DNA from: Tissierellales bacterium
GTDB taxonomy: Bacteria > Bacillota > Clostridia > Tissierellales > Sedimentibacteraceae
DNA: 64,000 nt
Assembly (NCBI GenBank): GCA_018433765.1
Contig: JAHDQO010000004.1
Location: 186,001-250,000 of the forward strand
Direction: 5' to 3'
Positions within the stretch are counted from its first letter, which is position 1; each line of letters opens with the position of its first letter. The notes below the pieces were generated by a model. The model worked only from the letters and a program-made list of their open reading frames with translations. It was not told the DNA's origin and did no database searches. Below, piece after piece: positions 1 through 64,000 of this stretch. Made by a program: the position numbers and the translations under genes.

Positions 1-596
1 TTTGCTGAAGTTATTAAACTTGTATCAATTTTTCCTATAATCATAGAAGCTGTATATCCTATTATTACAGCTAAAACGATGTTAAGCTGCTTTAAAAATC
101 CTCTACCAAACAGATTAATAAGTATTGCTGAACCTAAAGTAATTATTGCTAGAGGCCAAAATTTTGAAGCATTATCTAAAGCTGTAGGTATTAACCTTAG
201 ACCTATAACTATAATCATTGGGCCAACTACTTGTGCCGGCAACAGTTTTCTTATCTTTTTAACACCAATTTTATTAACAATTAATGAAAATAATACATAA
301 ATAAGTCCTGCTGCTACAATTCCTCCTTGTGCATATCTAGTAGAACCATATGCTTCAGATACAGCTACTATTGGTGAAATAAATGCAAAAGACGATCCTA
401 AGAATACTGGTACTTTTTTCTTTGTACAAATATGAAAGACGAGTGTTCCTACTCCAGCAGAAAATAAAGCTACAGATATATCAAGACCTGTCAATATAGG
501 AACTAATACAGTAGCTCCGAACATTGCAATTAAGTGTTGAATACCTAGGATAAAATTCTTTATGGTTAGTTTTTGTGAATAGTTTGTTTCTGTCAT
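1..596 (-). CDS. Uracil/xanthine permease family transporter (N-terminal part)
   Basis: The gene runs off the left edge, so only about 198 N-terminal residues are visible. The start ATG (reverse of 594-596) follows an AGGAGGAG ribosome binding site. The reading begins MTETNYSQKL and continues with the nucleobase:cation symporter-2 pattern: a first membrane segment around LIAMFGATVLVPILTGLD, then an ALFSAGVGTL stretch, FLGSSFAFISPI, and LLPAQVVGPMIIVIGL. These are characteristic of UraA/PyrP and close relatives, which import uracil or xanthine with a proton. A PyrR-like hairpin just upstream favours uracil over purines. The C-terminal half is not in view, so substrate residues there cannot be checked. 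Confidence 0.85.
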   Translation of the reverse strand, partial: MTETNYSQKLTIKNFILGIQHLIAMFGATVLVPILTGLDISVALFSAGVGTLVFHICTKKKVPVFLGSSFAFISPIVAVSEAYGSTRYAQGGIVAAGLIYVLFSLIVNKIGVKKIRKLLPAQVVGPMIIVIGLRLIPTALDNASKFWPLAIITLGSAILINLFGRGFLKQLNIVLAVIIGYTASMIIGKIDTSLITSA

Positions 597-609
597 TTTA
601 ACTCCTCCT

Positions 610-728
610 ACTTTTTTCGCCTCACTGGGCTATAATTAAAAAGTCCTTCCTGATAATAGACATAGGAAGGTAGAGTGAGTTTATAATAATTTAGTTACAT
701 TTCAACCTTCCTGATATCTCTGTATCAG
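610..728 (-). promoter_or_regulatory. Probable PyrR-responsive leader of the uracil permease
   Basis: On the minus strand a hairpin pairs ACTTTTT with AAAAAGT (610-644) and presents a loop containing AGCCCAGTGAGGCG, close to the PyrR-binding consensus (CCNGNGAGGYU type). It ends directly before the AGGAGGAG ribosome binding site. Upstream, three blocks can pair in two exclusive ways: AGGAAGG (706-712), CCTTCCT (664-670), AGGAAGG (645-651). CTCACT just before the middle block can also pair with AGTGAG of the PyrR loop. A further hairpin CTGATA/TATCAG lies at 711-728. There is no clear U-run terminator, so control of translation is at least as likely as attenuation. This is inference from pairing. 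Confidence 0.55.
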
Positions 729-844
729 TTTAAAGATTCCATGACTATAATAATATTTTTTTAGACAAAAAGCAACAAAAAATTGAAGTTTTTTATTTAA
801 ATCCTTAATATAAAGAATCAATTTATATTTATCAAAGTAAAATC

Positions 845-873
845 AGAAAATAGGATAGTATATCCTATTTTCT
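845..873 (-). terminator. Terminator of ilvA
   Basis: A perfect inverted repeat, 13 bases per arm (AGAAAATAGGATA and its complement) with a 3-base loop, lies just after the ilvA stop codon. The run of T after it on the minus strand is short. Confidence 0.6.
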
Positions 874-911
874 ACTTATTAATAATAAATATTAAAATCA
901 CTGTATAATTA

Positions 912-2150
912 TTAATATACTCTATTAATGTAAAATTTTTCTTTTTTAAGAGTTTTTATTATTTGATTGATATGCTTGTGACCGTTGGTTTCTACAGTTA
1001 CTTCTAGTTGTACGTTCATATATCTATCTGTTGCTTTGAATTGATTATGTTCTAGTTTAATTACATTGCCGCCTAAATTAGATAATATTTGCGAAATTTT
1101 CAATAATTGACCTGGAGTATCTGGTAAATCAACAGAAAAGCAAAAAATCCTTCCTCTTGAAATTAATCCTTTATTTACTACTGATGAAATAGTTACTACA
1201 TCAATATTTCCACCACTTAATACACATACAATATTCTTGTTTTTAACATTTAATTTCTTTAGAGCGGCAAGTGATAAAACTCCAGCTGTTTCTGCTATAA
1301 TTTTGTGCTTTTCCAAGAGGAGTAAAAGAGCTTCCATTATATCTTCTTCTGAAACTGTTATTATGCCATCAACATATCTATTAACTAAATTAAAAGTTAA
1401 ATCTCCCGGCTTTTTAACGGCTACACCTTCAGCAGTAGTTTTTACAATGTCTAGTTCAACAACCTTTCCTTTATCAATAGATGATTTCATTGTCATAGCA
1501 CCTAGAGGTTCAACACCTATTACTCTTATATTAGGATTTATTGATTTTGCAGCAAGAGCAATGCCACTAATTAATCCACCGCCTCCGATAGGAACAAGTA
1601 TTTCATCAACATCTGCTAGCTGATCAATTATTTCTACACCTATTGTACCTTGTCCGCAGATTACATCATAATCATTAAATGGATGAACAAATGTATATCC
1701 TTTAGATTCAGCTAATCTTAAAGCTTCATTATATGCTTCATCATATACATTACCATGAAGTACAACTTCTGAACCATAAGATTTTGTAGCATTAACTTTG
1801 ATTAAAGGTGTAATGTTAGGCATAACTATGACTGACTGCAATCCTAGTTTTTGAGCTGAATAAGCAACTCCCTGAGCGTGGTTTCCAGCAGATGAAGCAA
1901 TGATTCCATTTGTTTTTTCTTTTTCTGAAAGATTTGCGATTTTATTAAAAGCTCCTCTAATTTTAAATGAACCTGTAAACTGCAAATTTTCTGGTTTTAA
2001 GTAAATATTATTACCAAATTCCTTACTAAAAAAATCACTATGAATTAAGTTTGTTTCCTTAATAATTCCCTTTAACTTTCCTTTTGCGTTCCTAATGCAT
2101 TTTTCATGTTTATTATCATCAAGTAAATTATTTAGTGCTAAAGATGACAT
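912..2150 (-). CDS. ilvA: Threonine ammonia-lyase (threonine deaminase)
   Basis: PLP enzyme converting threonine to 2-oxobutanoate and ammonia, the first step to isoleucine. The PLP lysine lies in SFKIRGAF (residues 61-68); ASSAGNHAQGVA and the phosphate-binding GGGGLISG are also present. After the roughly 320-residue catalytic core comes one ACT domain (about 335-412, starting near RIFCFSVDLPDTPGQLL). At 412 residues with one ACT domain it has the common Firmicute layout, shorter than the two-domain E. coli biosynthetic enzyme of about 514. The gene has its own promoter and an isoleucine-codon T-box, which argues for a biosynthetic rather than a catabolic (TdcB) role. Confidence 0.93.
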   Translation of the reverse strand: MSSLALNNLLDDNKHEKCIRNAKGKLKGIIKETNLIHSDFFSKEFGNNIYLKPENLQFTGSFKIRGAFNKIANLSEKEKTNGIIASSAGNHAQGVAYSAQKLGLQSVIVMPNITPLIKVNATKSYGSEVVLHGNVYDEAYNEALRLAESKGYTFVHPFNDYDVICGQGTIGVEIIDQLADVDEILVPIGGGGLISGIALAAKSINPNIRVIGVEPLGAMTMKSSIDKGKVVELDIVKTTAEGVAVKKPGDLTFNLVNRYVDGIITVSEEDIMEALLLLLEKHKIIAETAGVLSLAALKKLNVKNKNIVCVLSGGNIDVVTISSVVNKGLISRGRIFCFSVDLPDTPGQLLKISQILSNLGGNVIKLEHNQFKATDRYMNVQLEVTVETNGHKHINQIIKTLKKEKFYINRVY

Positions 2151-2284
2151 GTAAAACCCTCCTTTTTAAAATATTGACTAAGTGATAGTTGAATGTATAG
2201 ACATTGAAATAACTTGAGCTTAATTAGTATATTAATGGTTAATTTCTAACGAAAAATTTCCTTTTTTATTTTAAATATTACTAG

Positions 2285-2560
2285 TAAAATAAAAAACGCG
2301 AATATTATCAATCCTAAAGGACGAAAACATTCGCGGTACCACCTTAATTATGTATAAATATACATCGCTCGTTCAGTTCTAATAAACCTAAGCCTTATAA
2401 CGGGGCTAAACGCTGTTTCTTACTTTATTCAGAAAAGTCCTCAAGAGTGATTTGTATGAAGTCAAGGCTGCTATCTTTCACCAAACGACAGCTCTCTAAA
2501 AGCTAATGACTAAATACCTGTCTCTATCGACGGATAATATTATTTAAAATTTTGATTTAG
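2285..2560 (-). promoter_or_regulatory. T-box leader of ilvA, isoleucine specifier (ATC)
   Basis: The T-box core AAGGTGGTACCGCGAATG (minus strand, about 2327-2346) precedes a terminator stem using ATTCGCG and CGCGAAT followed by TTTTTT. In stem I the specifier loop aligns with the two other T-boxes in this window through NNN-ACTC(C/T)TGAG. Here NNN is ATC (reverse of 2449-2451), an isoleucine codon. Uncharged tRNA-Ile would therefore relieve termination and switch on threonine deaminase. Confidence 0.92.
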
Positions 2561-2589
2561 ATTTTATATATAAAAAAACGGTTTGTCAA
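2561..2589 (-). promoter_or_regulatory. Sigma-A promoter of the ilvA leader
   Basis: TTGACA (reverse of 2584-2589), a 17-base spacer and TAAAAT (reverse of 2561-2566), placed just upstream of the T-box stem I. Confidence 0.8.
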
Positions 2590-2636
2590 GTAAAAAATTT
2601 AACATGTTATTTATTTACAAAATACACAAAATTCGC

Positions 2637-2665
2637 TTTACAATATAATGTAACGATGGTATAAT
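2637..2665 (+). promoter_or_regulatory. Orphan sigma-A promoter
   Basis: TTTACA (2637-2642), a 17-base spacer, then TATAAT (2660-2665). No open reading frame follows before the terminator at 2731-2767, so it probably drives a short untranslated RNA. Confidence 0.6.
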
Positions 2666-2671
2666 ATAGAT

Positions 2672-2770
2672 AAACCAATACAATATATATTTAACGATAC
2701 TAATTTTTTTTTCATTTTTAAATTTCTTCAGGAAATACTTTGGTAGTTCACTACCAAAGTGTTTCTTTTT
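2672..2770 (+). ncRNA. Candidate small RNA of about 95 nt
   Basis: The stretch is bounded by a good promoter (2637-2665) and a strong intrinsic terminator (2731-2770). It lies between the divergently transcribed ilvA T-box and the second T-box. It contains no ATG-initiated frame with a ribosome binding site. A small TTTC-TTCA-GGAAA hairpin overlaps the base of the terminator. The call rests only on signal spacing; I do not recognise the RNA family. Confidence 0.4.
2731..2770 (+). terminator. Strong intrinsic terminator
   Basis: GAAATACTTTGGTAGT and ACTACCAAAGTGTTTC form a long stem with a TC turn, followed by a run of seven T. No plus-strand gene lies upstream in the window other than the candidate small RNA. 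Confidence 0.8.
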
Positions 2771-2856
2771 TTGGATTTTTAATTACACATGTTAATCTTC
2801 TAGTATATATCATTATAGTTAATATATTGTAATTTGACCTTTTAACAAAAAAAGTG

Positions 2857-2885
2857 TTGACATTGGTAAAACAAGTGTATATAAT
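2857..2885 (+). promoter_or_regulatory. Sigma-A promoter of the ACT-protein leader
   Basis: Consensus TTGACA (2857-2862), a 17-base spacer and consensus TATAAT (2880-2885). Confidence 0.88.
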
Positions 2886-2894
2886 TATAAAAAA

Positions 2895-3192
2895 ATAAAG
2901 CGTTGACGGAGAGAAAAATATTCAACATGATGACTAAAGAGAGCTGATGTTTGGTGAGAATCAGTGTTATCTGGATATAAAATAATCACTCCTGAGCTTC
3001 TGATTCGAAAGCAAACCAAGTAGATGAAGACGTGTGCCGGCGTTATACGGATAGAGTTCAAAAAAATTATGAATTTTTTTCGACTTGAATGAGGCGATTT
3101 TTTTATATCGTAAAATAGGGTGGTACCGCGAAGACCTTTCGTCCCTATATACATAAAAGTTATGTATGTAGAGACGAAAGGTTTTTTTTTAT
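2895..3192 (+). promoter_or_regulatory. T-box leader, isoleucine specifier (ATC)
   Basis: Stem I starts near 2900. The specifier loop reads ATC-ACTCCTGAG with ATC at 2985-2987, an isoleucine codon. The T-box core AGGGTGGTACCGCG lies at 3117-3130. The terminator pairs ACCTTTCGTC (from 3134) with GACGAAAGGT and ends in a T-run at about 3183-3190. It controls the small ACT-domain gene that follows, so that gene responds to isoleucine starvation separately from ilvC-ilvD-ilvB. Confidence 0.92.
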
Positions 3193-3235
3193 CTTATTTT
3201 CAAGTTCGAAAATAAAAAATAGGAGGATTTTAAAT

Positions 3236-3466
3236 ATGTGCAGAACAGTATGCTTTAAGGTATCTAGTGGAATGGATTCAGCAGCAAGAGTTTTGACAAC
3301 TTTAAGAAGAAAAAACTTTTCAGTTAGAGAATTTACTATGAAGACAATAGACAGTAATAAAACAAGATTAATTGTAACATTAGAAGACGAAAAGAATATT
3401 GGGTTTGATAGAGCTGTGCTTCAAATGAAAAAGTTAGTTGATGTTTATGATATAAAAGAAATATAG
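3236..3466 (+). CDS. Small ACT-domain protein, probable acetolactate synthase regulatory subunit
   Basis: 76 residues, starting MCRTVCFKVSSGMDSAARVL after an AGGAGG site. The whole protein is one ACT-like beta-alpha-beta unit: a first strand TVCFKV, a helix DSAARVLTTLRRKN, then strands SVREFTMKT and RLIVTLED. That size matches IlvM-type small subunits (about 85 residues) rather than the roughly 160-residue IlvN/IlvH with two domains. An isoleucine T-box precedes it and ilvC-ilvD-ilvB follow. I infer it partners the IlvB catalytic subunit at 6761-8413, as no other small subunit is visible. Free-standing ACT regulators of other enzymes remain possible. Confidence 0.65.
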   Translation: MCRTVCFKVSSGMDSAARVLTTLRRKNFSVREFTMKTIDSNKTRLIVTLEDEKNIGFDRAVLQMKKLVDVYDIKEI

Positions 3467-3522
3467 CAAATTTGATAATTTAATAGGGAATGAAGTTAAC
3501 TTTTGAAAACTGATAAAAATTG

Positions 3523-3551
3523 TTGACAAACTCATACAGTCTTACTATAAT
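3523..3551 (+). promoter_or_regulatory. Sigma-A promoter of the ilvC-ilvD-ilvB leader
   Basis: TTGACA (3523-3528), a 17-base spacer and TATAAT (3546-3551), both consensus. Confidence 0.88.
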
Positions 3552-3584
3552 GGATAAAATAACAAAATAATAATTAATTATAAG

Positions 3585-3832
3585 ACTGTGACGGAGACAA
3601 AGATATAGGATAAAATTTAAGAGAGTCAGCGTATGGTGTAAGCTGATATTTTAACTATATGTAATACTCACTCCTGAGTTTTCTGCTGAAAGCTTAAGTT
3701 ATTAAGCAGAACACAACCTGTGTTAATGGATAATGAGTCAGTTACCAACTGTGAAGTAGGGTGGTACCGCGGAAAACAACTTCTGTCCCTATATATTTTT
3801 TAAAATATTATAGGAAAAACAGGGGTTTTTTT
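3585..3832 (+). promoter_or_regulatory. T-box leader of ilvC-ilvD-ilvB, leucine specifier (CTC)
   Basis: The specifier loop reads CTC-ACTCCTGAG with CTC at 3667-3669, aligned base for base with the ATC of the two isoleucine T-boxes. The core AGGGTGGTACCGCGG lies at about 3758-3772. A terminator follows, with CCTATA and TATAGG arms and the final GGGGTTTTTTT near 3822-3832. The shared valine/leucine/isoleucine enzymes are therefore predicted to respond to tRNA-Leu. Confidence 0.9.
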
Positions 3833-3883
3833 ATATTCAAAAGTTAATAATAAAAATATATTAAAAAAATAGGAGGAATTTAA

Positions 3884-4885
<1,002 letters not shown>

Positions 4886-4936
4886 GTAGTAATACTTATG
4901 AACTAGAGTTGAGATATAGGAAGGAATGTGTAAAAT

Positions 4937-6592
4937 ATGAACAGTAAATCTGTAAAATGTGGAATTCAGAAAGCTCCTCATAGATCACTGCTAAAAGCAT
5001 CAGGATTAACTGATGAAGAAATAAAAAGACCATTTATAGGCGTGGTAAATACATTTAATGAAATAGTGCCGGGACATGTTGGGTTAAGAGAAATAGCAGA
5101 AGCTGCTAAAAAAGGAATTCTTTTAGCTGGGGGAACTCCGTTAGAGTTTCCAGCAATAGCAGTTTGTGACGGCATAGCAATGAATCATGAAGGTATGAAA
5201 TATTCTCTAGCAAGTAGAGAATTAATAGCAGATAGTATAGAAATAATGGTAAAAGCACATGGAATAGATGGCTTAGTTTTAATACCAAACTGTGATAAAA
5301 TTGTACCTGCTGTTATGATGGCAGCAGCAAGATTAAACATTCCAGCTATAGTTGTAAGCGGCGGACCTATGTTAGCAGGAAATAACAATGGACAAAAAAC
5401 TGATTTAATAACTGTATTTGAAGGTGTAGGCGCAGCAGCAGCAGATAAGATCACTGCTGACGAACTTGCAGAATTAGAAGATACAGCATGTCCTACATGT
5501 GGTTCTTGTGCAGGAATGTTTACAGCAAATTCTATGAATTGTATGACTGAAGCATTAGGGATGGCTTTACCTGGTAATGGTACTATACCGGCTGTTTATT
5601 CAGAAAGAAAGAGATTAGCTAAATTGTCAGGTATGAAAATAATGGAGCTTGTTGAGAAAAATATAAAACCTAGAGATATTCTTACAGAAAAAGCATTTAA
5701 AAATGCTTTAACAGTTGATATGGCTTTAGGATGCTCAACAAATACAGTTCTTCATCTAACTGCCATAGCTAATGAAGCAGAAGTAGAGATGAATTTACAA
5801 AAAATAAATGAAATTAGTAAAAAAACACCAAACTTATGCAAATTAAGTCCTGCAGGACCATATCATATAGAAGAATTGAATGCAGTAGGCGGTATAATGT
5901 CAGTAATGAATGAATTATCTAAAAGGGATTTGATTGAATTAGATGCATTAACTGTGTCTACAAATTCAGTTAGTGAACAAATAAAAGGCAAAGAAAAGAA
6001 AGGTGAAAAAATTATTGCATCAGTAGATAAACCTTACAGCCAAACAGGAGGAATTCAAGTATTGTTTGGAACATTAGCTCCTGATGGTGCAGTAGTTAAG
6101 AAGTCTGCTGTAGCTCAAGAAATGATGAAAGTAACAGCTAATGCAAGAGTATTTGAATCAGAAGAAGAAGCAGTGGATGCAATATTAAAAAATAAAATAA
6201 AAGCTGGAGATTGTGTTGTTATAAGATACGAAGGACCTAAAGGAGGTCCCGGAATGAGAGAAATGCTTACGCCAACATCAGCTTTAGCAGGAATGGGTCT
6301 TGATAAACAAGTTTCATTAATAACAGATGGAAGATTTTCTGGTGGAACAAGAGGTGCGGCAATAGGGCACGTATCACCTGAAGCAAATGAAGGTGGACCT
6401 ATAGCATATATAATAGATGGGGATAAAATAGAGATAGATATAATAAATGGAAAACTAAACTTATTAGTGGATGAAGAAGAATTAAATGAAAGAAAGAAAA
6501 CAACTAATATAAAAGAAATTACTTATAAAGGCTACCTTGGAAAGTACGCTAAAAGTGTTACATCTGCATCAACAGGAGCGATTTGCAAATAG
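4937..6592 (+). CDS. ilvD: Dihydroxy-acid dehydratase
   Basis: Fe-S dehydratase giving 2-oxoisovalerate and 2-oxo-3-methylvalerate. Cluster cysteines are visible in [14 protein letters not shown] and in [19 protein letters not shown], and the C-terminal half has the usual GGPGMREML and [10 protein letters not shown] motifs. Length 551 matches the family (about 550-560). It lies between ilvC and ilvB on the leucine T-box transcript. A 168-base gap carrying a copy of the window's palindromic repeat family separates it from ilvB. Confidence 0.97.
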
Positions 6593-6741
6593 AAAGATAA
6601 AAGTGAAAAGATAAAAGTGAATAGTTGTGTGACAATTATATTTTATTAATTGAATTCTTTTAGTTCTAATTCACATAATAAAAAATTGCTTAAGCAATTT
6701 TAACTATAACTTTTAACTTTTTCACTCTTAATTTTTATCTT
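6590..6741. repeat. Palindromic intergenic repeat (AAAAGT-word type) inside the ilv operon
   Basis: AGATAAAAGTGAAAAGATAAAAG at the left is answered by the inverted words CTTTTAACTTTTTCACTC and TTTTTATCTT at 6711-6741, with a central palindrome AAATTGCTTAAGCAATTT at 6683-6700. The transcript could fold into a long hairpin between ilvD and ilvB. Confidence 0.6.
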
Positions 6742-6760
6742 AATTAAGAGGAGATTTATT

Positions 6761-8413
6761 ATGAAATTATCAGGATCACAAATACTATTAAAATGTTTAA
6801 GAGAAAATGATGTAGATACTATTTTTGGTTATCCGGGCGGAGCAGTAATACCATTATATGATGCTTTATATGATGAACTTGATTATTTTAAACATTTTAG
6901 ACCAGCCCATGAACAGCATATGGTTCATGCTGCTGATGCTTATGCAAGAACTACTGGAAAGGTTGGTGTAGTATTTGCTACATCAGGACCCGGAGCTACA
7001 AATACTATTACTGGCATAGCTACAGCTTATATGGATTCTGTACCTATGGTAATAATTACTGGTCAAGTTCCTAATATTCTGCTCGGAAAAGATTCTTTTC
7101 AAGAAATTGATATTACTGGTGTTACATTATCTATTACTAAACATAATTATTTAGTAAAAAGTGTTGAAAATCTCGAGAAGACAATAAAAGAAGCTTTATT
7201 AGTAGCTCAGGAAGGAAGACCCGGCCCTGTACTAGTTGATGTACCGAAAGATGTTTTTTTAGCTAATTATGAGTATAATAATATTGATGTTAATATAAAA
7301 GTAAAAAACCATATTCCAGATGATAATGATATAATGCAGGCAGTAAATCTTATAAATAATGCTAAAAAACCTGTTCTATATGCTGGTGGTGGAGTTAGAA
7401 TTTCAAAGTCAGATGACTTACTAGTTAAAATCATTGAAAAAAATCAAATACCTACAGTTAATAGTTTTATGGGTTTTGGAACTATATCTAGAGATCATAA
7501 ATTATCATTAGGTTTAGTAGGTATGCACGGAAATAAAGAAGCTAATCTAGCTGTGACTAAAAGTGATTTATTGATTGCTGTAGGAGCTCGTTTTAGTGAT
7601 AGAGTTATAGGTAAGCCTGATGAATTTGCACCAGAGGCAAAGATAATCCATATAGATATTGATAGCACAGAAATAGATAAAAACTCAAATAACTGTATAC
7701 CATTGATAGGAGATATGCAGCCTATACTTAGAAGTTTATTAGATAAAATAGAAGTGAGAGATAGATCTAAATGGCTTGAGACTATTAATTCTTTCAAAGA
7801 TAATAGTAATGATAATGTAAGTTTTAATCCCAAAAATATATTAGAAACAGCAAATAAATATTACAAAGAAAATACTATTATAGCAACAGATGTCGGACAG
7901 CATCAGATGTGGACGGGACAATTTTGGAAATTTAAAAAATCTTGTGAATTGGTTACTTCAGGAGGTTTAGGAACTATGGGTTATGGCTTGGGAGCTGCTA
8001 TTGGTGCCAAAATAGGTAACCCAGAAAAAGATGTTATTCTTATAACTGGAGATGGAAGTTTTAGAATGAACTGTTGTGAATTGACTACATTATCAAGGTA
8101 TAAGATTCCTGTTAAGATTATAATGATTAACAACCATACTCTTGGAATGGTAAGACAATGGCAGAGAATGTTTAGTAATGCAAGATATTCTGAAACTGAT
8201 ATTTATGATTCTGTAGATAATATAAAGTTAGTTGATTCATATGGTATAAAGGGATATAAAGTAGACAATTTAACTGATTTTAGAGAAGTACTTGAAAAAA
8301 CAAAAAATTTAAATGAATCTATATTTATAGAATGTATAATAAATCAAGATGATAGTGTCTATCCTATAGTACCACCCGGAAGACCAATAAACGAGTTGTT
8401 ATTAAATGGTTAA
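6761..8413 (+). CDS. ilvB: Acetolactate synthase large (catalytic) subunit
   Basis: TPP and FAD enzyme condensing pyruvate with pyruvate or 2-oxobutanoate. The catalytic glutamate is Glu51 in RPAHEQHMVHAADAYAR. The TPP/magnesium motif begins GDGSFRMNCCELTT and ends at the NN of MINNHTLGMVRQWQ. FAD-domain motifs such as GGGVRIS and GMHGNKEANLA are present. Length 550 is normal for a biosynthetic ALS. It is the last gene of ilvC-ilvD-ilvB and needs a small subunit for feedback control; the nearest candidate is the ACT protein at 3236-3466. Confidence 0.95.
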   Translation: MKLSGSQILLKCLRENDVDTIFGYPGGAVIPLYDALYDELDYFKHFRPAHEQHMVHAADAYARTTGKVGVVFATSGPGATNTITGIATAYMDSVPMVIITGQVPNILLGKDSFQEIDITGVTLSITKHNYLVKSVENLEKTIKEALLVAQEGRPGPVLVDVPKDVFLANYEYNNIDVNIKVKNHIPDDNDIMQAVNLINNAKKPVLYAGGGVRISKSDDLLVKIIEKNQIPTVNSFMGFGTISRDHKLSLGLVGMHGNKEANLAVTKSDLLIAVGARFSDRVIGKPDEFAPEAKIIHIDIDSTEIDKNSNNCIPLIGDMQPILRSLLDKIEVRDRSKWLETINSFKDNSNDNVSFNPKNILETANKYYKENTIIATDVGQHQMWTGQFWKFKKSCELVTSGGLGTMGYGLGAAIGAKIGNPEKDVILITGDGSFRMNCCELTTLSRYKIPVKIIMINNHTLGMVRQWQRMFSNARYSETDIYDSVDNIKLVDSYGIKGYKVDNLTDFREVLEKTKNLNESIFIECIINQDDSVYPIVPPGRPINELLLNG

Positions 8414-8466
8414 GGAAGTTGGCAAGTTGGAAGGTTGGAAAGTAGAAAAACAGGAGTAGAAATAAA

Positions 8467-8501
8467 AATAAGGTTATTTATATTTATAACCTTATTTTTT
8501 T
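8467..8501. terminator. Bidirectional terminator between ilvB and the hydrogenase operon
   Basis: AATAAGGTTAT and ATAACCTTATT form an 11-bp stem followed by T7 on the plus strand and by a T-rich tract on the minus strand. It serves the two convergent transcripts. Confidence 0.85.
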
Positions 8502-8518
8502 ATTTGTTAGTTTATATT

Positions 8519-8568
8519 GCTTTACGTTAGTAAAGCTACCTTAACTATACACTTTTATCTTTTATCTT
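8519..8568. repeat. Palindromic repeat core plus AAAAGT-type arm
   Basis: The 18-base core GCTTTACGTTAGTAAAGC lies at 8519-8536, followed by CACTTTTATCTTTTATCTTTAC words. It belongs to the same family as copies at 22230, 28061, 33797, 35358 and 42699. Confidence 0.65.
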
Positions 8569-10298
8569 TACACTTCATAGAGTTCTCTTTTGGCGTAATG
8601 TGTGTGGAGCAATTTGTGAGATTTGTGTCCTAGGGGTTCTCCTAAATATTCTTCGTACAGTTTAATTATTGCAGGATTTTTATGAGATTTTCTTATTAAT
8701 TTACTTTTATCTACATTGTATATGCCGTCCATTCTTTGTTTTTTGACTTCAATATTTCCTGGTATAGGCTGACCTCCGCCACCTATACATCCCCCCGGAC
8801 AAGCCATTATCTCAATAAAATGGTAATCGGCTTTTCCTTCATTAATCATATCTAGAATAATTTTTGCATTGTTTAATCCGTTAGCAACTGCAACTTTAAC
8901 ATTTAGATCACCGACTGGTATTTCTGCTTCTTTTATACCGTCTATTCCTCTGACAGTTGTTAGGTTAATATTCTTTAATTCGTTTCCAGTAACTATTTCA
9001 TATACCGTTCTTAAGGCGGCTTCCATAACTCCCCCTGTTGCACCAAATATAGCAGCAGCACCTGTAGTTATACCGAATGGATCATCAAAGTCTTTTTCTT
9101 CTATTTTATTTATATTAATTCCTGATTGGTGTACCATTCTTACTAGTTCTCTAGTTGTTAACACAAAATCTACATCTTGATAACCGCTGTCGTTCATTTC
9201 ATCTCTTATACATTCTGCTTTTTTAGCAGTACACGGCATTATTGAAACAACAACAATATTTTCAGGATTGATTTTGTATTTTTCAGCATAATAAGATTTT
9301 GCTAGTGCTCCAAACATTTGCTGGGGCGATTTACAAGTTGAAACATTTTCTAGTAACTCCGGATAAAAATATTCAACATATCTTATCCAACCCGGACTAC
9401 AGGAAGTCATCATTGGAAGTTTACCTCCATTTTTTATTCTATGGAGTAATTCGTTTCCTTCTTCAATGATGGTTAAATCAGCGGTGAAATTAGTGTCAAA
9501 TACTCTATCAAATCCTATTCTTTTTAAAAGAGAGACTATTTTACCTGTAACTATAGAGCCGGCATCAAATCCAAATTCTTCTCCTATAGAAACTCTAACA
9601 GCTGGAGCTACTTGAACTACAACGTGTTTAGATTTATCATCTAATACTTTCCATACGTTGTTAATATCATTTTTTTCATAAATAGCTCCAACTGGACATA
9701 CATTAATACACTGACCGCAGTATACACATGGAACATTATTTAATCCCTCTTCATAAGCTGGTGCAATTCTCATGTCATGACTTCTGTTAATATTATATAT
9801 AGCACCTACCCCTTGAACTTTGCTGCATACTTCAACACATCTTCCACATTTTATGCATTTACTGCCATCTCTAACTATACTAGGGTTACTATTATCTAAT
9901 GGAAGTATTTCTTCTACATTATCAAACCTTACTGAATCAATACCTAATTCCCTACTGATATTTTGCAGTTCACAATTATTATTTCTTATGCATGTTAGAC
10001 AGTTGCAGTTATGAGCTGCAAGAATAAGTTCAACTATTGCCTTTCGTGCTTCTCTAACTCTTTTTGAGTTTGTTTTAATAACCATACCTTGTGTCACAGG
10101 AGTACAGCAGGAAGGTTGAAGTCTAGGCTGACCTTCTACTTCCACAACACATACTCTACAGTTTCCTTTTAGCTCTTGGTCAGGATGATAACATAAGGTA
10201 GGTATATTAATATTTATTTTTTTACATGCTTCTAATATTGTTGTTCCTTTTTTTACACTTACGGCAACACCGTTTATAGTAATATTTACATTATCCAT
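8568..10298 (-). CDS. hndD: NAD(P)-linked [FeFe] hydrogenase, catalytic subunit (HndD type)
   Basis: Catalytic subunit of a tetrameric cytosolic hydrogenase. In order: an N-terminal plant-type 2Fe-2S domain with TLCYHPDQELKGNCRVC; the His/Cys cluster AHNCNCLTCIRNNNC; two 4Fe-4S motifs, CIKCGRCVEVC and CVYCGQCINVC; then the H-cluster domain with TSCSPGW, MPCTAKKAE and EIMACPGGCIGGGGQP; finally a small-subunit tail. Its 576 residues fit HndD/HydA of bifurcating enzymes. It overlaps the NuoF-like gene by 8 bases and is last in the operon. It would couple NAD(P)H, probably with ferredoxin, to H2 production or uptake; maturases HydEFG are not in the window. Confidence 0.93.
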   Translation of the reverse strand: MDNVNITINGVAVSVKKGTTILEACKKININIPTLCYHPDQELKGNCRVCVVEVEGQPRLQPSCCTPVTQGMVIKTNSKRVREARKAIVELILAAHNCNCLTCIRNNNCELQNISRELGIDSVRFDNVEEILPLDNSNPSIVRDGSKCIKCGRCVEVCSKVQGVGAIYNINRSHDMRIAPAYEEGLNNVPCVYCGQCINVCPVGAIYEKNDINNVWKVLDDKSKHVVVQVAPAVRVSIGEEFGFDAGSIVTGKIVSLLKRIGFDRVFDTNFTADLTIIEEGNELLHRIKNGGKLPMMTSCSPGWIRYVEYFYPELLENVSTCKSPQQMFGALAKSYYAEKYKINPENIVVVSIMPCTAKKAECIRDEMNDSGYQDVDFVLTTRELVRMVHQSGININKIEEKDFDDPFGITTGAAAIFGATGGVMEAALRTVYEIVTGNELKNINLTTVRGIDGIKEAEIPVGDLNVKVAVANGLNNAKIILDMINEGKADYHFIEIMACPGGCIGGGGQPIPGNIEVKKQRMDGIYNVDKSKLIRKSHKNPAIIKLYEEYLGEPLGHKSHKLLHTHYAKRELYEV

Positions 10299-11583
10299 AA
10301 ACTACTGCCCCCTTTTTTAGATTGCATATTCCTGCTCTACAAAACCCTTCTATATGCTCTTTATATTCTTCTTCAAAATATTTCATTGTAGTTAATAAAG
10401 CTGTTGGTGCAGATTGGCCTAATCCGCAAAGTGAAGTATCTTTCATTAACTCGCATATATCAACTAAAAGTTCTAAATCTCTATTTGAACCCTTACCCTC
10501 TATTATTCTATTCAAGATTTTGTTTATGTGCCTGTTTCCTTCTCTGCAAGGAGTACATTTACCACAACTTTCGTGTTTAAAGAATTCCATTGTAGTTTTA
10601 ACAAAATCTAATATACATATAGATTCATCTCCTACAAACATTGCACCTGAACCTAGACCTATACCAAGCTTATTAAGCTCATCAAAATCAATTTTTATAT
10701 CTAGCATTTCCGCAGGCAATACTGCTCCAGATGACCCGCCTAATTGAACAAATTTAATTTCTTTATCTGTTTCTACTCCTCCACATATTTCATTTATTAT
10801 TTCTCTTATAGTCATACCAAATTCTATTTCATAAACTCCTTTATTTGCGACACAGCCTGATATAGACAGAAGCTTTGTTCCACTGCTGGACTTAGTTCCG
10901 AACTTTTTATACTCTTCAGATCCAAGAGATATAATATAAGGTATATTTATTAAAGTTTCAACATTATTTACAAGTGTTGGTTTTCCCCACAAACCTTTAT
11001 TTGCAGTATATGGAGGTTTAAATCTTGACCTACCGTCATTACCTTCAATTGATTCTATTAATGCAGTTTCTTCTCCACATACATACGCTCCGGCACCTGT
11101 TCTTACTTCAATATCAAAACATAAATCTGTTCCTAAAATATTCTTACCTAAAAAACCTTCCTCTTTAAGTATGTTAACTGCTTTTTTTAGCAAATCTTTA
11201 GTTTGAGGATATTCACCTCTTATATAAATATATCCATAACTTGCTCCAACTGCTAAAGCAGAGATTATCATTCCCTCAATTATTTGAAAAGGACATCCAT
11301 CTAGCAATATTTTATCTTTAAATGTTCCCGGTTCTCCTTCATCGGCATTGCATATTATATATTTGATATCACTCTTTTCTGAAGCTACAAATTGTAGCTT
11401 AAGACCTGTTGGAAAGGCTGCTCCGCCTCTACCTTTTAAATTAGAAGCTCTTACTTCATCAATGATCTGTTCAGTTTTCATTTTAAATAATGCTTTTTCC
11501 AGAGCTTCAAACCCTCCATTTTCTTTATAATCTTTTAATGATAATGGACTTATTTTTCCACATAATTTAGAAACTAAAATCAC
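10291..11583 (-). CDS. NADH-oxidising hydrogenase subunit (NuoF/HndC-like), short form
   Basis: Carries the NADH-binding GRGGAAFPTG, the FMN-binding NADEGEPGTFKD and the GAGAYVCGEETAL segment. A 4Fe-4S site follows, made by SCGKCTPCREG and SLCGLGQSAP. The protein ends soon after (GFCRAGICNLKKG), so the C-terminal two-cluster ferredoxin domain found in many HndC/HydB subunits is absent, as is most of the N-terminal thioredoxin-like domain. At 430 residues it resembles NuoF more than the roughly 600-residue HydB. It sits between the NuoE-like and catalytic genes with overlaps on both sides. I infer the diaphorase subunit role. Confidence 0.88.
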   Translation of the reverse strand: MILVSKLCGKISPLSLKDYKENGGFEALEKALFKMKTEQIIDEVRASNLKGRGGAAFPTGLKLQFVASEKSDIKYIICNADEGEPGTFKDKILLDGCPFQIIEGMIISALAVGASYGYIYIRGEYPQTKDLLKKAVNILKEEGFLGKNILGTDLCFDIEVRTGAGAYVCGEETALIESIEGNDGRSRFKPPYTANKGLWGKPTLVNNVETLINIPYIISLGSEEYKKFGTKSSSGTKLLSISGCVANKGVYEIEFGMTIREIINEICGGVETDKEIKFVQLGGSSGAVLPAEMLDIKIDFDELNKLGIGLGSGAMFVGDESICILDFVKTTMEFFKHESCGKCTPCREGNRHINKILNRIIEGKGSNRDLELLVDICELMKDTSLCGLGQSAPTALLTTMKYFEEEYKEHIEGFCRAGICNLKKGAVVYG

Positions 11584-12061
11584 AGACCTCTTCCTCCTTT
11601 CTTATTGAATCAACTAAAGCTTCTACTTTTTCTTTATTTAAGTTGCCGTATACTTTATCGTTGATTTTAACAGCAGGAGCTTTATCACATGTACCTATAC
11701 AACCTGTAAATTCTAATGAAAATAATCCATCGTCTGTCATTTCACCAACTGTTATTCCTAGAATATCTTCAAAATATTTTTTTACCTGCTTACCTCCATT
11801 CATATAACATGGTGCACTGTTACAGATTTGAATAACATACCTTCCTCTTTTCTTAGTAGAAAGCATTGAATAGAAACTAGCTACTCCATATGCCTTGCTT
11901 AAAGATATTTTTAGTTCTTTTGATATAATTTTTAATGCATCTTTTGAAATGTAATTTTCCTCAGATTGACGTTGAACTTCAATTAATATTTCTATTAGCT
12001 TATCTGGGGTATTACCTATTTTTTCAATAATTGATTCAATGTCATTTTTCAAACAATTCAT
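11567..12061 (-). CDS. hndA: NuoE-like 2Fe-2S subunit of the hydrogenase (HndA type)
   Basis: 164 residues. An N-terminal helical bundle is followed by a thioredoxin-fold 2Fe-2S domain. The four ligand cysteines are visible as CNSAPC (C-x4-C) and GCIGTC (C-x3-C). It passes electrons from the flavin subunit. The start overlaps the stop of the preceding gene, and the end overlaps the NuoF-like gene by 17 bases, so the four genes are almost certainly translated together. Confidence 0.9.
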   Translation of the reverse strand: MNCLKNDIESIIEKIGNTPDKLIEILIEVQRQSEENYISKDALKIISKELKISLSKAYGVASFYSMLSTKKRGRYVIQICNSAPCYMNGGKQVKKYFEDILGITVGEMTDDGLFSLEFTGCIGTCDKAPAVKINDKVYGNLNKEKVEALVDSIRKEEEVCDFSF

Positions 12062-12432
12062 TAAAATTCCCCCTTTTGTTCTTTTATTAGATATTCTGGT
12101 ATAAATTCATCATATAAAGCGTGAGAGATAAGTATTGCTCTAGCCTTTTCTGGTGTTACTAATTCATAAGAATATTGAATACCTTCAGATGTAATAATAT
12201 TTAATAAAGGTTCTTTATGACAAAGACCATTGCATCCTGTAGTTTCTATAATTACATTGTCTAGTTGTTCAACCACAAGCGTGTTTTGTAATTCTTTTAA
12301 TACTTCGTTAGCTCCTACACTAATACTGCATATAGAATATCCTAAAACAGCTCTAATTTTATCTTTCCTTTTCTTCTTTATTTCTTTTTCTGCGCATTCT
12401 CTTAATCTATTATAAATTTCTAAATAACTCAT
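12061..12432 (-). CDS. hndB: Thioredoxin-like 2Fe-2S hydrogenase subunit (HndB type)
   Basis: 123-residue ferredoxin of the thioredoxin fold. Recognisable segments are SICSISVGAN and TTGCNGLCHKEP, matching the usual HndB or N-terminal NuoF pattern. It is the first gene of the operon. The upstream region has a clear -24/-12 promoter (12468-12485), and the start codon follows an AGGGGGC site. Confidence 0.82.
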   Translation of the reverse strand: MSYLEIYNRLRECAEKEIKKKRKDKIRAVLGYSICSISVGANEVLKELQNTLVVEQLDNVIIETTGCNGLCHKEPLLNIITSEGIQYSYELVTPEKARAILISHALYDEFIPEYLIKEQKGEF

Positions 12433-12467
12433 TTCACAGCCCCCTTATTTTATTTACTAATATATAT

Positions 12468-12485
12468 AGCAAAATACATACCAAG
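12468..12485 (-). promoter_or_regulatory. Sigma-54 (-24/-12) promoter of the hydrogenase operon
   Basis: Minus strand CTTGGTATGTATTTTGCT. The invariant GG (12481-12482) and GC (12469-12470) are separated by exactly 10 bases, as sigma-54 requires. Transcription would start near 12457, about 25 bases before the first start codon. The neighbouring gene (12663-15341) encodes a sigma-54 activator. Confidence 0.78.
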
Positions 12486-12496
12486 TTTTACCATTC

Positions 12497-12606
12497 AATA
12501 AATGGAAATTGAGAATCGAGAATCGAGAAAGGAATTTGAATTGAGAAATGAGAATGGAGAAAGGATTTGAATTGAGAAATGAGAATGAAGAAAGGAGAAT
12601 TGAAGG
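12497..12606. repeat. Tandem GAGAAT/GAGAAA-word repeat
   Basis: Degenerate repeats of GAGAATCGAGAATCGAGAAAGGA and GAATTGAGAAATGAGAATG occur at least twice. The same words occur inverted at 42725-42765 (TTCTCCATTCTCATTTCTCC). No coding potential is seen. Confidence 0.6.
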
Positions 12607-12608
12607 TA

Positions 12609-12639
12609 AAAAAAAAGACCTGTTGTCAGGTCTTTTTTT
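12609..12639. terminator. Terminator of the hydrogenase-sensor activator
   Basis: AAAAAAAGACCTG, a TTGT loop and CAGGTCTTTTTTT. It lies just past the stop of the minus-strand gene and has T-runs on both strands. Confidence 0.88.
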
Positions 12640-12662
12640 GGTAGCTTAATGCGCTGGTGCAT

Positions 12663-15341
12663 TTAATTATGCTCTAGGGCATTAAAATTAAGGTATTTTT
12701 GTAATTTTCTCACAATTGTTGATTGATTAACTCCTAATGCCTCTGCCATTTCATAAGTTGTTTTATATTTTTTGTAAGCTTTTTCTATTAAAACTTTATC
12801 AACGATTTCTCTTGCTTCTTTTAAATGCATAATTTTATCAATTTTTATTTCTTTACTAGTAAAATTTGTATTAAATAAAAATAAAGGTAAATCATTTTCA
12901 TCTATTATTTCTTTGTTAACCGTTACTACTAATCTTTCGGTAAGATTTTCCAATTCTCTTACATTTCCCGGCCAGTCGTAATTATAAAGTATATTTTCAA
13001 CTGATGTTGTAATATCTTTGCTGCATTTATATTTAGTATTAAAAATCCTTAAAAAATGATAGCATAAAGGAAGTATATCAGATTGCCTCTTTCTTAAAGG
13101 CGGAATTTCAATAGGTACTACGTTTAATCTATAATAGAGATCTACTCTGAAAGTTCCTTTATTAACCATGTCATATAGATTTCTATTTGTAGCAGCTATT
13201 ATTCTTACATCAACATTTTTTTCTATAGTTCCTCCTATACGAATAAGTTTCTTTTCTTGAATAACTCTTAAAAATTTTACCTGAACGTTAAGAGGCAGTT
13301 CTCCAATTTCATCTAGAAATAGAGTTCCTTCATTAGCTAATTCAATTAGCCCGGGCTTTCCTTTTTTTTGTGCTCCAGTAAATGCTCCTGATTCATATCC
13401 AAATAATTCAGATTCTATTAAATTTTCAGGTATAGCTCCGCAATTTATTTTTATAAATGGTTTACTTTTTCTTTTACTTAATCTATGAATGAATTTAACA
13501 ACAACTTCCTTTCCTACTCCAGATTCTCCAGTTATTAATATTGTAGAATCAACAGTAGCTACATTGCCTGCTATTTGAAGAACATTGCCTAATTCTTTAC
13601 TGTTGGCTACGATATTATCTTTTTTAATATTAATATTATCTATCTGCTTTTCATTTTCATTCATTAAATGATATTTCTCAAGTTTTTTAGTTTCTTCTAT
13701 TTGATCTCTTAGTTTATTTAATTTATCAATATCTCTAATATTTGTTACTACTCTACTTATATTTCCTTCTATATCAAATATAGGGGTAGCTGTAGAAAGA
13801 TATTTTTTTCCACTTTCAGAATTTTGAAAAAATGAAATTCTTCTTTTTTCTTTAAGAGCTAACATAGTAGTTGATGGAAACATAATTTTTTTATCTGGTA
13901 GGTTTATAATGTTCATGTCTTCCATTTTATTTTCTTCATTGTTTATTTCAAGCATTTTATTAATTGAATTATTTGATTTAAGTATTCTTCCTTCACTGTC
14001 TGTTATTACTAGTCCGTCATAAGAAGATTCTATTATGGTTTCTAGTTCGTCTTTCAATAATGTAATTTCTTCTAATTTAGCTGATAACATTTCTAATAAA
14101 TCATTCTTTTTTGATAATAAATAAGGCAAACACATATCTACTTCTGCAATTCCTTGAACTACAGCTATAGCCTTTTCTCTACAGGTAGAGTATCCGCAAG
14201 CACCACAATTTAATTCATCAGCTTCAGTATATTTATTTGTACTTCTAAGTACTTTTCGTATCTCATCTTCTGACGGAAATGGTAATATATTTCTTCTGTT
14301 TCTATATTCTCTTGTTAAATCTATATCATATTCAATAATATTGTTACATTTTTTAGTATCTTTATAAAATTCATTGATAATATTAATTTTATCATAATAA
14401 TTAAATGTAGAATCAATTTTAGGTCCTTCAATACATCCTTTGCACATTAATATATCAACAAATTTAAAAGGATGATGACCATTTTGGAGGGCATCTATTA
14501 GTTTAGAAATATCTTCTTCTCCTTCGACACTTATATAGCTGCCGTCTATTTTATTTAATGAGCTTAAGTTTTTAAGAAGGCCGCCTGATAATGGAAAGAG
14601 TTTTCCTTCGTTAGTAGGGATACCATCAAATTCACTTTCCTTGATGGAATTAATACTTATTCCTTTGTCAATTATAATTTTTTTTATTTCATCAAAAGTC
14701 AATACGCAGTCAATAATTCCTTCTAATTTTGGTGATATAATTTCTGCTTTTTTAGCGACACAAGGTCCTATAAATATGATTTTTATCTTTTCATCACTAT
14801 ATTTTTTTCTAATAATTTTACCTGTAGCAATCATAGGAGATACAAAGGGAAGTAAATACTTAATTAGTTCTGGATAGTGCTTTTCAATCATTGATACAAT
14901 TGATGGACATGCACTGCTTAAATAAACCTTTTGATCATTTTCTTTTATAAATTTACTTATTGATTGTGTTAATGCTTCGGCACCCACAGCAACTTCCCAG
15001 ACTTCATCAAATCCAATTTTTTTAAGAGCTCCAATAACTTTTTTATAAGTATATGGATATGAGCTGGTAATAAAAGAAGGTGCTAGACAAGCTATAACTT
15101 TATTGTTTCCATTAAGTATTTCTAAAGATTCGCATATACTATCAATTACAATTTTAGCATTCTGAGGACAGCTTGTGATACATATTCCGCAATTAATACA
15201 TCTTGAAAACATAATTTCAGCTTGTCCATTCTTGATCTGGATTGCTTTTACAGGACAGTTTCTTACGCAAGAGTAACACTGTTTACATTTATTTTCTTTT
15301 ACACTGATGATATTTTCTATAATAATCATCCTTTCATACAT
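12663..15341 (-). CDS. Sigma-54 activator with a [FeFe]-hydrogenase-like sensor domain
   Basis: 892 residues. The order is: two 4Fe-4S motifs (CKQCYSCVRNCP, 19-30; CINCGICITSCP, 48-59); a hydrogenase large-subunit-like domain (about 80-330) with altered H-cluster signatures SSACPSI (142-148), GPCVAKKAE (192-200) and MCKGCIEG (299-306); a four-Cys Fe-S motif CGACGYSTC...C (379-404); a PAS domain (about 436-540); an AAA+ domain with GESGVGKE (605-612) and GAFTGA (652-657); and a Fis-type HTH at the end. The L3-like motif has C-x2-C where catalytic enzymes have C-x3-C, so a sensory rather than catalytic role is likely. It lies directly upstream of the sigma-54-type hydrogenase operon, which I infer it activates. 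The exact start (15341 or the internal ATG at 15329) is uncertain. Confidence 0.87.
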   Translation of the reverse strand: MYERMIIIENIISVKENKCKQCYSCVRNCPVKAIQIKNGQAEIMFSRCINCGICITSCPQNAKIVIDSICESLEILNGNNKVIACLAPSFITSSYPYTYKKVIGALKKIGFDEVWEVAVGAEALTQSISKFIKENDQKVYLSSACPSIVSMIEKHYPELIKYLLPFVSPMIATGKIIRKKYSDEKIKIIFIGPCVAKKAEIISPKLEGIIDCVLTFDEIKKIIIDKGISINSIKESEFDGIPTNEGKLFPLSGGLLKNLSSLNKIDGSYISVEGEEDISKLIDALQNGHHPFKFVDILMCKGCIEGPKIDSTFNYYDKINIINEFYKDTKKCNNIIEYDIDLTREYRNRRNILPFPSEDEIRKVLRSTNKYTEADELNCGACGYSTCREKAIAVVQGIAEVDMCLPYLLSKKNDLLEMLSAKLEEITLLKDELETIIESSYDGLVITDSEGRILKSNNSINKMLEINNEENKMEDMNIINLPDKKIMFPSTTMLALKEKRRISFFQNSESGKKYLSTATPIFDIEGNISRVVTNIRDIDKLNKLRDQIEETKKLEKYHLMNENEKQIDNINIKKDNIVANSKELGNVLQIAGNVATVDSTILITGESGVGKEVVVKFIHRLSKRKSKPFIKINCGAIPENLIESELFGYESGAFTGAQKKGKPGLIELANEGTLFLDEIGELPLNVQVKFLRVIQEKKLIRIGGTIEKNVDVRIIAATNRNLYDMVNKGTFRVDLYYRLNVVPIEIPPLRKRQSDILPLCYHFLRIFNTKYKCSKDITTSVENILYNYDWPGNVRELENLTERLVVTVNKEIIDENDLPLFLFNTNFTSKEIKIDKIMHLKEAREIVDKVLIEKAYKKYKTTYEMAEALGVNQSTIVRKLQKYLNFNALEHN

Positions 15342-15726
15342 TGTTATAAATATTGTTTACAAAAATGATTAATGGAATTTGACTAGAATAAAACTGGTTT
15401 GATATAAAAAATTTGTACAGTGATATAATGAGGATGTTAAATAAAAATAGTGATATATGGATTATTTTACACTTAAATACTAAAAATGTAAACAATAATA
15501 TTAGATAATAATTTGTATTTAAGTGGATATTACGTTGCAAAAAAATATAATGGCATATTATATAATATGAAAAAATTTAAAAGTAATGATTTTTAAATTA
15601 TATAAAAAGAAATATTAGTATAAAATGGGTAATAATTAACTCATTGCTAATGATTTTTTAATTATTTTTTGTTATAATATCAATATATATTTAAGTAACA
15701 TAAAATTTTAGCAAGAGGAGATAATA
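15342..15726. other. Divergent intergenic region, 385 bases
   Basis: Very AT-rich and without a gene. GTTATAAT at about 15670-15677 is a plausible -10 for the HD-domain gene. No sigma-54 site, riboswitch or repeat was recognised. Confidence 0.5.
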
Positions 15727-16236
15727 TTGAAACTATACGACTACAAATTTATGGAGGTTGCAAAACCTTTAATTGAGCATGAAGAGTTTCAAAAAATGAA
15801 ATATATAAAACACCATAACAATAGTGTATACGACCATGTATTATCTGTGGCTTATCAATCATATCTTATATCATACAAACTTGGATTTGATTGGCAGTCA
15901 ACTATTCGAGGCGCTTTACTTCATGACTTTTTCTTATATAGATTTGAAAGATATTTTGGAATAAAACTGTTTATAGATATATATAAACATGTTAAAAATC
16001 ATCCTATTGTAGCTTTAGAAAATGCTGAAAAGTATTTTGTTTTAAATGAAGTGGAAAAGGATATCATAAAGAAACACATGTTTCCTTGTAGAATACCAAA
16101 GTATAAAGAATCATGGGTTGTTTCTTTTGTTGATAAATATCTTGCAATTTATGAATACGGCAAAAACTTTACTAAATTTGTTATAAATAAGTATAAAGAA
16201 TCATATAACATTATTGAGGACACTAATATTAATTAG
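15727..16236 (+). CDS. HD-domain phosphohydrolase-like protein
   Basis: 169 residues from a TTG start preceded by AAGAGGAG at suitable spacing. The metal-site pattern of HD proteins is visible: His in SVYDHVLSVA, the HD pair in GALLHDFFLYR, and a later Asp in VVSFVDKYLA. It therefore probably binds a divalent metal and hydrolyses a phosphoester or nucleotide, but the substrate is unknown. It is followed 12 bases later by a membrane protein and may be cotranscribed with it. Confidence 0.7.
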   Translation: MKLYDYKFMEVAKPLIEHEEFQKMKYIKHHNNSVYDHVLSVAYQSYLISYKLGFDWQSTIRGALLHDFFLYRFERYFGIKLFIDIYKHVKNHPIVALENAEKYFVLNEVEKDIIKKHMFPCRIPKYKESWVVSFVDKYLAIYEYGKNFTKFVINKYKESYNIIEDTNIN

Positions 16237-16248
16237 TAGGGGATATAT

Positions 16249-16935
16249 ATGTCTGATAGTTTAGTTAAGAATAGCAATAAAAAAAATAAAGAAAAAATAA
16301 TTGAGAAAAGAGATAGGATACTTACCAGAATATTTAGAATTCTATTAATCTTGGCAATTATTACAAGTTTTTTTACTAAGCATTGGATGAATTTCTTTAC
16401 ATCTATAATTACTTTAAGTTTAACTTATGTTACTCAAATAGTTAATAAACATACTCCTATAAAGGTTATTCATGAAATAAACATAATTGCAATGGTATTT
16501 CTGTTTGCTGCTAATTTTTTAGGAGAAATATTTGAATTTTATTATATTTTTTGGTGGTGGGATATCTTCCTTCATGCATTGTCAGGAGTTTTTCTTGGCT
16601 TTGCAGGATTTATTGTTGTATTCATGTTAAATGGCAGTCCTAATATTGGTGTTAGACTTAGCCCTGTTTTTATTGCAGTTTTTGCTTTTTGTTTTGCTGT
16701 TTCACTAGGAGCTATTTGGGAAATTTATGAATTTATTATGGATAGTTTTTTTGGAATGAGTATGCAGAAATCAGGATTAGTTGATACTATGTGGGACTTA
16801 ATAACTGATTCAGCAGGAGCGTTATTTGCTGCTGTAACTAGTTATCTTTATTTAAAGCTTGGCAAAAAAAGTATAATGATGAGCATAGTACAAAAATTTA
16901 TTAATAAAAATCTTGAAAACAATTTTTATAAATAA
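16249..16935 (+). CDS. Multi-pass membrane protein of unknown function (YjdF/DUF2238-like)
   Basis: 228 residues. A charged N-terminus is followed by about five or six hydrophobic segments. Conserved-looking polar positions sit in membranes: WWWDIFLHALSG, then GAIWEIYEFIMD, then MWDLITDSAGA. This acidic/His pattern resembles YjdF-type proteins of unknown function. It is probably cotranscribed with the HD protein upstream. The function is not known. Confidence 0.55.
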   Translation: MSDSLVKNSNKKNKEKIIEKRDRILTRIFRILLILAIITSFFTKHWMNFFTSIITLSLTYVTQIVNKHTPIKVIHEINIIAMVFLFAANFLGEIFEFYYIFWWWDIFLHALSGVFLGFAGFIVVFMLNGSPNIGVRLSPVFIAVFAFCFAVSLGAIWEIYEFIMDSFFGMSMQKSGLVDTMWDLITDSAGALFAAVTSYLYLKLGKKSIMMSIVQKFINKNLENNFYK

Positions 16936-16938
16936 ATT

Positions 16939-17607
16939 TTATTCAATAATTACACTTTCCACGCCGTCTATTTCTTTTATATAATCATATAAACCCATCC
17001 TGTCTATTTTTCTAGGAATTCTTACAACAATACGAAGTGTTATATTTTTATGATCTTTTTCATTTAGAGAAATTTGTTTTATATGAATTCCTAATTGACC
17101 TAATTGTGTACCTACTTTACCTATTAATCCTGGTTTATCATCGCAAATAAGTTCTATCCAAAATTCACTGTTGTTTCTTTTGTAAATTTTTTCGAATTTA
17201 TAGAAAACTATTAATGAAAGTAGTATGATAGCAGTTGAAATAACAGCTCCAAAATAAAAACCTGCTCCACAAGCAAGACCTAAACCTGCTACAGCCCAGA
17301 GACTTGCAGCTGTTGTTAGTCCTCTAACAGTTACTCCTTCTTTAATAATAGTACCAGCTCCAAGAAAACCAATTCCACTAACAACTTGAGCTCCTAGACG
17401 AGCAGGATCTAAAGTAGTAATTCCTTTATAAATTTCAGTAATGTAAATACCCGTAAGCATGATTAAAGTAGAGCCTATACAAACGAGTATGTGAGTTCTA
17501 AAACCAGCAGGTCTATTAACTCCTTCTCTTTCTAGTCCAATAGCTCCTCCAAGAATGAAAGCTATAGTTAATCTTAAAATAATATCATTATATGTAAGCA
17601 TTAGCAC
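16939..17607 (-). CDS. MgtC/SapB family membrane protein
   Basis: 222 residues with four to five N-terminal membrane segments carrying the family hallmarks: GGAIGLEREGVNRPAGFRTH, VSGIGFLGAGTI and VRGLTTAASLWAVAGLGLACG. A C-terminal ACT-like soluble domain (about 147-222, WIELICDDKPGLIGKVGTQL) follows. MgtC proteins have been linked to magnesium limitation and modulation of ATP synthase; whether that holds here is unknown. It stands alone between convergent and divergent neighbours. Confidence 0.88.
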   Translation of the reverse strand: MLMLTYNDIILRLTIAFILGGAIGLEREGVNRPAGFRTHILVCIGSTLIMLTGIYITEIYKGITTLDPARLGAQVVSGIGFLGAGTIIKEGVTVRGLTTAASLWAVAGLGLACGAGFYFGAVISTAIILLSLIVFYKFEKIYKRNNSEFWIELICDDKPGLIGKVGTQLGQLGIHIKQISLNEKDHKNITLRIVVRIPRKIDRMGLYDYIKEIDGVESVIIE

Positions 17608-17738
17608 AACTCCTAATATTTAGAATAATAAAATTAATTTAAATTATACATTAAAAAAATAATAATATCAAAAATAATAGCGTAAAGTATTTTATGCTAT
17701 AATATAAATAAAGTTACTTAAATATAAAGGGTGATGGC

Positions 17739-19799
17739 ATGAAAAAAATAGCAGTTATAGCTAGTGAAAAAGAATATGCAGAATATTTAAAGGGTAATCT
17801 TGATAAGTATTTTAAGAAATATGCACAAATTAATACTTATAGTATAGAAGATATAGATACAATAGATTATATTAGAGAAAAATTTGTCATAATTTCATCT
17901 TTTACGATTTTTCGAAAAGTAAAAACTAAAATAACAGAACATTCTGAATTAATAATTGCAAGCTTAACATTGAGTATTGATGGTGTTGAGAAGTTAAATA
18001 AGCTTCCTAAACATACTAAGGCTCTGCTAGTCAATATAGATTATAGATTGTGTATGTTAGTAATAACTACACTTTATAAGTTAGGTTTTAGAGATTTAGA
18101 GCTTGTGCCTTATTATAAAGGTATAACTGAATATGATAAATCTATTACAATTGCTATTACACCTGATGAAAAGCATTTAGTTCCTAAAGAAATAAAAAGA
18201 GTTATTAACATTGGACAAAGAGTAATTGATTTAAACTGTATAATTGAAATAGCTGATAAATTAGGAGTTAAAAATATATTAGATAATGAAGAAGCTTTAA
18301 AATCAGTTAAAAAGATAGTACCATCTAATCTTGGAATAGAAAGAATGCTTGGAGAAAAAGAAGATTTAACTGAAAAAATTAACGCATTAGTTCGTATGAT
18401 GGAGCAGGGGATAATAATTACTGATTTAGCTGGCAAAATATATTTAAGCAATAATAAAGCTAACAAACTACTAAAAAGCAGATCTGATATAATAAAAGGA
18501 TTTAATATCTCAGAGATAATTCCTGAAATAAATATAATAGAAACTAGTTTGAAGAATAATGAATTAATTAATATAAATGGAAATAATTTAATAGTAACAA
18601 TTACACCTATTATAACTAATAATGAAATTAGCGGTAGTATTATTACAATTGATAACTTTAAAGATATCGAGAAAAGGCAGCATAATATAAGAACTAAGAT
18701 AATAGGTAGAGGACATAATGCAGAATATAAATTTGATGATATTATTGGTGAAAGTAAAATTATTAGAGAAACAAAAGATATAGCTAAAAGAATGGCTAGT
18801 TCAGATTCTTCTGTTTTGATATTTGGTGAAAGTGGAACAGGAAAAGAACTATTTGCTCAATCTATACATAATTCATCTCCTAGAAGAAATTATCACTTTG
18901 TTGCTATAAATTGTTCTGCTTTACCTGAAAGTTTATTGGAAAGTGAGCTGTTTGGATATGAAGAAGGTGCATTTTCTGGAGCAAAAAAAGGTGGAAAAAT
19001 AGGATTGTTTGAGCTTACGCATAAGGGAACACTATTTTTAGATGAAATTGGAGAAATGCCTCTAAGCTTACAATCTAAATTATTAAGAGTAATAGAAGAG
19101 AAAAAAATTATGAAAATTGGTGACAAAGATTTAATAGATATAGATGTGAGGATAATAGCGGCCACAAATAGAAATTTGATAGAGATGATAAAAAAAGGTG
19201 ATTTTAGAAAGGATTTATATTACAGATTAAATGTACTGCCTTTAAGAATTCCAAATCTTAGAGATAGAAAAGAGGATATACTTATAATAGCAGATTATTT
19301 TAATATGAAAATGAATAATAAATTCACTTTTTCTGAAGGTGGAGTTAAAAAAATACTCAACCATAACTGGCCTGGTAATATAAGAGAGTTAAGAAATATA
19401 ATTGAATACTTAACTAACTTAAACAAAAAAATAGTTGAACAACAGGATATACCTATTAGTAATAAGAATAACATGTCAATTTCAATTCCTTTGAAAAAAA
19501 CAGATAATGAAATGATAAATAAATTTATAATAAATGAAGGAAGAAAACTTAATTTATACAGTTTTATACTTACTGAAATGGAGAAAAGCTTTAAAAGAAG
19601 AGATAATATTGGTAGGACTAAGTTAACTAAAATCGCTAAAGAAAATGATTTATTTATTACAGAACAAGAAATTAGAAACGGAATGAATAAACTAAACAGC
19701 TACGGTTTTATTATTTCTGGCAGAGGAAGAAAAGGAAGTATAATTACGGATTTAGGATTAGAAGCTAGGAAAAAGATAATAGGGTTATTAGGTGAATAA
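17739..19799 (+). CDS. Sigma-54-dependent activator with a non-Fis C-terminal domain
   Basis: 686 residues. The N-terminal domain (1-200, starting MKKIAVIASEKEYAEYLKG) resembles a PrpR-like or periplasmic-binding-like sensor. A PAS domain (about 213-310) and an AAA+ domain follow, with GESGTGKE (363-370) and the sigma-54 contact loop as GAFSGA (410-415) in place of GAFTGA. The tail (about 590-686) is not a Fis helix-turn-helix. It reads like a winged helix (TKLTKIAKENDLFITEQEIR, then SYGFIISGRGRKGSII). The gene lies directly before an ABC transporter with a -24/-12 promoter, which is the inferred target. Confidence 0.83.
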   Translation: MKKIAVIASEKEYAEYLKGNLDKYFKKYAQINTYSIEDIDTIDYIREKFVIISSFTIFRKVKTKITEHSELIIASLTLSIDGVEKLNKLPKHTKALLVNIDYRLCMLVITTLYKLGFRDLELVPYYKGITEYDKSITIAITPDEKHLVPKEIKRVINIGQRVIDLNCIIEIADKLGVKNILDNEEALKSVKKIVPSNLGIERMLGEKEDLTEKINALVRMMEQGIIITDLAGKIYLSNNKANKLLKSRSDIIKGFNISEIIPEINIIETSLKNNELININGNNLIVTITPIITNNEISGSIITIDNFKDIEKRQHNIRTKIIGRGHNAEYKFDDIIGESKIIRETKDIAKRMASSDSSVLIFGESGTGKELFAQSIHNSSPRRNYHFVAINCSALPESLLESELFGYEEGAFSGAKKGGKIGLFELTHKGTLFLDEIGEMPLSLQSKLLRVIEEKKIMKIGDKDLIDIDVRIIAATNRNLIEMIKKGDFRKDLYYRLNVLPLRIPNLRDRKEDILIIADYFNMKMNNKFTFSEGGVKKILNHNWPGNIRELRNIIEYLTNLNKKIVEQQDIPISNKNNMSISIPLKKTDNEMINKFIINEGRKLNLYSFILTEMEKSFKRRDNIGRTKLTKIAKENDLFITEQEIRNGMNKLNSYGFIISGRGRKGSIITDLGLEARKKIIGLLGE

Positions 19800-19826
19800 A
19801 ACTCCTATAAACCCTATTGCTTTTTT
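19778..19826 (+). terminator. Terminator overlapping the end of the activator gene
   Basis: AATAGGGTT (19778-19786) pairs with AACCCTATT (19810-19818), with inner pairing of TAGGTG/CTCCTA type, and is followed by T6. It isolates the activator from the transporter promoter. Confidence 0.7.
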
Positions 19827-19876
19827 ATAATTAAATTTAATTTATTGAAAATACTATGTTTATAGTATTTTTTTTA

Positions 19877-19894
19877 TTGGTACGATAATTGCTT
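19877..19894 (+). promoter_or_regulatory. Sigma-54 (-24/-12) promoter of the ABC transporter
   Basis: TTGGTACGATAATTGCTT. GG (19879-19880) and GC (19891-19892) are 10 bases apart. It lies between the sigma-54 activator gene and the solute-binding protein gene. Confidence 0.8.
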
Positions 19895-19935
19895 TAAAGT
19901 TAACAGATCGAAATATTATAAGAGGAGGGTTTTAA

Positions 19936-20751
19936 ATGAAGAAATTTAAAAAGAGTTTTATTTTAGTATTAGTATTGGTTATGTTATCAGCATTAATTGC
20001 GGGTTGTACACAGGACAATAAACCAAATGAAGAGCCAAGTGAGGGCACTAAGCCACTTGAAGGTAAGCATCTTAGATATGCTATTAATGCAACATTTCCA
20101 CCGTTTGAGTCAGTTGAAATAGTAAATGGAAAATCAAATTTTATAGGTATGGATTTAGAACTAGTAGATTACTTAGCTGAAAAATTGGGCTTTACTTATG
20201 AAATTACTGATATGGCATTTGCGGGGTTAGTCGGAGCAATACAAAGTGACAGAGCTGATTTTGTATGTTCTGGAATATCGCCAACTGAAGAAAGACTTAA
20301 AAATGTTGACTTTTCAGTATCATATTATTATCCGGGAATTGCTGTTGTAAGCAAAAAGGATGAGCCTTTAACTAATTTAGAAGAATTAACAGGTAAAAAA
20401 ATCGTTGTAGGATTTGGAACTACTTATGAAATGTGGGCTAAAGAATATATTAAAGATGCTGATGTTCTAGCAATAGATGGTACTCCAGCTGTAATTCAAG
20501 AACTTAAGAATTCAAGAGGTGACGCAGCTATATTAGATGCTAATCAAGCAGCAGAATTTGTTAAGCAGAATCCAGATTTACAGTTTGATGTTTTAGAATA
20601 TGATAAAAGTAGAGAAAATAGTTTTGCAATTGCTTTTCCTAAAGATTCCGAATTAACGGAAATCTTTAACGTTGAGTTGAACAAAATGCTTGAAAATGGA
20701 GAAATGGATAAACTTATTGTTAAATGGTGTGGAGAAGAATTTGCAAAGTAA
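19936..20751 (+). CDS. Amino-acid-type ABC transporter, solute-binding lipoprotein
   Basis: 271 residues. A lipoprotein signal peptide ends in LSALIAGC, so it is predicted to be anchored outside the membrane. The mature part is a family 3 solute-binding protein (LRYAINATFPPFE, GMDLELVDYLAEKLG, SGISPTEERLKNVDFS). Family members bind polar amino acids and related zwitterions; the ligand cannot be read from the sequence. It is followed by matching permease and ATPase genes and preceded by a sigma-54 promoter. Confidence 0.93.
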   Translation: MKKFKKSFILVLVLVMLSALIAGCTQDNKPNEEPSEGTKPLEGKHLRYAINATFPPFESVEIVNGKSNFIGMDLELVDYLAEKLGFTYEITDMAFAGLVGAIQSDRADFVCSGISPTEERLKNVDFSVSYYYPGIAVVSKKDEPLTNLEELTGKKIVVGFGTTYEMWAKEYIKDADVLAIDGTPAVIQELKNSRGDAAILDANQAAEFVKQNPDLQFDVLEYDKSRENSFAIAFPKDSELTEIFNVELNKMLENGEMDKLIVKWCGEEFAK

Positions 20752-20814
20752 GTATTAAAGGATGTAAATTTCTGTTCTTGTAATTTTAAGCAAAATGAAA
20801 GGAAATGATATATT

Positions 20815-21474
20815 ATGATACTGGATTTTAAAACTGTAGCAAAGTATATACCTTTAATAATTAACGGAATATGGGTTACTTTGCTGTTCACATTTTTTTC
20901 TATGATTGCTGGCTTTGTTTTGGGTACATTATTGACTTTAATAAAAGTATCAGGTAAAAAAATACCCGTTGTTTTAGCTAATGTATATACATCAATTTTT
21001 AGAGGTACTCCACTTTTAGTTCAATTATTTCTTATATATTATGCAACACCACAGGTTACAGGCTACAGTATTACTGCTTTACAAGCGGCGGTATTAACTT
21101 TTGGACTTAATGCAGCTGCATATATTTCAGAAATTATGAGAGGCGGAATCATGTCAGTTGATAAAGGACAAAGAGAGGCAGCAATGTCTCTTGGCGTTCC
21201 TTATAAACTGATGATGTCTAAAATAGTTTTTCCTCAAGCCTTAAGAATGATTCTACCTTCTTTAGTTAATGAAGCTATCGGACTATTAAAATCATCTTCA
21301 TTAGTAGCAATGATTGGTGTTACAGATGTTATGAGAGGTGCACAAATGATACAAAATATAACTTACAGAGCTTTTGAACCATATTTATTAGCTGCAGCAA
21401 CATACTATGTACTTGTTATGATTTTAACGTTATTTGCTAATAGGCTGGAGAGGAGAGTGAGGAGAAGTGATTAA
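20815..21474 (+). CDS. Amino-acid-type ABC transporter permease
   Basis: 219 residues of the HisM/GlnP family. Membrane segments begin at ING-IWVTLLFTFFSMIAG. The EAA loop is visible as EAAMSLGVPYKLMMSKIVFPQA, with the usual RGTPLLVQLFLIYY segment before it. One permease gene suggests a homodimer. It overlaps the ATPase gene by 8 bases. Confidence 0.93.
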   Translation: MILDFKTVAKYIPLIINGIWVTLLFTFFSMIAGFVLGTLLTLIKVSGKKIPVVLANVYTSIFRGTPLLVQLFLIYYATPQVTGYSITALQAAVLTFGLNAAAYISEIMRGGIMSVDKGQREAAMSLGVPYKLMMSKIVFPQALRMILPSLVNEAIGLLKSSSLVAMIGVTDVMRGAQMIQNITYRAFEPYLLAAATYYVLVMILTLFANRLERRVRRSD

Positions 21475-22189
21475 AGTTGAGAATTTATATAAAAATTTTG
21501 GTAAATTGGAAGTTCTAAAAGAAATAAATCTAAACATTTCTAAAGGAGAAGTAGTTTCAATTATTGGACCATCAGGTTCCGGTAAATCAACATTGCTGAG
21601 ATGTCTTAACTTACTCGAAACACCTTCAAAGGGTAAAATTTTCATTAAAGATGAAGAAATCACTAAACCCAATATTGATATTATGAAAATTCGTCAAAAT
21701 GTGGGCATGGTATTTCAGCATTTCAATCTTTTCCCTCATATGACGGTAATAGATAATATGACTTTTGCTCCTGTTAGAGTAAAGAAAATGAAGTATGAAG
21801 ATGCTTATGAGAAGTCAATGAAGTTATTAGAGCAAGTTGGACTAAAAGAAAAGGAAAATGTATTTCCAGGGAAATTATCAGGTGGACAAAAACAGCGTGT
21901 AGCTATAGCAAGAGCATTAGCAATGGAACCTGAAATTATGTTATTTGACGAGCCTACTTCAGCTCTTGATCCTGAGATGATTAAAGAAGTGCTTATGGTT
22001 ATACAGGATTTGGCACAAACAGGTATTACTATGGCACTTGTTACACATGAAATGGGCTTTGCAAGGAATGTATGTGATAGGATATGTTTTTTAGACGGCG
22101 GATATATTATTGAAGATACTATTCCAGAAAAATTCTTTAATAATCCTAAATCTGATAGAGCTAAAGAGTTTCTTGATAAAGTCTTATAA
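21467..22189 (+). CDS. Amino-acid-type ABC transporter ATPase
   Basis: 240 residues from a GTG start inside the end of the permease gene. Walker A GPSGSGKST, the Q-loop VFQHFNLFPHM, signature LSGGQKQRVAIARAL, Walker B IMLFDEPTSALDP and the switch histidine VTHEMGFA are all intact. It is a GlnQ/HisP-type subunit completing the importer. Confidence 0.95.
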   Translation: MIKVENLYKNFGKLEVLKEINLNISKGEVVSIIGPSGSGKSTLLRCLNLLETPSKGKIFIKDEEITKPNIDIMKIRQNVGMVFQHFNLFPHMTVIDNMTFAPVRVKKMKYEDAYEKSMKLLEQVGLKEKENVFPGKLSGGQKQRVAIARALAMEPEIMLFDEPTSALDPEMIKEVLMVIQDLAQTGITMALVTHEMGFARNVCDRICFLDGGYIIEDTIPEKFFNNPKSDRAKEFLDKVL

Positions 22190-22190
22190 T

Positions 22191-22448
22191 AAGATAAAAG
22201 TGAAAAGTGAAAAGTGTAAAATTATGGTAGTTTTACTAACGTAAAACTGAAATAGATAAAAGATAAAAGTGAAAAGTGTAAAGTGAAGCAATCTGTGTAA
22301 GTAATTCTCACTAAATAATAGATTTAGGTTCACTTCTTATACTTAAGTTATGGCGACTTTACTTACGTAAAGTATTTAAAATAAAAAAATTTTCGTAAGA
22401 AAATTAACCATTAACTTTTAGTTTTTAACTTTTAACTATTAACTCAAT
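22191..22448. repeat. Palindromic repeat block with two hairpin cores
   Basis: Cores GTTTTACTAACGTAAAAC (22230-22247) and ACTTTACTTACGTAAAGT (22356-22373) are embedded in AAAAGTGAAAAGTG words on the left and inverted TTTTTAACTTTTAAC words on the right. The block separates the ABC transporter from the first deacetylase gene. Confidence 0.7.
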
Positions 22449-22465
22449 ATATAAAGGAGTATTTT

Positions 22466-23308
22466 ATGAGTAAAGATTTTGGTTGGCCTAATAGTAGTAA
22501 ATGTGCTGTTATGATGAGTTTTGATATTGATGGTGAAACTACTTGGTCTAATGGTAATAAGGGTTATGAAAATGGGGAGTATTATTTAAAATCATTATCG
22601 ATAGGCAGGTATGGTCCAAAAAGATGTGTTAAAAATATCTTAGAACTTCTGGATAAAAATAATATAAAGGCTACATTTTTTGCTCCTAGTTGGATTGTAG
22701 AAAAAAATCCTGAATTAATTAAAGAAATTGCATTAAATGGGCATGAAATAGGTCATCATGGATATAAGCATGAAAGATTTTATGACAAAACATATGAGGA
22801 ACAAGTAGAGATTATAGATAAATCTCAAGAAATTTTTGAAAGAGTTATTGGAAAAAAGGCAACAGGGTTTAGAACTCCTTCTGGAGACTGGGCAGAGTTT
22901 ACTACAAAACTTCTTATAGATAAAGGATTCAAGTATTCTAGTTCTATGAGAGGTTCAGATTCTCCATATAAAACTGTTATAGACGGAAAAGAAACAGACT
23001 TTATAGAAATTCCTACTAAATGGGAATTGGATGATTATGTACAAATGGCATATAATCTATTTCCTGCAGAACCAGTTGGACAGAGCAGAATATCAGGGTA
23101 TGATAGTGTTTTTGAAAATTTTAAATGGGAATTCGAGGGTTATTATGAGTTTGGGTTGTGTATTTCATACATGTTTCATCCTCAAGTAATAGGAACTCCC
23201 GGAAGACTCATTTTATTGGATAAGTTAATAAATGAAATCAAATCTCGTGGTGATGTTTGGTTTGCTACTGGTAGTCAGATATCAGATTGGGTAAGGCATA
23301 ATGTTTAG
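22466..23308 (+). CDS. Polysaccharide deacetylase/allantoinase-fold hydrolase
   Basis: 280 residues of the NodB/PuuE-like fold. Catalytic positions look intact: acidic motif MSFDIDGET (about 17-25), metal-binding GHEIGHHGYKHE, the Arg motif TGFRTPSGDW, and a C-terminal histidine in SYMFHPQVIGTPGR. The FDIDGE form and the HPQ-GTPGR end are nearer to the cytosolic amidase/cyclic-ureide branch (PuuE allantoinase, cyclic imide hydrolases) than to chitin deacetylases, and there is no signal peptide. With a hydantoin-racemase-like gene nearby I infer ring-opening or deacylation of an imported compound. The substrate is unknown. Confidence 0.75.
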   Translation: MSKDFGWPNSSKCAVMMSFDIDGETTWSNGNKGYENGEYYLKSLSIGRYGPKRCVKNILELLDKNNIKATFFAPSWIVEKNPELIKEIALNGHEIGHHGYKHERFYDKTYEEQVEIIDKSQEIFERVIGKKATGFRTPSGDWAEFTTKLLIDKGFKYSSSMRGSDSPYKTVIDGKETDFIEIPTKWELDDYVQMAYNLFPAEPVGQSRISGYDSVFENFKWEFEGYYEFGLCISYMFHPQVIGTPGRLILLDKLINEIKSRGDVWFATGSQISDWVRHNV

Positions 23309-23333
23309 TTATGATTTGGTAGGAGGTTAATCT

Positions 23334-24164
23334 GTGAAAAACTTTAAATGGAAAAACAATAAGAAATGTGCAGTTGCTATAACTGTTAATCTAAATGGAG
23401 AATATTTTTGGCTGAGTATGTTTCCTGATAGTAAAAATAAACCTAAAACATTATCATTAGGAACCTTTGGAATTAATGTTGGTTTAGAAAGAGTGCTTAA
23501 TGTTTTTGATGAGTATGATATCAAATCTACTTTTTTCATACCAGCAGTTGTTGCTGAAAAATATGAAAATAAAGTTATTGATATATTTAAAAGAGGGCAT
23601 GAAATTGCAAATCATGGGTATGCTCATGAAAATTTAGCATTATTAACTAAACAAGAACAGAAAGATATTTTGATTAAATCGAACAATGTTATTAAAAATT
23701 TAACCGGCAGTTTTCCAATTGGATTTAGAGCACCTGAAGGAGAAATGACTAAAGAAACATTTGATTTATTAGAAGAAGTAGGTTTTTTATATGATAGTTC
23801 ATTGATGGATGATAATAGACCTTATTGTATGAATATAGATGATAAACTGTACGATATAGTTCAATTACCTATACAATGGCAGATGTACGATTTGCCTTAT
23901 TTTGCCTTTAATTACAGTCCTGCGTTTCCTGCTGGTCAGGGAAGAATTGCACCATATACCGATGTACTAAATAACTGGATACACGAATATGAAGGATATA
24001 AAAATAAGGGATTAGCCTATATATTACAAATAGATCCTCAGACTATGGGTACGCCGGGAAGAATATTGATATTAAAAAAACTTATAGATTATATCATTAA
24101 ATCAAATGATGCATGGATATGTACATGTGAAGAAATGTACAGTCACTATAAAAATTATGTTTAA
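23334..24164 (+). CDS. Deacetylase-fold paralogue lacking catalytic residues
   Basis: 276 residues, a tandem paralogue of the preceding gene, starting with GTG 25 bases after it. The metal-site regions GHEIANHGYAHE and IGFRAPEGEM are kept. However, the acidic motif FDIDGE is replaced by VNLNGE (both Asp to Asn), and the C-terminal His of FHPQ is replaced by Asp (QIDPQTMGTPGR). It is therefore probably inactive or chemically altered, perhaps a partner subunit of the intact paralogue. Both were presumably retained together because the reading frame and the fold are undamaged. Confidence 0.7.
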   Translation: MKNFKWKNNKKCAVAITVNLNGEYFWLSMFPDSKNKPKTLSLGTFGINVGLERVLNVFDEYDIKSTFFIPAVVAEKYENKVIDIFKRGHEIANHGYAHENLALLTKQEQKDILIKSNNVIKNLTGSFPIGFRAPEGEMTKETFDLLEEVGFLYDSSLMDDNRPYCMNIDDKLYDIVQLPIQWQMYDLPYFAFNYSPAFPAGQGRIAPYTDVLNNWIHEYEGYKNKGLAYILQIDPQTMGTPGRILILKKLIDYIIKSNDAWICTCEEMYSHYKNYV

Positions 24165-24183
24165 TAAAAAATAGGAGTATATT

Positions 24184-24924
24184 GTGAAAATAAAAATAAT
24201 TAATCCTGACTATGGTATGACTAAAGAACAAATTTTAAAAAGAGTTGAAATTTTAAGCAGTATAACTAGGAAAGATACTTTTTTATCAATGGAATGTTTA
24301 AAAGATTCAATAGTTACAATTGATTCTATGCTTGATGTATCTTTAGCTTCTCCTGAAATTATAAAGATGGCTGTTAATGCTGAAAAAGAAGGTTATGATG
24401 CTGTAGTATTATATTGCTTTAGTGATCCTGCAATAGCTGCTTGTAGAGAAGTACTAAGCATACCTGTAATTGGAGCAGGTCAAGCATCTATACTAACTGC
24501 TTGTGGATTAGGGTATAATTTTTCATTAATAGTAACTGAGGAAACAAGAATACCAGAAAAAAAGAATTTTGTTAGTTCTTTAGGTATTAATCCAAATAAA
24601 CTTGCTTCAATACAGAGTATAGAGTTATCATATGAAGAAATGGAAAAAGATAAAGAAAAAACTTTATCTACTTTAGCAAAAGCTGCTAATAAATGTATTT
24701 GTGAAGATAATGCAGAAGTTATTGTTTTAGGGTGTTTAAGTTTTTTAGGTATTGGTAAAAGACTTTCAGATAAGATAAATATTCCTGTGATAGACCCAGC
24801 TTTTATTGCTGTCAGTACTGCTGAACTATATGTATTGCATAATCTATCACATAGTAAAAAATCATATCCCTATCCAATTGCTGGAACTAGAATATCTTCA
24901 AAAAATAATATTATTATTAATTAA
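24184..24924 (+). CDS. Aspartate/glutamate/hydantoin racemase family protein
   Basis: 246 residues from GTG. It has the N-terminal INPDYGMTKEQIL pattern of hydantoin/allantoin racemases and the two active-site cysteines, in LYCFSDPAIAACRE and VIVLGCLSFLG, each in the usual context. Members invert stereocentres of hydantoins, allantoin or acidic amino acids without PLP. It lies 19 bases after the second deacetylase paralogue and 38 bases before the ArgH-family gene, so the group is probably one transcript. Confidence 0.8.
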   Translation: MKIKIINPDYGMTKEQILKRVEILSSITRKDTFLSMECLKDSIVTIDSMLDVSLASPEIIKMAVNAEKEGYDAVVLYCFSDPAIAACREVLSIPVIGAGQASILTACGLGYNFSLIVTEETRIPEKKNFVSSLGINPNKLASIQSIELSYEEMEKDKEKTLSTLAKAANKCICEDNAEVIVLGCLSFLGIGKRLSDKINIPVIDPAFIAVSTAELYVLHNLSHSKKSYPYPIAGTRISSKNNIIIN

Positions 24925-24961
24925 AGTTTAAACAATGTAAGATACGAAAGGAGTTTGTGAC

Positions 24962-26356
24962 ATGAAAAATCTTTGGAGTGGAAGATTTACAAAAGGTATG
25001 GACAAATTTGTTGAGAAATATAATGCTTCAATAGAATTTGACAAAATATTATATGAGTATGATATAGACGGCAGTATTGCTCATGTAACTATGCTTGCTA
25101 ATCAAAATATAGTTATAGATGAAGAAAAAGATTTAATAATTAAAGGACTTGAAAAAATAAAAGAAAGAATGAATAATAATGAAATAGAGTTCAATACTGC
25201 TGATGAAGATATACACATGACAGTAGAAAAACTTCTGATTAAAGAAATAGGAGATGTAGGAAAGAAACTTCATACAGCTAGAAGTAGAAATGACCAGAAT
25301 GTATTAGATGAAAAACTTTATCTAAAAGATAAAACTTTAGAAACGATAGGAAACCTAATAGATTTAGCAGAAGTTTTATTGAAAAAAGCTGATGAAGAAA
25401 TAGAAACAATAATGCCTGGATTCACGCATTTACAGCATGCACAACCTGTAACAGCAGGGTTTTATTATATGGCTTATTTTCAAAAATTTAGAAGAGATAT
25501 TGAAAGATATGTATCTTCATTTGAAAGACTAGATTATAATCCATTAGGTGCTTGTGCTTTAGCAGGTACAACATTACCTATAGACAGGCATATTACTAAA
25601 GAATTGTTGGGATTTGCAAATGTTACAGAAAATGCTATGGATACTGTTAGTGATAGAGACTTTATTTTAGAATATATATTTAATGCTTCATTATGTATGA
25701 CGCATTTGAGCAGATTTGCTGAAGAATTTATTATACAAAATTCACAAGAATATGCATTTATAGACATAGATGACAGCTTTTGTACAGGGAGCAGTATAAT
25801 GCCTCAAAAGAAAAATCCTGATATAGCAGAGCTTGTAAGGGGAAAATCAGGTAGGGTTTATGGAAGTTTAATAACATTATTAACAGTTATGAAAGGAACA
25901 CCATTATCTTTTAACAAGGATTTTCAAGAAGATAAAGAAGCATTATTTGATTGTGTAAATACATTAAATGCAAGTATATATATATTTGCAAGGATGCTGG
26001 AAAAAACTAAAATTAATAAAGAAAATGTTGCGAATCAATTAAAAAAAGGATTTATAAATTCAACAGATATTGCAGAGTATTTTGTTCAAAAAGGTATGCC
26101 TTTTAGGGAGGCACATGAAGTAGTTGGAAATATGGTTAAGTACTGCGAAATTAATAATAAAAATGTTGAAGAGCTTAATGAAAAAGATATAAAAGCATTG
26201 GGAATTGTCATGGATGTAAAAGATATAAAGTTATTTGAATATAGTAAATGTGTAGAGAATAGAAAGTCCTTTGGCGGAACTTCACCTATTGATGTAAGAA
26301 GACAAATAGATGTCGGAATTAATTTTATTAACAATTCGAAGAAAGGTATGAGGTAA
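24962..26356 (+). CDS. argH: Argininosuccinate lyase family enzyme
   Basis: 464 residues, full length for ArgH. Signature segments are LWSGRFTKGMDK at the start, TARSRNDQ, FTHLQHAQPVTAG and the flexible catalytic loop GSSIMPQKKNPD. The family eliminates fumarate from succinyl adducts: argininosuccinate in ArgH itself, other N-succinyl compounds in EDDS-lyase-type relatives. No argG, argF or other arginine genes are present. It lies instead in a row with a transporter, a racemase, fumarase and malic enzyme. Normal ArgH is the default call; a catabolic fumarate-releasing lyase is a serious alternative. Confidence 0.8.
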   Translation: MKNLWSGRFTKGMDKFVEKYNASIEFDKILYEYDIDGSIAHVTMLANQNIVIDEEKDLIIKGLEKIKERMNNNEIEFNTADEDIHMTVEKLLIKEIGDVGKKLHTARSRNDQNVLDEKLYLKDKTLETIGNLIDLAEVLLKKADEEIETIMPGFTHLQHAQPVTAGFYYMAYFQKFRRDIERYVSSFERLDYNPLGACALAGTTLPIDRHITKELLGFANVTENAMDTVSDRDFILEYIFNASLCMTHLSRFAEEFIIQNSQEYAFIDIDDSFCTGSSIMPQKKNPDIAELVRGKSGRVYGSLITLLTVMKGTPLSFNKDFQEDKEALFDCVNTLNASIYIFARMLEKTKINKENVANQLKKGFINSTDIAEYFVQKGMPFREAHEVVGNMVKYCEINNKNVEELNEKDIKALGIVMDVKDIKLFEYSKCVENRKSFGGTSPIDVRRQIDVGINFINNSKKGMR

Positions 26357-26370
26357 GAGTAATACTACCT

Positions 26371-26455
26371 CAGGCTTATGAGAAACTGGAATTTAGTTGT
26401 TATTGCCTCAATCACGAATGATTAGGAGTAAGAGTTTCTCATAAGCCTGTCTTTA
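26371..26455 (+). terminator. Long hairpin after the lyase gene
   Basis: CAGGCTTATGAGAAACT (26371-26387) and its exact complement (26433-26449) form a 17-bp stem with a 45-base loop, then CTTTATTT. It could act as a terminator, but the loop is unusually long, so a structured small RNA or a miniature element is also possible. Confidence 0.5.
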
Positions 26456-26558
26456 TTTAAGTAAGAATTCAAATCACTTTATTTATGAACAACAATACAG
26501 TATAATAATATTATTATCACATAACAAAATAGTATATATTAATTTAAAAGAGGTAAAT

Positions 26559-27404
26559 ATGAGACAAATAGAAGCAGATATAATTAAAGAAAATGTAAAG
26601 CAGTTATTACTAAAAGCTAGTTATGATATTGGCGAAAGAATGACAGAAAAATTAAATAATGCTTTAAAAAACGAAGAATCATCTGTAGGTAAACATGTTC
26701 TTAAACAAATTATAGAAAACGATGAGATTGCGAATGATGAAAAAATACCTATGTGTCAAGATACAGGTATGGCTGTTATATTTATAGAATTAGGGCAAGA
26801 GGTAGTTGTTACAAATGGAAGCTTATATGATGCTGTAAATCAAGGAGTAAGTGTGGCTTATATAGAGGGATATTTGAGGAAGTCAGTTGTTGATGATCCT
26901 TTATTTGAAAGAGTAAATACAAAAAACAATACTCCGGCTGTAATTCATACAGAGATAGTAAAAGGTGATAGAATTAAAATAACTGTGGCACCTAAAGGTT
27001 TTGGAAGTGAAAACATGAGTGCAGTAAAGATGCTTAAACCTGCAGATGGAGTAGAAGGTGTAAAAGAATTTGTTTTAAAAACAGTAAAAAAAGCAGGACC
27101 AAATCCTTGTCCTCCTATAATAGTTGGTGTTGGGATAGGAGGGACATTTGAAAAATCAGCAATACTAGCTAAAAAATCTTTATTAAGAGAAGTGGGAGAG
27201 CATAATATAAATTTAAAATATAAACAACTAGAAGAAGAATTGTTAGAATCTATTAACAAATTAGGAATAGGACCTGCAGGACTTGGAGGAAAAAATACTG
27301 CTTTAGGAGTACATATTGAATACTTTCCAACTCATATAGCAGGATTACCAGTTGCAGTAAACATCTGCTGCCATGCATACAGACACAGTTCTATTGAAAT
27401 ATAA
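26559..27404 (+). CDS. Fumarate hydratase class I, alpha subunit
   Basis: 281 residues of the Fe-S hydratase N-terminal domain. Cluster cysteines are visible in PMCQDTGMAV, GPNPCPPIIVGVG and VNICCHAYRH, with the GIGPAGLGGK segment. Two-subunit class I enzymes interconvert fumarate and malate; L-tartrate dehydratase is a close relative that cannot be excluded by reading. Malic enzyme downstream and a fumarate-producing lyase upstream favour fumarase. Confidence 0.88.
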   Translation: MRQIEADIIKENVKQLLLKASYDIGERMTEKLNNALKNEESSVGKHVLKQIIENDEIANDEKIPMCQDTGMAVIFIELGQEVVVTNGSLYDAVNQGVSVAYIEGYLRKSVVDDPLFERVNTKNNTPAVIHTEIVKGDRIKITVAPKGFGSENMSAVKMLKPADGVEGVKEFVLKTVKKAGPNPCPPIIVGVGIGGTFEKSAILAKKSLLREVGEHNINLKYKQLEEELLESINKLGIGPAGLGGKNTALGVHIEYFPTHIAGLPVAVNICCHAYRHSSIEI

Positions 27405-27437
27405 AATGAAAATGTAGATATTATTAAAGGAGACAAA

Positions 27438-27971
27438 ATGGAAAATAAAAAAATAAATCTTCCAATTGATGAAAAAATTTTGTTAAATCTAAAAGCAGGA
27501 GATAACGTTTTAATAACAGGTTATATATATACAGGAAGGGATGCTGCTCATAAAAGATTAGTAAGTTTATTAGAAGAAGGAAAAGCTCTTCCTTTTAACG
27601 TGCAAAATCAATTTATTTACTATGTTGGACCTGCACCTGCTAAACCAGGATATGCTTGCGGTCCTGCTGGTCCAACTACTAGTTACCGTATGGATCCATA
27701 TACAGTTCCGTTGCTAGAAAAAGGACTAAAAGGAATGATAGGTAAGGGTACCCGTTCACAAGAAGTAATTGATGGAATAAAAAAACATAAAGCAGTATAT
27801 CTTGCAGCAGTTGGAGGAGCAGCGGCATTAATATCAAAATCAATAAAGTCAAAAGAAGTAATATGCTATGAAGACTTAGGAACTGAAGCTGTACATAAAT
27901 TTTATGTAGAAGATTTTCCAGCTATAGTTGTAATAGATAGTAAAGGAAATAACTTATATGAATTAAATTAA
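27438..27971 (+). CDS. Fumarate hydratase class I, beta subunit
   Basis: 177 residues matching the C-terminal domain of class I fumarases: GDNVLITGYIYTGRDAAHKRL, GPAPAKPGYACGPAGPTTSYRMD and GKGTRSQEVIDGIK. It completes the enzyme with the alpha subunit, which ends 33 bases upstream. A repeat block follows, then the malic enzyme gene. Confidence 0.9.
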   Translation: MENKKINLPIDEKILLNLKAGDNVLITGYIYTGRDAAHKRLVSLLEEGKALPFNVQNQFIYYVGPAPAKPGYACGPAGPTTSYRMDPYTVPLLEKGLKGMIGKGTRSQEVIDGIKKHKAVYLAAVGGAAALISKSIKSKEVICYEDLGTEAVHKFYVEDFPAIVVIDSKGNNLYELN

Positions 27972-27973
27972 GA

Positions 27974-28415
27974 AATGAAAATTAACCACGGAAGAACACA
28001 GAAAAACACGGAAAACAAAAATAAACGAAAAACGAGGAAGTAGTAACTAGTAACATGGAAGCTTTACTTATGTAAAGCAAAATAAGATAAAAGTTAAAAG
28101 TGTAAAGATAAAAATTAAGGTAGCTTTACTAGCGTAAAGCAGTTTAAACGAGAAACGAGGAAGTAGTAACGAGAAACATGGAAGCTTTACTTATGTAATA
28201 CAAAATAAGATAAAAGTTAAAAGTGTAAAGATAAAAATTAAGGTAGCTTTACTAGCGTAAAGCAATTTAAACGAAAAACGAGGAAGTAGTAACTAGTAAC
28301 ATAGAGGTTTTATTCGTAAAGCATTAAAAATAAAATTAATAAATTTTTCATTAGAAAAATTTAAACCATGTTACTCGTTAATCGTTATTCATCTCTCGTT
28401 TTACATCAAAGAAGG
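27974..28415. repeat. Repeat block with a 123-base tandem duplication
   Basis: It starts with an ACCACGGAAGAACACAG-type word. Palindrome cores follow at 28061-28078, 28123-28140, 28184-28200 (decayed) and 28246-28263. Cores one and three, and two and four, are each 123 bases apart, and the whole unit from GAGGAAGTAGTAAC onward is duplicated, with a third partial copy near 28275-28322. The end carries inverted TTACTCGTTAATCG words just before the malic enzyme ribosome binding site. No coding frame is seen. Confidence 0.8.
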
Positions 28416-28429
28416 GAAGGATAAAAGTT

Positions 28430-29611
28430 ATGGATTATAATAAAATGGCGTTGGATATGCACAAAAAATTTAAAGGAAAAATTGAAGTAATTAGTAAAGT
28501 TAAAGTAGAAAACAAAGATGATTTATCTACAGCTTATACTCCGGGTGTAGCAGAACCGTGTAGAGAGATACATAAAGATAAAGAAAAAGTATATGAATAT
28601 ACATCAAAATCAAATATGGTTGCTGTTGTTACAGATGGTACAGCAGTTTTAGGACTAGGTGACATTGGTGCTCATGCTGCACTTCCTGTAATGGAGGGTA
28701 AAGCAGTATTATTCAAAACTTTTGCAAATGTTGACGCTTTTCCAATATGTTTAAATACTAAAGATGTTAATGAAATAGTTAGAACTGTTAAGTTATTAGA
28801 ACCTGTATTTGGTGGAATAAATCTTGAAGACATAGGTGCTCCAAGATGCTTTGAAATAGAAGAAAGATTAAAAGAAGAGTTAGATATTCCAGTATTTCAT
28901 GATGATCAGCATGGTACTGCTGTAGTAACTACTTCTGCTATTATAAATGCACTTAAAGTAGCAGGTAAAAAATTAAATGAAGTAGAAGCAGTTATTAACG
29001 GATCAGGAGCAGCAGGAATAGCAATAGCTAAGCTATTAATTAGTATAGGAATTAAAAATGTAGTAATGTGTGATAGTAAAGGTATTATATCTAATGATAG
29101 AAGTGATCTTAACCAATCAAAACAAGATATATTAAGTATAACAAATAAAAATGATGAAACAGGAAAACTTTCTGATGCAATGAAGGATAAAGATATATTT
29201 ATAGGTGTATCAGCTCCGGGAGTAGTAACAAAAGAAATGATAAAAACTATGAATGATAAATCAATTGTATTTCCAATGGCTAACCCTACACCTGAAATTA
29301 TGCCAGAAGAAGCAAAATCAGGTGGTGCATATATAATAGGTACAGGAAGATCAGATTTTCCAAATCAAGTTAATAATGTTCTTGCTTTTCCCGGTATTTT
29401 TAGAGGAGCATTAGATGTAAGAGCAAAAGAAATAGATGAGGAAATGAAAATTGCAGCTGCATATGCAATAGCAAATACTGTAAAAGAAAATGAGCTATCA
29501 AAAGATTTTATACTACCAAAGGCATTTGATAAAAAAGTATCCGAAAATGTTGCAGAAGCAGTTAGAAAAGCAGCAATAAAAAGTGGAGCAGCTAAAACAG
29601 TTAATAGTTGA
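28430..29611 (+). CDS. NAD(P)-dependent malic enzyme
   Basis: 393 residues, the short bacterial form (about 390-410). N-terminal TAYTPGVAEPCREI, GDIGAHAALPVMEGKAVLF and FHDDQHGTAVVT (metal binding) precede the NAD domain INGSGAAGIAIAKLL. It decarboxylates malate to pyruvate. With the fumarase upstream it completes fumarate to malate to pyruvate, a likely drain for fumarate released by the lyase at 24962. The ribosome binding site is AAGAAGGGAAGG. Confidence 0.92.
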   Translation: MDYNKMALDMHKKFKGKIEVISKVKVENKDDLSTAYTPGVAEPCREIHKDKEKVYEYTSKSNMVAVVTDGTAVLGLGDIGAHAALPVMEGKAVLFKTFANVDAFPICLNTKDVNEIVRTVKLLEPVFGGINLEDIGAPRCFEIEERLKEELDIPVFHDDQHGTAVVTTSAIINALKVAGKKLNEVEAVINGSGAAGIAIAKLLISIGIKNVVMCDSKGIISNDRSDLNQSKQDILSITNKNDETGKLSDAMKDKDIFIGVSAPGVVTKEMIKTMNDKSIVFPMANPTPEIMPEEAKSGGAYIIGTGRSDFPNQVNNVLAFPGIFRGALDVRAKEIDEEMKIAAAYAIANTVKENELSKDFILPKAFDKKVSENVAEAVRKAAIKSGAAKTVNS

Positions 29612-29612
29612 T

Positions 29613-29800
29613 AGTATTGCAAACGAGTAATTAGTAACATTGTAAACGAATAATTAGTAACTAGTAACGAGTAATAATGTAAAAATTTTCTTAGAAAATT
29701 TATTTTGAATTATTATTAATGTTTTTATTTTATAAAAACTATCCATATTACTAGTTACTCGTTACTAGTTTCTCATTTACGTTAGTAAAGTATTATAAAT
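29613..29800. repeat. Palindromic repeat, GAGTAAC/AGTAAC-word type
   Basis: ACGAGTAATTAGTAAC words on the left are answered by ATTACTAGTTACTCGTTACT at 29748-29767 and a degraded core TTTACGTTAGTAAA near 29777-29790. It lies between convergent malic enzyme and dnaC-like genes. Confidence 0.65.
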
Positions 29801-29803
29801 TTA

Positions 29804-30790
29804 TTAACTGTTTTCCCATCTTAAATCATTACCATAGAATTTACATGATATATATTTATTAAAAATACGAGAAATAATTCTGTCGGAATATGTGTTAGCT
29901 AGCTGTTCCATGGATAAATTAGTTGAAATGACTGTACTTCTACCTGATATTAAACGTGAATTAATTATGTTAAAAAGTTCAGAATTAGTAAATGAATTTA
30001 TAAGTTCTGTACCTAAATCATCAATAATTAACAAATCAGAAGTAAACAATAAGTTATAATTTTCTTTATTTAATTCATGTTCATGGTGTTTATTAAATTT
30101 GTGTTCTTCGACAATTTCCAATATCTTAAAAGCTGTTTGATAAATAACTGTTTTACCTTTATCAATTAGAGCTTTTGCTAGGCAGTTACACATGAAAGTT
30201 TTTCCAAGGCCTGTAGAACCATAAAATAATAGATTTGATTTTGTGTTATCAAAAGACACAAAGAAATTTTCGCATATACCTAGTATTCGCATCATATTTT
30301 GTCTTGGAGTCAAACGTTCATTATTATAGGGCTTGTCACTAAATACGGTCATGTCAAAAGTTTCAAAATTCTCTTTTGCAAGCATATATTTCATATTTGA
30401 CATTTCATAAAGCTGATTAATTATCTGTTGTTTAAAGCATGAACATCTTTCTCCTGATTCCAAATAACCTGTATCATTGCATTTTTTACATTCATAGATA
30501 GGCTGTAAAAAATCAAACGGAATTTTATTTTTTTTAAATATATGTTCTTTTTCAGATTTAAAATTTTCTAAATCATTTTTTAAATTAATCAATTGATTTT
30601 CAAAGTTATTGGGCTTAGATATAAGAATTTTTGATATATTTATACCGATAAGAGATATGCTTTTATCTATCTCTCTACATCGAGGTAATAACTCATATAT
30701 CTCATTTTTTCTTTCATCTAGATCTGATAGAGCTTTCAATCTTTTTTTATCATATTGGGCCATTATTTTTTTGATTATATTTTCTTTCAT
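29804..30790 (-). CDS. dnaC: DnaC-like helicase loader ATPase
   Basis: 328 residues. An N-terminal helical region and a four-Cys zinc motif (CKKCNDTGYLESGERCSC) precede an AAA+ ATPase with Walker A GSTGLGKTFMCN and Walker B LLIIDDLGTE. This is the architecture of Firmicute DnaC/DnaI loaders of the replicative helicase. It follows the dnaD-like gene by 2 bases, a common clostridial pairing, so it is chromosomal housekeeping rather than phage, though phage homologues exist. Confidence 0.85.
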   Translation of the reverse strand: MKENIIKKIMAQYDKKRLKALSDLDERKNEIYELLPRCREIDKSISLIGINISKILISKPNNFENQLINLKNDLENFKSEKEHIFKKNKIPFDFLQPIYECKKCNDTGYLESGERCSCFKQQIINQLYEMSNMKYMLAKENFETFDMTVFSDKPYNNERLTPRQNMMRILGICENFFVSFDNTKSNLLFYGSTGLGKTFMCNCLAKALIDKGKTVIYQTAFKILEIVEEHKFNKHHEHELNKENYNLLFTSDLLIIDDLGTELINSFTNSELFNIINSRLISGRSTVISTNLSMEQLANTYSDRIISRIFNKYISCKFYGNDLRWENS

Positions 30791-30792
30791 AA

Positions 30793-31857
30793 CTATTTTT
30801 TATTTACCTCCGACAAATCCATGCCTAATTCTTTCATTTTCTTTTCAAAGTTTCTTCTACCTATTTTATCTAATTCTTCGGCTGAATATTTTTGAGTTTT
30901 CTGATCAAAATTATGAAATTTATTTTTATTAACTGTTTTTACGTTTCTTTTTACTGATTTAACATCTTTTTTTACAGCATCAGGAGTTTTAAATCCTTTT
31001 TTATACCATTTTTCAAGTATAGAATTAAAATAATTTATATTAGGATTAGTTGTCTTAGTTGAGTTTTCAAGACACTTCATTATCATATCCATTGAAAAGC
31101 CCCAATTATCAATCCATTTATCTATAGTTTTCATCTCTTCTTCAGTAAGCGGTCTATAATTAAATCCAAGAGTTTTACTAATACGAGAATATACATAAAA
31201 ACGATCATTTCTCTTTTCTAAATAAGAACTCAAGGTATCTATATTTATTACACCTGCATCATGCCATGATGCAACTACTTTTTCTATATAGTTGAAACTT
31301 CTAATATTTTTTTTATTTATACAATAAGAAAAAGCTTGTACTAAAATTTCAGGCTTCATTTTATAATTTTTTAGCCAATCTATAAGTTTCCTATTTTCAT
31401 TAGGTGTAAAAGGTCTGCAATAAATATTTTCTATTTCTGAAAACATTTTTTTTATGTCATTATTTCTATTTAAATTTACTAATTCATCTACTTCAGTGTA
31501 ATTATTTGAATTTGTTTTAGAATTTTGTATAGGTTTATATATATTATCTACATAAAGCTGCTTTAAATTTACAAATTCAACAATAAAGTTATATTTATCA
31601 CCTGTTGTGTGTTTTTTTATTAAACCTTCTTTTTCCCAGAAATCCCAAGCACTTAGAACATCTGAAAGTGGTATTCTTAAATTTTTTGCTATAGTTTCAT
31701 TGTTAAAATTATTATCATTGTCAGAAGCATATTTAAATCCAAGCAAATAAACTTTAACAAAAGTGCCATTTGCTAAAGGCATAAAGTCTGTAATAAAAAT
31801 ATTTTCTATTAATGTATTTCCTAGATCTATCTTAGGCTGCTGAAGTATATAATTCAT
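30793..31857 (-). CDS. DnaD-domain replication initiation protein
   Basis: 354 residues. The N-terminal winged-helix region (LANGTFVKVYLLGFKYASDN) is followed by two DnaB_2/DnaD-type helical repeats (about 133-205, ending near YIEKVVASWHDAGV, and about 220-300, ending near YFNSILEKWYKKGFKT) and a lysine-rich tail. These proteins remodel DNA and help load the helicase at origins or restarted forks. It forms an operon with the dnaC-like gene. Confidence 0.87.
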   Translation of the reverse strand: MNYILQQPKIDLGNTLIENIFITDFMPLANGTFVKVYLLGFKYASDNDNNFNNETIAKNLRIPLSDVLSAWDFWEKEGLIKKHTTGDKYNFIVEFVNLKQLYVDNIYKPIQNSKTNSNNYTEVDELVNLNRNNDIKKMFSEIENIYCRPFTPNENRKLIDWLKNYKMKPEILVQAFSYCINKKNIRSFNYIEKVVASWHDAGVINIDTLSSYLEKRNDRFYVYSRISKTLGFNYRPLTEEEMKTIDKWIDNWGFSMDMIMKCLENSTKTTNPNINYFNSILEKWYKKGFKTPDAVKKDVKSVKRNVKTVNKNKFHNFDQKTQKYSAEELDKIGRRNFEKKMKELGMDLSEVNKK

Positions 31858-32031
31858 AAAATCCTCACTCTATATATATTAGTTAATTTTGGAAAGTTTG
31901 TCACAAAATCTTAAATACATTTATATAATGTAATGATAATGTAATTTAGAATAATTAATATATATTATATCATAAAAAGACAAACCTATTATATGAATAT
32001 TTGCCTAAATAAAATTTTATTCACAAAAATA

Positions 32032-32060
32032 TTGAGAACATAGGTAAAAACTGTTATAAT
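32032..32060 (+). promoter_or_regulatory. Sigma-A promoter of the M23 peptidase gene
   Basis: TTGAGA (32032-32037), a 17-base spacer and TATAAT (32055-32060). Confidence 0.7.
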
Positions 32061-32150
32061 AGTTACATAACTTTATGATAGTTGGTAAATAATAAACTAT
32101 AATGATATTATAATCATAACAAAAGAATAAAAAAAATATGGGAAAATAAT

Positions 32151-33752
32151 ATGAAGAATAGAAAAAATAATTATTTAGAGTTTTTGAGAAATATAAAAAA
32201 TAAAATATTAAAGAATAAAGATAAAGTATTAGATAAGAGTAAATTATTTAAAGAGAAGATATTAGATAGTAAAGTATTAGAGAATATATCGTCGCAAAAT
32301 AAAATATTAAAGAATAAAATATTAGATAGTAAATTATATAAGAATAAATATTTTAATAAATTTGCAAGCAATAGATATGCATGTACTATTACTTTTATGC
32401 TAATGGTATCTTTTGTTGTGCTTTTTACTTCTCATAATTTAAATTTAGCGAGGATACAAGAAATAAATACAAGATGCTTTACCGTCTACGTAGATAACAT
32501 AAACATTGGGCAGGTTAGACAAATTGAAACGGTAGATGAAATTGTTGATGAATTGAAAGAGCAATTAGAAATAAGATATAATTTAGATATTGCATTACAT
32601 AATAAAATAACATATGATGAATCACATGCTAAAGATTATGAATTAACTGATGAAAAGACTATTTATAATAAAATAAAGTCAAAAATGAATTATGGTGTAG
32701 TCGGCTACGGCATAAAGGTTAATGGTAAAGTTTTAGGAGTAGTAGAGTCTGAAGATCAAGCCATTAAAGTGCTTGACGATATAAAGTCACCATATATGAA
32801 AATGCTTGAAAATGATGAAGCAGATGTTATAGATGTATCGTATGCTCAAGATGTAGAAATAGTTCAAATTGATACAGATTTTAGTGAGTTATCTGATCCC
32901 GAAGATCTAACTAAGTTTTTGCAAAGAGGTACAGACGAAGAAAAGATATATGTTGTTGAAGAAGGAGATTCATTCTGGAGTATATCAGATGAATGCAATT
33001 TAACTGTTGAAGATCTAGTAGCAGCTAATCCCGGTATGGATGCAGCATTAATACATCCTGGGGATGAGATTAGTCTTATAATTCCTAAGCCATATGTTGG
33101 AGTAGAAGTTAAAGCAAAAGTTGTATATGAAGAAAAGATAGATTACGATACTAAATATGAATATGTTTCATACATGTATAATGATGAGTATAGTGTAAAA
33201 AAAGAAGGAAATTATGGTAAGGCTGAAGTAGAAGCAATTGTTGTAAAAGAAAACGGAATAGAAGTTGATAAAGAAGTTGTAAAAGAAACAGTTATTGCAG
33301 AACCAGAAACTAGAGTACTTTTACAAGGTACTATAGTGCCGCCTCCAAAAAAAGGAACGGGATATTTTGTTAATCCTTTACCTACAGGTACTGTCACTTC
33401 ACGTTTTGGACCGAGATGGGGAAGTTATCACTATGGTTTAGATATATGTAAAGGAGAAGGAACGCCTATAAAGGCAGCAGATGGAGGAGAAGTTACTTTT
33501 GCTGGATGGTATGGAAACTATGGATATATGGTAGAAATAAATCATGGTGGAGGATTTTCTACTAGGTATGCTCATTGTAGCAAGTTGAATGTTTCAGTTG
33601 GAGAAAAAGTATATCAAGGAAAAACAATAGCATATGTAGGGCACACTGGATATACTGTTGGTACAACAGGTAATCATGTTCATTTTGAAGTAAGAAAATA
33701 TGGGACACCCGTAAACCCACAATCATATATAGGAACTCAATATAGAGACTAG
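32151..33752 (+). CDS. Membrane-anchored LysM-G5-M23 cell-wall endopeptidase
   Basis: 533 residues. A Lys/Asn-rich N-terminal segment of about 75 residues with internal repeats of the type KILKNKILDSK lies inside the cell. One membrane segment follows (about 77-97, TITFMLMVSFVVLFTSHNL). Outside come a LysM domain (about 264-312, VYVVEEGDSFWSISDECNLT), a G5-like beta domain (about 325-405), and a C-terminal M23 peptidase with the metal motifs HYGLDICKGEGTPI and HVHFEVRKYG, and RYAHCSKL. It should cleave peptidoglycan cross-links. The region 293 bases upstream holds its promoter and nothing else recognised. Confidence 0.9.
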   Translation: MKNRKNNYLEFLRNIKNKILKNKDKVLDKSKLFKEKILDSKVLENISSQNKILKNKILDSKLYKNKYFNKFASNRYACTITFMLMVSFVVLFTSHNLNLARIQEINTRCFTVYVDNINIGQVRQIETVDEIVDELKEQLEIRYNLDIALHNKITYDESHAKDYELTDEKTIYNKIKSKMNYGVVGYGIKVNGKVLGVVESEDQAIKVLDDIKSPYMKMLENDEADVIDVSYAQDVEIVQIDTDFSELSDPEDLTKFLQRGTDEEKIYVVEEGDSFWSISDECNLTVEDLVAANPGMDAALIHPGDEISLIIPKPYVGVEVKAKVVYEEKIDYDTKYEYVSYMYNDEYSVKKEGNYGKAEVEAIVVKENGIEVDKEVVKETVIAEPETRVLLQGTIVPPPKKGTGYFVNPLPTGTVTSRFGPRWGSYHYGLDICKGEGTPIKAADGGEVTFAGWYGNYGYMVEINHGGGFSTRYAHCSKLNVSVGEKVYQGKTIAYVGHTGYTVGTTGNHVHFEVRKYGTPVNPQSYIGTQYRD

Positions 33753-33756
33753 TCAA

Positions 33757-33846
33757 TAAAACTAGGAACGAGAAATGAGTAACGAATAACATGGAAGTTT
33801 TACTGATGTAAAACGATTAAACTAATTTTGAGTAATGAGTAACACT
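33757..33846. repeat. Palindromic repeat, GAGTAAC-word type
   Basis: Core GTTTTACTGATGTAAAAC (33797-33814), preceded by GAAATGAGTAACGAATAACATGG and followed by GAGTAATGAGTAACAC. This copy lacks the inverted right arm. Confidence 0.65.
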
Positions 33847-33858
33847 TACATAGTAAAA

Positions 33859-33886
33859 AAAGCCTTTGGATTTATCCAAAGGCTTT
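33859..33886. terminator. Bidirectional terminator between convergent genes
   Basis: AAAGCCTTTGGA, a TTTA loop and TCCAAAGGCTTT, flanked by A-rich and T-rich tracts. It serves the M23 peptidase gene and the subtilase gene. Confidence 0.88.
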
Positions 33887-33889
33887 AAT

Positions 33890-35065
33890 TTATTTAAATA
33901 TTTTTTCTAAATTTAATATTCCTGCACCTTGGTCATAAGCTGAAGCATTTATTTTAGTACATGAACGAGTTAATATTTTCTTTATATCAAAATGACTAAG
34001 GTTCTTATTTTTACCGTGAAGCAGTACAGCTGCACCTGAAACTATTGGTGCTGCCATGGAAGTTCCGCTTAATGAATAATAACCACTATGGGACTTATTG
34101 GATAATGACATTATATCTACTCCGGGGGCGGCAAGATCAGGTTTTTTTACTCCATCATTTGTTGGACCTCTACTTGAAAAAGGAGCAATAAAATCATCAA
34201 AAATTTCAGGGGTTTTATTATCGTCAACAGCTCCAACTGAAATTACATATCTGCTGATTGCTGGTGATAGAACAGTATTTTTTGAAGGTCCATTATTTCC
34301 AACAGCAGTAACTACAGTAAGACCACTTCTGACTGCTGCATTAGCAGCTTTTACTAAAGGGTCTTTATTTTCTCTATAACTTGCTGGAGTTCCAAAAGAT
34401 AAATTAAGAACCTTGATTTTATATTTTTGCCTGTTATCTATTATCCATTGTATAGCCGATATTATATCAGAGGTAGATCCGCTGCCTTTCTCGTCTAAAA
34501 CTTTAACTGCAAGTATATTTGATTCTGGAGCAATACCTTTATATTTTCCATTAGATGAATAGCCGTTTGCAGCAATTATTCCTGCTACATGAGTACCATG
34601 ACCATTATCATCATATGGATCATTTCTGTGATTAACAAAATCTTTAAAACCAACTATTCTATTTACAGGGTTGGTTAAATCGTAATGAGGAGAAACACCT
34701 GTATCAATGACAGCTGTTGTAACGCCTTTGCCTGTATATCCAAGGTTATGAGGAATATTTGCAGATATTGTTTTACTAGCTATATCTATCTGTGCAAAAA
34801 CTTTATCATCATAACTTATAAATTCTATATCAGAATTAGAATAAATCTCTTTAATTGCATCTGGACTCATATCACATGCGAAACCATTAACAATTGGTAA
34901 ATCATAACGTATTCTATTTGATAACGAACTTATTTGACCAGTCTTTTTTTGCTTGTTCTTCTTGAAACTTACAATAACAGGAATACTTTCTTTAGAAGTA
35001 TTGCTTAGCTTTCTCTGAACAACTGGACAAATATTGTTCATTTTAACTTGTCTCATAATATTCAC
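33890..35065 (-). CDS. Subtilisin-like serine protease (S8)
   Basis: 391 residues. The catalytic triad is clear: Asp in TAVIDTGVSPH, His in DDNGHGTHVAGIIAANG, Ser in LSGTSMAAPIVSGAAVL. An N-terminal stretch (about 20-105) resembles an I9-type propeptide, starting SIPVIVSFKKN. No signal peptide is seen, so it may be intracellular or exported in a non-classical way, like several clostridial subtilases. It stands alone, convergent with the M23 gene. Confidence 0.93.
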   Translation of the reverse strand: MNIMRQVKMNNICPVVQRKLSNTSKESIPVIVSFKKNKQKKTGQISSLSNRIRYDLPIVNGFACDMSPDAIKEIYSNSDIEFISYDDKVFAQIDIASKTISANIPHNLGYTGKGVTTAVIDTGVSPHYDLTNPVNRIVGFKDFVNHRNDPYDDNGHGTHVAGIIAANGYSSNGKYKGIAPESNILAVKVLDEKGSGSTSDIISAIQWIIDNRQKYKIKVLNLSFGTPASYRENKDPLVKAANAAVRSGLTVVTAVGNNGPSKNTVLSPAISRYVISVGAVDDNKTPEIFDDFIAPFSSRGPTNDGVKKPDLAAPGVDIMSLSNKSHSGYYSLSGTSMAAPIVSGAAVLLHGKNKNLSHFDIKKILTRSCTKINASAYDQGAGILNLEKIFK

Positions 35066-35282
35066 CTTCCTTATGATTAATTTATGCTTGAAGTTAAATA
35101 ATGGTGTTTAATTTAATCTATAATTAAAAAAAGAAGAAGTAAGATAACTTAGAAATGAGAATGGAGAAATGTTAGAAATAATGTTATAATTAATAAAATA
35201 GAATAATAATATAAAGCGGAGTTGAAATAAATGTAAATTATACAAAAACAATACAGTTGTTAAAAATAAATAAAAATAATAA
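35066..35282. other. AT-rich intergenic stretch before the repeat block
   Basis: Together with the repeat at 35283-35515 this makes a 466-base gap. This part has one GAAATGAGAATGGAGAAATG word at about 35153-35172 and no gene or regulatory element that I recognise. Confidence 0.4.
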
Positions 35283-35515
35283 GATATATGTAAATTTAAA
35301 ATTAATGAGTAACGTAAAACAATAAGGAATGAGTAACGAGGAACTAGAAACATGGTAGTTTTACTTACGTAAAACAATAAGGAATGAGTAACGAGAAACT
35401 AGTAACTAGGAACATGGTAGTTTTACTTACGTAAAACTTTTATAATTAAATTTTCTTTTAAAATTTAAACGATATTACTCGTTACTAGTTACTCATTTCT
35501 CGTTTAGTCAAGAAG
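35283..35515. repeat. Palindromic repeat block with two cores upstream of walR
   Basis: Cores at 35358-35375 and 35420-35437 (GTTTTACTTACGTAAAAC) are each preceded by GAGTAACGAG..AACATGGTA. An inverted arm TTACTCGTTACTAGTTACTC lies at about 35473-35495. This is the best complete copy: left arm, core and right arm can form one long hairpin directly before the walR ribosome binding site. Confidence 0.75.
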
Positions 35516-35531
35516 AAAGGAATTATTATTT

Positions 35532-36215
35532 ATGAGTAATAAAATTTTAGTGGTTGATGATGAGAGACCTATTGCAAACATAATTAAATACAATTTACAA
35601 AAGGAAAATTATGAAACTGAAGTAGCTTATGATGGTGATGAAGCTGTTAAGAAAATTAAGAGCTTTAAACCAGATCTTGTTATTTTGGATGTAATGCTTC
35701 CTAAAAAAAATGGTTTTGACATATTAAAAGAATTAAGAATGGAGTATATAATGCCTGTTATTATGCTCACTGCAAGAGAAGAAGAGACAGATAAAATTGC
35801 TGGACTAGAATTAGGTGCAGATGATTACATAACTAAACCTTTTAGTATTAAAGAAGTTATAGCTAGAGTTAAAGCTAATTTAAGAAGAGTTGAACTTTTA
35901 AAGCCAGAAGAAGAAAAGAAATTCAAAATTATTACTATTGGAAATTTTGTAATTGATATGAATACATATGAAGTTAAAAAGAATGGAAAAAATGTTGATT
36001 TAACTAATAGAGAATTTGAACTGCTTAAATATTTTATTCAAAATCCAGATAAAGTTTTTAACAGAGAGCATTTACTAAAAAATGTTTGGGGTTATGAATT
36101 TGGTGACCAAAGAACTGTAGATGTTACAGTACGTAGATTAAGAGAAAAAATAGAGTCTGATGATGACAAATATATAATAACTAAAAGAGGAGTAGGCTAT
36201 TATTTTAAAAAATAG
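35532..36215 (+). CDS. walR: WalR/YycF-type response regulator
   Basis: 227 residues. The receiver domain has the acidic pair VVDDE, phosphoacceptor Asp in LVILDVMLPKKNG, and the TAREEETDKIAGLELGADDYITKPF switch region. An OmpR-type winged helix follows (NREFELLKYFIQNPDKVF, DVTVRRLREKIE). It is followed by a matching kinase, yycH, yycI, murA and yycJ, so the assignment as the essential cell-wall regulator WalR rests on context as well as sequence. Confidence 0.93.
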   Translation: MSNKILVVDDERPIANIIKYNLQKENYETEVAYDGDEAVKKIKSFKPDLVILDVMLPKKNGFDILKELRMEYIMPVIMLTAREEETDKIAGLELGADDYITKPFSIKEVIARVKANLRRVELLKPEEEKKFKIITIGNFVIDMNTYEVKKNGKNVDLTNREFELLKYFIQNPDKVFNREHLLKNVWGYEFGDQRTVDVTVRRLREKIESDDDKYIITKRGVGYYFKK

Positions 36216-36265
36216 TTTATTAAGAAAAGTTATTATTTATCCTAATTTACAAGGAGACAATGCTT

Positions 36266-38056
36266 ATGTTTAGTAGTATAAGATATAGATTTATTATTAT
36301 ATACTTTTTACTTGTATTTCTTGCTATGTCAATAGTAGGTTTTTTTATTACAACACAGCTTGAAAATATTCAGCTTGAAATGACTTCTAAATCTATGAAA
36401 ACACATATAACATCAATTATTGCAAGTTCAATTTCTTTACAAAGTGAAAACTGGGAAGAGAATATTTCAAACATAGAAGAGAGTATAAGTAGTAAGGTAC
36501 AGATAGGATATAATGAAAATGTTTATATTATCTTAAATAATAAAGAAAAAACTATAATAGCAAGTAGTGTTAAAGATTCTATAAATGTTAGTGCTTATAA
36601 TTCTAGGCAAATTAAAAATTCTTTATTGTATAAATCTTTAGAAGGTTCGGTAGAAGAGATAAATTTGGCAGAAAACGATGGGATACAAGAAAAAATTAAA
36701 CATATGTCATATCCTGTAAAAGACAGTAAAGGTAATATAAAAGGAATAGTTTATTTAACTAATAGATTAGATTATGTTTATGAGACAGTAAATGAATCAA
36801 AATTAATGCTTACTAAAGCTACTATGATTGCATTATTAATAACCATAGTTCTTGGATTTATCATTGCAAATGGGATTACTGGGCCAATTAAGGACTTAAC
36901 ATTAAAAGCAAAGAAGATGTCAAAAGGAAACTTTGAGCAGTATGTTGACGTCAAATCTAGTGATGAAATAGGACAGCTGGGAAGTATGTTTAACTACCTT
37001 ACAAAGGAGTTAAAGAAATATATATCTGAATTACATAGAGAAAAGAGCAAAGTAGAAACGACATTAAATTATATGGCTGATGGAGTACTTACTGTTGATT
37101 TAAATGGTAATATAATACACGCCAATCCTGTAGCAAGAAATATACTTATGATGTCTGATGATAATAAGAAATACGATGATTTATTAGACAAAGTAGATTT
37201 GAATTTGTCTATTGATAATATTAAAGATAACAACTGGGAAGGTACAAATATATTTAAAGTAGATAAAGATACTTATCAGATTAATTATGCACCATTTAAA
37301 GATGATAAAAACGAAATAGGTGGAGTAATACTAGTCATACAAGATATAACTGAGCAGTATAAATTAGAGAAAATGCGAAAAGAGTTTGTAGCTAATGTTT
37401 CTCATGAATTGAAAACACCGATTACCACTATAAAAAGTTATGCAGAGACACTGCTTGAAGGTGCATTGGAAAATAGAGAAATTACAGAAGATTTCCTTAA
37501 TGTGATAAATAGTGAAAGCGATAGAATGGCTAGACTGGTTAGAGACTTATTGAAATTATCACGATTGGACTATGAACAGACTAAATGGAATAAAGTTGAA
37601 CTTGATGCTAATTTAGTTATGAAAGATATCTGTAAGAAGCTTAAATTGTCTGCTGAGAGTAAAAAAATTGATTTGAGATTTAATATTGAAGAAAAATTAC
37701 CGTTTGTATTATTTGATAAAGATGGACTTGAGCAAATAATATTAAATGTGCTGAGCAATGCTATAAAATACACATCTGAAGAAGGACATATAGATATAAG
37801 GACATATACGGAACAAAGTAACGTAATAATATCAGTAAAAGACAGCGGCATAGGTATACCTAAAGAAGATATAAATAGAATATTCGAGAGGTTTTATAGG
37901 GTAGATAAAGCAAGGTCAAGGGAAATGGGAGGAACAGGACTTGGACTTTCAATTGCAAAATATATCGCAGAAGCTCATAATACAAAACTAGAAATAGAAA
38001 GTGTAGTAAATGTTGGTACAGAAATTAGGATTATTATTCCAATAAATTTGCTTTAA
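36266..38056 (+). CDS. walK: WalK/YycG-type sensor histidine kinase
   Basis: About 596 residues. I choose ATG 36266 because AAGGAG is only 3 bases from the upstream ATG at 36260. It has two membrane segments (about 6-26 and 180-200) around an extracellular sensor, then HAMP (ITGPIKDLTLKAKKMSKGN), PAS (about 262-365) and the kinase core. The H-box is FVANVSHELKTPITTIKSY, followed by the N-box EQIILNVLSNAIKYT and the G boxes DSGIGIP and GGTGLGLSIAKYI. All catalytic motifs are intact. It pairs with walR 50 bases upstream. Confidence 0.93.
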   Translation: MFSSIRYRFIIIYFLLVFLAMSIVGFFITTQLENIQLEMTSKSMKTHITSIIASSISLQSENWEENISNIEESISSKVQIGYNENVYIILNNKEKTIIASSVKDSINVSAYNSRQIKNSLLYKSLEGSVEEINLAENDGIQEKIKHMSYPVKDSKGNIKGIVYLTNRLDYVYETVNESKLMLTKATMIALLITIVLGFIIANGITGPIKDLTLKAKKMSKGNFEQYVDVKSSDEIGQLGSMFNYLTKELKKYISELHREKSKVETTLNYMADGVLTVDLNGNIIHANPVARNILMMSDDNKKYDDLLDKVDLNLSIDNIKDNNWEGTNIFKVDKDTYQINYAPFKDDKNEIGGVILVIQDITEQYKLEKMRKEFVANVSHELKTPITTIKSYAETLLEGALENREITEDFLNVINSESDRMARLVRDLLKLSRLDYEQTKWNKVELDANLVMKDICKKLKLSAESKKIDLRFNIEEKLPFVLFDKDGLEQIILNVLSNAIKYTSEEGHIDIRTYTEQSNVIISVKDSGIGIPKEDINRIFERFYRVDKARSREMGGTGLGLSIAKYIAEAHNTKLEIESVVNVGTEIRIIIPINLL

Positions 38057-38083
38057 TATCTATGCGAAGGGATGTAAATTTTT

Positions 38084-39490
38084 ATGAACAAAGGTAAAAT
38101 CAAAAATTACATACTTATATTAATGGTAATTGTTTGCATATTTTTAAGTGCTCAAGTATGGGTTCAAATTCCTAACAATTATTTTGAATTTGTATCAAGC
38201 GGTAACAAAGAGCCTGAAGAAGATCAATATATAGATCTTTGGAATATAGTTCGTCCTGAAAAATATACTTTAGATTCAGGAGAAGAATATACAGTTTTAT
38301 ATAATGATAATGACTATGAATTTTGGAATAAAACTTTAGAAATATTAAAAACATGTTTTAGTGATAATTCATTACAAATTTCCGATGTATACAACGGAGA
38401 CATAGTACCAAATAAATATATAAAAATGGATTTTTCCTCACAACTACCTGCTGAGATTTTTTTAAAAAAAATGGATATAAAAAATAGTTCTTTAAAAGAC
38501 AAAATTGGTAACATTAAAAATATAACTATATCATTATCTCAAAAAGAGAGTATATATATATATAATGGTGTAAACACTTTAAAGTTAGTTTGTGAAAACT
38601 TGGATTTAGATTCTATACAAAGAGAAATATCTAGCTTTAATTTTGATGAACATACTAAGTATAATTATAATGAAAATATAGATGGATATAAGTTAATGGT
38701 TCCAATACCAGATGTAGAAAGCGTATTAAATCCAATATTTGTAAAATCAGAAATAGATATTTCTGATTCTGATTACATCCAAAAAATTGCAAAAGATTAT
38801 TATAAAGAAGATTATGATTATGTTAGAAGATTTGATAAAATTTCAGGTGATATTGTTTATGTTTATAATAATGAAAAAATTATAAACATATTTCAAAACG
38901 GATTGTTAGATTTTTACGATGCTGTTGAAGAGTCTGAAAATGATAATGGTGTTTATTCGAGCTTAATAGAAGCGTTAAAATTTATAGATAACTTTTTAGG
39001 TTTCCCTGAAAACGGATATTTGAGCAGAGTAGATACTATACAAAAGGAAGGAAATTTCGGGTATAAGTTTGTTTTTTCATATAAAGTTAAAGACAAACCT
39101 ATAATTTTTAGTCAAATTAGAGAAGAACAAGCTTTGGAAGTTGAAGTATTTGGTAACAAAGTAGTTTCTTACAAAAGATATATTAGGAATATAGATGAGT
39201 CAAAAAAAGATCAAATGAAAAATGAAAAAAATGTGATTTCAGCATCAGAAGTTGACTTTGACTTTATAGTAAATCTATATATTAAAGAAAAAGAAATTAT
39301 AGAACCAAACCATGAAGAAATTAAAAAGAATCTGGTTGAATCCATACAAGACATACATTTAGCATATTTTGACCTTTCAAGAAAATCAAAAGAGCAACAG
39401 CTTTTAATTGTTTGGGTTGTTGAAACTGATACCAAAAGATATATATTTAATGCTATTACTGGGATGCTTAGAGAGGAACAAAATAAATAA
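38084..39490 (+). CDS. yycH: YycH-like regulator of WalRK
   Basis: 468 residues with one N-terminal membrane anchor (KNYILILMVIVCIFLSAQVWV) and a large extracytoplasmic domain rich in short strands. Sequence conservation in this family is low; the call comes mainly from its position between walK and a yycI-like gene, its length and its topology. In Bacillus, YycH and YycI contact WalK in the membrane and dampen it. Confidence 0.8.
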   Translation: MNKGKIKNYILILMVIVCIFLSAQVWVQIPNNYFEFVSSGNKEPEEDQYIDLWNIVRPEKYTLDSGEEYTVLYNDNDYEFWNKTLEILKTCFSDNSLQISDVYNGDIVPNKYIKMDFSSQLPAEIFLKKMDIKNSSLKDKIGNIKNITISLSQKESIYIYNGVNTLKLVCENLDLDSIQREISSFNFDEHTKYNYNENIDGYKLMVPIPDVESVLNPIFVKSEIDISDSDYIQKIAKDYYKEDYDYVRRFDKISGDIVYVYNNEKIINIFQNGLLDFYDAVEESENDNGVYSSLIEALKFIDNFLGFPENGYLSRVDTIQKEGNFGYKFVFSYKVKDKPIIFSQIREEQALEVEVFGNKVVSYKRYIRNIDESKKDQMKNEKNVISASEVDFDFIVNLYIKEKEIIEPNHEEIKKNLVESIQDIHLAYFDLSRKSKEQQLLIVWVVETDTKRYIFNAITGMLREEQNK

Positions 39491-39533
39491 AATAAAAGAG
39501 ATTAATTGTAAAAAAATTAGGAGAAATAAATAT

Positions 39534-40370
39534 ATGGATTGGAACAAATCAAAATCAATACTTATAATTGCATTTATAATAGTAAATATTTTTTTATTGA
39601 TTGTAATTTTTGATGATGAACTAATAAGCAATAACTATGAGGCTGTAGATAAAAGTTTTATAGAAGATGTTGTTTCTGACTTAAAACAAAAAAATATTAA
39701 TGTATTATGCGAAATACCTTTGGAAACACATTCATTGCCTTTGTTAGAAATTGATTACAAAATATTGGAGCCTGAAAATAAAATTATAAAAAATTTCCTA
39801 GGCAATAATATTGAAGCAGAAGAAAATAAATACATATATAAAAATGAAAGTGGAGAAACATTAGAAATAAAGAACAATAAATTGCTTATATATGAAAAAA
39901 GAAAACCTAAAAAATTAAATCAAGGTGAGCAAGTCAATATTGACGAGCAAGAAATGTATAACATTTTAAAAGATAAAAATATTTCTTTAGATGAATATGA
40001 AAAATCATTTGAATATAAATGTGATGATACATGCTGCATTATGTTTACAAAAAAATATTCTAAATTCAATATTGAAAACGCATATATAAAAGTATATTTT
40101 GATTCTCAAGGGTTATATAAGCTTGAAATACAAGAAATTGAAGAAATAAGGTCTAATGGTGGAAATATTAATGTAACCTGTGCATCAGAAGCACTGCTTA
40201 GATTATTTATAGACGATAATATAAGAGATAAAAATATTACTAATATACAATTATGTTATTACACAAAAAAAGTTGAGGATTGGGATAAAGTTGCTACTAT
40301 AAATGCTGATCCGACATGGAAGGTAGAATTTGATGATGGTACATATGAATATCTTATAGAGAAAGATTAA
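39534..40370 (+). CDS. yycI: YycI-like regulator of WalRK
   Basis: 278 residues from ATG 39534, which follows AGGAGAAATAAAT. An open frame extends upstream to 39408 but overlaps yycH and lacks a ribosome binding site. It has the typical start MDWNKSKSILIIAFIIVN with a single membrane anchor, then an extracytoplasmic domain ending KVEFDDGTYEYLIEKD, similar to the YycI C-terminus. It lies 43 bases after yycH. Confidence 0.85.
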   Translation: MDWNKSKSILIIAFIIVNIFLLIVIFDDELISNNYEAVDKSFIEDVVSDLKQKNINVLCEIPLETHSLPLLEIDYKILEPENKIIKNFLGNNIEAEENKYIYKNESGETLEIKNNKLLIYEKRKPKKLNQGEQVNIDEQEMYNILKDKNISLDEYEKSFEYKCDDTCCIMFTKKYSKFNIENAYIKVYFDSQGLYKLEIQEIEEIRSNGGNINVTCASEALLRLFIDDNIRDKNITNIQLCYYTKKVEDWDKVATINADPTWKVEFDDGTYEYLIEKD

Positions 40371-40452
40371 CAGTTGAAAAAAAATATATTTTATTATATT
40401 ATTTAATAGGTACTGAAATCAAAATGAAAGGTTAATAACCGGTAAGTCAAAT

Positions 40453-41709
40453 ATGTCAAAATTAGTAATTGAAGGTGGAACAAAACTAAAAGGAAAAGTC
40501 AATATCAGTGGATTTAAAAATGCAGCACTTCCAATAATATCTGCAGCATTACTTTCGAATGAAGAATGTATAATAGAAAATGTACCACTAATTCAAGATA
40601 TTAATGTGCTTAAAGATATATTAATTAAAATTGGAGCAGAAGTTCAAATCGTTGATGATAATTCTTTACTTATAGACTCTTCACAAGTTAAAACATGCTA
40701 TTTAGAAAATGGGTTATCAAAAAAGATTAGAGGTTCATATTATTTGTTGGGAGCTGCATTGGGTAGATTTAAAGAAGTATTAATACCATTACCCGGAGGA
40801 TGTGACATTGGTGTAAGACCGATAGATCAGCATATTAAAGGATTTGAAGCTTTAGGAGCAGAAGTTATAATAGATCACGGTATGGTACATGCTAAAGCTA
40901 AAGAACTAATAGGAAGTAAAATTTATCTTGATGTTGTTAGCGTTGGAGCTACAATAAATATAATGTTAGCAGCAGTATATGCAAAAGGAAGAACTATAAT
41001 AGAAAATGCAGCTAAAGAGCCTCATATTGTTGATACAGCAAACTTTTTAAATACTATGGGTGCTAATATAAAAGGTGCAGGTACAGACATAATTAGAATA
41101 GATGGAGTGGACAAGCTTAAAGGATGTACATATAGCGTTATTCCTGATCAAATAGAGGCAGGTACATATATGATTGCAGCTGCGGCTACAAAAGGTGACA
41201 TAATAATTGACAATATTATACCAAAGCATCTTGAACCAGTAACGGCTAAATTAAAAGAAATGGGTATGGGTATAGAAGAATATGGAGATTCTCTTAGAGT
41301 TTTTTATCAAAACAAATTAATACCAGCGAACATAAAAACTCTACCGTATCCTGGATTTCCTACTGATTTACAGCAGCCTATGACTGTGTTATTGTCTACT
41401 ATTACTGGAAAAAGTCAAGTAATAGAAAGCATATGGGAAAATAGGTTTAGATATGTCGATGAACTCGTAAACATGGGAGCGAATATAGAAGTTAAAGGAA
41501 GAGAAGCTGATATACAAGGTGTAGAAAAATTAGAAGGAACAATAGTTAAGGTAACTGATTTAAGAGCAGGTGCAGCACTTATCGTAGCTGGTTTGATTGC
41601 TGATGGACTAACTGAACTTGAAGATATTTACCACATAGATAGAGGATATGAATATATAGAAAATAAATTTATGAATTTAGGAGCAAAGATAAAGAGAGTA
41701 AAAAATTAG
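40453..41709 (+). CDS. murA: UDP-N-acetylglucosamine 1-carboxyvinyltransferase
   Basis: 418 residues, standard length. It has the N-terminal [20 protein letters not shown] (Lys-Asn pair that binds UDP-GlcNAc), the active-site loop [17 protein letters not shown] with the PEP-binding cysteine, and the C-terminal [18 protein letters not shown]. The presence of cysteine implies fosfomycin sensitivity at this enzyme. It commits UDP-GlcNAc to peptidoglycan. It sits between the walRK-yycHI genes and yycJ, a common clostridial arrangement. Confidence 0.95.
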
Positions 41710-41711
41710 AA

Positions 41712-41817
41712 TTCCGATGTTATCGGATTATCTTGCTGACTTAAGTTGGCTTGATGATAGGATTTTGAGAAACTTGATTTTTGCAAAATCTTAAACCCGA
41801 TAATTTCGGTTTTTTTG
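41712..41817 (+). promoter_or_regulatory. Hairpins between murA and yycJ, possible attenuator
   Basis: TCCGAT/ATCGGA hairpin at about 41713-41727 and a weak terminator-like hairpin (CCGA/TCGG followed by T7) at about 41796-41817. TTATCGG of the first can instead pair with CCGATAA of the second, so the two are mutually exclusive. The stems are short, so the evidence is modest. Confidence 0.35.
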
Positions 41818-41828
41818 TAGGAGGACTT

Positions 41829-42611
41829 ATGGAATTCTGTTCACTTTACAGTGGAAGTAGCGGCAATTGTCAGTTTATAAAAACTGAAAAAATAAAAATA
41901 CTTGTAGATGCTGGATTAAGTGGTAAAAAAATAGAACAATCATTAAAAAGTATAGATGAAAATCCAGCTGATATAAAGGCTATATTTGTTACTCATGAGC
42001 ATATAGATCATATTCAAGGTGTAGGTGTTTTGTCAAGAAGATATAATATACCTGTTTATGCTAATTGTGATACATGGGGAGCAATGGAGACCAAAATTGG
42101 AAAAATGAAAGAGGAAAACATAAAAGTTTTAGATAAAGAAATAAGTCTAGGAGATTTATCTATAATACCTTTTGATGTGTCACATGATGCAGTTAAGCCT
42201 GTTGGATATAATATAATATGTAAAAATAAAAAAATAAGTCTACTTACTGATACAGGTTGTGTTAATAGTTCTATTAAGCATAATATAAAGGATTCTCAAT
42301 TATTATTAATGGAAACTAACCATGATATTGAACTTTTAAAAGTAGGATCATATCCTTGGCCTTTAAAAAAGAGAATAATGAGCGATTATGGACATCTTTC
42401 TAACGAAACAGCTGCATATTTGTTGAGCGAAGTTCTTACAAAAGGAAATGAAACAGTATTATTAGCACATCTGAGCAAAGAAAATAATTTTCCTGAGTTA
42501 GCATATAAAACTGTGTCTGATATACTTATTGATGAAGGTTTTGACATAGATAATGATTTAAATCTTGAAATGACATATAGAAATAAAGCAAGCAAGGTTT
42601 ATAAACTATAA
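41829..42611 (+). CDS. yycJ: YycJ/WalJ metallo-beta-lactamase-fold protein
   Basis: 260 residues from ATG 41829, chosen because AGGAGG lies just before it and the family start MEFCSLYSGSSGNC matches. The metal-binding signature is THEHIDHIQG with a later His in DVSHDAV and LLTDTGCV, and GHLSNE near the end. WalJ proteins are thought to act as nucleases linking replication and cell-wall control; the precise substrate is not settled. It completes the walRK cluster. Confidence 0.92.
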   Translation: MEFCSLYSGSSGNCQFIKTEKIKILVDAGLSGKKIEQSLKSIDENPADIKAIFVTHEHIDHIQGVGVLSRRYNIPVYANCDTWGAMETKIGKMKEENIKVLDKEISLGDLSIIPFDVSHDAVKPVGYNIICKNKKISLLTDTGCVNSSIKHNIKDSQLLLMETNHDIELLKVGSYPWPLKKRIMSDYGHLSNETAAYLLSEVLTKGNETVLLAHLSKENNFPELAYKTVSDILIDEGFDIDNDLNLEMTYRNKASKVYKL

Positions 42612-43064
42612 ACCTTTTTTAAGTTAATAACTAAAAGTTAATAGTTAAAAATTATAGTTGATTTACTCATTTTTTGTAAATCATCTTATTACTTTATGTT
42701 TTACGTTAGTAAAACTACCATTAATTCTCCATTCTCATTTCTCCATTCTCAATTCAGTTAACCTCAATTCAGTTAGTCTAGAATGTATTTACAAAATTCG
42801 TACAAACTATAAATAAAATTTAGCAATAATAATTATATAGATAATTTTAAAGAAAACTTTAAGATTATTAAGTTAATATTATTTTAGATGATAATTTAGG
42901 CGATTTTGAAACAATTAATTATTAGCTATTAATAATAATAAAAAATTAAAGACTAATAATGATCCTCGATAAGATATTAATTGTTATGAATAAAAAATAA
43001 GTATATCAGTGATTATAAGTTTCAAAATTGGCTATTTAGAGATAATTATAAAGGAGGAATTGAA
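42612..43064. repeat. Repeat-bearing intergenic gap before htrA
   Basis: Words AACTAAAAGTTAATAG (42628-42645), core GTTTTACGTTAGTAAAAC (42699-42716) and inverted TTCTCCATTCTCATTTCTCC (about 42726-42745) fill the first 170 bases. The rest to 43050 is AT-rich and I see no gene. The htrA ribosome binding site AAAGGAGG ends the gap. Confidence 0.6.
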
Positions 43065-44273
43065 ATGTATGATGAGAGAAATACGATTGAGACTAATAAT
43101 TTAGATCCTGAATTCTATGATAATAGTACTTATAAAAAGAAGAAAAAAGGTAAAATATCATCTTATTTCTTTACTGCTTTAATTGCAGCTGTTATAGGAG
43201 GAATGATTGGAGCATATGTATTTCCAGTGTATCTTATGGGAAATGTAATACCTAATCCTGCAAATTTAGAGAAAAGTGTAGGTCAACAAGTAAGTGAAAT
43301 AAATATCAAGGCAACTAACGACATATATTACGCTGCAGCAGTCGCTGAAAAATGTTCAAAATCAGTTGTAGGAATTACTGTTGTAGAAACTGTTAATGAT
43401 ATGTTCTGGGGTGAGCAGCAAATGCAGAGTATGGGTTCAGGAGTTATTGTTGATTCTGAAGGGTATATCCTAACAAATTCACATGTAATAGGTGATGGAA
43501 ATGGCAATAACATAACAGTATTGCTTTCTGATGAAACTAAAGAAAAAGGAGAAGTATTATGGTATGATACTACATTAGATTTGGCTGTAGTTAAAATTGA
43601 TAGAACGGGTCTTCCAGCAGCTGAGTTAGGTGATTCGGATGAACTTATGATAGGAGAACCTGTAGTAGCTATAGGTAATCCGCTATCATTAGAATTACAA
43701 AGGACTGTTACCAATGGAATAATAAGCGGATTGGATAGATCTCTAACAGTTAGTCATAATGGACAATATGCAGAAATTGAGTCATTGATTCAAACAAATG
43801 CTTCTATAAATGAAGGAAATAGTGGGGGACCACTCCTCAACGCTGAAGGAAAAGTGATTGGAATAAATACAGCAAAGCTTAAATCAGGTGAAGGACTTGG
43901 CTTTTCAATACCTGTAAATACCGCAATACCAATACTTGAACAGCTTATTGGAGGAGGAAAAGTTTCGACAGTATACGTAGGAATTCAAGGAATAGACGTA
44001 CAAGGATATGAAGAGAGATTAAATTTGGATTTATCAGCTGAATATGGTGTAGTAATTGTTGAAGTTATAAAAGATTCACCATGTTCAAAGATAGATATTA
44101 AAGCAGGAGACATTATACAAAAAATTGACGACAAAAAAATAGAAAATATGAGCAGCCTAAAAAGAAAATTATATGAATATAAAGCAGGAGATAAAGCACA
44201 AATAACTATATATAGAAATGGCGAAACTATGACTAAAGAAATAACTTTCGAGGAAAAACCCGACAATTATTAA
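43065..44273 (+). CDS. htrA: HtrA/DegP-type membrane-anchored serine protease
   Basis: 402 residues. A cytosolic N-terminus with a run of Lys precedes one membrane anchor (YFFTALIAAVIGGMIGAYVF). The trypsin-like domain has the triad His in ILTNSHVIGDG, Asp in TTLDLAVVKID, and Ser in NEGNSGGPLLN. A single PDZ domain follows (about 305-395, VIKDSPCSKIDIKAGDIIQKI). It is a cell-surface quality-control protease; Firmicutes often encode it next to the walRK cluster, as here. Confidence 0.93.
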   Translation: MYDERNTIETNNLDPEFYDNSTYKKKKKGKISSYFFTALIAAVIGGMIGAYVFPVYLMGNVIPNPANLEKSVGQQVSEINIKATNDIYYAAAVAEKCSKSVVGITVVETVNDMFWGEQQMQSMGSGVIVDSEGYILTNSHVIGDGNGNNITVLLSDETKEKGEVLWYDTTLDLAVVKIDRTGLPAAELGDSDELMIGEPVVAIGNPLSLELQRTVTNGIISGLDRSLTVSHNGQYAEIESLIQTNASINEGNSGGPLLNAEGKVIGINTAKLKSGEGLGFSIPVNTAIPILEQLIGGGKVSTVYVGIQGIDVQGYEERLNLDLSAEYGVVIVEVIKDSPCSKIDIKAGDIIQKIDDKKIENMSSLKRKLYEYKAGDKAQITIYRNGETMTKEITFEEKPDNY

Positions 44274-44284
44274 ATAAACTACAT

Positions 44285-44328
44285 AAAAAAGCATTGAGAA
44301 AATATTAAATTTTCTTAATGCTTTTTTT
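44285..44328 (+). terminator. Terminator of htrA
   Basis: AAAAAGCATTGAGAAAA and TTTTCTTAATGCTTTTTT form an interrupted 16-bp stem with a T-run. Confidence 0.82.
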
Positions 44329-44342
44329 ATGTTAAATAACTA

Positions 44343-44372
44343 TTGACAAATGTAGTATAATATTTATATAAA
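44343..44372 (+). promoter_or_regulatory. Sigma-A promoter of the flavodoxin-like gene
   Basis: TTGACA (44343-44348), an 18-base spacer and TATAAA (44367-44372). Confidence 0.6.
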
Positions 44373-44396
44373 AACTTCTAGTAGGGGGTTAATACG

Positions 44397-44894
44397 ATGA
44401 GTAAAGTATTAACAGTATATTTCACAAGAACTGAAAATAGCAGAAAAATTGCTGAAGAAATTTCAATTAAACTTAAAAGCGATATTGATGAAATAATAGA
44501 TAAAAAGAAGTGGAAAGGTGTAATAGGTTTTATTAGTGGTGGTTTTAATTCGGTTTTTGAAAAAGCAACAAAAGTGACTTATAAGAAAAATCCTGCTGAT
44601 TATGATGTTGTTATTATTGTTTCTCCTGTTTGGGCAACAAAAATGCCACCTGCTGTAAGGACCTATGTTGAAGAAAATATAGATAAATTTAATAACTATG
44701 CTTTTATTGTAAATAACGCTGGCGGCAATATTAAAAAAGCTGTTAGTAATTTTAAAAAAGTACTTCCAAAATCTATAGCTGAATATGGTACTAGTAAAAA
44801 TGATATAGATTCAGATTCATGTCAAAAATGTTTTGAAGATTTTGCAGATGCAGTAAGGAGAATACTGGAAAAGAGAAAGACAAATGCCAAATAA
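44397..44894 (+). CDS. Flavodoxin-fold protein
   Basis: 165 residues. The FMN phosphate loop is TRTENSRKIAEEI near the N-terminus, followed by VVIIVSPVWATKMPPAVRTYVEE and a core strand YAFIVNNAGG, as in flavodoxin/NAD(P)H oxidoreductase-type proteins. It has no extra domain. The redox partner is unknown. Its end overlaps the start of the next small gene by 11 bases. Confidence 0.8.
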   Translation: MSKVLTVYFTRTENSRKIAEEISIKLKSDIDEIIDKKKWKGVIGFISGGFNSVFEKATKVTYKKNPADYDVVIIVSPVWATKMPPAVRTYVEENIDKFNNYAFIVNNAGGNIKKAVSNFKKVLPKSIAEYGTSKNDIDSDSCQKCFEDFADAVRRILEKRKTNAK

Positions 44895-45057
44895 AAATAT
44901 AATATATGCATGTAATGAACATGTAGAAATAGCATTAGACGATTTTGTTAACAAATATGAAGAAGCACCAAATATGACAAAAGAATTAACAAACAAATGC
45001 AGTTATTGTGCCAAAAAAGCAGAATATAAATTAAATTTCATTAAAAATAACAATTAA
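44884..45057 (+). CDS. Small CxxH/CxxC zinc-ribbon-like protein
   Basis: 57 residues, ATG 44884 to TAA 45055-45057, overlapping the flavodoxin gene. It has the segments YACNEHVEIALDDF and KCSYCAKKAEYKL, i.e. one Cys-x2-His and one Cys-x2-Cys pair about 30 residues apart. This matches the short CxxH/CxxC protein family that Firmicutes keep near the yycJ/htrA genes. It probably binds zinc; the function is unknown. Confidence 0.75.
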   Translation: MPNKNIIYACNEHVEIALDDFVNKYEEAPNMTKELTNKCSYCAKKAEYKLNFIKNNN

Positions 45058-45070
45058 TTATACAAAAATC

Positions 45071-45099
45071 TTGAATAATAAAGTAAACAATGTTATAAT
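45071..45099 (+). promoter_or_regulatory. Sigma-A promoter of rpsF-ssb-rpsR
   Basis: TTGAAT (45071-45076), a 17-base spacer and TATAAT (45094-45099). The 55-base leader contains a TTGCTC...GAGCCACAAG hairpin at about 45113-45135 before the AGGAGG site. Confidence 0.75.
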
Positions 45100-45154
45100 A
45101 TTCAAGCTATCCTTGCTCTTTATTGAGCCACAAGTCCAAAAGGAGGTGAAAGGC

Positions 45155-45442
45155 ATGAAAAAATATGAAGGAGTTTTTATTTTACTTTCAAATTTAGAAG
45201 AAGAAGTAAGAAACTCAGAAATTGAAAAGGTAAAAAACATAATAACTGATAGACAAGGTACTATTGAGAAAGTTGATGAATGGGGACAAAGAAAACTTGC
45301 CTATGAAATCAATAAAAAAAGAGATGGATATTATGTACTTATCAATTTCACTGCAAATACTGATGCTGTTAACGAAATAGACAGAATTTGCAAAATTAGT
45401 GAGAACTTCATAAGACACATGATTGTTAGAGACGAAAATTAA
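45155..45442 (+). CDS. rpsF: Ribosomal protein S6
   Basis: 95 residues from ATG 45155 (MKKYEGVFILLSNLEEE), which follows AAAAGGAGGTG; an upstream in-frame ATG at 45071 lies inside the promoter and is rejected. The segments GTIEKVDEWGQRKLAYEINK and GYYVLINFTA are typical. The protein binds 16S rRNA with S18. First gene of the conserved rpsF-ssb-rpsR operon. Confidence 0.96.
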   Translation: MKKYEGVFILLSNLEEEVRNSEIEKVKNIITDRQGTIEKVDEWGQRKLAYEINKKRDGYYVLINFTANTDAVNEIDRICKISENFIRHMIVRDEN

Positions 45443-45469
45443 ATAATAAATAACAAGAAGGGGAAATAT

Positions 45470-45934
45470 ATGAATAATGTTATATTAATAGGTAGATTAG
45501 CAAGAGACCCCGATTTAAGATTTATACCGGCAAGTGGCAGAGCTGTTGCTAATTTTGCACTTGCAGTTGATAAAGAACTATCAAAAGAAAAAAAAGATGA
45601 ATTTAGATCACAAGGAAAGCAAACAGCAGATTTTATAAATATAGTAGTGTATGGAAAATCAGCAGAAAACTGTGCAAATTATCTTGAAAAAGGAAGAATG
45701 TGTGCCGTTAATGGAAGAATATCAACAAGATCATATACTTCTAATTCTGGTGAAAAAAGATATGTGACGGAAGTCATAGCAAATAGAGTAGAATTCATTG
45801 ATTGGGGCGGAAAGAGACAAGACAGTCCAGTTGCCGGTGGAGGAGCTGTTCAAAATAGCAATCCATTTGACAATTTTAGTGATGATGAAAATGATATATT
45901 CCAACCTGTAGATGATGAAGAGATTCCATTTTAA
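45470..45934 (+). CDS. ssb: Single-stranded DNA-binding protein
   Basis: 154 residues. The OB fold starts [20 protein letters not shown] and continues with [20 protein letters not shown] and [16 protein letters not shown]. The linker is followed by the acidic tail DDEEIPF, which recruits partner proteins. It lies between rpsF and rpsR as usual. Confidence 0.96.
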
Positions 45935-45948
45935 AGGAGGTAATAAGT

Positions 45949-46206
45949 TTGAGTGGTAGAACAGGCGGTAATAGACAAGGCGGTAATAGAAGAAGAAGAC
46001 CTAGAAAGAAAGTATGTCAATTTTGCCAAGAAAAGGCAACTCATATAGATTATAAAGATGTTAGCAAGTTAAGAAAATATGTTACAGACAGAGGTAAAAT
46101 ATTACCAAGAAGAATAACTGGTACTTGTGCTAAACATCAAAGAATGGTTACAAGAGCAATAAAGAGAGCTAGAAGTATTGCATTGTTACCATATACCAAT
46201 GATTAA
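45949..46206 (+). CDS. rpsR: Ribosomal protein S18
   Basis: 85 residues from a TTG start after AAAGGAGG. A basic Arg-rich N-terminus with [18 protein letters not shown], then [40 protein letters not shown] and a C-terminal [10 protein letters not shown]. Two CxxC-like cysteines plus Cys/His suggest the zinc-binding form. Last gene of the operon. Confidence 0.95.
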
Positions 46207-46217
46207 TAGATAAATAG

Positions 46218-46251
46218 AAAGAAGTGAAATGATTAATTCACTTCTTTTTTT
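46218..46251. terminator. Terminator after rpsR
   Basis: AAAGAAGTGAA and TTCACTTCTTT with T7. It also serves the convergent SEC-C gene, whose stop is at 46256. Confidence 0.88.
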
Positions 46252-46255
46252 AATA

Positions 46256-46756
46256 TTATTTTCCTTTTCCACAGCATTTCTTGTATTTTTTACCAGAACC
46301 ACAAGGACAAGGATCATTTCTTCCGATTTTATGAGAAACAGCCATTTTTGAACGATTAAAGGCTTTTCTTATTTCTTTTTGTTTTTCATTATCAAATATG
46401 TTATCCCATTCTTCTAAACTATGAAGCCAATCTGCTTTAACTTCGTGCATATTCCATAGCAATTTTTCAAAATCAAATTCAACATTAATTTCTGATTCTT
46501 CAGTTAATTTTTCTAGATTAAATTCTTCTTTAAAGCTATTATTTGCACCGTCTAAAAAACCTATAAATTGTTTACATGTCATATCAAAATCTTGAGCTAA
46601 GTCTTTAAATATTCCTTTAATTACAGGGTTTTTTGATACTAGTATTTTTTTGTATGCATCAGTTTCTTTGGGAATATAAGTTGTCCAAAAGTCTTTGTAT
46701 TGGTCTTCTGTTTTAATATTTTCTATTTCTGTGTTCCAATCGTTATATAAACTCAT
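46256..46756 (-). CDS. SEC-C motif protein of unknown function
   Basis: 166 residues. The C-terminal [19 protein letters not shown] is the SEC-C zinc motif also found at the end of SecA. The N-terminal 140 residues are acidic and helical (starting [16 protein letters not shown]) and I do not recognise them. It is a stand-alone gene. The motif suggests zinc binding and perhaps contact with ribosomes or SecB-like partners; no function is claimed. Confidence 0.78.
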
Positions 46757-46904
46757 AATCTACTCCTCTTTTATAATAGTTAATAATTAAATAAAAACTT
46801 GATTTTATAATATTTAATTATTTAACTTACAAAATACATAGTTTATTTTATCAGAAAAAAATAAAAATACAATAATTTTTGTTTATATTTTATAGTAAAT
46901 ATAA

Positions 46905-47795
46905 TTAAGGAACTAATATTTCAATTGCTTTGTTAATAGATGAAACAGTTACAGGCGTCGTATCCCCTATTTCACCATCGAAATCTAAAGTTAATTCTGA
47001 TTCCGAATCAATAATTACTTTATCAGATTGAAAATAATGTACTTTATTATGATTAACATGCTGACCATTTAGGATTCCTGTAAATATTTGAAGCAAATCT
47101 GTAGGAGAAGATTTCTCTATTATCATAATATCTAATAATCCATCTGTATACTTAGCATTAGGAGAAAGATATTTAAATCCTCCCACACTAGAAGTATTAC
47201 TTACAATAAATAAAAAAGTGTTTATTTCAAGTTCATTATTATTAAATTTATAACGTATTTTATAAGATTTATCTAGTTGGCCGGGTATCTCTAAAGCGGC
47301 TTGTATATAATAAGCATATTTTCCTAAAGTAGTTTTAGTATCACTCGTAACACTAAAAGGTATGTTAGTAAAAGCACCACCACCAATTACATTAGCAAAA
47401 TACTTATTATTTGCTTTTCCAATATCTATTTTCTTAAAACTTTCTTTATTTAAAAGTTTAGTAAAATTAATAACATTTCTTGGAATATTAAGTTGTATAG
47501 CAAAATCATTAACTGTACCAGCAGGTAGAATAGCCAGTTTTGTTTTTTTCTCACTTAACATTATACCATTAATTACTTCATTAACAGTTCCATCGCCTCC
47601 ACAAGATATAATGAGATCATAATCATTATTGCAGGCTCTTACAGCTGCATCAACAGCATCTCCCTTTTTTTTAGTTGCGTAAAAAGAAAATTCTATTTCT
47701 GAAGTTGCTAATATTTTTTTAGCAATATTAAATATTTTTTGTGTTGCTAATTCTTTTCCAGATGATGGGTTATAAATAACCATATACTTTTTCAT
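46905..47795 (-). CDS. Diacylglycerol/lipid kinase family protein
   Basis: 296 residues. It has the catalytic-domain motifs NPSSGKELA and the nucleotide-binding SCGGDGTVNEVINGI, then LAILPAGTVNDFA and VSSVGG-like FIVSNTSSVGGFKYL. The C-terminal beta domain ends near LTLDFDGEIGD. This is the YegS/DgkB type of soluble lipid kinase. It may recycle diacylglycerol; the exact lipid is not readable. Confidence 0.88.
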   Translation of the reverse strand: MKKYMVIYNPSSGKELATQKIFNIAKKILATSEIEFSFYATKKKGDAVDAAVRACNNDYDLIISCGGDGTVNEVINGIMLSEKKTKLAILPAGTVNDFAIQLNIPRNVINFTKLLNKESFKKIDIGKANNKYFANVIGGGAFTNIPFSVTSDTKTTLGKYAYYIQAALEIPGQLDKSYKIRYKFNNNELEINTFLFIVSNTSSVGGFKYLSPNAKYTDGLLDIMIIEKSSPTDLLQIFTGILNGQHVNHNKVHYFQSDKVIIDSESELTLDFDGEIGDTTPVTVSSINKAIEILVP

Positions 47796-48188
47796 AATAA
47801 GTTATTTCCTTTCAATTAATTAGCCATAAAACACTAAAAATTATATAACTACTAATTAATCACATTTATACAGTGCTTTCAGTGTTCTTTGTGGTTAAAT
47901 TTATATCTATCGTATCTTTTTATTTTACCTTTTAAATTTACTCTTACTTTCTTCAAAAAACTAAAAATATATTCATTTAATAAATAACAATATTACCTAT
48001 ATTATTTTAACATTTTATATTAATTAAACAACTGTTTATTTAGAGTACAATAAATTAAAAAATTTATATGATTAAAAAAGTAAGCATAAAAATCATACAT
48101 AAATTGACTATTTTAGAGTATGATGGTAAAATATTTTAAAGATTAAAAATGGTAAATATTGCATGATATTAGGGAGGATTATCTTGTT
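47796..48188. other. Intergenic region with a CAC-type repeat word
   Basis: The 393-base gap holds CAGTGCTTTCAGTGTTCTTTGTGG at 47873-47896. It is the inverted form of the CCACGGAAGAACACAG-type words at about 27985 and 49857. The rest is AT-rich with no gene seen. Confidence 0.45.
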
Positions 48189-48719
48189 TTGGATATAACA
48201 ATGATTTGTATAACTATAATTATTATAGCGTTACTTATAAAAGCCGCTGTAAAATTATATACTAAGATTAAAAATAAATTGAATAGTAAAGACGAATTTT
48301 TATTTAAAAAAAGCAACAGTATATTGACAATTGCAGAAAAAAATTTTTATCAAGTTTTAAAAACAGCTCTAATTGATACAGATTATTTTATTTGTATTAA
48401 GATTAATCTAGATAGTGTATTATGTGTAAAGGGAAATAAAAAAAGTTCTATAAAAAAATTAACTAATAAACAGATAGATTTTTTAATTTGTAGCGACAGT
48501 ATATATTTTAATCCTATTTTAGCAATAGAACTTGACGATAAATGGTATAATAATATTGATAAAATAGTTGTAGATAAATTTGTAGAAAGGGTATATGAAT
48601 CAGTTAAGTTACCTTTTTTAAGAGTAAACACTAATAATCCATATAGTACTAATGAACTAAGAGAAGAGATATACAAATTAGTAGAAAACTATAAAATAAA
48701 AGATGAAATCATACTTTAG
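48189..48719 (+). CDS. Membrane-anchored DUF2726-like protein
   Basis: About 177 residues from the TTG at 48189, which follows GGGAGG with reasonable spacing; the longer frame from 48159 has no ribosome binding site. One N-terminal membrane segment (DITMICITIIIIALLIKAAV) precedes a soluble domain starting LTIAEKNFYQVLKTAL. That domain contains the IDFLICSD and PILAIELDDK strands of restriction-endonuclease-like folds and PFLRVNTNNPYSTNEL. The Asp and Glu-x-Asp positions resemble a PD-(D/E)xK core. The function is unknown. Confidence 0.65.
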   Translation: MDITMICITIIIIALLIKAAVKLYTKIKNKLNSKDEFLFKKSNSILTIAEKNFYQVLKTALIDTDYFICIKINLDSVLCVKGNKKSSIKKLTNKQIDFLICSDSIYFNPILAIELDDKWYNNIDKIVVDKFVERVYESVKLPFLRVNTNNPYSTNELREEIYKLVENYKIKDEIIL

Positions 48720-48781
48720 ACTGATGGAACTTTTTTTAGTTTTAATAACGTCTATATAATAGAACAAAAAGGAGGAAACAA

Positions 48782-49102
48782 ATGATTATAACAACAACAC
48801 CAAGTGTAGAAGGTAAAAAAATAATTGAGTATAAAGGTATAGTTTTTGGAGAAGTGATTTCAGGAGTTAATTTTCTTAAAGATTTCGCTGCAGGTCTTAG
48901 AAACTTTGTAGGTGGACGTTCAGGTTCATACGAAGGTGAATTAATAGAAGCTAGAGAAAATGCAGTTAGAGAATTAGAGTCAAGAGCTCATAAAATGGGT
49001 GCAAATGCAGTAGTGGGCGTAGATATTGATTATGAAGTTTTAGGTCAAGGTGGAAATATGCTCATGGTTACTGCTTCAGGAACTGCTGTAGTAACAGAGT
49101 AA
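48782..49102 (+). CDS. YbjQ/UPF0145 family protein
   Basis: 106 residues, beginning [20 protein letters not shown] and continuing [39 protein letters not shown] and [12 protein letters not shown]. This is the complete YbjQ domain, which forms pentamers in solved relatives. It has been called a heavy-metal-binding domain but its function is not established. Confidence 0.9.
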
Positions 49103-49110
49103 TTTTAAAT

Positions 49111-49138
49111 AACCCAACTATTTTAAAATAGTTGGGTT
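49111..49138. terminator. Bidirectional terminator
   Basis: AACCCAACTATTTT and its exact complement with no loop bases besides the turn, flanked by A/T tracts; shared by the YbjQ and HAD genes. Confidence 0.82.
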
Positions 49139-49152
49139 TCATTTATTATAAT

Positions 49153-49827
49153 TTAAACTATAATATGCCATTCTTTTTCTTTAGCTATAGATTTTAGCAT
49201 TGTATCTGGATTTACTGCAATTGGATTACCAACTAATTCCAACAATTCAAGATCTGAAAAGCTGTCTGCGTATGCACAGCTTTCAATCCAATTTATTTTA
49301 TAATCTTTAAAATAGTCTCTAAGCTTTTTAACTTTGCACGAGCCAGATACTATAGAGAGTTTTCTATTAAAATCAAGTTTATCATCATTATTGAAATACA
49401 TTTCTGTTCCAATGATTGTATCTATATCAAGATTAACAGCTATATATTTTAGAAGAATATTATAACTACCTGAAAGAATAACAGTGTGAAAACCATCATC
49501 TTTAGCTTTTTTTATTTCACTAACAACAGTGCTTTTTAATAGTTTTTGTATATTCTTGCTAGCATCTAGAAAAAATGTGTCTATTTCCTTTTTAGACATG
49601 CCTTTAAAAATCCTGTTAAATTCCTTGACAGCTATGATTCTAAACTTTTCTTTTGATAAAGCTGAGCATATTCCAATTTTATAAATTATATATAAAACAA
49701 TAGTTCTTGAATATACTTCTGCTAATTTAGTTTTTGAATAATTAAGTTTTCGCCATTGAACTAACAAGAAAGGAAGTGTTTCTTTAGGAAAAAGTGTTCC
49801 ATCAAAATCAAATATAGCAAGTTTCAC
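49153..49827 (-). CDS. HAD-IB family phosphatase
   Basis: 224 residues. Motif I is FDFDGTLFPKET at the N-terminus, motif II VILSGSYN near residue 117, a motif III lysine follows, and motif IV is ACAYADSFSDLELL. This layout is that of the SerB-like HAD-IB family, which act on phosphoserine, phospholipid head groups or similar. The substrate is unknown. The gene is isolated. Confidence 0.82.
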   Translation of the reverse strand: MKLAIFDFDGTLFPKETLPFLLVQWRKLNYSKTKLAEVYSRTIVLYIIYKIGICSALSKEKFRIIAVKEFNRIFKGMSKKEIDTFFLDASKNIQKLLKSTVVSEIKKAKDDGFHTVILSGSYNILLKYIAVNLDIDTIIGTEMYFNNDDKLDFNRKLSIVSGSCKVKKLRDYFKDYKINWIESCAYADSFSDLELLELVGNPIAVNPDTMLKSIAKEKEWHIIV

Positions 49828-49854
49828 GTATTTATCCTCCTATTAATATTTATT

Positions 49855-49890
49855 AGCCACGAAAGCACACGGAAAAACACCGAATTATTA
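49855..49890 (+). repeat. CCACGAAAGCACACGG-type repeat word
   Basis: GCCACGAAAGCACACGG followed by AAAAACACCG, related to the word at 27985-28015 and inverted at 47873-47896. The remaining 200 bases to 50084 hold nothing recognised. Confidence 0.5.
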
Positions 49891-50069
49891 TTATTTATAT
49901 TACAATACATATTATCTATTATTTCATTATTTAGTAGGTTATGGAGGTCAGTAATAATTTATACAAATATATTAAATTTTTTACGGTATGAGAATTTTTC
50001 AATTTAGAGTTAGTAAAAATCAAGCTAATAAAGACATTGAATAATAAGAGTATACCATATTTACAGTAT

Positions 50070-50099
50070 AAAGGGTTATAGTTTTTAATTAACTATAAC
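50070..50099 (-). terminator. Hairpin overlapping the end of the pentapeptide gene
   Basis: GGGTTATAGTT and AACTATAACCC form an 11-bp stem that includes the stop codon region, followed on the minus strand by TTTATAC. Confidence 0.6.
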
Positions 50100-50735
50100 C
50101 CCTATAAGCCTTGAAAGTGAGACTGCTTGCATTGGAGAAACAATAGCTCCTTTTAAATCATCTATTCTAACTCCAATACCTTCTATATCACAGGTACTAA
50201 AATCAATCCCCCTTAATTTCGTTCCAAACATTTCAGAACGTTGTAAATTACAATGTGAGAAATTTACTTTATAAAAATTAGAGTCTTGAAAATTTGAATT
50301 AACCATTGAACAATCTTTAAACATTACATGTTTTAATTGAGAAAACATAAAAGACGCATAACTACAGTTACTATTGTCTATCATAACATTTTGTATTGAT
50401 GATTCAGTTAAGTTTATACCGACAAGTTTACAATTAATTATTTCTGTTTTATGAATTATACTTTCACTGAAGTTTACATTAGACAGATCGCAGTTTTCAA
50501 ACCTAACATCTGTAAAATCTGCAATTTTAAAATTTACTTGTTTAAAAGTTACATTTTTAAATACTATTTGTTTAAAAGCTACATATTCAGCGTTTTGTTC
50601 TTCAATAGTACAATCCTCAATAATTTTTTCATAATAGTTATCTTCATTCTTAACGATATCGTTAAAGAATTTAAATTCATCTAATTTTTGCGGTATATTT
50701 GGAGACATAATCTTGCATTTACTTTTATCTTTCAT
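50085..50735 (-). CDS. Pentapeptide-repeat protein
   Basis: 216 residues. From about residue 50 the chain is built of five-residue units with a central Leu/Phe: FKNVTFKQVNFKIADFTDV, FENCDLSNVNFSESI, FKDCSMVNSNFQDSNFY and similar. These form a right-handed quadrilateral beta helix. Related proteins include the gyrase-protecting Qnr/MfpA group, but most have unknown roles. No fluoroquinolone link can be inferred from the sequence. Confidence 0.85.
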   Translation of the reverse strand: MKDKSKCKIMSPNIPQKLDEFKFFNDIVKNEDNYYEKIIEDCTIEEQNAEYVAFKQIVFKNVTFKQVNFKIADFTDVRFENCDLSNVNFSESIIHKTEIINCKLVGINLTESSIQNVMIDNSNCSYASFMFSQLKHVMFKDCSMVNSNFQDSNFYKVNFSHCNLQRSEMFGTKLRGIDFSTCDIEGIGVRIDDLKGAIVSPMQAVSLSRLIGVIVN

Positions 50736-50763
50736 TTAAAAATCTCCTATTAAAGTAAGTTTA

Positions 50764-52251
50764 TTATTCTAAAATAAGTTTATCATATCTAGATAAATAT
50801 TTTAATAACATATTTTTAATTTTTTTACATCCACCTTTTTCATCTGATTCAAAGTTAATAGGTAGTACTGGATCGTGAAGTGATAATCTCATTAAACACC
50901 AGCCATTACCACTACTTTTATCACATATAACTCTAACACCTTCATAATTGGGGGTTTCTAAAGACCAGCCTTCAACAGAATTGACATATTCAATAAATTT
51001 TTCTATAACATTTTGTCCATAAGAAATAAAATCATCACTATTAATTTTAATTCTTATTTCTTCTGCTTCAAGAGGTTCTTTAAGAGTGGAAATCAAGTCA
51101 GTAAGTGATTTTCCCTGTTTCTTTAATTCTGCAAATTTAATTAGAATTAATGTTACTAAATAAGCACCATCATCAAGAAAGTAGTTATCTTTTACAGCAC
51201 AATGGCCGCTTGTTTCTATTGCTAGGTGGCATTCTGTACCTTCTTCATTTAATTTTACAGCTTCATTTATAACATTTCTGTAACCTCTTTTAAATCTGTG
51301 ATGTTTACCTCCTAAATTATTTTCTATAAAAGTTTTTAGACCTGATGAAGTAACAGAATCAGTTACGACAGAAGTATTTGGATATCTTTCTAAAACAATT
51401 GAAGACATAAGTGCTACAAGAGCGTTTCTATTAATAATCTTGCCTGTTTTATCTACTACAGCACCTCTATCCACATCAGTGTCAAATATTATACCTAAGT
51501 CTGCTTTTGTATTGAGTACAGCTTCTTGTATTACATTCATTGCTTTCTTATTTTCAGGATTAGGCTCATGGTTTGGAAAATTACCATCTGGTTCTAAATA
51601 TAAACTTCCAGTAGTATCTGCTCCCAAAGGCTTTAAAACTTTATCAACAAAAAAACCTCCAGCTCCATTCCCAGCATCAACGATTATTTTTGAATCTTTA
51701 AAGGGAAGTTCCATGCCAGTCTTTTTCCTTATCTCATTTACTAATATCTCAGAATATACTGAAATTAGATCTAATTGTTTAACTTCTACACCAACTGAGT
51801 CAGGAACATCAATTTTTTCAGCTAATGTAAGTATTTCTGTAATATCTTTTTTATTTAGTCCACCTTCTTTTGTGAAAAATTTCATTCCATTACGATTGAA
51901 GGGTAAATGACTTGCTGTTATCATGATTGCTCCGTCAGCATCTATATTATTTATAATAGTAGACATAAACATAGATGGAGTAGAAGACAAACCACAATTA
52001 TATACCATATGTCCAAGACTCGCTATACTTGACGAGGAAGCATTAACTAAGTCTTTTCCTGATAAGCGGCTATCTCGTCCTATAGTAATTATTAAATTTT
52101 GTTTTCTAGTTTTATTTTCAATCCATTTTGCAAATGCATAAGCAATTTTACCAACAATAGAAGGAGTTAGATTAACTTTTTCACTTACAACACCTTCCAT
52201 AGCTATTCCCCTTATATCTGAACCATTTTGAAGCTGTAATAATATACTCAT
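50764..52251 (-). CDS. Phosphomannomutase/phosphoglucomutase
   Basis: 495 residues of the alpha-D-phosphohexomutase family. The active-site serine loop is MITASHLPFNRNGMKF, the metal-binding loop is IFDTDVDRGAVVD, the sugar-binding loop is ETSGHCAVKDN, and the C-terminal phosphate-binding region is near CLMRLSLHDP. It interconverts hexose 1- and 6-phosphates for wall or exopolysaccharide precursors. Mannose versus glucose preference cannot be decided by reading. The C-terminal domain is standard. Confidence 0.9.
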   Translation of the reverse strand: MSILLQLQNGSDIRGIAMEGVVSEKVNLTPSIVGKIAYAFAKWIENKTRKQNLIITIGRDSRLSGKDLVNASSSSIASLGHMVYNCGLSSTPSMFMSTIINNIDADGAIMITASHLPFNRNGMKFFTKEGGLNKKDITEILTLAEKIDVPDSVGVEVKQLDLISVYSEILVNEIRKKTGMELPFKDSKIIVDAGNGAGGFFVDKVLKPLGADTTGSLYLEPDGNFPNHEPNPENKKAMNVIQEAVLNTKADLGIIFDTDVDRGAVVDKTGKIINRNALVALMSSIVLERYPNTSVVTDSVTSSGLKTFIENNLGGKHHRFKRGYRNVINEAVKLNEEGTECHLAIETSGHCAVKDNYFLDDGAYLVTLILIKFAELKKQGKSLTDLISTLKEPLEAEEIRIKINSDDFISYGQNVIEKFIEYVNSVEGWSLETPNYEGVRVICDKSSGNGWCLMRLSLHDPVLPINFESDEKGGCKKIKNMLLKYLSRYDKLILE

Positions 52252-52401
52252 TGTATCTTCCTCTCTTTTATAAGTAATTTAGAAAAGTAATAATAATTAT
52301 TATTGTATTAAAATATTATCATTTCATTTTTTTTTGTCAAATAAATTTTTTATCATAAATTTTTAACTAATTATAATGATATCTTTAACAACTTTATTAC
52401 C

Positions 52402-52430
52402 TTGACATAAAATCATACTAATATTATGAT
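52402..52430 (+). promoter_or_regulatory. Sigma-A promoter of the Cof-type phosphatase gene
   Basis: TTGACA (52402-52407), a 17-base spacer and TATGAT (52425-52430). Confidence 0.7.
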
Positions 52431-52495
52431 GGTATTCTAATAGTTAACGATCTTAACTTAGGTTATTTTTAAATTATTTATTGAGAGGTGTTTGC

Positions 52496-53314
52496 ATGAA
52501 TAAAATATTTGCTGCAGATCTAGATGGGACAATTTTAAAAGAAGACAGTATAAGCAAAAGTAATTTGAAAGCAGCACAAAAATTGATGTCTTCTGGAGTA
52601 GATATAATGATAGCTACAGGTAGACATCCATCAATGACTACAAGATTTCTAAATCAGCTAGATGTAAAACTTCCACTAATTGGATGTAATGGAGGTATTA
52701 TTAAAGATTTTAGAAAAAACAAAACTTTATTTTGTGAAACAATACAAAAAGATAAAGTTGAGAAGGTACTGAAAATCGCTGTCTTAAATGATATTAACTT
52801 TTGGGTATACGATAAAGATTTTATATTGTATATGAATCCTACTAAAAGGTTAGATCGTTATATGAAAATTAATAGTACTTTAAATGAAGAAGAAAAAATG
52901 AAAATTAAACATGTATCATCTTTAAAAGAAATAATAGATAGTAAATATAAAATTATAAAAGTGCTCTTAATACTTGAAGATAAAACAGACAAAAAAGAAA
53001 AACTAGTTAGTCAATTGAATGAAATAGAAGGACTTGAGATTTGCCAATCTCAGGAATTACTCATTGATGTTATGAACAAAGGAGTTAGTAAAGGCAAAGC
53101 CTTAAAATATTATATAGATAATATTTTAGAAATTCCATGTAAAACTTTTGCTATTGGAGATAATCATAATGATATATCTATGATTGAGTATGCAGATATA
53201 GGAATAGTCATGGGACAAGCAGAAGAACGTGTTAAATCAAAAGCAGATCTAGTAACACAAACTTGTGAAGAAAATGGGTTTGCATATGCAGTCGAATATA
53301 TTATGAAAATTTAA
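52496..53314 (+). CDS. Cof-type HAD phosphatase
   Basis: 272 residues from ATG 52496, which follows GAGAGGTG; the frame extends to a TTG at 52481 but that overlaps the ribosome binding site. Motifs: AADLDGTILKEDS, IATGRHPS, the late lysine KGVSKGKAL, and AIGDNHNDISMIEYADIGIVMG. It is a class IIB HAD with a large cap (about 85-190). These act on sugar phosphates or flavin precursors; the substrate is unknown. Confidence 0.9.
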   Translation: MNKIFAADLDGTILKEDSISKSNLKAAQKLMSSGVDIMIATGRHPSMTTRFLNQLDVKLPLIGCNGGIIKDFRKNKTLFCETIQKDKVEKVLKIAVLNDINFWVYDKDFILYMNPTKRLDRYMKINSTLNEEEKMKIKHVSSLKEIIDSKYKIIKVLLILEDKTDKKEKLVSQLNEIEGLEICQSQELLIDVMNKGVSKGKALKYYIDNILEIPCKTFAIGDNHNDISMIEYADIGIVMGQAEERVKSKADLVTQTCEENGFAYAVEYIMKI

Positions 53315-53421
53315 AATAAAAATATATACCCTGCGATATTAGCAGATAAACTTTGCAAAACTAGCAGATTTTTTTTAGTATAGAAACAAGTGATTTAATC
53401 TAATATACAATTGCTGCATAA

Positions 53422-53535
53422 GAAGCACGTGATCTTATAAGCAAATTAAACAAAAAAGACATAGAAGATTTAGCTCAAAACGCAGTTGATTGCATGAGTG
53501 AAGAAGAAGTTTTGAAACTAATTGATTATATATAA
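53422..53535 (+). pseudogene. Possible gene remnant upstream of the peptide cluster
   Basis: An open stretch with no start codon reads EARDLISKLNKKDIEDL, then a segment ending MSEEEVLKLIDYI before TAA at 53533. It follows an in-frame TAA at 53419-53421 preceded by YTIAA. It is amphipathic and protein-like, unlike the surrounding AT-rich sequence, but lacks a ribosome binding site. I interpret it as the surviving C-terminus of a decayed small gene; the family is not recognised. The rest of the 53315-53776 gap shows nothing else coding. Confidence 0.4.
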
Positions 53536-53722
53536 GCACATTAAATTTAATATAGACTATAAGAAAATAATGATTTTATCATTATTTTTTTATTTTATAA
53601 GTGGTATTTTTATAAAGGAAATTATATAAATATGGCGAATATAACATAAAATGTAATAATAATACAAAATAAGTAATAAAAATGTTATATTTACAAAAAT
53701 ATTAAAATATAAAATATTATAG

Positions 53723-53950
53723 AAAAACTAGGTCTATTTTACATATATTTATTAATTAAAAAAAGGAGGTGTATTCATGGAATATAAAAAACCAGAAATC
53801 AATGAAATTTCTATAAGTATAAGTACTGACAAATGGTTAGTTAGTCTTGCACCAGTAGCAGCAAAATAATATTTTTGTATATAATTTAAAAATTAAATAA
53901 GAATTGTTTTAGTTTATCATTGACATTATAAAAAAATAGACCTAGTTTTT
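53723..53950. repeat. Perfect 18-bp inverted repeat flanking the precursor gene
   Basis: AAAAACTAGGTCTATTTT at 53723-53740 recurs as its exact reverse complement at 53933-53950, with 192 bases between that contain the whole precursor gene. The left arm lies 21 bases before the AGGAGG site, the right arm 64 bases after the stop. It could form a long-range RNA stem, bind a regulator, or be the ends of a small element. Confidence 0.75.
53777..53869 (+). CDS. RiPP precursor peptide (30 residues)
   Basis: ATG at 53777 follows a strong AAAAGGAGGTG site; stop TAA 53867-53869. The N-terminal part MEYKKPEINEI has a Y-x-x-P-x-(I/L) pattern like the leader motif bound by PqqD-like recognition elements in lasso and related peptides. 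An alternating ISISIS stretch follows, then a C-terminal part DKWLVSLAPVAAK that may be the core. There is no Cys, so sactionine or lanthionine bridges are excluded. A Lys-Trp pair, small hydrophobics and a Pro are available for radical C-methylation or carbon cross-links. The gene is followed by leader-binding, radical SAM, protease and exporter genes. The leader/core boundary is inferred. Confidence 0.72.
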   Translation: MEYKKPEINEISISISTDKWLVSLAPVAAK

Positions 53951-53997
53951 AAATCACTATGTCTATACCAAAGAATTTAAATATAGGAGGCGTAATT

Positions 53998-55092
53998 ATG
54001 CCATCTGTAAATGTCAATAATCATTCAATAATACGAGTAATATGGGATATAACATCAAAATGCAATTTAAATTGTAAACACTGTTATGCAGCAACCCTGC
54101 AAAATGAAGAAGAACTATCTTTTGATGAAATACACAAAGTAATATCAAATTTATCTACGTACGGAGTAGAAAATTTATATTTCTTTGGTGGAGAACCCCT
54201 TATAAGAAAGGATATTTTTAATATTATAGAATACTGTACCGAATGTAATATAAATACTTTCTTATCAACTAATGGATTACTATTTAAAGATAGTCTATAT
54301 GAACTAGAAAAATCAGGTTTAAAAGGTGTTGGAATAAGTATAGAAAGTACTTATCCTCACAAATACAAACAAATTCGAGGATTAGATGCTTTTAACTTTG
54401 TAGAGACAGCCATAGAATCATTATCTAATTCTAGTATTGAACATAGAGCTCTTAATTGTGTAATAATGGAATATAATTTAGATGAAATGCTGGATTTCAT
54501 CAAAATGTTTGAAAAATACAATCTTACTAGTCTTAACTTTGATTTAATAGCTAATGGTGGAAATGCATTAGAAAATCAAACTCTATGCAAACAGGTTTCT
54601 CCTAATGCTCTTTTAAATGAACTAGACAAAGTTTTTGAATATTTATTTAAAAACAAGCATCTCATAGATAAAATATCTTTTGATATACTGCCTCCTAAAG
54701 CGTTGACTTATTTCTCAACAAAATATAATTTAGATATCAAATTAAGTAAAGTGATTCATTTTAATCCATACAGTTGTTTCTATATCGATCTAAAAGGAAG
54801 AGCATATGGGTGTAGAGCATTAACAGATTATTTTAACTATAAAGAATGTAAAGAACATATAAGAGGAATTAGTTTAATAGATAATTCATTAGAGAATATC
54901 TTACAGTCAGATGAGTTTTATAATCAATATTGTTTACTTGGACCTAAAAAAATTGAATCTGGTATATGCAAAGATTGCGAATATTTATATAAAGAATGCT
55001 ATCCATGTCCTATAACAAGTAACGATAACATATCATATGACTGTAGTGATTATCCAAAAAGTTTGATATGTGAAGAAATATTAAAGTTATGA
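53998..55092 (+). CDS. SPASM-domain radical SAM peptide maturase
   Basis: 364 residues from ATG 53998, chosen for its AGGAGG site at 53985-53990. The radical SAM cluster motif is CNLNCKHC within WDITSKCNLNCKHCYA, followed by GGEPL. The C-terminal SPASM/twitch region is Cys-rich: NPYSCFYIDLKGRAYGCRAL, GICKDCEYLYKECYPCP and a final CSDYPKSLIC, enough for two auxiliary clusters. Relatives install carbon-carbon, carbon-sulfur or other bonds, or epimerise residues, in ribosomal peptides. Because the precursor here has no Cys, carbon-carbon bonding or another non-sulfur change is likely. First enzyme gene of the operon. Confidence 0.9.
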   Translation: MPSVNVNNHSIIRVIWDITSKCNLNCKHCYAATLQNEEELSFDEIHKVISNLSTYGVENLYFFGGEPLIRKDIFNIIEYCTECNINTFLSTNGLLFKDSLYELEKSGLKGVGISIESTYPHKYKQIRGLDAFNFVETAIESLSNSSIEHRALNCVIMEYNLDEMLDFIKMFEKYNLTSLNFDLIANGGNALENQTLCKQVSPNALLNELDKVFEYLFKNKHLIDKISFDILPPKALTYFSTKYNLDIKLSKVIHFNPYSCFYIDLKGRAYGCRALTDYFNYKECKEHIRGISLIDNSLENILQSDEFYNQYCLLGPKKIESGICKDCEYLYKECYPCPITSNDNISYDCSDYPKSLICEEILKL

Positions 55093-55117
55093 TTGAATTT
55101 AATAATGGAGGTTAATT

Positions 55118-55399
55118 ATGAATGATAACTGTAAATATAAAATCGAGAGTAAAGTAAGAATTAGACAGCAGGGAGATGAATACAGTGTTTTTAATGGTAA
55201 AAACGCTAGATTTTTTACAACAAATGAAATTGGTCAGTTTGTGCTGAAAAAGTGTGATGGTGATAATACAGTCAATGATATAATTGATGATTTAATTAAT
55301 TCATGTGTAAATGTACCTTCTCGCGAAATAATACAAAATGATGTAGAGGAAATAATTAATCGGTCGATTAAATTTGACATTCTGAATGAGGTTAAATAA
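55118..55399 (+). CDS. PqqD-like RiPP recognition element
   Basis: 93 residues. It starts with strands YKIESKVRIRQQGDEYSVFN, then helices with FTTNEIGQFVLKKCDGDNTVNDIIDDL, the winged-helix pattern of PqqD. Such proteins bind the precursor's leader and hand it to the radical SAM enzyme. An AATGGAGG site precedes it, and its stop codon overlaps the next start (TAATG). Its presence as a separate protein strengthens the RiPP interpretation of the short peptide at 53777. Confidence 0.88.
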   Translation: MNDNCKYKIESKVRIRQQGDEYSVFNGKNARFFTTNEIGQFVLKKCDGDNTVNDIIDDLINSCVNVPSREIIQNDVEEIINRSIKFDILNEVK

Positions 55400-56715
55400 T
55401 GGCTGATGTATGTATAATTAATGCAAGTTACTATTCGCATAATCCTAATATTCCAATGGGTCCATTAATATTAGTTAAAAATTTAAAAAAAAATGGTTAT
55501 TCAGTTAATTTCATTGATTATCAAAATTTTTCAGACAACGATATAGGAACAACTAAACATTTTAAATCTATTATAGAAAACTGTAATGCTAAATTCATTG
55601 GCATCAGTGTTTTTTCAAATTCCCTGCCTTTAGTTATTAATGCTATAAAACATTATAAATGTAATAATGATAATTTTGTTTTTTTAGGAGGTCCTGGTGT
55701 AGCAGGTATAGAAAAAGAGTTACTTAATATTTCTCCAATTGATGCTATTGTATCGGGAGAAGGTGAAGAAACTGTAGTTGAGTTAATATCGGCACTTAAT
55801 AAGAGTAATGATTTAAAGGATATTAAAGGCATTATATATAAATCATCAAATGGTAAAATAACAGTAAATACTCCAAGACCTATATTAAAGATTCCAGATT
55901 ATTATCCTGACTATTCATGTATAGATTTGAAAGAATATAATAATAAGGCAATTATTATTACTTCTAGAGGATGTCCCTTTAAATGTACTTTTTGCTCTAA
56001 ACCTATTTGGAAAGATAAAGTTACATATAGAACAATGGATAATGTTTTTGAAGAATTACGAATTTTAAAAAAACTTAAGGTTGAAAAACTACATATTTGT
56101 GATGATACATTTATTTATAATAAGGAAAGAGTATTTGAATTTTGTGAACGGTATATTAAAGAAGATATCAATATCCCTTGGGAATGTACAGGAAGAATTG
56201 GATTGATGGATGAAAAACTGCTAGAGATCTTAAAAAATGCTGGATGTTCTGCATTATTTTTAGGTATAGAAAGTAGTTCAGATACGATTTTAAATTATTT
56301 TAATAAGAAAATAAATAATAAATTAATTAGTGAACAATTAAAACTAGTAAAAAAATATATTTCTATGATGTATACCTCATATATTTGGGGTCATCCCGAA
56401 GAAACACTAGAAGATTTCATAGATACATATATGTCATACGTTTACGACTCTTCACAACCAAACATGAGATCATCAATTACATTGGCTACACCATTTTTAG
56501 ATACAAAGTTATATGAAGACTATAAAAACTATTTAATGTATTTAGAAAATAATACGTATAATGGTTCTAGTATACATACAAATACTAGAAAAGACAAAGA
56601 AATTATGGATATGATAAAAGAAAATGCTAGCATGTTTCCTTCTTTTTATTATTTAGATAATAAAGACTTCAAAGAAAAGTTAAATTATATTAAATTATTT
56701 AAAAAGACTGGATAA
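55399..56715 (+). CDS. Cobalamin-binding radical SAM enzyme, copy 1
   Basis: 438 residues. The N-terminal B12-binding domain (about 1-140; PMGPLILVKNLKKNGY, FLGGPGVAG, AIVSGEGEETVVELI) is followed by a radical SAM domain with TSRGCPFKCTFCSKP, and a C-terminal region ending FPSFYYLDNKDFKEKLNYI. Such enzymes usually transfer methyl groups to unactivated carbon, but ring contractions and cyclisations are known. It is a paralogue of the next gene (same C-terminal FPSFYY motif). Translationally coupled to the PqqD-like gene. Confidence 0.88.
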   Translation: MADVCIINASYYSHNPNIPMGPLILVKNLKKNGYSVNFIDYQNFSDNDIGTTKHFKSIIENCNAKFIGISVFSNSLPLVINAIKHYKCNNDNFVFLGGPGVAGIEKELLNISPIDAIVSGEGEETVVELISALNKSNDLKDIKGIIYKSSNGKITVNTPRPILKIPDYYPDYSCIDLKEYNNKAIIITSRGCPFKCTFCSKPIWKDKVTYRTMDNVFEELRILKKLKVEKLHICDDTFIYNKERVFEFCERYIKEDINIPWECTGRIGLMDEKLLEILKNAGCSALFLGIESSSDTILNYFNKKINNKLISEQLKLVKKYISMMYTSYIWGHPEETLEDFIDTYMSYVYDSSQPNMRSSITLATPFLDTKLYEDYKNYLMYLENNTYNGSSIHTNTRKDKEIMDMIKENASMFPSFYYLDNKDFKEKLNYIKLFKKTG

Positions 56716-56746
56716 AAATCAAAAAAATGAATTGGGAGTGATAAAA

Positions 56747-58132
56747 ATGTCTAATATTACATTAATTAATGCTGGATTAATATTACGTGACCCTATACCT
56801 CCAATAGGACCTTTGATTTTAGCATCAGTTTTAAGATCAAACGGGCATAACGTTACCTTCAGAGATTTTCAAACACATAACGTTAAAAATAGATTATTTT
56901 TTTCTACATTTGAGGATTTTATTGACACAGATGATCAAATAATAGGCTTTTCAGTTTTTTGTACAAGCTTACCATTGGTACTAGGGACTATAACTAAAAT
57001 TAAGCAAAAAAACCCAAATAAAATAGTTATATTAGGAGGAGCAGGAGTTAACGAAATTCAGATTGAAATCATGTCGCATTTTCCAGTAGATTACATATTG
57101 TATGGCGAAGGTGAAGAATCAATCGTAGAACTATTAGAGGCAATAGAAGCTGGAGAAGGATATGACAAAATCAAAGGTTTAGTTTATAGAGAAGGTAATC
57201 AAATCATTAAAAATGCTCCAAGAGATAGGTTATTAGATTTATCTAGTGTTCCATTACCCGCTTATGATTTAATAGATTTGAGCAAATATGGGAAAATAGC
57301 TTATTTATTGACTTCCCGTGGATGTCCTTTTGGATGTAAGTTTTGCGCAACAAATTCAATATGGCATAGAATAATGGCTTACAGATCTATAGAGAGTGTT
57401 ATAGAAGAATTAACTGTCATTTCGAAGCAGTGTGATTTTGAGCAGATAGCTATTATTGACGATACTTTTGTTCTAGATAAAGAACGTTCTAAAAATTTAT
57501 TAACTCGAATTAGAGAAAATGGATTTTTTCAGCCATTTTCATGTAATGGAAAAATATCTTTAATGAATGAAGAATGGTTAAAGATCTTAGACGAAAAGGG
57601 ATGCAATCACATATTTTACGGTGTAGAAGCTGGAAATGATACAATACTTAACATCATAGATAAAGGTCATACTATTGAACAGGCTTTAACTATAATAAAA
57701 CAAACAAGTGATTATATACCTAGCATTAGAGCATCGTTTATATGGGGTTATCCTTTTGAAACTATAGATGATTTCTATGATTTAATCGAGATATTATATG
57801 AACTGATGGCCATTAAAGAGGTGAAAACTCAACTTTCACTATGTTCTCCAATACCTGGTTCAGAACTGCATTTAATGTATGGAAGCAATATTGATTTTAG
57901 AATAGATACTAACTCAAGAGCAGGAGGATTACCTGTAGAGGAAGACTTAGAAGATTATGTTGAACTTCAAAAACTTATTTTATTATATCCAGATGTATTT
58001 CCATCTTTTTATTATTTTAAACAAGATAATTTTGAAGAAAAGTTGAACATAATAAAATCAGTTGATTGGATTTATAATCAAAACAAATTAAAAAAATATA
58101 AAGATAAGATTGTAAAGGCAGGTCAAGTATGA
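56747..58132 (+). CDS. Cobalamin-binding radical SAM enzyme, copy 2
   Basis: 461 residues from ATG 56747, preceded by TTGGGAGTG; an in-frame TTG at 56732 overlaps that site. The B12-binding domain (about 1-150; PPIGPLILASVLRSNGH, ILGGAGVNE, YILYGEGEESIVELL) and radical SAM motif TSRGCPFGCKFCATN are complete. The C-terminus FPSFYYFKQDNFEEKLNII mirrors copy 1. The two copies differ around the second loop (KPIWKDKVTYRT against NSIWHRIMAYRS), which suggests different target residues. Its stop overlaps the next start. Confidence 0.88.
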   Translation: MSNITLINAGLILRDPIPPIGPLILASVLRSNGHNVTFRDFQTHNVKNRLFFSTFEDFIDTDDQIIGFSVFCTSLPLVLGTITKIKQKNPNKIVILGGAGVNEIQIEIMSHFPVDYILYGEGEESIVELLEAIEAGEGYDKIKGLVYREGNQIIKNAPRDRLLDLSSVPLPAYDLIDLSKYGKIAYLLTSRGCPFGCKFCATNSIWHRIMAYRSIESVIEELTVISKQCDFEQIAIIDDTFVLDKERSKNLLTRIRENGFFQPFSCNGKISLMNEEWLKILDEKGCNHIFYGVEAGNDTILNIIDKGHTIEQALTIIKQTSDYIPSIRASFIWGYPFETIDDFYDLIEILYELMAIKEVKTQLSLCSPIPGSELHLMYGSNIDFRIDTNSRAGGLPVEEDLEDYVELQKLILLYPDVFPSFYYFKQDNFEEKLNIIKSVDWIYNQNKLKKYKDKIVKAGQV

Positions 58133-59004
58133 TGATGGTAAAGAAATCTAAATTACTTGAAAATATAGCTTCAATACTAATTGATAAGATATGGGGCAAA
58201 TTTGTTGGACTCCTGTTTATTGTGATACCTTCTATTTTATTTATAGTAGGTTTAGAAATAAACTCACTATGGCAAGTTATTTTGCTTGTACCGCTATTTT
58301 ATATTTCTTTATTTATTGGTGGATTAACTCACGAATTAGGTCATTATTTGATGTTAAAAAATTTAAGGTGTCCATCTAAAATTAAAGTTTTTAAAAATAG
58401 CCACTCTAAACTAATCTTCTTTAATATGAGAACTCAAGTTATTAATGACACTCCTATGCTTTCTAGTAAATATATACTTATAAAAAGAGCTATTGCAGGA
58501 CTTTTAAGTAATTATGTATTTTCTATTATTTTAACTGTTCTAGGGGTGATATTAGATTTAAATATTTTATTTTTTATTGCAGCAATAGAAGGTTTTAGTG
58601 CTCATAGTGCAACTTCACTAGCATCTTTAAACAGTGATACAGATGTGTTTAATTTGAAATATGCTTTAGATATTAGAGATGAAATTAAGATAAACAAAAT
58701 AAAAATTGATAAAGAATTTAAAATAAACATTTGTGTAAAATTAGTTAATAATAATTCTAATTATTGGATTATATATAAGGGACCAGAAATTTTAAGTATA
58801 ACAGGTGATTTTCTAACTTTTGATTTAGACGATAGTGTTTTATTCTTATGTAGAAACGATACAAAAAAACAAGAGATAAAATTACATATTACTTTGCCTT
58901 GTGAAATAGAAGAAGACCAGTATATTAAATTTTATACTATATCAGGATGTAAAATACAAAATGAAAGTGAGGATTTAGTTTATGACAAATACTACGCCTG
59001 CTAA
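58129..59004 (+). CDS. Membrane zinc metalloprotease (M50-like), candidate leader peptidase
   Basis: 291 residues. Two hydrophobic segments (about 23-65) lead to GGLTHELGHYLML, an HExxH zinc motif at the membrane, then a further pair (about 118-160). A possible third ligand lies in SLNSDTDVFN. The last 100 residues are a soluble beta-rich domain (KINICVKLVNNNSNYWIIY and on). Site-2-protease-like enzymes occur in RiPP clusters where they release the mature peptide. I infer leader cleavage coupled to export; coupled ATG overlaps both neighbours. Confidence 0.75.
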   Translation: MMMVKKSKLLENIASILIDKIWGKFVGLLFIVIPSILFIVGLEINSLWQVILLVPLFYISLFIGGLTHELGHYLMLKNLRCPSKIKVFKNSHSKLIFFNMRTQVINDTPMLSSKYILIKRAIAGLLSNYVFSIILTVLGVILDLNILFFIAAIEGFSAHSATSLASLNSDTDVFNLKYALDIRDEIKINKIKIDKEFKINICVKLVNNNSNYWIIYKGPEILSITGDFLTFDLDDSVLFLCRNDTKKQEIKLHITLPCEIEEDQYIKFYTISGCKIQNESEDLVYDKYYAC

Positions 59005-60208
59005 ATTTATTAAAAATAAAAATCTTATTTTATTATTTACAGGAAACTTAGTCTCTCAATTTGGTAATTGGCTGTATTTTTTAGCAATTATATTCTTAGT
59101 ACAAAATTTAACTAATTCTTATGCAACTACTGGATTTGCACTAGCCATAAATTCATTACCTAAAGTGCTACTAAGTAATGTTGCAGGCATTGTATGTGAT
59201 AGATTTTCTAGAAAAAAAATACTTATATATTCTGATATAATAAATGGTATATTATCTTTATACATTGGTATAAAATTACTAACAGTTGGTCTTAATATAT
59301 ATGAAGTATATATAGTTGCATTTCTTATTGGAATTGGAAGAACTTTTTTTAATCCAGCATTTAAAGCAAGCATTCCAAACATAGCAGCTGCTGATGAGTT
59401 AAATAGAGTTAATTCATTGTTTAATTCATCAACTAGTATAACAGATATTTTAGGGCCTATATGTGGAGGAGTAATAATTACTATCTTAGGACTACCACTA
59501 GCTTTTATAATAAACGGAATTTCTTTTTTAATCTCTGCAATCAATGAAATTTTTGTAGTTATTCCTCAAGAATTTAATAATCAAGGTAAATTTAACATTT
59601 TTTTTATAAATAAGGGTGTGAAATTAGGTTATATACAAATATATAATAATAAAATTTTACTTATTATTATTAGTATATTTTCAATAATGACATTCTTTGC
59701 GGCGCCAATGATATTGTTTTTTAAAGAATTGAGTTCTAGTTATTACAATGTTGGATATATTGGGTTTTCCTTTCTTATTATAGCAGATGGTATAGGAGTT
59801 TTAGCAGCACATATATATCTTATAATTAAACCAAATAATAAATATCAAAAACAACTATTATGCCTTTTTCCTATGATAGGAGGTATTACATTGTTGATAA
59901 TTGCTAACTTACACAACTTTGCTTTGGCAATAACAATACTAATGCTACAAGGAATAGTAAGCGGTTTTGGTGAAATAAGTTTAATGACTATTATACAAAA
60001 AGAGACTCCTGATAAAAACAGAGGAATGGTATTTAGTGCGTATGCTTTTATATCAGCAGTTTTACATATTTTGTCACTGGTAATAGCAGGAGTAATAATG
60101 GAATTTGTAAGTATAAATATAATTATTTCTGTCTGCGGCATTCCATTAATTATTGGAAGTTTTATATTGTTTTCTAAGTTTAAAAAGCATTATAAATCTC
60201 AATATTAA
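58982..60208 (+). CDS. MFS transporter, candidate peptide exporter
   Basis: 408 residues with about 12 membrane segments. It has the MFS loop-2 motif as GIVCDRFSRKKILIYSD, and GNLVSQFGNWLYFLA at the start, as in the enterobactin-exporter-like/DHA3 group. It overlaps the protease gene by 23 bases and is the last gene before a terminator, so it most likely exports the finished peptide or gives self-resistance. Confidence 0.85.
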   Translation: MTNTTPAKFIKNKNLILLFTGNLVSQFGNWLYFLAIIFLVQNLTNSYATTGFALAINSLPKVLLSNVAGIVCDRFSRKKILIYSDIINGILSLYIGIKLLTVGLNIYEVYIVAFLIGIGRTFFNPAFKASIPNIAAADELNRVNSLFNSSTSITDILGPICGGVIITILGLPLAFIINGISFLISAINEIFVVIPQEFNNQGKFNIFFINKGVKLGYIQIYNNKILLIIISIFSIMTFFAAPMILFFKELSSSYYNVGYIGFSFLIIADGIGVLAAHIYLIIKPNNKYQKQLLCLFPMIGGITLLIIANLHNFALAITILMLQGIVSGFGEISLMTIIQKETPDKNRGMVFSAYAFISAVLHILSLVIAGVIMEFVSINIIISVCGIPLIIGSFILFSKFKKHYKSQY

Positions 60209-60216
60209 ACAAACTA

Positions 60217-60250
60217 AAAAACCCTCTATTTAATTAAAAAGAGGGTTTTT
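60217..60250. terminator. Bidirectional terminator ending the peptide operon
   Basis: AAAACCCTCT and AGAGGGTTTT with a T5 tail; convergent with the GntR-ABC operon. Confidence 0.85.
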
Positions 60251-60266
60251 ATTATAATATAAAGTC

Positions 60267-60695
60267 TTATTTTAAAGTAATGTACCTTTTATCATAATAA
60301 AGCATAAATTGTTCTTTGTTATTGGATACATTTCTTTTTATGGAACATTCGTAAATACCCTTATTTAAGTCATAAACTTTGCTTACAAATTCATCATTAT
60401 TTAAAGAGTATTCATCAATTACTTCATCATTTTCTTTAATTATCTTAAAAAAAACTTTACCAGAGCTTATTTCAGCATTGTGTGACAGGCATATTGTAGT
60501 AGGTTTTTCTACGTTAAGCATAAATTCCTCTGTACCTTCCATTTTGATACTTTTTAAATTTGATTGATGAAATCCTATATCAAATAAGTGAACTATGAAA
60601 TAACTTATGCTAAATATAAGAAATATTGTAGTCAAAAGTAATATAGTATATTTAACTTTTCTATTTAATATCATATCAATATTTATTCCTTTCAT
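60267..60695 (-). CDS. Hypothetical membrane-anchored protein
   Basis: 142 residues. One N-terminal membrane segment (YTILLLTTIFLIFSISYFIV) is followed by an extracytoplasmic beta-rich domain (MLNVEKPTTICLSHNAEISS, VFFKIIKENDEVIDEYSL). I do not recognise the family. It is the last gene of the minus-strand GntR-ABC operon, 36 bases after the permease, so it may be an accessory of that transporter. Confidence 0.55.
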   Translation of the reverse strand: MKGINIDMILNRKVKYTILLLTTIFLIFSISYFIVHLFDIGFHQSNLKSIKMEGTEEFMLNVEKPTTICLSHNAEISSGKVFFKIIKENDEVIDEYSLNNDEFVSKVYDLNKGIYECSIKRNVSNNKEQFMLYYDKRYITLK

Positions 60696-60731
60696 ATAAT
60701 TTTAATTTTGCATTTTTAATTTTAAATTGAT

Positions 60732-61424
60732 TTAGTATTTATATTCAAAAGTTTTAATATATTTATAATTTACAATGTTTAAAATTATATTTAAAATTAT
60801 TAATATAATAATAAATATATTGAATCCTGATCCAAATACAAATAATAATGTTATTTGTTTAAATAATAAGAAACATGTTCCTAAAAGAACTAGAATTGAT
60901 GACAATACATATTGCCAACCAACTGTTAATCCTGTTAAACATAAATATGCAAAATAATTGAAAATAAAATAACCTATTAGAAAATAGATTCCTGTTATAC
61001 TAAAAGTGTCTATTAGGTTTGATGATAAAAATATTCTTATAAAAAATAATGTGCTAGAATCAGCCATAAATTGATTTATTATAAATAATTTTAAAATCAA
61101 AAATATAAATGTAATTATTATAGTTCTTTTTAAACCACTTATGATCAGAGTTTTTCCTAAATGTTTTCTTGGACAATTTAAGCTCGTTAAGTAAGGTACG
61201 GATATAACTGACTGACCAACAGCATACATTATCAAATAAACGTAAGACAATGATAAAAAGTTAATTATTATCTGGCTTAAAAAACTAGTTATAGGTTGAG
61301 AAAAAATTATTATATTAGTCAAAAAGTTAATGGATATATTTAATATAAAGACTATTATTAAAGTTAATATATAAGTTTTATCGACGTGAAAAAATACTCT
61401 TTTAATATTTCTAGAAGATATCAT
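60732..61424 (-). CDS. ABC-type membrane subunit (YtrC/YtrD-like)
   Basis: 230 residues, about six hydrophobic segments and few charges (LTLIIVFILNISINFLTNII, YVYLIMYAVGQSVI, and more). It has no ATP-binding motif. The start overlaps the end of the ATPase gene by 4 bases, so the two form a transporter. I infer the role from this arrangement; sequence similarity to named permeases is not evident. Confidence 0.7.
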   Translation of the reverse strand: MISSRNIKRVFFHVDKTYILTLIIVFILNISINFLTNIIIFSQPITSFLSQIIINFLSLSYVYLIMYAVGQSVISVPYLTSLNCPRKHLGKTLIISGLKRTIIITFIFLILKLFIINQFMADSSTLFFIRIFLSSNLIDTFSITGIYFLIGYFIFNYFAYLCLTGLTVGWQYVLSSILVLLGTCFLLFKQITLLFVFGSGFNIFIIILIILNIILNIVNYKYIKTFEYKY

Positions 61425-62311
61425 ATAGTTTCTCCTCCTTTAGATAAATTAACAAATAACTTTTGCAGAGACAATGAACTAAAATCTATCTGTAAATTAT
61501 TAATATCTTTAATTTCTTGTTCTGTAAATGTATCTAATACTGTATAATTTACTAGTCTGCCTAATGATTGTTTATAAATTATTTTCTTATTCTTAGTAAC
61601 AGAGTCAACCTTATTCTTTTCTCCCGACAGAACTCTTGCTTTGTTTTTAATATCTTCCATATCTTCATTTAGCATTAATTTTCCTTTGTGTAAAATAAGA
61701 ACTTTTTCGAATGAATTTTCAAGTTCATTTATTAAATGAGTAGATATTATTATTGTGCGAGGGCTCTTCTCATAATCGTTAATTAGAATTTCATAAAATA
61801 GTTCTCTTGCTACCGGGTCTAATCCTACATAAGGTTCATCAAATAATGTTACAGGAGCACGGCTTGCAAGACCTATTATAATACCTACCATAGTTTGCAT
61901 TCCCTTAGATGATTTGATATATTTTTTCTTTATATCAAGATCAAATTGATCTATAAGCTTTTTATAAAACTCATTGTCCCAATTAGGATATATAAGAGAA
62001 GCAATATCAAAAATTTGTTTTAGTTTAAAATCTTTTATACCTCTAACACTTATAACTTCTCTAGCAAGGCAGATTCTTTGTGTTAATTCATCATTATCTT
62101 TAAGTATTTTATCATCTATTTTTACAGTTCCAGATGTAGGATATAATTGGTTGGCTAATAATTTTAGCAGAGTAGTTTTACCTGCACCATTCCTGCCAAT
62201 AAGTCCGTATATTTTATTTAATTCAATTTCTAATGTTAGATTATCAATAGCTTTTGTATCATCAAATACTTTATATACTTCATTTAACATTACGTTATTC
62301 ATTGTTATCAA
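61421..62311 (-). CDS. ABC transporter ATPase (YtrB-like)
   Basis: 296 residues. Walker A is GLIGRNGAGKTTLLKLL, the signature region is replaced by KYIKSSKGMQTMVGIIIGLA, Walker B is APVTLFDEPYVGLDP, and the switch His is IISTHLINE. The weak signature is typical of the GntR-linked YtrB/BcrA-type subset, often induced by cell-wall-active peptides. It overlaps the GntR gene by 17 bases and the permease by 4. Confidence 0.88.
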   Translation of the reverse strand: MITMNNVMLNEVYKVFDDTKAIDNLTLEIELNKIYGLIGRNGAGKTTLLKLLANQLYPTSGTVKIDDKILKDNDELTQRICLAREVISVRGIKDFKLKQIFDIASLIYPNWDNEFYKKLIDQFDLDIKKKYIKSSKGMQTMVGIIIGLASRAPVTLFDEPYVGLDPVARELFYEILINDYEKSPRTIIISTHLINELENSFEKVLILHKGKLMLNEDMEDIKNKARVLSGEKNKVDSVTKNKKIIYKQSLGRLVNYTVLDTFTEQEIKDINNLQIDFSSLSLQKLFVNLSKGGETI

Positions 62312-62678
62312 TACCTCCTGGGTAAGATTTTATACTTTCTATTATATCTTCCTTATTTAAGCCTAATTTTTCAGCTTCCTGCATCATCTTGATTATATAA
62401 TTTTGAAAAAAACTATTCATTCTCTTTGTTTTAATAATTTGAGTTGCACCTTCCTTAACAAACATTCCTATACCTCTTTTCTTATATATAATTTCTTCAT
62501 TAACCAATAAATTAAGTCCCTTTCTTGCAGTTGCTGGATTAACGTGTAATAAAGTTGCTAGCTCATTCGTTGAATATACTCTTTCTTGCTCTTCAATAAT
62601 TTTCTTTAATATTTGATCTTCTATCATTTCTGCAATTTGTATAAAGATAGGTGTTGTTAAATTTGTTTTAAGCTCCAA
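62295..62678 (-). CDS. GntR/YtrA-type repressor
   Basis: 127 residues. A GntR winged helix at the N-terminus (PIFIQIAEMIEDQILKKI, YSTNELATLLHVNPATARKG, YKKRGIGMFVKEGA) and a short C-terminal helical tail rather than a large effector domain, as in YtrA. Such repressors sit in front of ABC genes and respond to cell-envelope stress. A 17-17 palindrome lies 28 bases before its start codon, overlapping its promoter region, which argues for autoregulation. Confidence 0.9.
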   Translation of the reverse strand: MELKTNLTTPIFIQIAEMIEDQILKKIIEEQERVYSTNELATLLHVNPATARKGLNLLVNEEIIYKKRGIGMFVKEGATQIIKTKRMNSFFQNYIIKMMQEAEKLGLNKEDIIESIKSYPGGIDNNE

Positions 62679-62705
62679 TTAATTTCACCTCCACATAGTG
62701 AAAAA

Positions 62706-62743
62706 GTTATATGGTTAATTACTCAGGTAACTAACTATATAAC
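62706..62743. promoter_or_regulatory. Palindromic operator of the GntR-ABC operon
   Basis: GTTATATGGTTAATTAC (62706-62722) and GTAACTAACTATATAAC (62727-62743) are inverted with 15 of 17 matches and a 4-base centre. It sits between the -10 element and the GntR gene, as expected for a repressor site. Confidence 0.75.
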
Positions 62744-62744
62744 T

Positions 62745-62773
62745 AATATATTATATAATATTCTATTTGTCAA
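62745..62773 (-). promoter_or_regulatory. Sigma-A promoter of the GntR-ABC operon
   Basis: Minus strand TTGACA (reverse of 62768-62773), a 17-base spacer, TATATT (reverse of 62745-62750). The operator abuts the -10. Confidence 0.7.
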
Positions 62774-62784
62774 TAAATAATAAG

Positions 62785-62816
62785 AAAGATATCAAATAAT
62801 ATTGATATCTTTTTTA
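62785..62816. terminator. Terminator of the lspA-like gene
   Basis: AAAGATATCA and TGATATCTTT with T-rich flanks; it separates the lspA-like gene from the GntR operon promoter. Confidence 0.8.
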
Positions 62817-63347
62817 TTATCTACTTAAGATGAACCTAACAAATTTTTTGATAAAATCTTTTTCATTTACAGTTCTTAAACCTTTATAGTTAAATATTAA
62901 CATTATTATAATTAAACCAGTAAACACACTAACATATACGTCTTTTAAATCAAATGTAAAGAAACCCTTTACTAAAATATAATCTAAACTGCCATTCCAA
63001 AAGACTTTATCAATAAGCGAACATGCTGCACCCGAAAAAATAAATAAAAATGTTGTATTTATTAATGGTGTTAAGTGATTAAACTTGTTTAGAAATTTGT
63101 AAAATAAAAATATTAATATTAAAATAACTGAAACTAAAATAATATGAAGCCATTTACTTATGCCTAATTGCAACATTGAATTAAACCAAGAATAGTCTCT
63201 ATTAAACATAGGATTAAAGTATATGTAGGGTTCTAGTATTGGAAATGTTGTATTTAAATAGCTATTATTTATTATAATTTTTATACCTTGTTCTATTATT
63301 ATCAAAACAAACGTAAGTATCCAAATAGTATTTTTACTGTTTTTCAT
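62817..63347 (-). CDS. LspA-like (signal peptidase II family) membrane protein
   Basis: About 176 residues from the ATG at 63347 (MKNSKNTIWILTFVL). This start has a well-spaced GGAGGT; the ATG 9 bases earlier is too close to it. Four hydrophobic segments are present. The catalytic aspartates of LspA are recognisable in SGAACSLIDKVFWNGSLDYI, which mirrors the GAxGNLIDRxxxGxVxDF signature, although the usual GN is replaced by CS. LspA cleaves lipoprotein signal peptides. This is a divergent copy; a main lspA probably exists elsewhere. It may be a resistance or accessory copy. Confidence 0.65.
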   Translation of the reverse strand: MKNSKNTIWILTFVLIIIEQGIKIIINNSYLNTTFPILEPYIYFNPMFNRDYSWFNSMLQLGISKWLHIILVSVILILIFLFYKFLNKFNHLTPLINTTFLFIFSGAACSLIDKVFWNGSLDYILVKGFFTFDLKDVYVSVFTGLIIIMLIFNYKGLRTVNEKDFIKKFVRFILSR

Positions 63348-63356
63348 ATATAGCAT

Positions 63357-63970
63357 ACCTCCAAATTATACTATTAATTATAGCATAATGTAGAAAATTA
63401 AAAAAATTACAAAAAATACCTATTAAAAATATAGAAAATATGTTATAATATGGTATAAGTAATTTATACATATGACTAATGATGATATATTGAGTTAAGA
63501 AAGTTGTTTTAGTTTTTTTATTCAAAATATTAGATGAAATATAATTTTATATGATAAAAACAACGAAATGAGTACGTAAGATTGTAAGATGTACAACCAT
63601 TACTTTAATATTTATTCGATGTATATATTGTTATGGGGCATGAAGATAAACTATAACAAGAAATTTATAATAGTTTAGTGTATTTTTTTAGAATATCATA
63701 TGAAAGTATGAAGTAAGATGTGTTAATGGTAGGGTACACGGTGGTTCTCATATGTGAAACTCAGAATTTTGTGAAAAGGAAATTAAACAATTAATAACTG
63801 AATATGTATAATAACTATTTAATATTACAATTTCTATAGGCAGAAATAGACATATAATTTCTAAACACATAAAAAAGGGAAGGTCATAGGAGTTTAACAT
63901 TTTAAGAGAAGCATATTATTACTAGATGTAAATTATTAGAAAGTTTATTATTAATAGAAAGGAGAAAAAA
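63357..63970. other. Intergenic region of about 610 bases
   Basis: AT-rich with scattered short frames in all phases and no ribosome-binding-site-linked start until 63971. The stretch from about 63590 to 63800 has somewhat higher GC and broken coding-like runs, so it could be an old gene remnant, but I could not match it to any family. TGTTATAATATGG near 63440-63452 is a possible -10 element. Confidence 0.4.
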
Positions 63971-64000
63971 ATGGTAGTTAAAAGAAAGAAGTATGTACCA
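63971..64000 (+). CDS. Start of a gene running off the right edge
   Basis: ATG at 63971 follows AAAGGAGAAAAAA, a good ribosome binding site. Only ten residues are visible (MVVKRKKYVP), basic in character. Nothing can be said about the product. Confidence 0.5.
   Translation, partial: MVVKRKKYVP

Follow-up and report, generated by a model that had tools for sequence, protein, structure and literature searches.

A conserved seven-gene operon predicted to modify a short cysteine-free peptide with one SPASM and two cobalamin-binding radical SAM enzymes in a Tissierellales bacterium

What would a SPASM enzyme and two cobalamin-binding radical SAM enzymes act on when the gene ahead of them encodes a peptide of only 30 residues? 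This is the question raised by seven consecutive genes in the 64-kb stretch of DNA analyzed here (the window; all gene coordinates are positions within it). We think it likely that the operon makes a RiPP of a family unmatched to a described one, matured by the SPASM enzyme and two cobalamin-dependent steps, then cut and exported. The gene set is complete, small and conserved, and from a very short precursor it would yield a peptide bearing unusual radical chemistry.

Gene content and layout of the operon

Using open reading frame inspection and Pfam searches, we identified seven genes at 53777-60208, and each part that the sequence-only reading had named was found in its place and order by reading frames, Pfam matches and motifs:

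53777-53869, + strand: precursor peptide gene, 30 aa, with an orthologue at 6187-6270 of locus L092
53998-55092, + strand: radical SAM/SPASM enzyme (CNLNCKHC), 364 aa, probable peptide maturase
55118-55399, + strand: PqqD-like peptide chaperone (stand-alone RRE), 93 aa, PF05402 at 1.9e-9
55399-56715, + strand: B12a, cobalamin-binding radical SAM enzyme (CPFKCTFC), Radical_SAM and B12-binding domains
56747-58132, + strand: B12b, cobalamin-binding radical SAM enzyme (CPFGCKFC), Radical_SAM and B12-binding domains, by its tree position an ancient paralogue of B12a
58132-59004 (an ATG at 58129 is also possible), + strand: M50-like membrane protein with HELGH, probable peptidase
58982-60208, + strand: MFS transporter, probable exporter, Pfam 5.2e-37

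The overlaps and short gaps described in that reading are seen at PqqD/B12a (1 nt overlap), at M50/MFS (23 nt) and at B12b/M50, where the overlap is 4 nt provided that the M50-like gene starts at 58129. The SPASM reading frame opens at 53959, and its start with a ribosome-binding site is the ATG at 53998.

The precursor, MEYKKPEINEISISISTDKWLVSLAPVAAK (30 aa), is preceded by AGGAGG 7 nt ahead of its ATG. Counting both strands, AGGAGG ahead of a start codon occurs 25 times in the window, this site included, and some of these sites are inside genes. Its leader, MEYKKPEINEISISIS, contains a YxKP motif and is followed by the core DKWLVS and a tail, LAPVAAK, that varies between operons. The peptide is cysteine-free, as had been proposed along with the strong ribosome-binding site.

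An orthologous operon and the conserved precursor

A B12b search covering 397 other genomes drawn across the phylum returned a single genome (G788), from another class than the window genome, that has all seven genes together. The two operons differ in GC content (51% in G788 vs. 27% in the window), and their proteins share 30% (SPASM), 34% (PqqD), 36-38% (B12a), 43% (B12b) and 32% (M50-like) identity, with a match of 231 bits between the MFS proteins. The sequence-only reading had asked whether the 30-residue frame is conserved beside the enzymes in other genomes; in G788 an open reading frame of 27 residues occupies the same place, so that a short precursor stands beside the modifying enzymes in both operons. 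The outcome that reading had named as refuting, related clusters lacking such a peptide, is thus not seen in the one homologous cluster. Common to the two peptides are YxKP in the leader and DKWL(V/I)S as the core; 11 of 30 alignment columns are identical, the alignment is ungapped over 24 residues, and the C-terminal tails are unlike. Their BLOSUM62 score is 72, compared with 46 for the best of 20,000 shuffles (0 of 20,000 as good), and because this score comes from a frame in the same place, sequence comparison indicates that the window precursor is more than a chance reading frame. Neither precursor contains Cys for the thioether links of sactipeptides or ranthipeptides. Since a distantly related bacterium has the same genes and a peptide with the same core, the operon seems to represent a genuine family of modified peptides, unmatched to any described one. 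The two orthologous precursors already indicate residues that matter; with two operons known, the limits of the core depend on a single comparison.

A motif search for further short precursors in the collected loci recovered the window precursor (in the window, L001, L072, L079 and L080) and the G788 precursor, and none beyond these was plausible; matches in L014, L033, L038, L094 and at 14094 of L092 (n = 5) were rejected as implausible. Scanning genome contigs with the SPASM enzyme gave 48 loci, some of them short. When these were searched by phmmer with the seven window proteins, neither the precursor nor the PqqD, M50-like or MFS protein had a match at E 1e-4 in any of them. L009 and L010, which hold the two top matches, adjoin further SPASM genes. 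At family level, SPASM matches at 1e-20 occurred in 8 of 26 other genomes, all below 95 bits. We set aside G486 (SPASM 105.7 bits), which carries a different cassette of three SPASM enzymes, one B12 enzyme and what by eye is a PqqD-like protein; G273 (B12 enzyme 172.5 bits), where the adjacent RRE-like SPASM protein and a short reading frame rich in Cys suggest by eye a different peptide system; and G323, G725 and G792, with distant B12 enzymes in other gene contexts. In five more loci (L074, L075, L076, L093 and L094) the precursor and the PqqD, M50-like and MFS proteins were likewise without a match at E 1e-3. Three scans of viral contigs returned 0, 21 and 2 loci, the 21 and the 2 being weak. 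On plasmids, B12b matched 21 records and its G788 orthologue 3, all below 60% identity, and there was no SPASM match with the window or G788 query and no operon DNA match.

Modifying enzymes and a proposed pathway

Among the matches listed, none of the 13 operon proteins scanned from both operons passed an NCBIfam cut-off. The window SPASM enzyme matches Pfam Radical_SAM at 2.7e-22, and its top NCBIfam scores are to MoaA and NirJ-type models, far under cut-off. PADLOC matched this enzyme to viperin and both B12 enzymes to PDC-M51A, which we discounted as radical SAM similarity of a general kind. At the gene level, the PF05402 match of the window PqqD-like protein lies above the cut-off, as for a leader-binding RRE.

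In a tree of 16 rows, the four B12 enzymes of the two operons form one clade (support 100/99), within which the B12a pair (98/96) and the B12b pair (88/89) group as orthologues. Because each pair is orthologous, the tree places the B12a/B12b duplication before the split between the window and G788 lineages.

M50 peptidases carry HExxH plus a later Asp-containing LDG motif. The window and G788 M50-like proteins have in common HELGH and a GDTDV/SDTDV motif, the latter likened to LDG by eye only. The window protein matches Peptidase_M50 (PF02163) below threshold (E 0.013; 15.3 vs. a gathering score of 27.2 bits) and no NCBIfam model at E 0.1, and its G788 counterpart weakly matches daptide (E 0.037) and YydH/LiaK (E 0.099) protease models, far below cut-off. 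Structure prediction gave a poor model (mean pLDDT 46.9). From HELGH and these sub-threshold matches, the membrane protein is probably a peptidase.

In the pathway we propose, a precursor of 27-30 residues would be made, as the conserved gene suggests, and its N-terminal half (YxKPxxxE, then a stretch rich in beta-branched residues) would be held by the stand-alone PqqD-type RRE, judging from its family. The SPASM enzyme would abstract hydrogen within the core region, T/A-D-K-W-L-(V/I)-S across the two precursors, most likely giving a carbon-carbon link in which Lys, Trp or both take part. B12a and B12b may carry out two distinct cobalamin-dependent changes, with one C-methylation apiece at unactivated core carbons as the most likely outcome. 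The conserved gene set suggests that the M50-like protein would then cut off the leader, perhaps along with the variable tail, and that the MFS protein would export the product. The earlier proposal of a new peptide product with carbon-carbon or C-methyl changes is in this way supported by two operons. With two divergent B12 enzymes and one SPASM enzyme sharing some eight conserved residues as their target, the system would offer a compact model for site choice by B12 radical SAM enzymes.

Alternative readings and known systems

The precursor gene is enclosed by a perfect 18-nt inverted repeat, its arms 192 nt apart:

53723-53740, no strand: left arm of the inverted repeat
53933-53950, no strand: right arm of the inverted repeat

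Such a repeat is expected 0.005 times per 64 kb under a third-order Markov null. Apart from the two arms, the genome has no copy of this sequence with one mismatch or fewer; the closest differs at two positions, and the arm is therefore not a repeat family. Together with the Trp codon, the repeat raises the alternative that the short reading frame encodes the regulatory leader peptide of an attenuator and that the enzymes use another substrate. All 200 shuffles fold less well than the window stretch (z -3.54), and G788 has, at similar places, an inverted repeat matching at 14 of 16 positions and a local hairpin resembling a terminator, but its own stretch shows no folding advantage over shuffles (z -0.17). 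Flank-flank duplex energies reached z -2.38 (full) and -2.18 (90-nt upstream) in the window and -2.30 in G788, and among control genes 1 of 13 reached z -3.93; these folding and duplex tests of window and G788 do not establish a conserved RNA stem. Attenuation would also leave unexplained what the two peptides have in common beyond a Trp codon, namely YxKP and DKWLxS in ungapped alignment, and the PqqD-type chaperone, whose presence implies a peptide substrate. We judge this alternative very improbable. An extended form of the RiPP reading, in which a new RiPP class combines a SPASM carbon-carbon link at Lys/Trp of a DKWLxS core and two different cobalamin-dependent C-methylations, one from each ancient B12 paralogue, with a precursor gene whose segment, delimited by the 18-nt repeat, is under separate control or can even invert, strikes us as possible but doubtful.

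The B12 enzymes might instead work in a pathway that has no peptide substrate (lipid, porphyrin-like or phosphonate) and merely adjoins a small SPASM peptide system, and grouping with such a pathway is what the sequence-only reading had said would count against it. Window B12a does score highest against PhpK (151.6 bits) and BchE (145.7 bits), ahead of ApyD, and HpnJ is the second model for G788 B12b (126 bits). The other three enzymes (window B12b and both G788 proteins) score highest against ApyD, however; window B12a is neither placed in a non-peptide pathway nor excluded from one by its NCBIfam scores. All four fall far below the ApyD cut-off (NF050148; 125.7 and 142 bits in the window, 157.6 and 161 in G788, vs. 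750) and that of the RiPP C-methyltransferase model TIGR03975 (63.0 and 113.7, 54.1 and 68.5, vs. 281.85). In each operon the PqqD and M50 genes flank the two B12 genes, neighbours either overlapping or standing no more than 31 nt apart, and we see hardly any chance for a non-peptide role. Somewhat less remote, if still improbable, is that the peptide is a scaffold only, from which D-K-W is cut out to become a small redox cofactor, a signal or a metal-binder as in PQQ or mycofactocin. The very short precursor, stand-alone PqqD and SPASM enzyme would fit, as would the small conserved part with its differing C-terminal tails; against it, no oxidase, glycosyltransferase or dehydrogenase was recognized among the seven window genes, radical SAM enzymes aside, and the MFS transporter in both operons suggests a secreted product.

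Mycofactocin also uses a PqqD-type chaperone. With it and PQQ (PqqA-PqqD-PqqE) the preferred RiPP operon shares a small precursor, such a chaperone and a SPASM enzyme, and it differs in adding two B12 enzymes and in scores far under cut-off (window SPASM 68.6 of 381.35 bits for PqqE and 84.5 of 265 for the mycofactocin maturase; window PqqD 24.9 of 46 for PqqD). For PQQ, the chaperone is described as a separate protein (PMC8326336). Streptide and WGK (tryglysin) resemble the operon in their short precursor, SPASM enzyme and Lys and Trp substrate residues, for which Lys-Trp carbon-carbon links are described (PMC8326336), whereas the window operon has Lys next to Trp and brings in two B12 enzymes, and scores are low for WgkB (NF050035; SPASM 80.9 in the window and 78 in G788, vs. 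650 bits) and WgkC (window PqqD 18.1 of 110 bits).

The ApyD system of Burkholderia, which makes peptides with a C-terminal beta-amino-alpha-keto acid, is likewise a RiPP cluster with a B12 radical SAM C-methyltransferase, although window B12b reaches only 142 of 750 bits for ApyD. ApyD is described as itself RRE-containing and as beta-methylating Tyr of its precursor, and reactions besides methylation are also described for B12 radical SAM enzymes (PMC10635010). Judging from NCBIfam model names, epipeptide (Yyd/Epe) and daptide clusters share an HExxH membrane protease with the window operon; epipeptide clusters, to our knowledge, lack B12 enzymes. The SynChlorMet cassette, finally, contributes the best NCBIfam match of the window PqqD, the PqqD-like ScmD (37.9 vs. 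a 100-bit cut-off; lasso-peptide PqqD models outscore ScmD for the G788 protein), but by its model names has two SPASM enzymes, and we know of no B12 enzymes in it.

Operon layout and its counterpart in another class

The sequence-only reading had proposed a compact operon combining a short peptide gene with SPASM and cobalamin-binding radical SAM enzymes, a PqqD-like protein, a membrane protease and an exporter. This gene set is borne out at window positions 53777-60208, where the ORFs are in place and Pfam matches to Radical_SAM, B12-binding, PqqD and MFS exceed their cut-offs, with the HELGH membrane protein (M50) falling below the Peptidase_M50 cut-off (15.3/27.2 bits). The SPASM label follows that reading's naming, the C-terminal cysteines and matches to SPASM-type NCBIfam models.

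Window operon and its first gene
53777-60208, +, operon of seven genes
start 53777, +, precursor gene, 30 residues, MEYKKPEINEISISISTDKWLVSLAPVAAK

The genes run in the order precursor, SPASM, PqqD, B12a, B12b (the two B12 radical SAM enzymes), M50 and MFS, with AGGAGG placed 7 bases 5' of the precursor ATG, a best SPASM start at 53998, and overlaps of 1 base (PqqD/B12a), 4 bases (B12b/M50, given an M50 start at 58129) and 23 bases (M50/MFS).

Using B12b, we searched the order (n = 249), a class draw (n = 391) and a phylum draw (n = 398), samples that overlap and cover part of the phylum. Matches were found in 0/248 other genomes of the order at E 1e-50, in 2/390 of the class draw at 1e-45 (the operon being absent from both) and in 3/397 of the phylum draw at 1e-45, two of which are without the remaining operon genes. 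Among the 390 other class genomes, M50 had no relatives at 1e-6 and SPASM a single match at 1e-27, which belongs to a different cassette. The orthologous operon lies in the third genome matched in the phylum draw, G788 from another class, on contig stretch L092, where a B12b with 43% identity to that of the window (402 bits) adjoins a B12a orthologue, and where MFS is the first gene rather than the last.

Orthologous operon in G788 (L092 coordinates)
4833-6098, MFS
6187-6270, 27-residue precursor ORF, MKYAKPVLREVVVTLTADKWLISIKAE
6387-7499, SPASM
7538-7816, PqqD
7830-9197, B12a
9175-10527, B12b
10547-11434, M50

In the genome set used, G788 is the sole representative of its order, and the six others of its class gave no match at 1e-50. 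Operon GC content is 26.7% vs. 28.2% for the whole window, and 50.8% in G788 vs. 57.0% and 60.9% in the flanks; the operon was either transferred and then adapted, or is ancient with frequent loss.

Precursor peptides, enzyme duplication and a proposed pathway

Whether the short frame is conserved beside the enzymes elsewhere, a check raised by the earlier reading, is answered by the 27-residue ORF, which carries a strong ribosome-binding site of its own and aligns locally to the window precursor with a score of 72 over 24 residues without gap (best of 20,000 shuffles, 46). Identical residues occupy 11/30 alignment columns, including Y3, K5, P6, E10, D18-K19-W20-L21 and S23, while the C-terminal tails are unlike each other. 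The YxxP pattern, a putative leader motif, resembles leaders that PqqD-type domains bind in other RiPPs. Both peptides lack cysteine, so internal thioether links are excluded.

In a tree of 16 B12 radical SAM proteins, the four operon enzymes form a single clade (100/99), within which the B12a orthologues pair at 98/96 and the B12b orthologues at 88/89, the latter under the program's starred level. Because B12a pairs with B12a and B12b with B12b, the duplication most likely predates the split of the two lineages; each copy was retained in both, suggesting that the two perform different tasks. A late SRAGGLPV stretch is common to the B12b orthologues and missing in B12a.

Gene set, conservation and domain identity form the established part of the mechanism. 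PqqD would hold the leader peptide, and SPASM, on the model of streptide and WGK (PMC8326336), would introduce a carbon-carbon link at Lys/Trp. B12a and B12b would contribute one methylation or other B12-dependent change apiece, the M50-like protein would trim the peptide, and the MFS protein would export the product.

Inverted repeat at the precursor gene and other elements

Repeat flanking the precursor gene
53723-53740 and 53933-53950, arms of a perfect 18-nt inverted repeat

Such 18-nt pairs are expected at 0.005 per 64 kb under a third-order Markov null. The repeat is possibly an RNA element, such as an attenuator, that uncouples precursor from enzyme expression; pairing statistics are modest, with 1/13 control genes stronger, and at comparable positions around the G788 precursor 14/16 bases are complementary, although the best fold there is a local terminator-like hairpin rather than the long pairing, and is no better than shuffles. 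The arms may also be the ends of an invertible segment holding the precursor gene, a combination of invertible element and peptide cluster for which we found no example in the open-access literature. A promoter-like pair at 53690-53718 would place the transcript start about at the left arm; this promoter call is weak, because such matches are rarer in the region than in its shuffles (37 vs. a mean of 57.1).

Elsewhere in the window, dispersed intergenic repeats with GAGTAACGAGTAAC-like units (28017-28327, 29611-29674, 33753-33843, 35316-35440), with reverse-complement-like copies nearby (28356, 29733, 35460), look like a small repeat element family. A 17-nt perfect inverted repeat with 45 nt between its arms (26371-26449) lies immediately beyond ORF 24962-26356, by eye argininosuccinate lyase. 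Three T-box leaders precede genes resembling, by eye, branched-chain amino acid enzymes.

T-box leaders (Rfam RF00230) in the window
2314-2539, -
2894-3149, +
3579-3793, +

The source genome also holds a second, different peptide system at L078 (G000:C11:282000-298000).

Second peptide system (L078 coordinates; ORF starts as listed)
7303-9114, -, B12 radical SAM enzyme with greater similarity to ApyD (294/750 bits)
9263-9421, -, 52-residue ORF ending NSYYICDPCGVAPH
9458-10849, -, PapB-like SPASM enzyme (221.5/340 bits)
11097-11255, -, 52-residue ORF ending NSYWVCDPCMRGGM

In another genome, L074 (G486:C164) is a cassette of three SPASM enzymes and one B12 radical SAM enzyme; ABC transporter genes and a protein resembling PqqD are recognised there by eye, and we identified no precursor gene. 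L075 (G273), by eye a further system pairing B12 with SPASM enzymes, has a short Cys-rich ORF (MFEPEYMEVEASCSDCLNCAVCVTFPG..., about 9800-9905, -) whose neighbours are a B12 radical SAM enzyme on one side and on the other an RRE-like SPASM protein.

Comparison with known families

We scanned the products of the operon's seven genes, together with that of the gene which follows (60267-60695, minus), against NCBIfam at E 0.1. Neither the precursor, nor M50, nor the product of the following gene had any match; for the other operon proteins, all matches listed (best 25 of 78 for SPASM, best 25 of 31 and of 40 for the B12 enzymes) fall under curated cut-offs. The six G788 proteins other than MFS likewise fall short among the matches listed (best 25 for three). 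ApyD is the top match among those listed for window B12b (142/750 bits) and for both G788 B12 enzymes (157.6/750 and 161/750 bits); for window B12a the scores are 151.6 bits with PhpK, 145.7 with BchE and 125.7 with ApyD. PMC10635010 describes ApyD as beta-methylating a Tyr of a RiPP precursor. Among sequences with solved structures, the nearest to window SPASM are SkfB, tetraether lipid synthase and MoaA, and the nearest to both B12a and B12b is 9ccb, followed by AprD4, OxsB and CysS.

Searches of the open-access literature for the gene combination and for its parts found no paper that, judged by title and abstract start, reports the combination; the cluster could figure among the entries of PMC9062424, a large survey of SPASM neighbourhoods. 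The operon is real, conserved and of RiPP type, and it fits none of the families tested.
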